This document shows, piece by piece, positions 1 to 28,060 of a stretch of DNA of 28,060 nt (position 1 is the first letter of the stretch; each line of letters starts with the position of its first letter). Source of the DNA: a virus. Under the pieces are notes generated by a model that was given only the letters and a program-made list of their open reading frames with translations, was not told where the DNA came from and did not search any database. The position numbers and the translations under genes are program-made. The stretch covers positions 1 through 28,060 of the IMG/VR virus record IMGVR_UViG_3300033153_006868, one strand, 5' to 3'.

Positions 1-2645
1 CGAAAAACCTCGCTATTTGCAGGAATATCCCATCTTGCGGAAGTATTGCCTCGATAGTAAATACGTACAGTAGGAGCATTCCCGCCGCCACTAACTGAAG
101 CATATATCTTTCCAACAATTCGTGAACCAGACGCTGGGATGTAATCAGAGGTAAGGAGAAATGGGAGAACAAATGTATCTTTGTCAGTAACCTCATTCGT
201 AATAGAAGATGTTGCAATCAATATTTCCGATGTATCTGATTTTCGCTCATACATCTTCCAATAGAGTTTCAAGGTTTTCGTGCCAGTGGTTTTTTCTGCT
301 GTGATATAAAAGTTGAAATTCCCGGTCAGGAGTATATCTGGCGTTTCTCCTGTATCCGAAATCCATCCACCAATATAGTCATTATCACTTAGATCAGCGG
401 CCTCCACATAAGTTTCAGCATCTCCAGACGGAATTAAAGAGCATAGTTTGTAATCAGCAACTCCCGAACTCGTATCCACCAGATAATAAGAAGCCCCCAG
501 ACTGGTAACGGAATAATCAACATATTCCTTTGTAACGATTTGTTGCAGACTCCCATCACCATCGGTAGCAATATTAGAGGTCAATTCACTGCCGTTCCAT
601 TGGATTGCTGCATTTCCACCTGTAGTTCTGCCAAGAATGAGTTGAACACTAACGTCATCGAGATCACTGTTTATAGTCCATGTATTGGCAGTACTTCCGC
701 TACCTTCAATCGTAACATCTGAGGATATAGTCACGCCATGAAAAGTATATGTCCCGGCCGTTGCATCAAAAATACCATATGCAGATGGCCCGCCATGCCT
801 AAAATTGCCATCGCCATCAGCATAGAAACCTTTATAGGTATCGACATTGTTCAACGTTAGACTGTCGGCTGATGGCCCCAAGGCCAATTTAGGCGTACCG
901 TCCAAATTGCCTAATACGATAGTAGTGGCAGCATTATTGATAGCTGCATTTCCACCCCAGAAGTCATGCAAGCCTGCGTAGAAACTGCCTAACCGGATAG
1001 AACTGGTAATGCTAATAGACTCAGCGGTTGACATTGAACCAAACACACCTGTTTCACTTACGCTCCTTAATTTGATGTAGACTGTATCCCCTGGCACGTA
1101 AAACATGCCCATGCCCTGTATAACGAAATCCTCTCCGCTTGATGTGCCTGCCAGATAGTAAGTAGAGTCATCATTAGAGATGTAAATCTCACTATAGGAG
1201 TAGAAGGGGTCGGCTGGGGTGGTAAAACTGACCTTAACCGAGTCATAATCAAACCCAGTTCCAGGTGAGGCAAGAGAAAGACTTATGCCTGTGGCTGAGG
1301 AAGGGGGATCATAGGGGTTTGGTAGATTAGAGGCATAGTTAGTTTGATCTACAGCCTCTGCATCGTCATATATGCCAGAGTAGTAGGCAGTTACTTCAAA
1401 TTGCATCCTGCCATAACTATCCTCACCTTTGGCTGTAATGAGAAAAGGCTTGTTTGTCCAACCAGGTAAGCTATGAGTAATGTTCACAAGGTCATATACT
1501 TCAAGATCGCTTGCGCTTGAAAAAGAAGTGAATTTAGCCTTGTAATCTGGATATTGAAATTTGTTGAACTTAAATCTTGCCCTTCGCCTTGCTATCTCTG
1601 CGTCTGTAATCCAATAACAATTCTCTTCAAATAGAAGTTCACCATTTACATTAATACCATGTTCATTTTTCTCTTCTACACTGGTTTGTTTGAAGTCATC
1701 ATCTCCATCCAAATAATGAATACGCACAATATTATAATGTTGAGGTTGCGACCAAGTAAGTGAACCCCTGACAATATTATCTTCTGTAAAAGAATGAACT
1801 ACAGTCTTGGAAGTTAAGCCACCTGAACCATCTGCAACCTGTCCTGAATCCCAGACAGGCTTCAATTTGCCTTGAGATTGAATTACACGCCCATTGAATG
1901 ACGACCATATTAGTTTCTTTGCATCGTTAATTGAAATATTAGTGTCGAAATTGTAGTCAAAACGATAACGAGGGAGTGTACCTCCTGATGGCACTTCATC
2001 ACAGAGAGCCTCCAGGGATTTGAAGGCATTTAGGTCAAGCTGATCAGCGGAATAACCCTCGACATTCAGATACCAATCGTAGAGAATAACAGCGGGGTTG
2101 CGGGTAAAAAGAGGCGATCCTCCAGCGAGGGGAGTGCATTTCAACCCCTCCATGACAACTGTCATGCGAGGATTGTAGCCAATCTGCTTATCATTCTTTT
2201 CAAAGGTTGCGGCAGTATAGGCAATTCCTCTATATGCACATGCACGAGAGGTAAACCTCCCATCGGCTGTTTGTGTTCGTGTCCCTTTGTATTCTGTTTT
2301 GGTATGGCTACCTGTTAAATCAGCCCATGCGATATTATTCACTTTCCATTCCGTTATGCCATTTACCTCACCTAAGCAATGAGCAAAGATTACCCTCAAG
2401 TCACTTGCATCAGGTTCATTGAAACGTATCTTATTCCCTCCAATTTTGCACCTTCCATAACACCTGGCGATTGGCACATCTTCAGAGATTGTATTTCCTA
2501 TCTGGTTTGGGTGAGCGTAAGTAGGTGAATCTGCTTCTACATCCCCTATAAGAAAATCAAGGACATCCCCGACAATAGGAATGTCCTCAAATACCTCAAG
2601 TACATCTGTTACGACATCGAATACTTTTCCTATAAGTCCACCCAT
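1..2645 (-). CDS. Tail tip / host-specificity protein, gpJ-like (C-terminus beyond window)
   Basis: A single open frame runs from the ATG at 2645 off the left edge, giving about 881 codons. The first ~400 residues resemble the tail-tip attachment protein family (gpJ / phage tail 3): a hydrophobic start (GGLIGKVFDVV), a conserved ARCYGRCKIGG stretch and a TRNPAVILYDWYLN motif. Residues about 450-545 look like a fibronectin III domain (PSSATGISLSL, VKVSFTTPADPFYS). The rest is Gly/Asn/Thr-rich beta-structured sequence typical of central fibre regions. In this family the protein closes the tail tip and contacts the host receptor. Its ATG overlaps the stop of the upstream GNAT-like gene (TGATG), so translation is probably coupled. 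The frame was checked at both ends and at two internal points. The missing C-terminus probably holds the receptor-binding part (inference). Confidence 0.85.
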   Translation of the reverse strand, partial: MGGLIGKVFDVVTDVLEVFEDIPIVGDVLDFLIGDVEADSPTYAHPNQIGNTISEDVPIARCYGRCKIGGNKIRFNEPDASDLRVIFAHCLGEVNGITEWKVNNIAWADLTGSHTKTEYKGTRTQTADGRFTSRACAYRGIAYTAATFEKNDKQIGYNPRMTVVMEGLKCTPLAGGSPLFTRNPAVILYDWYLNVEGYSADQLDLNAFKSLEALCDEVPSGGTLPRYRFDYNFDTNISINDAKKLIWSSFNGRVIQSQGKLKPVWDSGQVADGSGGLTSKTVVHSFTEDNIVRGSLTWSQPQHYNIVRIHYLDGDDDFKQTSVEEKNEHGINVNGELLFEENCYWITDAEIARRRARFKFNKFQYPDYKAKFTSFSSASDLEVYDLVNITHSLPGWTNKPFLITAKGEDSYGRMQFEVTAYYSGIYDDAEAVDQTNYASNLPNPYDPPSSATGISLSLASPGTGFDYDSVKVSFTTPADPFYSYSEIYISNDDSTYYLAGTSSGEDFVIQGMGMFYVPGDTVYIKLRSVSETGVFGSMSTAESISITSSIRLGSFYAGLHDFWGGNAAINNAATTIVLGNLDGTPKLALGPSADSLTLNNVDTYKGFYADGDGNFRHGGPSAYGIFDATAGTYTFHGVTISSDVTIEGSGSTANTWTINSDLDDVSVQLILGRTTGGNAAIQWNGSELTSNIATDGDGSLQQIVTKEYVDYSVTSLGASYYLVDTSSGVADYKLCSLIPSGDAETYVEAADLSDNDYIGGWISDTGETPDILLTGNFNFYITAEKTTGTKTLKLYWKMYERKSDTSEILIATSSITNEVTDKDTFVLPFLLTSDYIPASGSRIVGKIYASVSGGGNAPTVRIYYRGNTSARWDIPANSEVF

Positions 2646-3027
2646 CAGAGATCCCAGCCTCCAACTGTACCTTTTTCTTCAGCTCCATATTTTTTGAATG
2701 GTTTTATATTTTTGCACAGGAATCGGATATGCTTAGTTCCTTTTTCTCTTGCCCACTCCTCTACCATTTCTTTCATTTCACTTGTGATCTTATAATTGCC
2801 TTCAGAATAGAAGAAAACAATAAAGATATGATCCTCAATGGTTTTTGTATAGTATTCACCGCCACAAGATAATGCTTCTCATCACCTATAATCAAGGTAT
2901 CAGGATTGCTAATATTAGCCATTAACCACTGATTCCATTCACTTTTTGAGCAAGGGAAGAACTGCTCAACATGGTCATCAAGGTTTCTTAATTGGATTAT
3001 GTCTTCTGCTTCAAGTTTCCTGATCAT
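2645..3027 (-). pseudogene. GNAT-like acetyltransferase gene interrupted by a frameshift
   Basis: The ATG at 3027 opens a frame reading MIRKLEAEDIIQLRNLDD, a typical GNAT N-terminus, up to DEKHYLVAVN. After that point the in-frame product becomes unconvincing and stops at 2773. The -1 frame carries the plausible continuation: TIEDHIFIVFFYSEGNYKI, then EEWAREKGTKHIRFLCKN, ending in GTVGGWDL. Its stop (TGA, 2647-2645) overlaps the tail-tip start codon, as neighbouring genes do. Adding one A to the five-base A run (T run at 2842-2846 on the plus strand) restores a 127-residue protein. Small acyltransferase-like genes are common beside phage tail genes, but their substrate is unknown. The break may be a sequencing error, true decay or an unusual recoding event. 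The GNAT assignment is by overall pattern only. Confidence 0.6.
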
Positions 3028-3041
3028 GATTCATTACTTAT

Positions 3042-4055
3042 TTATGGATTTTCAAATCCTGCAATTTGCTCTTTTGAAGGGCCAATATATTCCCCATACT
3101 CATAATATGCCTCATCAGCTCTATATTGTTCGTAGAGTTCATCAACCTCAGAAGGTATAGTGCTATGAGGACTTAGATCAAGGCTTGTCGTAGCATCTTG
3201 AGGATATGTTGGCACAGCAATATGTAAACATCCAGCGAAATTAGCCTGATTATTTGCGCTTGGCCCCCAGGCATTGTTTGCCCCGCAGGTATCCCATGTT
3301 TGATCACAGCCTTTGTACATGACATAAGTACAAGTATTATCAACTGCCACAGGGAGTTCAATATCAAGAGTAACAGTGTGGGTAGAAGATACAAAATCCT
3401 TAACCTTTCGATAATACGTCTTGCTACCTTTTGTAATCTCTATCCTGCCATAATTCCAGTAATCATCGGCTTGGGTCAAAGCATCATCTACGAGCGTAGT
3501 AGTGCTGCCACTATCGGCTGTCCCTGACGCCTTCAAAGAAGATAGATCGGCATTCCCATCTGTATTACATTCAGTTCCTCCGAACACCCAGGGACATAGA
3601 CGTTGATAACAAATCTTCAGAGCCTTGCGATTTAATGGCTTTCCGATGGTTGCTGATACTGTCAACCATCTTCTATCTATCTGGGGGCGTTTGTCTATAT
3701 AACCGTTGAATATTTCATTATAATTTTGGCTATCACCAAGAGCATCCAAATATACACGTTTAATCACTATCCTTTTATTTTGAAAATCCTCATTATGCGC
3801 ATAGGCAGCCATATCTCTTGAAACATTATCGAACTTAATTGTTGCCCGTTGAATCTGTCCCTCAAGAGATTGGTTAATTCCACTAACCTTTATAGCTTTG
3901 GCAGTGTAAACATTTCCACCTGTGGGAAAAGTTATGTTTGACTTACACGCAGCATAACGAAGGGTAGAACTCAATTCTAATTCTACGAGAATAACTGGAC
4001 GCTTCTGTGCTGCGTCTATCTGGGTAACGACTGCACCGGTAAGGTTTTTTGGCAT
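3042..4055 (-). CDS. Minor tail / baseplate-hub-like protein (DUF2163-BR0599 type)
   Basis: A 337-residue protein with the layout of the DUF2163/BR0599 tail family: an N-terminal beta region (PVILVELELSSTLRYAAC, NVYTAKAIKVSG), a middle part containing FNGYIDKRPQIDRRWLTVSATI, and a C-terminal part with conserved cysteines. Six cysteines stand out: C149, C154, C163 (ICYQRLCPWVFGGTEC) and C250, C257, C276 (YKGCDQTWDTCGANN, NFAGC). The position next to the tail tip gene matches lambda gpL, whose C-terminal domain binds an iron-sulfur cluster; a similar cluster here is inference. The start ATG overlaps the preceding stop (TAATG). It probably forms part of the tail-tip ring between the tube and the gpJ-like protein. 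Confidence 0.75.
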   Translation of the reverse strand: MPKNLTGAVVTQIDAAQKRPVILVELELSSTLRYAACKSNITFPTGGNVYTAKAIKVSGINQSLEGQIQRATIKFDNVSRDMAAYAHNEDFQNKRIVIKRVYLDALGDSQNYNEIFNGYIDKRPQIDRRWLTVSATIGKPLNRKALKICYQRLCPWVFGGTECNTDGNADLSSLKASGTADSGSTTTLVDDALTQADDYWNYGRIEITKGSKTYYRKVKDFVSSTHTVTLDIELPVAVDNTCTYVMYKGCDQTWDTCGANNAWGPSANNQANFAGCLHIAVPTYPQDATTSLDLSPHSTIPSEVDELYEQYRADEAYYEYGEYIGPSKEQIAGFENP

Positions 4056-4414
4056 TATATCTCCTTTTCAAAAATTACTGAACACCGCCAGTATACATTG
4101 CCTACGGGCGACATCCTTAGAGACCCATCAACCCATCTCCCTGTCATATCTGCGCCACTATTGACATATGATGGGACAGACTTCCAAGAGAATGAATGAT
4201 ATTCACCATAATTATCTTTGTAATGCGTTAGTAAGGTATCTCTTTCAGAGTTCGTCAAGGCATTGAATTGTAATTCATATTTCTCTGTCGGAGTAGAGGC
4301 GATATTCATGTATTCCTTCTTGCCGGACTCAGATTGTGTAATCACGTTGTAATATGCAGGAGGATAAGTAACTACAACGTTTGGCGTTAATGTAAAATCA
4401 TCACCCGCTGCCAT
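4055..4414 (-). CDS. Minor tail protein, lambda gpM-like
   Basis: A 119-residue protein between the tape measure and the hub-like gene, overlapping each neighbour by one base (TAATG at both junctions). The sequence contains EKYELQFNALTNSERDTLL, then YHSFSWKSVPSYV and a C-terminus with GNVYWRCSVIFEKEI. This resembles small minor tail proteins of the gpM / distal-tail group, which have a P-x-W-x-VP-like core and end in a Y/F-W-x-x-x-V strand. Its role would be to connect the tape measure end of the tail to the tip complex. The call relies on gene order and general pattern and not on a decisive motif. Confidence 0.6.
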   Translation of the reverse strand: MAAGDDFTLTPNVVVTYPPAYYNVITQSESGKKEYMNIASTPTEKYELQFNALTNSERDTLLTHYKDNYGEYHSFSWKSVPSYVNSGADMTGRWVDGSLRMSPVGNVYWRCSVIFEKEI

Positions 4415-6744
4415 TATGCTCTCCCTCGAATTATTGAACGAATCCGTCCGTCATTATGGTATGACCGTACTACCGCACCTGGGGCGACTCGTTCTGCAAT
4501 TTGTGTTGCCATTTCAGCATATACTCTCCGCAGTGTGGCTTGATCTTGAAAAACTGGATTATTCATAATAATATTGACGGTTTTACTTTCCCCCGAACCA
4601 ACTGGAGCTAAAGCAGCCATTTGCTTCGGGGTAAATATCCCTTCATCTTTCTTTGCAATGATTGGTACTTCATCAGGCCCCAATCCTTCATGTGCTCGTG
4701 GGGCATGATCAAATACCGCTGGCATTACTGTTTTTAACGTTCCGCTTTCGCCGACAATACCGCCTGTATGCATCTTCTGTGCTCGTATCATCTCCACGTT
4801 AGCTAAACCCGCCGCTATCGCCCCCGCTGCTGCCACTGGAGCTAAAGCAGGACCAATAACAGGTATCACCGCTGTGGATTTATAAGCCGCTACTGCCGCA
4901 GAGTAGGTATTGATTATCGCCTCAGTAATAGCCATCAACTTATAAGCCTTAAATGCTGCCTTATTCTCTTTGCCCAAATATTTGAAAAAATCAGCCCAAT
5001 TACCTGCTGTCCTGGCTAAACTATCTCTTGTTAGCTGCGCTTGTTCATCCAGTCTTTTTTTCTTCTCTTTTGTTACCCACTTGTCGATAAGGTTTTGTTC
5101 AATTTTCAAGTCTTCGTATTTCTTTGCCTGCATGTCAATTAGCTTGAATACTTGTTTGGTGTAGTCTTGACCATATTCCCCCATATCAGAATACATATCA
5201 CGAAGAGCAGAAACCTGAGCATCAGTGTCTATAGTCGGTGTAATTGCAGAAGGTGGTAGATATTGTTCCCAATCGAACGGTTCTGGATATTCTATAGCAG
5301 CTAATTCCTTTGCTTTTTTGATATAAGCATCCATAGAGGTGTCTACAACATCTGGAGGCAAATATTGTTCCCAGTCAAACGGAGGCGCATATTCAATTGC
5401 AGCTAATTCTTTTGCCTTCTTAATGTATTCTTCCATCAACATACCAACATTACCCGCACCACCTGCTTCAGTTACACCAGCAGCAGACGCTTGTACAGCC
5501 TCTCTTAATGCAGTTACTCTTGCTTCAATCTCAGAGATTATCTCCTTTGCTTTTTCATAGTTTGTTGGAGCAGTAACCAAATCTGCTAATGCTTCCTTAG
5601 CTTTCAACAACTCCTCCTTGTATCCAGCAATGATTACTTTCTGTTCGTTTAGGATTCGTTCACTATTCTTGACCGCTTTTTCTATCTCACTTGTTATCCC
5701 CAAAAGCTTCTCTGCCACTCCAGTAGGACTGAATTTATGGAGGAGATTCAAGAGCTTCAAAGTGGTGGTCGCGGCTTTTCTAATCTTATGTAATCCTTCC
5801 CAAAGAGGAATGGCGATATATTCCAACCATGCTATCTCTACCACTCTGAATATTTCTTTCCAACCACGAAGAGCATCTGAAACTGCCGCCGCTCCCAAGA
5901 TAATAGCCTTGAAGGAGGCAAGTACCTTATCTGCCATTTCCCTCGCCCAGTCATCTAACCTTCCTTCTTTTTTCAACTCTTTGATCCGATCAAGGAGCAA
6001 TCCTACTCCCTCTTTCATGAAATCGAAAACACCCGCCTCCATAACCAGATTCCTGAATTGAAACCAAGCATCAGAAATCATAGACATGGCGCCTTCCCAT
6101 GTCCTCGACAAACCTTCAGTAGCTCCTCTGAATTGGCTATCCGCCTTCTTCCAAGCCTCCATCATCATTCTTCTGGTTTCTTCGGCGGAGTAATGAACAC
6201 CTGCTTGAAAACCCATCATCGCCAGAATACCACGTTCACGAAACATATCTGCCGCAGCTGCTCCTGCACTATACATCCGGATAACCTGTGAGGTGGTCTC
6301 TTCTATACTCAATCCTGCAACCGCCGCAAGATCACCAATCATTGGCATCCATTCCTTTACTTCTTCAACTCCACCTTTCATTACTCCAGAAAGGGCAGTT
6401 GCTGCCCCCATTACATTTCTGTATTCAAATGGTACCCGACCGGCGTAATCCGCCATCTCTCTGAAAAGTCTGTTTCCTTCTTCAACACTGCCCAAAAGAT
6501 AACGCAAACGTACCCGATAATTCTCTGCTTCTGAAGCAGCGGAAACAAAACTCTTCGCCACCAAACTGAGTCCTAATCCAGCCAAAGCTGTTTGTAAAGA
6601 AAAGACAGACCGTTTCACTTTGGAAAGAGCAGCCACTCCACTCTTCTGAAACCTACGAAACTGTGTTTCCGCTTGCATTGTGGACCGTCTCAATGGACCT
6701 AAATCGGCTCCAAATGAAGTTACAAGCGTTCCAAGATCAGCCAT
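4414..6744 (-). CDS. Tape measure protein
   Basis: A 776-residue protein that sets tail length and probably helps DNA entry through the inner membrane. The N-terminal ~230 residues match the tape-measure N domain: FVSAASEAENYRVRLRYLLGSVEEG, VPFEYRNVMGAATALSG and GLSIEETTSQVIRMYSAGAA. The middle is helical and charged. Residues ~615-650 form a hydrophobic Ala/Pro/Ile-rich stretch (PVIGPALAPVAAAGAIAAG) that could be the membrane-active segment. It is followed by the familiar HTGGIVGE and KKDEGIFTPKQMAAL motifs near the C-terminus. A tandem duplication lies at residues ~440-498 (annotated separately). At the usual ~0.15 nm per residue the tail would be roughly 115 nm (inference). It overlaps the gpT-like frame by 8 bases. 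Confidence 0.93.
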   Translation of the reverse strand: MADLGTLVTSFGADLGPLRRSTMQAETQFRRFQKSGVAALSKVKRSVFSLQTALAGLGLSLVAKSFVSAASEAENYRVRLRYLLGSVEEGNRLFREMADYAGRVPFEYRNVMGAATALSGVMKGGVEEVKEWMPMIGDLAAVAGLSIEETTSQVIRMYSAGAAAADMFRERGILAMMGFQAGVHYSAEETRRMMMEAWKKADSQFRGATEGLSRTWEGAMSMISDAWFQFRNLVMEAGVFDFMKEGVGLLLDRIKELKKEGRLDDWAREMADKVLASFKAIILGAAAVSDALRGWKEIFRVVEIAWLEYIAIPLWEGLHKIRKAATTTLKLLNLLHKFSPTGVAEKLLGITSEIEKAVKNSERILNEQKVIIAGYKEELLKAKEALADLVTAPTNYEKAKEIISEIEARVTALREAVQASAAGVTEAGGAGNVGMLMEEYIKKAKELAAIEYAPPFDWEQYLPPDVVDTSMDAYIKKAKELAAIEYPEPFDWEQYLPPSAITPTIDTDAQVSALRDMYSDMGEYGQDYTKQVFKLIDMQAKKYEDLKIEQNLIDKWVTKEKKKRLDEQAQLTRDSLARTAGNWADFFKYLGKENKAAFKAYKLMAITEAIINTYSAAVAAYKSTAVIPVIGPALAPVAAAGAIAAGLANVEMIRAQKMHTGGIVGESGTLKTVMPAVFDHAPRAHEGLGPDEVPIIAKKDEGIFTPKQMAALAPVGSGESKTVNIIMNNPVFQDQATLRRVYAEMATQIAERVAPGAVVRSYHNDGRIRSIIRGRA
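5251..5427 (-). repeat. Tandem 34-residue repeat inside the tape measure gene
   Basis: Two copies of YIKKAKELAAIEY-xx-PFDWEQYLPP start at residues 440 and 474, exactly 102 bases (34 codons) apart. 23 of 25 core residues are identical, but many codons differ at the third position (for example TTG/CTA for Leu and GCA/GCT for Ala). The protein repeat therefore appears conserved by selection and is not a recent DNA duplication. Confidence 0.9.
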
Positions 6745-7123
6745 GTCTTTTCCCCTTCTTGCGATGTATTCTATTATGTCTCTTTGCTAATTCCAACAGA
6801 ATAACCTTCTGTGTCTCTACCGATTGTGCCTTCTGCACGCTTCTCCTCGTACTGTTCCAATCCGGTATGAAATCACTGGGAGTAGCTTGTTTCGGATGTG
6901 CCCCTTTCTTTGAATATATAGCAAGCGCCAAATTGTATATCACGGAACACACCTTTGCCCAACCATAATCATCCCTATACTTTCCAATAGGATCAATACT
7001 ATCATACGCCATCCATTCACCAACCTGCTCCGACGTCAACTCATCCAACAGATAATCCGGATGAGGATAGCCTAATTCTCGACAGAGTCGGAAGTAGAAT
7101 TGGCGCTCTGGACGGCTTCGGAG
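6737..7123 (-). CDS. Tail assembly chaperone T-part, made as a -1 frameshift extension (gpT-like, DUF4035)
   Basis: This frame has no convincing start of its own: TTG at 7048 is the only nearby candidate, and it would cut off conserved residues. Read upstream, the frame continues as ERQFYFRLCRELGYPHPDYLL, the typical N-terminus of the DUF4035/minor tail T family, followed by LTSEQVGEWMAYDSIDPIGK and DFIPDW. It is reached by a -1 shift at 7123-7129 in the preceding chaperone gene. That gives a fusion of 124 + 128 = 252 residues. In lambda-like phages the G and GT proteins bind the tape measure and recruit tube subunits but are absent from the virion. The adjacent tape measure and tube genes fit this role. 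Confidence 0.88.
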   Translation of the reverse strand, partial: LRSRPERQFYFRLCRELGYPHPDYLLDELTSEQVGEWMAYDSIDPIGKYRDDYGWAKVCSVIYNLALAIYSKKGAHPKQATPSDFIPDWNSTRRSVQKAQSVETQKVILLELAKRHNRIHRKKGKRHG

Positions 7124-7494
7124 TTTTTTGTTAGATTCTTCTTATCCTCCTCCGAAATTCTATTCAACTCCTGTGCCTTGTTTACAATCAACTCCAATCG
7201 GGCTGCACTCATATTCTGGGATAGGATAGAAACATCTTCCGGTCTCAGAAGATTGTTTCCTTCCTCGTCACAAACTGTATGAACCGCCAATTTTGCACGG
7301 AAATCATCAAGAGAGCGTTTGAATTCCGATTGCCCTTTATCATCTATCACTTCTTTCAACAAACTCTGTTCAAATCGATCCCGCTCACGTCCAGTCATTT
7401 GACGAACGAATACGAATTCACCCTTTCCAAGATCGACTTTCTCCTTCCTCAACTTCTCCTTCTTCAATAAACCTTCCCTTGTCAATACCTTCAT
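7072..7494 (-). CDS. Tail assembly chaperone, gpG-like
   Basis: A 140-residue, charged, helical protein (MKVLTREGLLKKEKLRKEK, GEFVFVRQMTGRERDRFEQ, AVHTVCDEEGNNLL) between the tail tube and tape measure genes. This is the position and layout of phage tail assembly chaperones. FVRQMTGRERDRFE is a family-like segment (glutamine/arginine-rich loop after a short beta strand). It starts at the ATG at 7494 behind a GGAGGATAG ribosome site. Residues 123-124 are encoded by the slippery heptamer A-AAA-AAC. Most ribosomes would end at 7072 to give this short form; a minority would shift to -1 and add the T-part. Confidence 0.85.
   Translation of the reverse strand: MKVLTREGLLKKEKLRKEKVDLGKGEFVFVRQMTGRERDRFEQSLLKEVIDDKGQSEFKRSLDDFRAKLAVHTVCDEEGNNLLRPEDVSILSQNMSAARLELIVNKAQELNRISEEDKKNLTKNSEAVQSANSTSDSVEN
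7123..7129 (-). promoter_or_regulatory. Programmed -1 ribosomal frameshift site (A-AAA-AAC)
   Basis: On the minus strand the heptamer AAAAAAC lies in the zero frame as A-AAA-AAC (codons ACA AAA AAC). After slippage the next codon is CTC at 7123-7121, which leads directly into the DUF4035-like frame. Zero-frame translation ends 48 bases further on, at the TAG 7074-7072. This is the canonical X-XXY-YYZ type used for lambdoid G/GT tail chaperones. Confidence 0.88.
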
Positions 7495-7520
7495 TCTACT
7501 ATCCTCCTATCTATGTTAGC

Positions 7521-7964
7521 TTACGCCGGCGATCCAGAATAACTACCCGAGTTGACCGTGATTGCGCCTGAAATCTTAATAGTCACTTCTAATGTTATAG
7601 GCGTGTCTGGAATCGTCAACGGAAAGCCTGTGACCAACCCTTCAAACTCAATTGAAGTCTCATCATCATCCGGGAGAACAATCTCATAGTTTTGAAGATC
7701 ATCCGACTCAAAATCAGAGAGTATGGTATCATATCCTACCCGATCAAAAAGCATTGAAAGAGTAATCTCCCCCGCATCTCTGAGTCCAGTAATGAACGTT
7801 CTGTAACCCCCCGTGGTGTCAAATGCTGTGGTATCATGTACATCTCGTGACGCCGAAGGCCCCCCGATGTTAGTGATTCCCGCTATTGTTTCCCACGTAC
7901 TGTTAGTAGTATTCCATCTACGAAATACTGTCCCAGTTCCTACAACTCCCTCTACTGCTGTCAT
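7521..7964 (-). CDS. Major tail (tube) protein
   Basis: A 147-residue protein that polymerises into the tail tube. The sequence follows the lambda gpV-N / tail tube pattern: an N-terminal strand (GTVFRRWNTTNSTWETI), then GGPSASRDVHDTTAFDTTGGYRTFITGLRDAGEITLSM, a core with FDRVGYDTIL, and strands ending LTIPDTPITLEVTIKISGAITV. The D-x-T-x-F-x-T-x-G-x-R-x-F-I-x-G-L-x-D-x-G motif is highly characteristic of this group. It starts behind a strong GGAGGTAAATAGTT site, as expected for an abundant structural protein. It sits between the tail terminator and the tail chaperones. Confidence 0.92.
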   Translation of the reverse strand: MTAVEGVVGTGTVFRRWNTTNSTWETIAGITNIGGPSASRDVHDTTAFDTTGGYRTFITGLRDAGEITLSMLFDRVGYDTILSDFESDDLQNYEIVLPDDDETSIEFEGLVTGFPLTIPDTPITLEVTIKISGAITVNSGSYSGSPA

Positions 7965-7994
7965 AACTATTTACCTCCTATCTTGTTTATATTG

Positions 7995-8396
7995 TTATCT
8001 TCGATGTACTGAAAACGTTGCCACGAATCTCGCACGATCATTTTCATCTCTATCAAGTAGGGCAGGTTCATCTACCCCCTTGATAAGCAAATACTCTGTA
8101 CCACCTTCTGATTCTCCATTGATACCATGTAAATACTCCTGGATATCATGTATCAATTCCCATCCCGTTAAGTAACTATTGTTCCTAACCCGTACCTGAA
8201 CAGATGGTTGATAATAAGCAATTCCTCCTTTTCCTGTCAAAGTTAGTAACGGAGCATCCCCTGGAATATCAAAAACCGTTACACAGTTATCTGGAGATGC
8301 TGGCTCTTTCCCAACAAATAGATTAGTAGCAAATGTCAATCCGAGACTGGAATCTGCTTCTAACAATGAGCATATGTCTTTGGATGCTGGATTCAC
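7995..8396 (-). CDS. Tail terminator (phage minor capsid protein 3-like)
   Basis: A 133-residue protein. It starts at GTG 8396, overlapping the stop of the preceding gene (GTGA). Features are a helical N-terminus (SKDICSLLEADSSLGL), a P-x-x-P-D-N-C-V-T-V-F-D-x-P-G segment, then YYQPSVQVRVRNNSYLTGWELIHDIQEYLHG and a C-terminal F-V-A-T-F-S-V-H-R-R strand. This matches the minor-capsid/tail-terminator family (gpU-like fold), which caps the tail tube and joins it to the head. Position directly before the tube gene agrees. Precise family membership is by eye. Confidence 0.78.
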   Translation of the reverse strand: MNPASKDICSLLEADSSLGLTFATNLFVGKEPASPDNCVTVFDIPGDAPLLTLTGKGGIAYYQPSVQVRVRNNSYLTGWELIHDIQEYLHGINGESEGGTEYLLIKGVDEPALLDRDENDRARFVATFSVHRR

Positions 8397-8776
8397 TTCT
8401 TCACCTTCGTACTTTCTTTGATTGCTTCCAAAATCCTTTCTTTATTCCTTTTTATTGACGCCACAAAGAAACCGGCACCTGCACCTGGGCGTTGAAAATG
8501 CGCACCATATTTCTCATGCACCGCCAATGCATAATTCGCGGAGAAACCCAAACACAAGACAGGTGTCTTTCCTTGATACATTGGAGAAGTGAACCAACTC
8601 TGCCTCAGATTTCCAGTATCCACAGGAATCAGAGGAGGTGTTCTATCCATATCATACCTGACTATCCTCGCACCTTCAAGATATCCTTTCATGCAACGTC
8701 CTTCAATCCCCTTAATCTCTTTATTGAGATTCTTCATCACCTTCCGAAGACTTTCTTTTTCCACTGTAGTGCTCAT
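8393..8776 (-). CDS. Head-tail joining / tail completion protein, HK97 gp10-like
   Basis: A 127-residue protein with the gp10-family signature TPPLIPVDTGNLRQSWF in the first half. This is followed by a beta segment (VLCLGFSANYALAVHEKYGAHFQRPG) and the C-terminal F-F-V-A-S-I-K-R-N helix. The P-V-D-T-G-N-L-R and Y-A-x-x-V-H-E motifs are the hallmarks. Proteins of this group act at the neck or in tail completion. Start and stop overlap both neighbours (ATGA upstream, GTGA downstream), indicating coupled translation within the connector cluster. Confidence 0.85.
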   Translation of the reverse strand: MSTTVEKESLRKVMKNLNKEIKGIEGRCMKGYLEGARIVRYDMDRTPPLIPVDTGNLRQSWFTSPMYQGKTPVLCLGFSANYALAVHEKYGAHFQRPGAGAGFFVASIKRNKERILEAIKESTKVKK

Positions 8777-9141
8777 AAGTACGCCTTGCGAACGAACTCA
8801 TCAGTCTTGAAAATCATCGGAATCTTATCAAACCGCATAATCTTCTGCGCTCCATCCACCAACTTAGGATCCTCCTTCTGCTTCTCCGTCAAATCTGATA
8901 GTGTTCCTAAATACAGATACCCTTCTTCATCTACATCTTGGTTAACTATGACCTCCGCTCGACTTGTATACTCCACTCCCTTAGAAGTAGTGATTACCTT
9001 CGTAGAATCCTCCCAACGAACAGCAATTTCAACTGGGGTGGAGTAAGTATACCCTCCATATCCATCATCTGTAGGGATTCCCCAGTATACCGCAGTCTGC
9101 ACACTCAACTTTCTAAGAAATTTTTCTATTGGTTTCGCCAT
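8773..9141 (-). CDS. Head closure / head-tail connector protein
   Basis: The protein has 122 residues from the ATG at 9141; a TTG at 9147 is a less likely start. Features are VQTAVYWGIPTDDGYGGYTYSTPVEIAVRWED, then beta strands (AEVIVNQDVDEEGYLYLG) and a C-terminus with KIPMIFKTDEFVRKAYL. Early D-G-Y-G-G-x-T, R-W-E and V-N-x-D-V-x-x-x-G-Y-L motifs are typical of head-closure or stopper proteins in HK97-like siphoviruses. The ribosome site is weak, and the gene follows an untranslated gap of about 126 bases, the largest gap within the minus-strand operon. The assignment rests mostly on order: connector, closure, gp10-like, terminator, tube. Confidence 0.68.
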   Translation of the reverse strand: MAKPIEKFLRKLSVQTAVYWGIPTDDGYGGYTYSTPVEIAVRWEDSTKVITTSKGVEYTSRAEVIVNQDVDEEGYLYLGTLSDLTEKQKEDPKLVDGAQKIMRFDKIPMIFKTDEFVRKAYL

Positions 9142-9267
9142 CTGCAAGCCGTTCTTTTTCTTGCCTTATATAATAATATACCCCAATCAATTTGAATTGA
9201 TTTTTGAATAAAAAATCCTTACTCAGCCTACGTTTTTTGAGAAAAATTCAGTAGCTTTTATCCTCTT
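9142..9267. other. A/T-rich gap in the late operon with an 18-bp palindrome
   Basis: This is the only sizeable gap inside the minus-strand operon. It holds no convincing small gene. A perfect inverted repeat AATCAATT-TG-AATTGATT lies at 9185-9202. On the minus strand it is followed by a run of TATATTATTATATAA. An internal promoter, an operator or an RNA processing site is possible, but no -35/-10 pair with good spacing was found. A factor-independent terminator for leftward transcription is unlikely, because no T run follows the stem on that strand. Confidence 0.45.
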
Positions 9268-9645
9268 TTAATCAAATGAAGTTATGGCAGTTAAAGATAC
9301 TTTCTGCTTTGACATGGCGGCTGCCATTTTCCCAGTTGTGTCCATTGCGAGGACCTGTTGCCCATACAAAGTAGCCTCCAACCCTTTCCCCGTCATACCC
9401 TGGTAAGTTACATTCGCGCCACTTGCTCCCGCCTTTTGTATCTGCTGTTCTCTTGTCGCAGCAATCAAATGCGCAGTAAGCCACCGCTCAATTTCCTTCT
9501 TATGTCCATCAGAAAGATCAGTATCATCCCCAAGCACCTCTGTCACCGTATGATTGGCCCCAAGAATGTAAGCATCTACAATAGCATCCGCAAGGTCAGT
9601 ATCGATAATCTGTTTCACTTCCTCTGCTGTAACCCGCGCAGTCAT
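9268..9645 (-). CDS. Head-tail connector (adaptor) protein, gp6-like
   Basis: A 125-residue, mostly helical protein: MTARVTAEEVKQIIDTDL, then IVDAYILGANHTVTEVLG and HKKEIERWLTAHLIAATRE. It ends in a Gly/Ala/Thr-rich tail (GMTGKGLEATLYGQQVLAMDT). Helical adaptors of this size and the V-x-x-I-I-D-T-x-L / W-x-x-A-H-x-x-A motifs are typical of phage gp6-like connector proteins that sit under the portal. It starts at the ATG at 9645 behind AAGGAGAATATATA and shares one base with the stop of the upstream glycosyltransferase. The glycan cassette therefore lies between capsid and connector genes without its own visible transcription unit. Confidence 0.78.
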   Translation of the reverse strand: MTARVTAEEVKQIIDTDLADAIVDAYILGANHTVTEVLGDDTDLSDGHKKEIERWLTAHLIAATREQQIQKAGASGANVTYQGMTGKGLEATLYGQQVLAMDTTGKMAAAMSKQKVSLTAITSFD

Positions 9646-10418
9646 TATATATTCTCCTTATTCAACATTTCTAACGCCGCTTGGCGAACTTCTTCAGGTT
9701 TAATCATAGACATTGCTTTTTTGCAGTGTTCACAAGGATAATACCTACCACAAGGAGATTCTGGAAGATCAACATAGAAATTCCTCTGGTACGTATATCC
9801 AGTAATCTTCGGATCAGCAAACCCTCCAAATACTACCACGGCAGGAGTATTCATACTTGCCGCCATATGATGCGTCCCACCATTGACTGTCATCACCAAG
9901 GAAGCATGTTTCACAATCCCAGCGGCGATTCGAAAACTCGGGGAATTTATTGCAGTTACCTCAGGGAGAATCTTCGTTTTTCCGTCCGGGTCAAATTGGT
10001 ACACAGGAATTGGAAAATCCTTGACCACCTTCTCCCAACGTTCAAATCCCCAATCCTTATTTTGACTACCTGGTTTTCGAACAATAGGTTCTACAATTGC
10101 AAACGGAACCTCTGGAATCAGACATAACGCTTCAGCCTGTTCCTGTGCGGTCAAGCGAATATGACCTGCACGAGCACGATACTTCGTATTCCATACAATT
10201 GTCAATCCTGGATTACGACTCCATCGCAAGATGTATGGACGAGCAGAGGGTCCATCAACAATATGTAATGGAGAATTGCTATCCACTGCGGGATGATTCT
10301 TCCATACTGGATGATTGCGTGGATTTCCACTTACCCCGCAGATGGCCACAGATTTTCCAAGGATAGAATAAACTACTTCCGCTCTCCCTAAGGCCATTAT
10401 TTCATCACCATAGCTCAT
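9645..10418 (-). CDS. Glycosyltransferase, GT9 (heptosyltransferase-like) family
   Basis: A 257-residue GT-B-type protein. The N-terminus has SYGDEIMALGRAEVV (a GD[E/Q]I-like motif). The C-terminal half holds SLVMTVNGGTHHMAASMNTP at ~174-192, with the N-G-G-T-H-H-M-A-A motif of GT9 sugar-nucleotide binding, then VVVFGGFADP. Three cysteines follow (C223, C229, C232 in SPCGRYYPCEHC), resembling cysteine clusters in other phage GT9-like proteins. At 257 residues it is shorter than typical heptosyltransferases (~320-350), so the N-terminal domain may be reduced. GT9 enzymes transfer sugars from nucleotide-activated donors; donor and acceptor are unknown here. Neighbours suggest modification of a phage or host surface structure. 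It overlaps the methyltransferase by 14 bases. Confidence 0.82.
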   Translation of the reverse strand: MSYGDEIMALGRAEVVYSILGKSVAICGVSGNPRNHPVWKNHPAVDSNSPLHIVDGPSARPYILRWSRNPGLTIVWNTKYRARAGHIRLTAQEQAEALCLIPEVPFAIVEPIVRKPGSQNKDWGFERWEKVVKDFPIPVYQFDPDGKTKILPEVTAINSPSFRIAAGIVKHASLVMTVNGGTHHMAASMNTPAVVVFGGFADPKITGYTYQRNFYVDLPESPCGRYYPCEHCKKAMSMIKPEEVRQAALEMLNKENI

Positions 10419-11052
10419 TACATTTTCCTCTAAATACGAATGTCCAGATATCTTCTCTACCTAATTCAATTTCATCATCTCGAATCTCAAGCAAAGTGAA
10501 ACCCAACCCCTTTGTCATGAAATCCATGAAAGAAGTTTGCGTAAAATAATAATAATGCTCATCTTTTCGAAGATGCTTCGATTGCAACAAATGAGGCAGA
10601 TCCCTAAACAACGGAATTGAAACAAACAAAAACTGGTTTTTCATCTGACGCAATAAGTAACTGAAATTCTCTATATGCTCCAAACTATCAAAAAAAGTAA
10701 TTCCAGCAAACATTTCAATGCCTTGTTCATATGGATCATACCAGAGTTCGTTTTTGATTAACCATTCTTTTGCAACTGGATTTATGTCATATCCAAAACC
10801 ATTCTCATATGTTTGTAAGAAAGAACCACAACCTATTCCAATATCCAAAATTTTCCCTTGTGTATATTTACGCACCAACTCCTTTCTAAAGGTACTGATC
10901 CTCCGACCCATTTCAGTTTTTGCATATCTTTCATACTTATTGAAGTAATCTTGATTGTATTTCTTTCCATCATCCACTGGATAGTATCCTATATTCTTCT
11001 CCGGAAACCAATTTAATGTATCCCCTAAATACTCCCGCAAACTCGCATCCAC
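10405..11052 (-). CDS. SAM-dependent methyltransferase (class I)
   Basis: A 215-residue protein with motif I ILDIGIGCG at residues 68-76 and a second acidic strand ending GYDIN (D89). A motif IV-like segment ITFFDSLEHIEN lies at ~118-129, and LFVSIPLF comes after it. This matches the methyltransferase 11/23 group seen in glycan and O-antigen clusters. The start appears to be GTG at 11052, four bases after the previous stop; the ATG at 11054 is in another frame. The substrate is not evident. With the adjacent TylF-like methyltransferase and glycosyltransferases, the likely role is methylation of a sugar or small molecule, not DNA: no DNA-recognition domain or catalytic DPPY/NPPY motif is seen. 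Confidence 0.82.
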   Translation of the reverse strand: MDASLREYLGDTLNWFPEKNIGYYPVDDGKKYNQDYFNKYERYAKTEMGRRISTFRKELVRKYTQGKILDIGIGCGSFLQTYENGFGYDINPVAKEWLIKNELWYDPYEQGIEMFAGITFFDSLEHIENFSYLLRQMKNQFLFVSIPLFRDLPHLLQSKHLRKDEHYYYFTQTSFMDFMTKGLGFTLLEIRDDEIELGREDIWTFVFRGKCNELW

Positions 11053-11056
11053 ATTC

Positions 11057-11656
11057 TTATCCTACTCTTTTGAAAAAGATACTACTTCCCCTACAAAAGA
11101 TTTGCTTAAACTTATTCTTATTCACTTCTTCATCTACCGCCTTCACAATTCCGGGGCACATTTTATTTTTGTAATCGTGGAATCCCAGAATACCGCCTAC
11201 CGAAATTCGGTCTTCTAAGAATTCATAACCTAAAACAGTGGGTTTGTACAAATCCATATCCAACCAAGCAAAACAGAACCTCTTATCCTTCAATTGTGCT
11301 GGGAGCGTTTTTTCTATTAACCCCTGAATAGGAACTAAAACACCATTCAATTTTTCTTTGGCGATTTCCAATCTGAATTGTTCCAAAGTTATATGAAACC
11401 ATCCTCCTTTCTTTAAGGAACTTTCAATTCCCGTTCCCTCATCTGTGTATGGTAAACCTTGAAAAGTATCGCACGCGTAAACTCTCTTGTTGAGTGACAA
11501 GTCATCTACCACACGCGCTAAGTGAAAAGAATTCTTCCCGGTTCCAACACCTAATTCAATCACATCACCCCTTACCTCCCTACTCATAATCATGTGATAA
11601 ATGCAATATCTATTGAATACTTGCATTGTAGATTGCATCAGAAAATTATAACTCAT
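11057..11656 (-). CDS. TylF/MycF-type O-methyltransferase
   Basis: The protein has 199 residues from the ATG at 11656, which lies two bases after the previous stop and has an AAGGTG ribosome site nine bases upstream; an in-frame GTG at 11668 is possible. Motif I VIELGVGTGKN is at 32-42. ACDTFQGLPYTDEG at 61-74 is a hallmark of the macrocin O-methyltransferase family. AWLDMDLYKPT at 130-140 holds the metal-binding Asp pair, and GILGFHDYK at 155-163 follows. Family members methylate sugar hydroxyls in a SAM- and Mg-dependent way. Here it probably methylates a glycan built by the neighbouring transferases (inference). Confidence 0.88.
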   Translation of the reverse strand: MSYNFLMQSTMQVFNRYCIYHMIMSREVRGDVIELGVGTGKNSFHLARVVDDLSLNKRVYACDTFQGLPYTDEGTGIESSLKKGGWFHITLEQFRLEIAKEKLNGVLVPIQGLIEKTLPAQLKDKRFCFAWLDMDLYKPTVLGYEFLEDRISVGGILGFHDYKNKMCPGIVKAVDEEVNKNKFKQIFCRGSSIFFKRVG

Positions 11657-11658
11657 GT

Positions 11659-13779
11659 CTAATAACACCTTCTATAGTACTCGTCTGGAGATAATTCCAA
11701 TTTATTCACCAATTGCTTGCTACCAAGTGGAATGGCATAATAATTACAAACAAAGTAGATATACCTTCTTCGAGTTTCCTTATCTATACAAAATGCCTTT
11801 AGTTTCTCATACAAGTTTTCCACCATTACTTTTTCTTTCATTTGATGCACCAATCTTGCATCGTTACAGAAATGATACCCCATCGTAGCAAATTTCTTTC
11901 CTTTGACAAGTCCTTCAAAAATAGTAGTGGAAGAAAAAGCTGTGAAATAATCAAACGCGTTGAAAAGAGAATCAATATGCTCATCCACTTCAATCACATT
12001 CGAGTAATCACGGATGAAACCTACATCTGCCTCTTTCCGTTTCGCAAAAAATGTTTTGTAATGAGGATGATCCTTATATATGAAAGTCACTTCTGGATTA
12101 CTCCTAACCACTAAATCTACATATTCTTGAAACCCACTCACACCTGGAAACAAACTATACTTCAAACTCATATCAAAAACTGTCTGACCAAACATGACAA
12201 TATATTTCATTCCCTGTTTTAACTTGTATTTCTGATACAACTCTTCTTTCGATATAAACGGTTCTTGTGGAGTACGAGTATTTGAAGGATATTTTATCTT
12301 TTTGGAGCACTTAATCTTATCTATGTATCTAACAATTTCATTATCTGGTGTATATTGTAATCCTATTTTATCGAACAACAGTCGGTTATCAAAGAAAGCT
12401 TCTGTCCAGATATAGTTAATTCCATATTCCTGACAAATCTTTTCCAGAAAATCAGAAGAAGAATGCAATTTTTGAGCGATAATGACGTTGCAAAAATTAC
12501 GTCTTGTCAAAAATTCTACTTGTTGCTTATTATTATCAGGCCTCCAAATAAACAAATCCCGAAATATCCCTCTGTTATTATCGTATTCCTCTGTGTTTCT
12601 TTCAATATCCATAATTGAAACAGTGTACTTTTTCGCTATATGTTTGTTTGTTGCAATCCGTGTATAGAAATCCCGCTGTTTACCTCCCAAACGGACAATT
12701 AATAAGTTCTCCTTTCTGTTTCTTAATTTCTCAAATTCTGTAATTATCCTATCTTCTTCAATATTTTTATTACAATCATGCTCATATTTCAAACAATTAC
12801 AAAATGGAACGGGAGCAACATAGGCATAATTACTTAAATCCATACGCCGATTAGTGTAATTTTCAGGTTTATGATATCCACCGAAAATAAAGAAGGCCTT
12901 TTTACGCAATGCTATACAAAGAGGAATAAAAAAAGAAGGCCATGCTATCACCATATTCGATAGATACACTAATCCAACAGTAGTCCATATATCTACTGTA
13001 TCTAACTTCAAATCAATTCCTTTCAATTCACCATAGTAATCATCAACCCCTGGAAATGTATCCGCTACCGAAATAAAACAATAATCATTCTTGTATCTAT
13101 CTATCAACAATTGAATATATTCTGTTTTGGGCAGTCTTGTTTCCACTTTCCATTCTTCTCTCAAAGTAGGATATTTGATGATACAAACCGGCTTTGTAGA
13201 TTTAATAGTGCCCAAAATCGACTGGGCACTCCTAATCCATTTTGGGTCAACAGGTAAATCATAATCAATCTTAGTGTTCTTCTCACCCAGCATTGTGTAA
13301 TTCAACGCATCAAGAATATTCAATCCTTTCCCATAGTTGAATTTAGGCTTTTCAACTTGCGAGGGAGGAGTCACCCAAATTCGCCGCGGCTGTTTCATCA
13401 AATTCTTCATTTGTAGTCTTAGATGAGTCCTCGGCTTCACAAAGAAAAGATTCTTTGGTTTCTCATAGTATAATTCAGGGAACGCCGTTGACAAATACAC
13501 CTTATCATATCTTTTTGTGGCCTCCATCACAAAAGGACGCATGTTTATTTGATCCCCAAAGCCGAAGTAATTATTATACCAGATTTCTTTCTTCTGCTTC
13601 GTCTTGCGGCGTGGAACACGAGTAACTGGAACAATCTGCTTCTGAAATGCCTTCGGCAACTCCTCTTCTGTAGTATAGAAGATTTGACCTGTCCTTATGA
13701 TTTGTCCTCTCCAACGTAAACTTCCACCACCAATTTTCTTCCATCCACGTATCCTTGCATCGACAGTGGAAGATTTCAT
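11659..13779 (-). CDS. Three-module glycosyltransferase: GGGSLR module, GT9-like domain, capsule-synthesis-like domain
   Basis: A 706-residue protein. Residues ~13-57 (WKKIGGGSLRWRGQII to QKQIVPVTRVP) form a small module also found in the protein encoded at 14826-15185. Residues ~65-340 look like a GT9-type domain: WYNNYFGFGDQINMRPFV, LSNMVIAWPSFFIPLCIAL and AFFIFGGYHKPENYTNRR, ending in a cysteine cluster (C327, C329, C336). Residues ~350-700 resemble capsule polysaccharide / Kdo-transferase-type GT-B domains: KYIVMFGQTVFDMS, TFIYKDHPHYKTFF and DYFTAFSSTTIFEGLVKGKKFATMG. The product probably carries two transferase activities. The N-terminal module may attach it to another phage protein (inference). 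It overlaps the cupin gene (ATGA) and has a GGAGGAGAA ribosome site. Donor sugars cannot be read from sequence. Confidence 0.75.
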   Translation of the reverse strand: MKSSTVDARIRGWKKIGGGSLRWRGQIIRTGQIFYTTEEELPKAFQKQIVPVTRVPRRKTKQKKEIWYNNYFGFGDQINMRPFVMEATKRYDKVYLSTAFPELYYEKPKNLFFVKPRTHLRLQMKNLMKQPRRIWVTPPSQVEKPKFNYGKGLNILDALNYTMLGEKNTKIDYDLPVDPKWIRSAQSILGTIKSTKPVCIIKYPTLREEWKVETRLPKTEYIQLLIDRYKNDYCFISVADTFPGVDDYYGELKGIDLKLDTVDIWTTVGLVYLSNMVIAWPSFFIPLCIALRKKAFFIFGGYHKPENYTNRRMDLSNYAYVAPVPFCNCLKYEHDCNKNIEEDRIITEFEKLRNRKENLLIVRLGGKQRDFYTRIATNKHIAKKYTVSIMDIERNTEEYDNNRGIFRDLFIWRPDNNKQQVEFLTRRNFCNVIIAQKLHSSSDFLEKICQEYGINYIWTEAFFDNRLLFDKIGLQYTPDNEIVRYIDKIKCSKKIKYPSNTRTPQEPFISKEELYQKYKLKQGMKYIVMFGQTVFDMSLKYSLFPGVSGFQEYVDLVVRSNPEVTFIYKDHPHYKTFFAKRKEADVGFIRDYSNVIEVDEHIDSLFNAFDYFTAFSSTTIFEGLVKGKKFATMGYHFCNDARLVHQMKEKVMVENLYEKLKAFCIDKETRRRYIYFVCNYYAIPLGSKQLVNKLELSPDEYYRRCY

Positions 13780-14123
13780 GTTAATTCTCCTCCAAGCGTT
13801 ACTCTCTTGATGTCATCCTCACTGTACTCCACATACATCTCCTCAATCATCCCTGAATCTTCATATACTCTGAATTCATGTAGTTGTCCTGGTCGTACGG
13901 TGAAACATTGTCCCTCTGTCAATATCGTCTGCCTGCGCTCTCCATTCAACTCCTCTGTTACAATTCCTACTCTCCCCCATAACAAAACAAACAAATTATA
14001 CTTAGCTACATGAGAATGCCAACTGCACCTGTAATTCGCCAGTAATTTCAAGAAGGAAGTACAATGAGTAGAATCTTGACGAATTATCCATCTCTCCCCC
14101 CATACTTTGTTTTGCCTATCCAT
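13776..14123 (-). CDS. Cupin-domain protein, mannose-6-phosphate isomerase II-like
   Basis: A 115-residue single-domain cupin. Cupin motif 1 is WHSHVAKYNLFVLLWGRVGI, with metal-ligand candidates H36 and H38, followed by K41 and N43. Motif 2 is FTVRPGQLHEFRV, with H82. The N-terminus KVWGERWIIR resembles the WG-x-E/R start of type II phosphomannose isomerase / GMP cupins. It could isomerise a sugar phosphate or bind and modify a nucleotide sugar for the cassette; a non-catalytic binding role is also possible. The expected full set of isomerase residues was not confirmed. It overlaps the upstream gene by 8 bases and the large transferase by ATGA, so it is clearly part of the cassette. Confidence 0.8.
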   Translation of the reverse strand: MDRQNKVWGERWIIRQDSTHCTSFLKLLANYRCSWHSHVAKYNLFVLLWGRVGIVTEELNGERRQTILTEGQCFTVRPGQLHEFRVYEDSGMIEEMYVEYSEDDIKRVTLGGELT

Positions 14124-14829
14124 TTTCCAACGTCTCCCTCAATCCAATCTTCGGAAAACAATCTATCTTACTGATAGGACTGAGATTGTATATTTCTATT
14201 CCCAACTCTTCCGCATCCTTCGCTATCACTGGAAATCCTTTCAAATGCTTTTGGAATGGTGGTTTTCCCTTTACCTGTTGCCCTGGGGGCATGTGTGAAC
14301 CGTGCCAATGACTGTGCATATCTTCTGCATCCATAGTCATATCAAACCCTAACAGATTTATTCTCCGTACCCCCAAATGGTACGCCAAACTAATGGCAGC
14401 TGCGCCTGAATTCGCATTCCAAGAAACCTTTGAAGGATCAGAGGATATCCCTTCCCTTCTCTCCTTATCACGTTCAAGAAATTTAATACCTTCCATTTTG
14501 TTACGTGAACGGTTTGCGAATTTCTGATCACAACATACTTTCAATCCTGGCCATTCTGCTAACTTTATCCGGTGTTTCAAATACCAATGACTATCACCGA
14601 AGAACAGAATATCAACCCACGTTCCAAGCTGATATGCATTGTTAATTCCTATCACATGCCGATTATGGAGAGGTCTCATGTAATCAGAATACGCCGAAGG
14701 GGAAAGCCTTCCCGTGTATACTTTCTGTATCACCTCTGAAGGAACTTCAAATTCGTACGGTACGGAAGTTCCTCCCCCAATAATCCAGCACGTAGCACCT
14801 TCCCACAATCGGGGAACAGTCCAAATCAT
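14116..14829 (-). CDS. MptE/DUF115-like Rossmann protein of the glycan cassette
   Basis: A 237-residue protein. CWIIGGGTS at 14-22 is a nucleotide-binding-like loop, VIGINNAYQLG at 59-69 and DILFFGDS at 73-80 follow. Then come WNANSGAAAISLAYHLGVR at ~137-155, INLLGFDM at 157-164 and a histidine-rich MHSHWHGSH at 171-179. This pattern (GGGxS, N-x-x-x-x, SG-x-x-A-x-x-L-A, LLG-x-D-M) is typical of the DUF115 / 6-hydroxymethylpterin-pyrophosphokinase MptE-like group and sialyltransferase-like folds. These are often found in surface glycan and flagellin-glycosylation loci. The biochemical role is uncertain: nucleotide-sugar binding or sugar transfer is most likely. The gene overlaps the GGGSLR protein gene (ATGA). 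Confidence 0.68.
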   Translation of the reverse strand: MIWTVPRLWEGATCWIIGGGTSVPYEFEVPSEVIQKVYTGRLSPSAYSDYMRPLHNRHVIGINNAYQLGTWVDILFFGDSHWYLKHRIKLAEWPGLKVCCDQKFANRSRNKMEGIKFLERDKERREGISSDPSKVSWNANSGAAAISLAYHLGVRRINLLGFDMTMDAEDMHSHWHGSHMPPGQQVKGKPPFQKHLKGFPVIAKDAEELGIEIYNLSPISKIDCFPKIGLRETLENG

Positions 14830-15185
14830 GCATTCAATTCCTCTACCAACTCTTTGGCAGCCTCTTCCCGAAGCCCTTTCTCGTTCATAACCTTACCCGA
14901 CACAGAATTAACAACATCCCACCAACCTCCGGTTGAACGTTTCTGTGCTTTGTAGATTTCTTCAGTATCAGAAGAAGGCTCCCTTCTACGAGCGGTGAAA
15001 GGCTGTATGGGCTCAACTACTGTCTCTGGAATATCTTCCAGCGCAACTACCTGCTTACGAAAGGCAAGCGGAACTTCCTCCGGGCGTGCGGTAAAAACCT
15101 CATTTGGCTTTATAATTCTACCACGAATATACCGGAGGGAGCCCCCGCCTATTTTTCGCCACTGTATTTCTTTACTTTCACTCAT
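14826..15185 (-). CDS. Small protein with GGGSLR module, next to the major capsid gene
   Basis: The protein has 119 residues from the ATG at 15185; GTG at 15188 is too close to the ribosome site. Residues 9-53 (WRKIGGGSLRYIRGRIIK to FRKQVVALEDIP) align with residues 13-57 of the 706-residue glycosyltransferase. By eye about 23 of 44 positions are identical, including an eight-residue run KIGGGSLR. The C-terminal half is charged, with EEIYKAQKRSTGGWWDVV and EKGLREEAAKELVEEL, possibly a helix or a short linker. No known function is recognised. Position immediately after the capsid gene would fit a minor capsid or adaptor protein, with the shared module as a docking or beta-barrel element (inference). 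Confidence 0.7.
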   Translation of the reverse strand: MSESKEIQWRKIGGGSLRYIRGRIIKPNEVFTARPEEVPLAFRKQVVALEDIPETVVEPIQPFTARRREPSSDTEEIYKAQKRSTGGWWDVVNSVSGKVMNEKGLREEAAKELVEELNA

Positions 15186-15215
15186 CACAATCTCCTCTAT
15201 TAGTTAACCACCAGC

Positions 15216-16295
15216 TTACGCAGCAAGTAACACGATACCGCAGTTCCCATCTTGGTCAGAACGAATCTGAGGAACCTGAATGGTCAGAACCTTGTACTTC
15301 GTGATAAACTTGCCTTCAGTCTGCCACTCAACATTCTGAATAGGCATACCCCTTACCAACCTAACAACGTCACTTGTCATCTGTACAAGTAGTACGTGAT
15401 TTGCTGTAAGGGTATCCACTACCTTAACGTCCTTGATTCCAGCTATCTTCAGAATTCTTTCTCTGATGGTAGTTCCTGGGGTCGTAGTATCGTAATCCTC
15501 ATCCAACACCGTTTCATATGCAGTTGGAATATACAGCATCCAAGGACCGTAATGTTTGGCATCAATACTGGCTTGTTTCATATCCAAAACATCTGTCAGA
15601 ATCTGAGCTGCTGTTTTCCCCGAAGCATCCCAGTTTGCGCTGAGAGTCACTTCGTTGATATCCGGATAATTGAGATAAGAATAAATCTTATTCCTGGATC
15701 TATCATCCTTGGTTCCCCAAGCATAATCGGTATCCGTAAACAGCATCGATTCCAATTTCTCATTGACCTTACGAGCTGCCCTTTCAGCAGAAGTAGTATC
15801 CAGAGGATTACCCAACTTCCTACTGGCCTCAAGTACCCTGGCATTGATTTCATAATCCACATGAATTATCGGAATTGGAAGGTAATTGGTCTGATAGACA
15901 GGACGATCCCCTCTACTTCGGGAAACTCCGTCCATCGTCAAATCAGCCTCCATCGCATTCGATACATCATGCCACTCAAGTACCGTGGTACCCATTGCAT
16001 TACCGAGGTCATACGTCAAACCATTTGCAATGAGATCCGCAACGCCATTCAAGCGAGTCTCACTCACCTTGAGAACGGCATCATCCAATTGTTTCCACTC
16101 ATCTCTACGCAGCGTGGCGGCATTCACCTGCACAGCTTTGTAGTTTTTGGGATTCTTTATATCCCCGCCTGTATAGGCACGTCCATCTTTACCAAGCCAT
16201 GGACGCATACTACCAGGGTTCAATCTTCCTTCCCCTGCCATATACGCTGCCACATCACCATGCACCTGTCCATTTCTCAATATTACATCGATCAT
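15216..16295 (-). CDS. Major capsid protein (HK97 fold, encapsulin-like group)
   Basis: A 359-residue protein placed after the decoration protein, with a strong GGAGGTAAATGACAA ribosome site. Segments resemble encapsulin/Linocin-like and related HK97-fold capsid proteins: TTVLEWHDVSNAMEADLTMD, NYLPIPIIHVDYEINARVL and SAERAARKVNEKLESMLFTD. Later come a GPWMLYIPTAYETVLDEDY segment, then ILKIAGIKDVKVVDTLTANHVLLVQMTSDVVRL and a final beta strand KYKVLTIQVPQIRSDQDGN. The A-A-R-x-V-x-x-x-x-x-x-L-F-x-G/D element and the I-P-x-x-Y-x-x-x-L-D-x-D-Y motif fit shell-forming proteins. No protease propeptide is obvious: the scaffold is provided by the nested gene upstream, and the N-terminus looks short. 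Confidence 0.85.
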   Translation of the reverse strand: MIDVILRNGQVHGDVAAYMAGEGRLNPGSMRPWLGKDGRAYTGGDIKNPKNYKAVQVNAATLRRDEWKQLDDAVLKVSETRLNGVADLIANGLTYDLGNAMGTTVLEWHDVSNAMEADLTMDGVSRSRGDRPVYQTNYLPIPIIHVDYEINARVLEASRKLGNPLDTTSAERAARKVNEKLESMLFTDTDYAWGTKDDRSRNKIYSYLNYPDINEVTLSANWDASGKTAAQILTDVLDMKQASIDAKHYGPWMLYIPTAYETVLDEDYDTTTPGTTIRERILKIAGIKDVKVVDTLTANHVLLVQMTSDVVRLVRGMPIQNVEWQTEGKFITKYKVLTIQVPQIRSDQDGNCGIVLLAA

Positions 16296-16319
16296 TTGTC
16301 ATTTACCTCCTCTTCATTG

Positions 16320-16778
16320 TTATACAACTCTGATTTTGATTCTGTCACTTGGATCTTCACCAGAAGAACCTGACATATCCAGATCCTCAAGTGCAACCCC
16401 AACTACAGAATCGGGATACGTAGCGCTTCCTGCAGATTCCGCATCAGCCTTCTGAAGATATCCATCTCCATGCGATTCCAGAATGTCACCAGTCGACACA
16501 TTCTCACCATCAGCGAGAAAAGCATACACCTGATCACCTCTACCGGCAATCCAGCACTGTACTTGATCTCCCGCAGCATAGTCGTCGTCAATCCCATCAC
16601 CCTCCAACTCATTTTCGAGGGCGAACATCTTCTCTGCAAACTGCCCAGCACTACTGTGCTTCTGCACCTTTCCCGCACTGGTCAACTCAATCAGCATCCC
16701 AGGGGTGATTGCTGCAGCAGCCTCATACTCTTCTATGACATCAGAGTATTTCTTCAACTTGATCGTATTTTTTGCCAT
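16320..16778 (-). CDS. Capsid decoration protein (DUF2190-like)
   Basis: A 152-residue, Gly/Ala/Asp-rich beta protein between protease/scaffold and capsid genes. The layout (EEYEAAAAITPGMLIELTSAGKV, ENELEGDGIDDDYAAGDQVQ, ENVSTGDILESHGDGYLQ, SVVGVALEDLDMSG, KIRVV end) is that of DUF2190-type or related capsid decoration proteins. In these, P-G-x-L-V-x-L, A-G-D-x-V and V-x-x-G-x-x-L turns define small beta barrels. Such proteins stabilise the expanded shell by binding on its outside. The ribosome site AGGAGGTTTAGGCG supports strong expression. Decoration function is inferred from position and pattern. Confidence 0.78.
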   Translation of the reverse strand: MAKNTIKLKKYSDVIEEYEAAAAITPGMLIELTSAGKVQKHSSAGQFAEKMFALENELEGDGIDDDYAAGDQVQCWIAGRGDQVYAFLADGENVSTGDILESHGDGYLQKADAESAGSATYPDSVVGVALEDLDMSGSSGEDPSDRIKIRVV

Positions 16779-16803
16779 CGCCTAAACCTCCTATAATTCA
16801 TTG

Positions 16804-17376
16804 TTATTTTTTCTCTGCCTCAACTCCCGGTGGAAGAAGAATTTCCTCATCCGCATTCGTGGAGAATCCACCAGCAGCCCCTTCATAAGAAACAGGTTTC
16901 TTAATGGAATCCGCTGTTTTCTGCAGATCATCATCATCCTTTTTCTTCAGAGATTCTTCATCCCACACCTCATCTGCCTGATTGTCCAGAATATGCTGAA
17001 TCAACTCCTGTCTATGTGCAGTATACAGCTTCTGTCCATAATTGAACTGCTTCTTCAACTCATCAGGCAGAAGCTCCTCGAAAGTCTTAATATCAGAAAC
17101 CTTCTCCTTCAGAATCTTCATGGCGGCTTCCTCATTGACTTGGGGAGCCCCTTTCTTCAATTCTGCAATCTCGCTTTCCAAAGCAGTAATCTTTTCTTCC
17201 GCTTTCGCCTTATCCGCTTCTGCTGCTTCCTTTGCAGTAGTAGCTTCCGCATTTGTTTTGGCACAGGCAATCAACTTATCGACCTGTCCCTCTTCCAGTT
17301 TCTCCAACCACTCCTTATCATCCTCGGTGTATACCGAAGGAGCAATGGTCAGAAGCTCTTTTATTTTATCATTCAT
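16804..17376 (-). CDS. Nested scaffold protein from an internal in-frame start
   Basis: The ATG at 17376 (codon 328 of the protease gene) is preceded by AGGAGGT (17389-17383) with a 6-base gap. This is at least as good as the sites of the abundant structural genes. The product is 190 residues: MNDKIKELLTIAPSVYT, a coiled-coil region rich in Glu/Lys/Ala, and an acidic C-terminus. This is the same arrangement as lambda C/Nu3, where the scaffold starts inside the protease gene. The full-length form would bring the protease into the head through the shared scaffold part. The ribosome site itself is read as NIGGNT in the long protein. Confidence 0.8.
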   Translation of the reverse strand: MNDKIKELLTIAPSVYTEDDKEWLEKLEEGQVDKLIACAKTNAEATTAKEAAEADKAKAEEKITALESEIAELKKGAPQVNEEAAMKILKEKVSDIKTFEELLPDELKKQFNYGQKLYTAHRQELIQHILDNQADEVWDEESLKKKDDDDLQKTADSIKKPVSYEGAAGGFSTNADEEILLPPGVEAEKK

Positions 17377-18357
17377 TGTATTACCTCCTATGTTGTTCTT
17401 TGTGTTCTTCGTTCTTTTCATAGTTACTACCTTTTTATACTTTATCTCTTTTACCACCTCCTCTCCATCATTACCAAATTGTACCTCGCCGTCTTTGATT
17501 CCATACGTTCTCTTGTAATACTTCTCTTTTCCATTCGTCTCCTTTCTGTAGATAAATGTACCATCATCATAAACCTCTTCAAGATAATGCGTATCCGTAT
17601 CGTTGTCTAAGGAGTAAAGCTTGTCTCGAATCAGATTTATCGCCTCCAAAAGCCCTTCTGAGTTCACTCTTACTCCGCAACCATCTTGCCAACTACACGC
17701 CCCGGCAACTTCTGGCAACAATGCCAGATGATCCGGCCTGTAGTTTCTCGCAATAGCTATGTAATTCTCTCCGTTCCACTCACCAGGGGAAGGTTCATCA
17801 TCTGAGAATACTCCAACACTAACATCCAACGGCTTCTGCTGCATGATGTAAGCGTACGCCAATGGAGATAACTGCTTTAGTTTATCTACCTCCACCCAAA
17901 CTTCACCTTTCAATTTACCACCTTCCACCTTGCTGTTATACACTCTGCCGACTACCGACTGATCAATGACCTTTGGAGAGTTAGCAGATATCGGGTGTCC
18001 CCCCTCTTCCGGATGTCCTATCAATACTGGAATCCCATTCCACGCAGCGACAAACTTACTGAACTCATCTTGAGTATGAAGTAGCGGTCCCGCCGTCCCA
18101 TTATGGACACCTTCTACCAACATGACTACTGGAATGACAAGGTGTTTCTTCCCTTGATGCGTCTCAGTCCGAATTGTATAGTTATTCGTTGTTAATACAT
18201 CATATTGTTGATTCTTCATTTTGGCCCTCCACTGACTGTAACATACAGCTGCTCGCTGTTTGTTATCCGGATATTCCTTATTCATCAAATCATTTCCCAT
18301 GCACCTGGAAATGAAAGCATCCTGTTTTTCACCCTTACGTGGTTTTGGTAGAGGCAT
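16804..18357 (-). CDS. Prohead protease fused to scaffold (DUF2213-type protease)
   Basis: A 517-residue protein. Residues 1-45 are a basic segment (PLPKPRKGEKQDAFISRCM, QRAAVCYSQWRAK) often found ahead of phage proteases. Residues ~55-225 match the DUF2213 prohead protease group: GIPVLIGHPEEGGHP with H115, GRVYNSKVEGGKLKGEVWVE, PLDVSVGVFSDDE with S180, and RPDHLALLPEVAGAC with H210. A variable linker follows. From ~328 there is an acidic, coiled-coil-rich scaffold part (EAAEADKAKAEEKITALE) ending in an Asp/Lys-rich C-terminus. The protease would digest the internal scaffold during head maturation. An internal start at residue 328 with its own strong ribosome site makes the scaffold separately (see nested entry). 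Confidence 0.85.
   Translation of the reverse strand: MPLPKPRKGEKQDAFISRCMGNDLMNKEYPDNKQRAAVCYSQWRAKMKNQQYDVLTTNNYTIRTETHQGKKHLVIPVVMLVEGVHNGTAGPLLHTQDEFSKFVAAWNGIPVLIGHPEEGGHPISANSPKVIDQSVVGRVYNSKVEGGKLKGEVWVEVDKLKQLSPLAYAYIMQQKPLDVSVGVFSDDEPSPGEWNGENYIAIARNYRPDHLALLPEVAGACSWQDGCGVRVNSEGLLEAINLIRDKLYSLDNDTDTHYLEEVYDDGTFIYRKETNGKEKYYKRTYGIKDGEVQFGNDGEEVVKEIKYKKVVTMKRTKNTKNNIGGNTMNDKIKELLTIAPSVYTEDDKEWLEKLEEGQVDKLIACAKTNAEATTAKEAAEADKAKAEEKITALESEIAELKKGAPQVNEEAAMKILKEKVSDIKTFEELLPDELKKQFNYGQKLYTAHRQELIQHILDNQADEVWDEESLKKKDDDDLQKTADSIKKPVSYEGAAGGFSTNADEEILLPPGVEAEKK
17383..17389 (-). promoter_or_regulatory. Internal ribosome binding site for the nested scaffold
   Basis: AGGAGGT on the minus strand, six bases before the in-frame ATG at 17376. 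It sits within the open protease frame, so its strength is unlikely to be chance. Confidence 0.8.
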
Positions 18358-18401
18358 CGCTTACTCCTATAACGATATTGTTTTGGTTTTCATTCTAAAC
18401 C

Positions 18402-20720
18402 TCATGGCATTTTCTCGACAAGATCGAGATCAATGAAAGTTACCTCGGACTCCCCTGGAGCACCCATCATCCTACAAAATCCTCCAAGAGGTTTCTTATT
18501 CGTAGCTAACATATCATCTACCTTCATTGTATGTTCAACTTTGATGTGTCCTGCCCCTCCCGTCCATGCTCCAGCAGGATTCTTTGTCCAGCTTTGAATT
18601 GGAGTATCAATAGACCCCCCACGATACACCATATAAGGTTTCTCTTCATATTCCCACTTTATTGTTTCCCAGAAATCATCAAAATTATCAATTCCCTGTT
18701 CTGCAGCTTCCTTACGATAAAAATCCTCCCACCAGTCTTCACACTCTTTTCGTGCACGTTCAAGACGTAAACTTTTTCCTCTCTTCCATTCCAAGTATGC
18801 CTTCTCTTCCATATCAGCGGAACATCGTAAAACAGATCCAACTGCGCTATCTTTATCCAAAAAATGCTTTACAATCTCTTGATCTGCTTTCTTCTGTATA
18901 CCTCCCGTAAGACCATGAGCCCGTAATAATGCACTCGCTTCTCGTATGGCCTCAGTGGAATGCCCAAGACGACGAAATTCCACGTTCCATTCCGGTCCTG
19001 CCAAAAGATTCAAAGGATCATATTGCTCATGTATTCTTGTCTTGATTGATACTGGAATTTCAAATCGCTCAATAGCGGCACCTTTTGGCGCCTCCGGGAG
19101 TTTGGGAAGTTTAGCTGGTGGTGCCATATCAACTTCTTTCACAACTAACTTAGTCAGTGGAATTTTCTTACCATGGAAATAACTATCAAACATGATTTGC
19201 TTTGATGAAACTACCCGAAACTGCGCCCCTGCCTGTTGTATTACCTCTTTTTCCACCTCAAAATTACCTAATCCAATTTTCTCTATGTCCACAAATTTAA
19301 CTATATTATTTCTTTTTGAAACAAACTCTATCAAATACCCACCCTCATTCGCAAAACTACTCATGCCTTGTATATCTTTAGTCCAAGACTCTTTCGTAAG
19401 AAAAGAAAAAGAATTATCTTTTATCTTAACTTGCCCACGATGTGCAAACTTGAAAACCTTCCCTTCATAGTTAGCAGAACCATTGATTAATCTATTCATT
19501 GATGCATATTGTTTTTCTGCAATCGCGCGTTTTCTACTCTGTAAAATATCATTTCCTGTAAATTCAAAAGTATCCGCTTTTCCAACATCTGCATATTGAT
19601 AATACCGAGTATATTCTTTCCCTTGTTTCCAATCAGCCACAGCCTCATGAATTCGGATACGTTCTGCTTCTTCTAAATTATCAATGAACTGTTTTGGAGA
19701 AGGTAATTCTTTTGGAACTTCAGGCACCTTCCCCACTTTCTTTTCTTCCTCCTTCTTCACGGGGATTGCTACACATCGACAATTTGGGTGGAGAGGTATC
19801 ATATTCTGTATTTCATTCAGACTGAATACCTTACCTTCCAACGCTGCACACTCAGGGCATACCTTGTATCCGGCCGTCACCCACTCCGCTTTGACCTTTA
19901 CTCCTTCAACCGCCCAATTTTTCATCTCTTGGATGTTTCCCTGATGATGAGCCCGTATCACCTCGGTTCTTGCTAAAGTCCGTGCTCTCCTCTCCGCTGG
20001 AATGAACCTCCCCAGTGTGTCTGTTATTCCAAGATCTCCTACCGGTCCTGATATTGTTCTGGTTAGTAATTTTGCAAGCTCCCTTGGATTCTTTCCATCT
20101 GCAATCCCTTGTGTGAGCACTCGGCTTATCTGAGTGTCCATCTGACTGGTGATGCCTTTTAACTCCTGAAAAACACGAGTGTACAACACCCCTACCCGAT
20201 CCATATGGAAGGGAGTTGACATGCTCGCTGATATTCCACCAGTCTCTGATAAGGGAGGGACTTTATACCCAGCCCCTTTCATTTCCATCCGCGCCCGAAT
20301 GACACCTCGTTGATATGAATCCTTGATGTACTTGTTTGTCCATGCTGTTTCGATGGGAGTTCCTATCTGTTGCATTGTCCCTACTTCAAGGATTCCCTTT
20401 GCCTCCTGCCCCTGTAACCAATTCATAAAAGCATTGACTTTCTGTTCAGACCGAGGAAACGCAAACGCCTTTCTACCCGGTAGGGAGAAATCAGGAGCTG
20501 CTAATGTTACCACCTTGAACTCTTTGTCGAGCATACCAAAACAATCTTGCTCTATGATAGCCCTACGGATTATTCCTCTCAACGCCCTGAACCGTTTATT
20601 CAAATCACGAACAAAAGCATTTCGTAGGTGAGTTGTCCTTGTCGGGTCGTACCGAGAGACAGCAGTCGCTTTCTCTTTCTGGGTAATGATCGTATCTATC
20701 TTTCTGGCTGGTAATGCCAT
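18402..20720 (-). CDS. Minor head protein, SPP1 gp7-like, with two ADP-ribosyltransferase-like C-terminal regions
   Basis: The protein has 772 residues from the ATG at 20720 (MALPARKID), one base after the portal stop; a TTG further upstream would read through the portal tail and is less likely. Residues ~250-320 are the head morphogenesis (Mu F / SPP1 gp7) core: RARTLARTEVIRAHHQGN, CPECAALEGKVF and LHPNCRCVAIPV. Residues ~375-535 look ART-like: KFAHRG near 426, FSFLTKESW, and EVEKEVIQQAGAQFRVV near 487. Residues ~690-772 again look ART-like: MVYRGGS, SWTKNPAGAW, DDMLATNKKP and PGESEVTFIDL with an E-x-E. gp7 proteins bind the portal and enter the host with the DNA in some phages. An ejected mono-ADP-ribosyltransferase is therefore plausible (inference). 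The ART calls rest on motif order only. Confidence 0.75.
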   Translation of the reverse strand: MALPARKIDTIITQKEKATAVSRYDPTRTTHLRNAFVRDLNKRFRALRGIIRRAIIEQDCFGMLDKEFKVVTLAAPDFSLPGRKAFAFPRSEQKVNAFMNWLQGQEAKGILEVGTMQQIGTPIETAWTNKYIKDSYQRGVIRARMEMKGAGYKVPPLSETGGISASMSTPFHMDRVGVLYTRVFQELKGITSQMDTQISRVLTQGIADGKNPRELAKLLTRTISGPVGDLGITDTLGRFIPAERRARTLARTEVIRAHHQGNIQEMKNWAVEGVKVKAEWVTAGYKVCPECAALEGKVFSLNEIQNMIPLHPNCRCVAIPVKKEEEKKVGKVPEVPKELPSPKQFIDNLEEAERIRIHEAVADWKQGKEYTRYYQYADVGKADTFEFTGNDILQSRKRAIAEKQYASMNRLINGSANYEGKVFKFAHRGQVKIKDNSFSFLTKESWTKDIQGMSSFANEGGYLIEFVSKRNNIVKFVDIEKIGLGNFEVEKEVIQQAGAQFRVVSSKQIMFDSYFHGKKIPLTKLVVKEVDMAPPAKLPKLPEAPKGAAIERFEIPVSIKTRIHEQYDPLNLLAGPEWNVEFRRLGHSTEAIREASALLRAHGLTGGIQKKADQEIVKHFLDKDSAVGSVLRCSADMEEKAYLEWKRGKSLRLERARKECEDWWEDFYRKEAAEQGIDNFDDFWETIKWEYEEKPYMVYRGGSIDTPIQSWTKNPAGAWTGGAGHIKVEHTMKVDDMLATNKKPLGGFCRMMGAPGESEVTFIDLDLVEKMP

Positions 20721-20721
20721 G

Positions 20722-22098
20722 TTATTCTTCTTCCTCCTCCTGCCCTTCTTCTTCAACTCCAGCTTCTTGCAGCTCTGTAATCATATCAACTTGATCCTGG
20801 TCAAATCCTAAGAAATACTTGTAGAAGGCTTCCGGAGGAACAATCGACTCTGCCGTAGGCTGAGCTGCATACTGATTAAGCGCCTTTGCTCTTATTTCCC
20901 CAACCTCCGCCTTTTCCTTATCCGATTTCTCAAACATCGGTTTCCAAACTATGGAGTATCCTTCTTCTTCATCTTTCACAGGGGGAAGAATACCAAACTC
21001 CTGACATTTCCGGATGAAAGGTCTGAGGATTGTTCCTTCAACATAATTCTCTCTCCTCCCTTGTATCAAGGAATACCATGAGGTGATGTCTTGAGTACTG
21101 GCAAGCTCCCCTCTTTCACTTCCTGTCAGTATCCTCTTCGGTATCCCTGTTTGAGCGCTTATCATCTGAATCTGAACATCGACATGCTCACTTGGGTTTG
21201 CCACCTGTGTTTCTAAGGCGGACAAATCTATTCCGGTACTGATCAGAAACCTTCGCAGATTATGTTCGTATTCATCCAACTGATCCTGAAGATCCTCCTC
21301 CTCATCAGAAGTCAACATGTAATCTTTATCCACCTTCCCTTTGTATCCAGGCCTTGCTCCTCTCCAAAACATCTCAGCGGAACCACCTACTAACTTCTCC
21401 AGATCGAACAATCTATTATATATAGGAAGCAATCGAGAAGCGCCTTTGACAGTTCCCTCCAGAAGCTCCCCTGCAACGTGGAGAATTCGAGAATGATGTA
21501 CCTGTAAACTTGTTGTCATATCAGAATCCGCCTGGGACAATTTCAATTCGTACATCACCGGCAAACCATATCGAGGATTCTGCGTATCAGTCTCCCACTG
21601 TACAATTGAAACACTCCCTTCACCCAGAGGACGTAAATATATCAATGGGGCGTTCTTTTCCGCAGGAGTCGCAAACTTTTCCTTGTTTGAAACATCACCT
21701 AATCCAAACAACAGAACGGCGTATTCCCCTATCCCTACAAGTTTATCTAACCGACACAGCTTCCCGATTACATCCAACCCCTCATCTTGAACCAAATTCT
21801 TCCAAGCCTTCTCCAGAGGGGTGTCTTCTTCCGTAGACTCTTGAATCAAGCATCCTCCCTGCCAGGAGGCATCTACCGGCTTATCAATCACCGCCCGAGC
21901 AATATCTTGCCTTTCGTAACGAACTGCGAAATCTCTGTAAGTAAGCGTTTTGGGGTATCCTAACGCCTCATAGATATCCCGATCAGTTCCGTACTGTTGG
22001 CCCAACTTTGCTGCAAGCTTTGCTCTGGACACTAATTCGGAAAGCGTCTTGATCCTATCAATCTGTGTTCGTAATTCTTCGGTACTTTTCTCAGACAT
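20722..22098 (-). CDS. Portal protein (DUF1073-type)
   Basis: A 458-residue portal protein that forms the dodecameric DNA gate at the head vertex. Features include YRDFAVRYERQDIARAVIDKPVDASWQGG near the N-terminus and KLCRLDKLVGIGEYAVLLFGLGD, then YGLPVMYELKL, QVHHSRILHVAGEL and GASRLLPIYNRLFDLEKLVGGSAEMFW. Later come MISAQTGIPKRILTGSERGELASTQDITSWYSLIQGRR (the clip/crown approach typical of DUF1073 portals) and an acidic Glu-rich C-terminus. Order after the large terminase and before the gp7-like protein agrees. The stop is followed after one base by the ATG of the minor head gene. Confidence 0.93.
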   Translation of the reverse strand: MSEKSTEELRTQIDRIKTLSELVSRAKLAAKLGQQYGTDRDIYEALGYPKTLTYRDFAVRYERQDIARAVIDKPVDASWQGGCLIQESTEEDTPLEKAWKNLVQDEGLDVIGKLCRLDKLVGIGEYAVLLFGLGDVSNKEKFATPAEKNAPLIYLRPLGEGSVSIVQWETDTQNPRYGLPVMYELKLSQADSDMTTSLQVHHSRILHVAGELLEGTVKGASRLLPIYNRLFDLEKLVGGSAEMFWRGARPGYKGKVDKDYMLTSDEEEDLQDQLDEYEHNLRRFLISTGIDLSALETQVANPSEHVDVQIQMISAQTGIPKRILTGSERGELASTQDITSWYSLIQGRRENYVEGTILRPFIRKCQEFGILPPVKDEEEGYSIVWKPMFEKSDKEKAEVGEIRAKALNQYAAQPTAESIVPPEAFYKYFLGFDQDQVDMITELQEAGVEEEGQEEEEE

Positions 22099-22110
22099 TA
22101 TTCAACCTTG

Positions 22111-22242
22111 TTACTTCTTTTTCTTTGGCGTAAGTTGTCGGCTTGTTCCTCTATTACCAACGCCACCGCCGGAACCATCCCTTCGGCGTTTACCTCCGCA
22201 AGCACCTCTACCCCCTCTTCCTGGGTTCCCTCTTCGAGCCAT
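22111..22242 (-). CDS. Small Gly/Arg-rich protein between terminase and portal (43 aa)
   Basis: A 43-residue frame: it starts MARRGNPGRGGRGACGG, then KRRRDGSGGGVGNRG, and ends QLTPKKKK. The ATG at 22242 has a near-perfect site (GAGGTGAT, 3 bases to the ATG) and begins 15 bases after the large terminase stop. It ends 12 bases before the portal start. Another frame here is longer (22098-22292) but would overlap the terminase end and lacks a ribosome site. The composition (Gly, Arg, Lys; one Cys; flexible) suggests a disordered, nucleic-acid-binding peptide. No family or function is recognised with certainty. Position and initiation signals are the main support. Confidence 0.78.
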   Translation of the reverse strand: MARRGNPGRGGRGACGGKRRRDGSGGGVGNRGTSRQLTPKKKK

Positions 22243-22257
22243 GATATCACCTCTTTT

Positions 22258-23826
22258 CTAACGTCTTCTACTACTAAACAACATTCCTGCACGTTTCTTT
22301 CTCACCAACTTGGAAAATGCCCCACTGGCACTATCCACCTGATCTTTGTACGTAGAGAATGGAAAGTTACGATGTTCCTCCTTGAAAGCGGTAATCCAAT
22401 CTCCCCGCAATAACATTACATTACCATTGTTGATCTGAACCGAATAGGGATCTGCCCTAAACACCTTATCACCTGTTGGCCTATCCCCAAACGCAGAGAA
22501 CCCCGCCAAATTAGTTATTGTAGCCTCCGCCGACTCCTTTCCTCCTGACCCAGGCTCCTGTTCTGTATACACCTGAACAGTTGTACCATCCGCTTCAGCG
22601 GTCTCTCTGATTATCTTTTCCCGTACTTCAGTCGACCACTGTCCTCTGACTACATCATGGACAATGAATTTACCATTTCGTAACGCAGACATCTTCGTAC
22701 CTACGGTGAATGCCCCTTTTCCATCTGAGGCCGCCTTATCCCAATATCGGACAGTCTTAATGAAATTCACCGGAGCTGGAAGTTGGTCTATTATCTGAAA
22801 GTGGTCAACTTTAAACATACCGCCTTCAGGAGGGGTGGGGGATTGTCCAACCTGTCCGGCGTATCCATACTGTCCTAAATCCGCCTCCATGTCCTTCAAT
22901 ACATTCCAACTCATACGTTCCGGGTCTAACAAATCGTCCACGTAGTTTTTTGCAAGGTTGTCTGGTTTCAGAGTTTTTCTGTAATTACGAATTTCTCCTG
23001 GTAAACTGATATGTCGAAGATTGGTTTTCTGTTTGGCAAGAAGGTGTCCAGATGGATCGTTTTCGTGAAGTCTTTGCATAATCATGATGGTAGGAGTGAT
23101 TTCCTTATCAATCTTCCTGGTAGATAATGTTTGATCCAACCACCTGTTCGCATTCGCAAGTTCTACCTCACTCACGGCCTTGTTCGGATCAAGAGGATCA
23201 TCCACCAACAGTATGTGTCCATGAAATCCCGTCAATGTCCCTCCCACAGATGTACTGTATCTATTACCACCCAGTTTCATAGTACCATCAGGCATCACCT
23301 TTATAATTCTAAAGTTTGATTTCGTATCCTTATCCTGTTTAATCGATAACTCCGGGAAAATATTAGCAAATTTGGTAGAACGGATTAAATCTCTACTGTA
23401 TTCTGCAGACTCCAATGACAATGCTGACGAATAGGAAGCAGTAATGAATCGCATCCAGTGCCAATTAATCCAACACCATACTGGAAACATTATTATGAAA
23501 GTTGTTGTTTTAGTTGTACCTGGAGGGACATTGACAATCAGGTCATGTTTCTTTGGTTTGTTCTGTGCCACCCTTTCTGCTATGGTTTGTAATTCATCAC
23601 AGAACAGTTTGAGGTGCCAATTTGGTTTGAATGTATCATTAGAAACTTCGTTCCAGAATTCTTGCATGAAGAAATAGAGAGAACGTTTACAGAGAATCGC
23701 GGTAGCTTCATTGTAAAGAGGAGCGACCATAGAAAGAGGTGTTTCAGAAACGGTGAATTTGGTCCTCCGTAAAGACCTAACATCACCATACTGATTATTC
23801 TTCTGTAGGGGAGTCGTTTGTAACAT
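22258..23826 (-). CDS. Terminase large subunit (ATPase-nuclease)
   Basis: A 522-residue packaging motor. The ATPase domain holds a Walker A-type VPPGTTKTT at 100-108, a Walker B-like HILLVDDPLDP near 205-212 and a coupling segment (IMIMQRLHENDPSGHL). The nuclease domain carries VRYWDKAASD near 360, with the first catalytic Asp, and later acidic patches such as YTEQEPGSGGKES. It pumps DNA into the prohead through the portal and cuts concatemers. The ATG at 23826 lies inside the end of the small subunit gene (32-base overlap), so it is probably translated by coupling; its own ribosome site is weak. The packaging type (cos or headful) cannot be decided from this sequence. Confidence 0.95.
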   Translation of the reverse strand: MLQTTPLQKNNQYGDVRSLRRTKFTVSETPLSMVAPLYNEATAILCKRSLYFFMQEFWNEVSNDTFKPNWHLKLFCDELQTIAERVAQNKPKKHDLIVNVPPGTTKTTTFIIMFPVWCWINWHWMRFITASYSSALSLESAEYSRDLIRSTKFANIFPELSIKQDKDTKSNFRIIKVMPDGTMKLGGNRYSTSVGGTLTGFHGHILLVDDPLDPNKAVSEVELANANRWLDQTLSTRKIDKEITPTIMIMQRLHENDPSGHLLAKQKTNLRHISLPGEIRNYRKTLKPDNLAKNYVDDLLDPERMSWNVLKDMEADLGQYGYAGQVGQSPTPPEGGMFKVDHFQIIDQLPAPVNFIKTVRYWDKAASDGKGAFTVGTKMSALRNGKFIVHDVVRGQWSTEVREKIIRETAEADGTTVQVYTEQEPGSGGKESAEATITNLAGFSAFGDRPTGDKVFRADPYSVQINNGNVMLLRGDWITAFKEEHRNFPFSTYKDQVDSASGAFSKLVRKKRAGMLFSSRRR

Positions 23827-24241
23827 CTTTTAGTATTTCTAATCCTTTCCGGAAAGCCAACAATTCTTCTGTAGTTTTGGTGGACAGATCCACTGTGATT
23901 TTTTTCTTACTATTCACATCAGCCTGGATGGGCTTTCCATCTGCTCCAGTGAGTTCAGTACGATTTGTTTCCCGCCATCCAGCCCGTGTTTTCAGATAGA
24001 AAATACGGGCAGATAGATTCCCTCCCTTAGCATCCTCCAATAATCCCTTAGCCACTTCTTGGATGGCCTTGGCCTTGCCTTTTCTATATGCTCTGTCAAT
24101 CTCAGGATTATCCCTTCGCAGTCGTGTAAAGGTATTGGAAGAAATGCCAAAATACTCTGATATTTGTTCAACGGTCAAAACAGACGCCAGAGCTTCTACC
24201 TGATTGATTTGTTTTTGGGTGAACTCTATCTTACGGTTCAT
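23795..24241 (-). CDS. Terminase small subunit
   Basis: A 148-residue protein, first gene of the leftward operon. An N-terminal helix-turn-helix (LTVEQISEYFGISSNTFTRLRR, residues ~22-43) is followed by helices with AYRKGKAKAIQEVAKGLLEDAKGGNLSARIFYLKTRAGWRE. The A-x-x-G-x-x-x-A and F-Y-L-K-x-x-x-G-W-R-E elements are typical of small terminases. A Lys-rich, flexible C-terminus follows, which probably contacts the large subunit. Its role is recognition of the packaging site on phage DNA; that site may lie nearby. Expression probably starts in the A/T-rich region 24242-24452. Confidence 0.9.
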   Translation of the reverse strand: MNRKIEFTQKQINQVEALASVLTVEQISEYFGISSNTFTRLRRDNPEIDRAYRKGKAKAIQEVAKGLLEDAKGGNLSARIFYLKTRAGWRETNRTELTGADGKPIQADVNSKKKITVDLSTKTTEELLAFRKGLEILKDVTNDSPTEE

Positions 24242-24367
24242 CTTTTTACATTCCTTCCCTTGTCCAAAATGATAAAGAAAAAATACGGAAAAATAAAGAA
24301 AAAAATAAAAAAATTTGAAAAAAATTGAGGAAAATCTATAACCTCTTGAAATTATTAAAGAAAAAAA

Positions 24368-24385
24368 TTTTAATAATTATTAAAA
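24368..24385. promoter_or_regulatory. Perfect 18-bp palindrome upstream of the early promoter (candidate operator)
   Basis: TTTTAATAATTATTAAAA is its own reverse complement. It ends six bases before the -35 box of the rightward promoter. A direct copy of the half-site lies 25 bases to the left. An activator or repressor dimer site would fit, but low complexity means chance cannot be excluded. Confidence 0.45.
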
Positions 24386-24403
24386 AAAGCTTGATTTTTT
24401 CAA
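24375..24403 (-). promoter_or_regulatory. Possible leftward promoter for the late operon
   Basis: On the minus strand TTGAAA (24403-24398) is followed after 16-17 bases by AATAAT/ATAATT. The match is moderate, and the extreme A/T content makes such matches common. It overlaps the rightward promoter, so if real the two would compete. Confidence 0.25.
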
Positions 24404-24419
24404 AAAAGTATATTATAAT
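24391..24419 (+). promoter_or_regulatory. Rightward sigma-70/sigma-A type promoter
   Basis: TTGATT (24391-24396), a 17-base spacer, then TATAAT (24414-24419). The -10 is a perfect consensus match and the -35 matches 4 of 6. The first gene starts 34 bases downstream with a GGAGG site. It probably drives the early genes from 24453 onward using host RNA polymerase. Confidence 0.8.
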
Positions 24420-24439
24420 CGGGATAAAATTAAAGAAAA

Positions 24440-24459
24440 GGAGGAAAGGAAGATGGAAA
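24440..24459 (+). repeat. Duplicated translation start region, copy 1
   Basis: Twenty bases running from GGAGG through the ATG to the second codon are identical at 24440-24459 and 24752-24771, ahead of the first two early genes. The shared stretch is longer than a ribosome site needs, suggesting duplication of a start region or strong common selection. Confidence 0.8.
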
Positions 24460-24743
24460 AAGAAACAATAAATAAAGTAACAAACACATTGGAAAAGTGG
24501 GGAGCATATGACGTGGAATGGTCAAAATTACTTGGGTGGAGGTGGAAGCTTAGAAAAGATTCCCCAACTAGAGGAAAGGTTATAAGCCTTTATGCAACTT
24601 ACATGGGTAACAAATTTGCCACCCATGTAAGTTGCAGTAGTTGGACCCTTGGCGAAACAAAAGAAATTATAAAATCCGCTACAGCAATTCAAGCCATTTT
24701 GGAAGAGTTAAAAGAGATTGATCCAGAACTGGTCGCCTTATAG
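24453..24743 (+). CDS. Early protein of unknown function (96 aa)
   Basis: The first gene after the rightward promoter, with a GGAGG site eight bases before the ATG. The 96-residue product is soluble-looking: an N-terminal helix (KETINKVTNTLEKWG), a Trp/Lys-rich middle (WSKLLGWRWKLRKDSPTRGK), a beta-like LYATYMGNKFATHVSCSSW, and a C-terminal helix (SATAIQAILEELKEIDPEL). No family is recognised. The codons for YATYMGNKFATHVSCS contain a perfect 16-bp inverted repeat (separate entry), so the coding sequence may double as an RNA structure. The early position would suit a host-takeover or regulatory protein, but nothing shows this directly. Confidence 0.75.
   Translation: MEKETINKVTNTLEKWGAYDVEWSKLLGWRWKLRKDSPTRGKVISLYATYMGNKFATHVSCSSWTLGETKEIIKSATAIQAILEELKEIDPELVAL
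24593..24636 (+). repeat. Perfect 16-bp inverted repeat with 12-base loop inside the first early gene
   Basis: TGCAACTTACATGGGT (24593-24608) and ACCCATGTAAGTTGCA (24621-24636) are exact reverse complements around a 12-base centre. The stem has no mismatches and mixed base composition. No T run follows on either side, so it is not a standard factor-independent terminator. Confidence 0.93.
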
Positions 24744-24751
24744 GAAGCAGA

Positions 24752-24771
24752 GGAGGAAAGGAAGATGGAAA
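24752..24771 (+). repeat. Duplicated translation start region, copy 2
   Basis: Identical over 20 bases to 24440-24459, including ribosome site, spacer, ATG and the next codon. The genes behind them are not similar beyond this point. Confidence 0.8.
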
Positions 24772-25193
24772 TCAGAATCAAAGTAGAAGACAATATGGCA
24801 AAGGCAGAAGAAATCAAAGTAGTCGAAAAATTACACGATGCTTTCAAAGGTACTTGCAGCTATTTAACAGACTTTTTCTCAGAAGGTACTTGCAACTGGA
24901 TAAAGGCGCAAATCAGAGATGATTTCAGTTGTGATATTTTCCCTTACATTGTTGAGGAAAATGCTGATGAAATCAGAAGCCTCACTGAAGAACGCGACAA
25001 GATCGTCGATGAAGTGGGGAGAATGGATAAACAAATTAAAGATTTGCGCAGACGCGAAAATTTGGCCAAAGAAAAAATTATCGAAAAACAAGAAGAGATA
25101 TACAATTTAGAGGCCAAATTAAGTAAACAGCATAATGAAATCATTCAGTTGAAGGCAGAACTGTATGATCTGATAAAAAATAATATGAAATAA
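24765..25193 (+). CDS. Early coiled-coil protein of unknown function (142 aa)
   Basis: A 142-residue protein preceded by the same 20-base start region as its neighbour. Residues 1-65 include two short related segments, KGTCSYL and EGTCNWI, encoded by an exact 12-base direct repeat (AAGGTACTTGCA) at 24847 and 24883, 36 bases apart. Residues ~68-140 form a long charged coiled coil (EERDKIVDEVGRMDKQIKD, KIIEKQEEIYNLEAKLSKQ), so the protein is probably a dimer or higher oligomer. No enzyme motif is visible, and no family is recognised. An in-frame ATG at 24795 has no ribosome site and is less likely. Confidence 0.72.
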   Translation: MEIRIKVEDNMAKAEEIKVVEKLHDAFKGTCSYLTDFFSEGTCNWIKAQIRDDFSCDIFPYIVEENADEIRSLTEERDKIVDEVGRMDKQIKDLRRRENLAKEKIIEKQEEIYNLEAKLSKQHNEIIQLKAELYDLIKNNMK

Positions 25194-25240
25194 TCTTACA
25201 GCTGTCCTATCGGCTTGACGGGGAAGAAAGGAGCTGACAA

Positions 25241-26881
25241 ATGTCACAAAACCTGGAAAGAAGCGCCCAACTAATCAAAGAGAATAATGGGAACCCCATC
25301 ATAAAAATCACCTTTCCCTTCAACAGAGACGATTTGGATCATGTCAAAACACTATCAGGTCGAAAATTCCATGGTAGCCAATACCCAAAGTTTTGGACAT
25401 GCCCCTTGAAGGTGGACTCCGCAGAAAGCCTGAAATGGTGGGGTTTCAAATTGGACCAGGAATTAGAAGCCTTCTTAGAAAAGAAAAAACTTCACGTAAA
25501 TCAGGTGGAGGAGATTCAAATCCCAGGGCTTGGAGGAAAACTTTTCCCATTCCAGAAAAAGGGAGTTGCATTCATCGAAGCAAAAGATGGAAGAGCATTG
25601 ATTGCTGACGAGATGGGATTGGGAAAAACCGTACAAGCATTAGCATGGTTACAATTGCATCCAGAAAAACGACCAGCAATAATTGTTGTACCAGCCTCCC
25701 TGAAACTTAACTGGGAAAGGGAAGCACGAGCCTGGATGAGCAATCCTAAAACACAGATATTATCTGGAACAAAAACAGACATCCCCCTTACTGAGGATAT
25801 CATTATAATCAATTACGACATTCTATCTGCCTGGGTAGGAAAATTACAACAATACAATGCTCAGGTACTTATCACAGATGAGTGCCATTTCTACAAATCA
25901 AACACCGCCAAACGTACCAAGGCAACCAAAATGCTCGGCAAGAAAATACCACACGTAATTGCCCTATCCGGAACCCCAGTAGTTAACCGTCCTGTGGAAA
26001 TGTATAATGCCTTGAAACTGATAGATGATACAGTTGTTCCTAACTTCTGGATATACGCTCAACGGTACTGCGGAGCCAAGCATAACGGGTTCGGATGGGA
26101 TTTCTCAGGTGCTTCCCATACAGAAGAATTACATGAGAAACTGGTAAACACCATTATGCTGAGACGGCTCAAGAAAGACGTTCTCAAAGATATGCCTGAC
26201 AAGATATATTCAATACTTCCAATTGAAATTGATAATCCTTCAGAATATGAACATGCGGAGTGGGACTTCATCTCCTGGGTTTCAGAGAACAAAGGCGAAG
26301 GAGCTGCAAAGAAAGCATCTAACGCAGAAGCATTCGCTCAGATAGAAGCATTGAAACAACTGGCAGTCAAAGGAAAGATGAAACAAGCGGTGGAGTGGAT
26401 TGAAAACTTCCTCGATATAGATGGGAAGCTGATAGTATTTGCCACACACAAAAACACCATTGATACACTGATGCAAAAGTTCGGGAATAGAGCAGTGAAA
26501 GTAGACGGTTCCGTTTTCGGGCAAGCCCGGCAGGATACTATTGACAGATTTCAAAACGATAAAACCTGCCGGTTGTTCGTTGGTAACATCAAGGCAGCAG
26601 GCGTCGGCATCACCCTCACGGCGGCCTCCAATGTAGCATTTCTGGAACTGCCATGGACCCCTGGAGAACTAACTCAGGCAGAAGATCGTTGCCATAGAAT
26701 AGGACAGAAAAATGCAGTCAATGTGTATTATCTGATTGCATCTAATACGATTGATGAGAAAATTGCCCGAACGTTAGATAGCAAAAGAAAAGTCTTGGAT
26801 AGCGTGTTAGATGGAAAAGAAACAGAGCAAGAAAGTTTGCTCTCAACATTAATCAATGAATATAAGGAGGAAGGGAAATGA
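25241..26881 (+). CDS. SNF2-family helicase/ATPase
   Basis: A 546-residue DNA-dependent ATPase. Residues ~15-75 (IIKITFPFNRDDLDHVKTL, GRKFHGSQYPKFWTCPL, SLKWWGF) resemble the HARP-like N-terminal region of SMARCAL1-type proteins. Helicase motif I DEMGLGKT is at ~123-130, motif II DECH at ~213, and motif III SGTPVVNRP near 243. The C-terminal lobe has VFATHKNTIDTL, VGNIKAAGVGITLTAASNVAF near 445-470 and motif VI AEDRCHRIGQKN near 480. Such enzymes remodel or anneal DNA. In phages they are often near replication genes and may act in replication, repair or removal of bound proteins. Ribosome site AAAGGAG; the stop overlaps the next start (ATGA). Confidence 0.95.
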   Translation: MSQNLERSAQLIKENNGNPIIKITFPFNRDDLDHVKTLSGRKFHGSQYPKFWTCPLKVDSAESLKWWGFKLDQELEAFLEKKKLHVNQVEEIQIPGLGGKLFPFQKKGVAFIEAKDGRALIADEMGLGKTVQALAWLQLHPEKRPAIIVVPASLKLNWEREARAWMSNPKTQILSGTKTDIPLTEDIIIINYDILSAWVGKLQQYNAQVLITDECHFYKSNTAKRTKATKMLGKKIPHVIALSGTPVVNRPVEMYNALKLIDDTVVPNFWIYAQRYCGAKHNGFGWDFSGASHTEELHEKLVNTIMLRRLKKDVLKDMPDKIYSILPIEIDNPSEYEHAEWDFISWVSENKGEGAAKKASNAEAFAQIEALKQLAVKGKMKQAVEWIENFLDIDGKLIVFATHKNTIDTLMQKFGNRAVKVDGSVFGQARQDTIDRFQNDKTCRLFVGNIKAAGVGITLTAASNVAFLELPWTPGELTQAEDRCHRIGQKNAVNVYYLIASNTIDEKIARTLDSKRKVLDSVLDGKETEQESLLSTLINEYKEEGK

Positions 26882-27054
26882 GAGAGTTATTTATCAGAAG
26901 TTATCCTTTTGATGGGCTTGCTGAGAGGCTCATGAAAAAGGAAAGAGAGGATAGGATCAAGGAAATCCTCTTCGAAGACGCAACATACGAGGAGGATGTA
27001 AAAACTACTTATGAAGGAGAAAAGGAGGAAGAAGATGAAAAATACAGTGTATGA
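26878..27054 (+). CDS. Small acidic/charged protein (58 aa)
   Basis: A 58-residue frame that starts in the ATGA overlap with the helicase stop and has an AAGGAGGAAGGGAA ribosome site. The product begins MRELFIRSYPFDGLAERLM, followed by a charged helix (KKEREDRIKEILFEDA), and ends EKEEEDEKYSV. Its tail overlaps the next gene start at 27035. Function is unknown; it was supported by coupling and the start signal only. Confidence 0.65.
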   Translation: MRELFIRSYPFDGLAERLMKKEREDRIKEILFEDATYEEDVKTTYEGEKEEEDEKYSV

Positions 27055-27329
27055 AACTTTCCAAGCAGGTCCCAGAAAGGGACAACCTAAAACTTTAACA
27101 GACCAAGTAATCAAGTTTCTCACAGAGGAGTTAGAATTCGTAGAGAAACCTTCCAAAAGCAGGTACAGACTGTTTGTAAAAGGCGACCGTCGGTCGATAC
27201 CATGTAGGAAAAGCCGGAGCCGTCCGAGCCGGTAGAACAGCCTCAAATTCTATCAGCCTTACCGGAAGCGTACATGCCAATATGAAACTTTGGGAGTACA
27301 AAACAGGAAAGACAGGAACATCAGAATAA
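27035..27329 (+). pseudogene. Small early gene interrupted by a frameshift (unknown function)
   Basis: The ATG at 27035 has an AAGGAGGAAGA site and reads MKNTVYETFQAGPRKGQPK, LTDQVIKFLTEELEFVEKP, then SKSRYRLFVKGDR. The frame then degenerates (SIPCRKSRSRPSR) and stops at 27235. The +1 frame continues as YHVGKAGAVRAGRTASNSIS and LTGSVHANMKLWEYKTG, and stops at TAA 27327-27329, overlapping the next start (TAATG). The composite protein would be 96-97 residues with a G-K-x-G-A-V-R-x-G-R core seen in small phage proteins. Removing TCGA at 27194-27197, or one base near it, restores the frame. The shift lies at a perfect odd palindrome (CGACCG-T-CGGTCG, 27184-27196). Confidence 0.6.
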
Positions 27330-27535
27330 TGAAAAACTATCTGTATCTTGGACAATTCAATTGGTATGGAGAAATCTTCAAAGTTTGGAAACACGCCCCG
27401 AACGCCGATAAAGCGTATTTCCTCATGATTAAGGAACTAAACCAAAAGATAGAAGTCTCCGAATACAAATTAAGACAGTATTTCAATGGAGATGTTGACA
27501 ATTATAAGATAGAAAAGAAAAGGAGGAAAGTATGA
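27329..27535 (+). CDS. Small early protein of unknown function (68 aa)
   Basis: A 68-residue protein from the ATG at 27329, sharing one base with the preceding stop (TAATG); an upstream in-frame TTG lacks a ribosome site. The sequence is MKNYLYLGQFNWYGEIFKV, then WKHAPNADKAYFLMIKELN, with a Lys/Arg-rich end (KIEKKRRKV). A mixed alpha/beta fold is likely; A-P-N-x-x-K-A-Y resembles small phage proteins with unknown roles. It overlaps the next gene by ATGA. No function can be assigned. Confidence 0.72.
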   Translation: MKNYLYLGQFNWYGEIFKVWKHAPNADKAYFLMIKELNQKIEVSEYKLRQYFNGDVDNYKIEKKRRKV

Positions 27536-27997
27536 AAGATTTAAATTTGATTAGAAAGGTAGCATGGAGTTTTGCTAAATCAACAGGACAAGAATTTGAT
27601 GAGTTATTTTCAGAGGCCACATTATCATACATGGAAGCCTTACAATCCTACAATCCAGAGAAGGCAAAACTAAGTACATGGGCAGTAAAAATCATGACAA
27701 ACCACCTCATTACATTCTGCGCGAAACAAGAAATCTGATGTTATCGCGGGACAGGATGACATTGAAAGTGAATACCTATTCAAAGAGTGGATTTTGGGTC
27801 TCCCACAAGACCTTCGATTGATCTGTAAAATCATTTTCGATGCTCCTGAAGAAATCCTTGACAAATCTCCAAAAGCTTCCAGAGGGAAACTTGTAAAGAA
27901 ACTACGTTCTCTGAAATGGAGCTGGCCGCGAATATGGGATGGAATACGGTCTATGAAAACAGCCTTAAATGAAAAAGAGGAATTCAGTATAATATAG
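27532..27997 (+). pseudogene. Sigma-70-like phage transcription factor gene with a frameshift
   Basis: The ATG at 27532 (GGAGGAAAGT site) reads a sigma region 2-like segment: IRKVAWSFAKSTGQEFDELF, then SEATLSYMEALQSYNPEKA and KLSTWAVKIMTNHLITFC. It then hits TGA at 27736-27738. The +1 frame carries on as RNKKSDVIAGQDDIESEYLF and GLPQDLRLICKIIFDAPEE, then the region 4-like SRGKLVKKLRSLKWSWPRIW and DGIRSMKTALNE, with a stop at 27995-27997. Removing one base at about 27720-27722 gives a 154-residue protein. Small sigma-like proteins of this kind in phages control late or middle transcription. If the break is real, switching on the late operon may be impaired; if it is an error, this is the likely late regulator (inference). 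Confidence 0.68.
27988..27993 (+). promoter_or_regulatory. TATAAT box, possible weak promoter
   Basis: TATAAT lies at the end of the sigma-like gene, 23 bases before the last start codon. The sequence 17 bases upstream (TTAAAT) is a poor -35. It could help expression of the gene starting at 28017. Confidence 0.25.
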
Positions 27998-28016
27998 TAT
28001 AGTAAAGGAGAGTAGA

Positions 28017-28060
28017 ATGGAGACAATCAAAGAAATATTGATGAATAGAGATGCCTTATC
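28017..28060 (+). CDS. Start of a further small gene (runs off window)
   Basis: The ATG at 28017 behind AAAGGAGAGTAGA opens METIKEILMNRDAL before the window ends. The I-K-E-I-L-M-x-R-D-x-L start is like a group of small phage helical proteins, but too little is present for a call. Confidence 0.55.
   Translation, partial: METIKEILMNRDAL

Follow-up and report, generated by a model that had tools for sequence, protein, structure and literature searches.

The window analysed here, a 28,060-nt stretch from an uncultured bacterial virus, carries seven head-to-tail genes on the minus strand (9645-15188), with the major capsid protein (MCP) gene upstream and the first head-tail connector gene downstream (Table 1). 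Following a 27-nt gap behind the MCP gene, the junctions down to the connector consist of six overlaps (4, 8, 4, 10, 14, and 1 nt) and one 4-nt gap. A sequence-only reading of the window had described the same gene order and overlapping start and stop codons, with nearly the same extent (9645-15185); the ATG at 15185 is the better start of the first gene and is preceded by the RBS AGAGGAG. The proposed absence of a clear cassette promoter also held up, as promoter-like sites were not above the chance level (33 in 11 kb, compared with 26.5 ± 4.7 in shuffled sequences), and the co-directional, overlapping genes support the predicted sharing of one transcription unit by the cassette enzymes and the head genes. 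The GC content is 33-37% within the cassette and 43-46% outside. The cassette was found again in L008 (97% DNA identity) and, in diverged form, in the 57.6-kb contig L011. Because of this recurrence and of dN/dS values of 0.04-0.12 against relatives, the open reading frames are not chance products. A megablast search against plasmids gave no match.

Table 1. Features of the cassette and its flanking genes in the window.
Feature	Position	Strand	Match or remark
Major capsid protein (MCP), DUF6260/encapsulin-related HK97 fold	15216..16295	-	PF19774 2e-20, phrog_771 2e-23
GGGSLR protein	14826..15188	-	no Pfam/PHROG match; likely start ATG 15185
MptE/sialyltransferase-like (Maf-like) enzyme	14116..14829	-	phrog_4603 1.4e-33
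Cupin	13776..14123	-	cupin/phrog_7851 1e-12
706-aa fusion: GGGSLR domain + D3-orf12-like glycosyltransferase + capsule-synthesis-like glycosyltransferase	11659..13779	-	
Second GGGSLR N domain copy in 706-aa enzyme (about residues 13-55)	13615..13743	-	49% identity to separate GGGSLR protein, E 3e-10; HMM 9e-16
Glycosyltransferase module 1 of 706-aa protein (residues 70-342), D3 orf12 relative	12754..13572	-	phrog_6804 1.6e-32
Glycosyltransferase module 2, Capsule_synth match core (residues 517-637)	11869..12231	-	PF05159 8.5e-5, above cut-off
TylF-type O-methyltransferase	11057..11668	-	PF05711 3e-14
Class I methyltransferase	10405..11052	-	Methyltransf_23 1e-8; phrog_6564 2.5e-55
GT9-like glycosyltransferase	9645..10418	-	PF01075 Glyco_transf_9 2e-5, above cut-off
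First head-tail connector (DUF4054-like)	9268..9645	-	PF13262 0.005; phrog_37884 7.5e-10

Most of the enzyme identities assigned earlier were confirmed. The TylF-type protein scored 53.2 bits against a Pfam cut-off of 23 and the GT9-like protein 24.5 bits against a cut-off of 22, and the class I methyltransferase and the cupin were likewise recovered. The cupin, for which we infer a sugar-modifying or isomerase-like role, is 92% conserved in the relative L012 and occurs in 5 of the 37 related islands with cargo. The GT9-like gene is the final island gene in the window's clade, and such a gene is also the final cargo gene in L011-L014. The exception was the assignment as MptE-like, which stayed below the cut-off of PF01973 (14.1 bits against 34.6, E 0.04). 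Instead, residues 44-235 of this 237-aa protein match phrog_4603 (E 1.4e-33), a family annotated as 'alpha-2,3-sialyltransferase' which includes D3 orf7 and P1 PmgO. Its AlphaFold2 model (pLDDT 94.5) found MptE (8sd5) as the best PDB match in Foldseek, with a probability of 1.00, an E of 3.8e-3, and a weak TM of 0.41/0.46, followed by GT29 sialyltransferases (0.84-0.89). A profile search against PDB sequences returned only MptE (E 0.26). A GGGxS motif and other residues are invariant in 52 homologues. Maf enzymes act on flagellin in the cytoplasm and need no lipid carrier for its glycosylation (PMC4065374). We propose that this Maf-like enzyme attaches the first sugar.

The first cassette gene encodes a protein of two small domains, characterized by the motifs GGGSLR..IIKP..F.A...IP..F (N) and W.DVVN..GK..NEK (C), which are also separate in its AlphaFold2 model (pLDDT 81). 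A tblastn search against 50,697 phage records gave no match, a profile search against PDB sequences gave none of significance, and Foldseek against a viral library found nothing that reached E <= 0.001; the similarities below this level mostly covered one domain and concerned small phage proteins without a name. The 706-aa enzyme starts with a further GGGSLR domain (approximately the first 55 residues), about 50% identical to the separate protein. Four architectures, all confined to the window's own clade, join this domain to cassette enzymes. In L012, the DNA homology with the window ends at 13620, just past the GGGSLR domain, with a different enzyme behind it. Neither this second copy nor the GC drop inside the cassette had been noticed in the sequence-only reading.

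The comparison set comprised 71 complete sites related to that of the window, taken from uncultured phages. In 62 of them, the MCP gene is followed by the GGGSLR-type protein, the Maf-like protein, and a hypervariable block of 0-8.4 kb that reaches up to the connector. The placement between capsid and connector, earlier considered unusual, is thus the rule in this phage group, and the window shows one of many gene sets. The connector is the conserved downstream anchor of the island, while the MCP, whose profile matches encapsulins in the PDB, is the upstream anchor and a candidate acceptor. Both GGGSLR domains are present in 64 of the 71 sites, and the C domain and the Maf-like gene occur together (62/64 compared with 1/7 sites, Fisher 1e-6, in a test that ignores phylogeny). 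Most empty sites fall in distant relatives. The gap between the Maf-like gene and the connector has a median of 4176 bp (18-8382, n=43), whereas the medians of 13 other neighbour pairs of the head-tail operon range from 4 to 372 bp; the operon contains one such hotspot only. Upstream sequence was known for 110 Maf-like genes, and each of them has an MCP gene within 2.5 kb, including 45 of 45 in a set found without using the MCP. The condition named at the outset as refuting the cassette reading, random positions as simple cargo in related phages, was thus not observed. In isolates with related capsids (Brevundimonas MaInes, Halorubrum Hardycor1, and Klebsiella KpV2811), only small proteins and no sugar cassette were found past the MCP. 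An earlier description of such an arrangement was not found in the open-licence literature. A genome scan for hosts pointed to MAGs from scattered phyla (Bacteroidota, Spirochaetota, Syntrophomonadaceae, and others), possibly by binning noise, so no host is claimed.

The cargo is almost without gaps, lies to 99.8% on the head strand, and encodes glycosyltransferases (Glycos_transf_2, GT9, GT11, GT29, GT47, and GT92), methyltransferases (21/23/24/TylF), sugar-nucleotide enzymes, epimerases/dehydratases, sulfotransferases, and APS kinase. A sulfotransferase is present in 32 of 37 islands and is the final gene in 29, while APS kinase occurs in three. Phages whose capsids are 93-95% identical may have no cargo, partly different cargo, or wholly different cargo. 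This independence of cargo content from capsid relatedness, together with a cargo GC below that of the backbone in 53 of 60 cases (mean -3.5 points, Wilcoxon 2e-10; -5.9 points in the window), would also be expected of an insertion point that tolerates foreign genes (morons) without a common function. However, nearly all recognised cargo belongs to glycan chemistry, the Maf-like gene and the GGGSLR C domain are constant partners, GGGSLR fusions occur, and the genes are under purifying selection, so that we regard a mere collection of morons as quite improbable. Even less credence is given to a hypermodification of phage DNA against restriction. While phage glycosyltransferases often target DNA, as reviewed in PMC12619734, a thymidylate-synthase-like gene, as needed for base hydroxymethylation, was found in only one of 21 large phage records, which may be fragments. 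Moreover, the genes lie in the late head operon, and such a role leaves the sulfotransferases and TylF-type enzymes unexplained.

Decoration of virion proteins is the best supported, though unproven, reading of these sequences, and of the two targets suggested at the outset the other one, a change of the host surface shortly before release, has become less likely. By altering lipopolysaccharide, capsule, or flagella at a late stage of infection, the enzymes could prevent progeny from sticking to debris or exclude rivals. Capsule_synth, GT9, and GT2 families do build surface glycans as well, variable surface-glycan loci resemble this island, and the D3 group performs serotype conversion of its host, although by other genes. 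However, a simple hydropathy test found no membrane-like stretch in 208 cargo proteins, which also include no flippase or polymerase; the island is constantly tied to the MCP and the GGGSLR protein, and a head-operon protein and the enzymes have the GGGSLR domain in common. A host-surface function is therefore considered unlikely.

We judge it probable that the cassette is a head glycosylation island with a Maf-like start, exchangeable enzymes for extension and capping, and a GGGSLR tether. The late capsid transcript would also encode the GGGSLR protein, the Maf-like enzyme, and the exchangeable enzymes. The small, two-domain GGGSLR protein would sit with the head and is proposed to be a head-bound adaptor and/or acceptor. 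In the cytoplasm, the Maf-like enzyme would transfer the first sugar to Ser/Thr of a head protein, namely the GGGSLR protein, the MCP, or a decoration protein. As no NeuB or other nonulosonic acid synthesis was found in the 21 large phage records, this sugar may be host-made or of another kind. The exchangeable enzymes, in the window two or three glycosyltransferases, two methyltransferases, and the cupin, would then lengthen and cap it, and the GGGSLR domain could act as a tether bringing enzyme fusions to the location of the separate GGGSLR protein. The virions would thereby bear lineage-specific O-glycans, methylated and in relatives often sulfated, which might provide shielding or altered adhesion. 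More than 100 related viruses with differing sets at the same spot suggest exchangeable sugar coats on the shells. The further idea of a capsid 'serotype locus' in this large, uncultured tailed-phage group, with a single hypervariable island, a modular GGGSLR tether directing exchangeable, in many cases sulfating or methylating, enzymes to one dedicated head protein, and near-identical capsids under different glycan coats, is put forward tentatively, with a likelihood slightly below even.

A protein other than the capsid may be the acceptor, since in P1 the PmgO gene and the capsid gene lie apart, and the homologues of Caulobacter phages lie beside tail genes. In the giant Caulobacter phages, Maf-like and methyltransferase genes are located between tail-fibre and endolysin genes, and tail tubes of mycobacteriophages are glycosylated besides capsids (PMC12619734). 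The capsid gene could then be a mere neighbour of an island acting on tail tube, tail fibre, neck, or another phage protein. However, the Maf-like gene of this group is fixed beside the MCP and the GGGSLR protein, and no comparable island was found in the tail region, which leaves this option a small but appreciable chance. Mycobacteriophage capsids and tail tubes bear O-glycans from phage-encoded glycosyltransferases that shield against antibodies (Freeman et al. 2023, as reviewed in PMC12619734 and PMC11652166). They belong to a different phage group, for which the passages considered in these reviews describe neither a hypervariable island between capsid and connector nor a GGGSLR/Maf-like pair.

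Glycosylation of phage virions is known from few cases; if our reading is true, an entire phage group would show it as a rule and would exchange its coats as blocks, as in bacterial surface-antigen loci. The island would offer a genetic handle on the purpose of shell glycosylation, be it adhesion or shielding from host capsid sensors, grazers, or antibodies, and the small tether domain could be used to direct glycosyltransferases onto a chosen protein. Flagellar glycosylation islands (Clostridium, PMC13317340; Aeromonas caviae Maf1, PMC4065374) are built similarly: sugar-enzyme genes of variable content lie next to the gene for a protein that forms a polymer and are accompanied by a cytoplasmic transferase of the Maf type. 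Some Mafs require a small co-encoded partner (GlfM). In contrast, the phage island adjoins the capsid gene as candidate acceptor, lacks NeuB, encodes a short Maf-like protein, and has the putative tether domain fused to enzymes. Some Maf-bearing islands are likewise devoid of NeuB.

In phage P1, the pmgO-pmgP-ppp-pmgQ genes include a homologue of the Maf-like protein (PmgO) and an annotated glycosyltransferase (PmgQ), but form a late transcription unit of their own; pmgO, pmgP, and pmgQ are non-essential (PMC10695390). Smaller counterparts exist in Pseudomonas D3, PAJU2, and Psp6, Enterobacter Mulvp2, and Klebsiella Eowyn, which have a Maf-like gene (weak in Mulvp2), a D3-orf12-like glycosyltransferase, and a phrog_6564 methyltransferase, located in the head region in D3, PAJU2, Psp6, and Mulvp2. 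However, these phages carry only two or three enzymes, no GGGSLR protein was detected in them, and their capsids are unrelated or unplaced. If true, the proposed mechanism would provide functions for the long-known but unexplained genes D3 orf7/12/13 and P1 pmgO. The D3-orf12-like glycosyltransferase was matched in 28 phage records, and the phrog_6564 methyltransferase adjoins it in all 28.

The record comprises 28,060 bases of an uncultured siphophage, and its minus strand carries terminase, portal, MuF, protease/scaffold, decoration, major capsid protein (MCP), cassette, connector, tail tube, chaperone and tape measure genes. The seven cassette genes were recovered as first described, with overlaps of 1–14 nt at the junctions and a single 4-nt gap, and the earlier statement that they lack a clear promoter of their own held, as promoter-like sites did not exceed chance. 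The GGGSLR domain, named after the small two-domain (N and C) protein directly behind the MCP, recurs as a second copy at the start of the 706-aa enzyme. Outside the cassette, the long C-terminal extension of the MuF protein gave no Pfam match, and the small plus-strand protein is possibly a phage sigma factor fragment or a split sigma.

Locations of modules, genes and blocks in the window and in related phage loci
Feature	Sequence	Position	Strand	Match
D3-orf12-like glycosyltransferase module	706-aa enzyme	residues 72–342		phrog_6804
Capsule_synth match, end of enzyme	706-aa enzyme	residues 517–637		Pfam
MuF protein, 784 aa	window	18402–20756	−	Mu_F at residues 209–331 only
68-aa protein	window	27532–27738	+	sigma-70 region 2 alone (PF04542, 2e-11)
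APS kinase-like gene	L033	10084–10479		
APS kinase-like gene	L049	13537–13932		
APS kinase-like gene	L024	16360–16854		
Transferase-like block	L066	6675–9271		
Small protein after MCP	L003 (Enterobacter phage Mulvp2)	3552–3902		
PmgO and PmgP	L110 (phage P1)	5866–7052		PmgO, Maf-like homologue (HMM 2e-18); PmgP, weak (0.0016)
Block after head genes	L182 (Tetraselmis viridis virus S20)	3616–9885		
Block with Maf-like gene	L183 (Caulobacter phage CcrSC)	6037–10523		

Relatives were collected by an MCP search of 2.9 million viral contigs (174 found, 80 kept), an alignment search with the Maf-like enzyme encoded next to the GGGSLR protein (more than 500 found, 80 kept) and a genome scan (17 further loci), which left 130 loci after removal of near-duplicates. 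The MCP lay within 2.5 kb of the Maf-like gene in all 110 loci with at least 1.5 kb of upstream sequence, and this proximity was kept in all 45 loci from the Maf-like search alone. Both GGGSLR domains and the Maf-like gene were present in 62 of 71 complete sites, 61 of which held further cargo, i.e., variable genes ahead of the connector. The Maf-like gene and the connector were separated by a median of 4176 bp (18–8382, n = 43; 4223 bp in a larger set, n = 64), and since the 13 other neighboring core-gene pairs had median distances of only 4 to 372 bp, this gap is the single cargo site. The virion-glycosylation interpretation of the sequence-only reading is partly supported and is considerably widened, but its description of the placement as unusual has to be dropped for this phage group given the 62 sites.

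The cargo itself is exchanged even between close relatives. Among the window, L010, L012 and L013, MCP residue identity was 93–95%; in L010 the connector gene follows the Maf-like gene directly, L013 kept only the GT9 gene, and L012 retained the cupin, GT9 and, of the big enzyme, the GGGSLR domain, with different enzymes in between. DNA similarity between L012 and the window ends at window base 13620, directly behind this domain, and at the protein level only residues 1–57 of the 706-aa enzyme are matched: the catalytic part has been swapped and the putative tether retained. In L014, a 767-aa protein has the GGGSLR domain between an L012-type enzyme, a second Maf-like domain and an end resembling FkbM methyltransferases (the last judged by eye), and L017 combines GGGSLR with a second Maf-like domain. 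Loci with more similar MCPs did not share more of their cargo (Spearman −0.27, 741 pairs; because one cluster is broad, sharing is, if anything, overstated), and cargo GC was below backbone GC in 53 of 60 cases. Between the window and L011, all compared genes were under purifying selection, and synonymous divergence (pS) was 0.38–0.47 for the 706-aa enzyme, TylF and methyltransferase genes versus 0.58–0.65 for the MCP, decoration, Maf-like, GGGSLR and connector genes, a pattern that would fit a more recent transfer of the enzyme block between lineages.

Our own ORF calls in 37 islands gave 208 cargo proteins with near-complete coding cover; of their 53,981 residues, 53,895 are encoded on the same strand as the head genes. 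Pfam scans revealed glycosyltransferase families 2, 7, 8, 9, 11, 29, 47 and 92 together with numerous methyltransferases (TylF, FkbM and types 11, 12, 23 and 24). They also showed epimerases and dehydratases (GDP_Man_Dehyd, 2e-114 at best), radical SAM/B12-binding proteins, sulfotransferases and APS kinase, to which PHROGs added UDP-glucose dehydrogenase and an aminotransferase. A sulfotransferase with a PI(L/F)(I/V)TG..RSG(T/S)S loop occurred in 32 of the 37 islands, as the last gene in 29; in the window's clade, GT9 takes this last position instead. The three APS kinase-like genes, likely members of three PF01583 matches, lie beside or near sulfotransferases; these phages apparently synthesize the sulfate donor themselves. 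A simple, crude hydropathy test, which flagged the tape measure protein, found a membrane-like stretch in none of the 208 cargo proteins, and because even such a test would catch flippases and polymerases, these are considered absent from the cargo.

The position of the GGGSLR protein is conserved. The Maf-like gene was present in 62 of 64 sites with the C domain of this protein versus 1 of 7 without it (Fisher 1.3e-6, uncorrected for phylogeny). Where the Maf-like gene was missing, L025, L095 and L097 had the N domain alone and L092, L098 and L102 neither domain; exceptions were L096 and L066 (both domains without the Maf-like gene) and L100 (the reverse). From this distribution we infer that the N domain would be part of the head, and the C domain with the linker part of glycosylation, as acceptor or docking partner. 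In L066, translations inspected by eye showed that the GGGSLR protein is followed, in place of the Maf-like gene, by different genes of transferase-like type and by a loop resembling that of the sulfotransferases. Tandem pairs of two-domain GGGSLR proteins precede the Maf-like gene in L032, L047, L052 and L076, and the GWYNV-type C-terminal part of the small Mulvp2 protein resembles the C domain by eye.

An alignment of 52 homologues of the Maf-like enzyme kept W3, W9, G18–G20, S22, H58, N63, D79, W137 and G161–D163, among others. Its model (pLDDT 94.5) matched archaeal MptE (8sd5) best, followed by GT29 sialyltransferases, all with TM-scores near 0.4, and in a viral library it matched proteins named MptE-like and DUF115. 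Maf flagellin transferases belong to the same Pfam family as MptE-like proteins. Aeromonas Maf1 modifies flagellin in the cytoplasm (PMC4065374), and the flagellar islands of Clostridium, which contain Maf genes, are hypervariable, one Maf type requiring the small partner protein GlfM (PMC13317340). As the enzyme scored below the cut-off of the Pfam family model, this parallel may serve as a working model and not as proof of membership. That phages glycosylate their virions is an established idea; new here are an island that is hypervariable yet fixed in place, the putative tether domain shared by its proteins, and cargo that includes sulfating and methylating enzymes. No prior description of the arrangement was found in open-licence papers, which is weak evidence of absence.

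Related genes occur in other phages. The D3-orf12-like glycosyltransferase was found in 28 phage records, each with an adjoining phrog_6564 methyltransferase; D3, PAJU2 and Psp6 combine both with a Maf-like gene in the head region, and Eowyn has all three side by side. The Maf-like ORF010 of PAJU2 was deposited as 'structural protein'. PmgO, PmgP and PmgQ, the last annotated as a glycosyltransferase, are unexplained late genes of P1; all three are non-essential (PMC10695390), as expected for a decoration. In Tetraselmis viridis virus S20, hypothetical proteins, a glycosyl transferase and a Maf-like protein follow the head genes. In CcrSC, tail-fibre genes and endolysin enclose a block made up of a Maf-like gene, a methyltransferase and genes of unknown function, which perhaps serves tail glycosylation.
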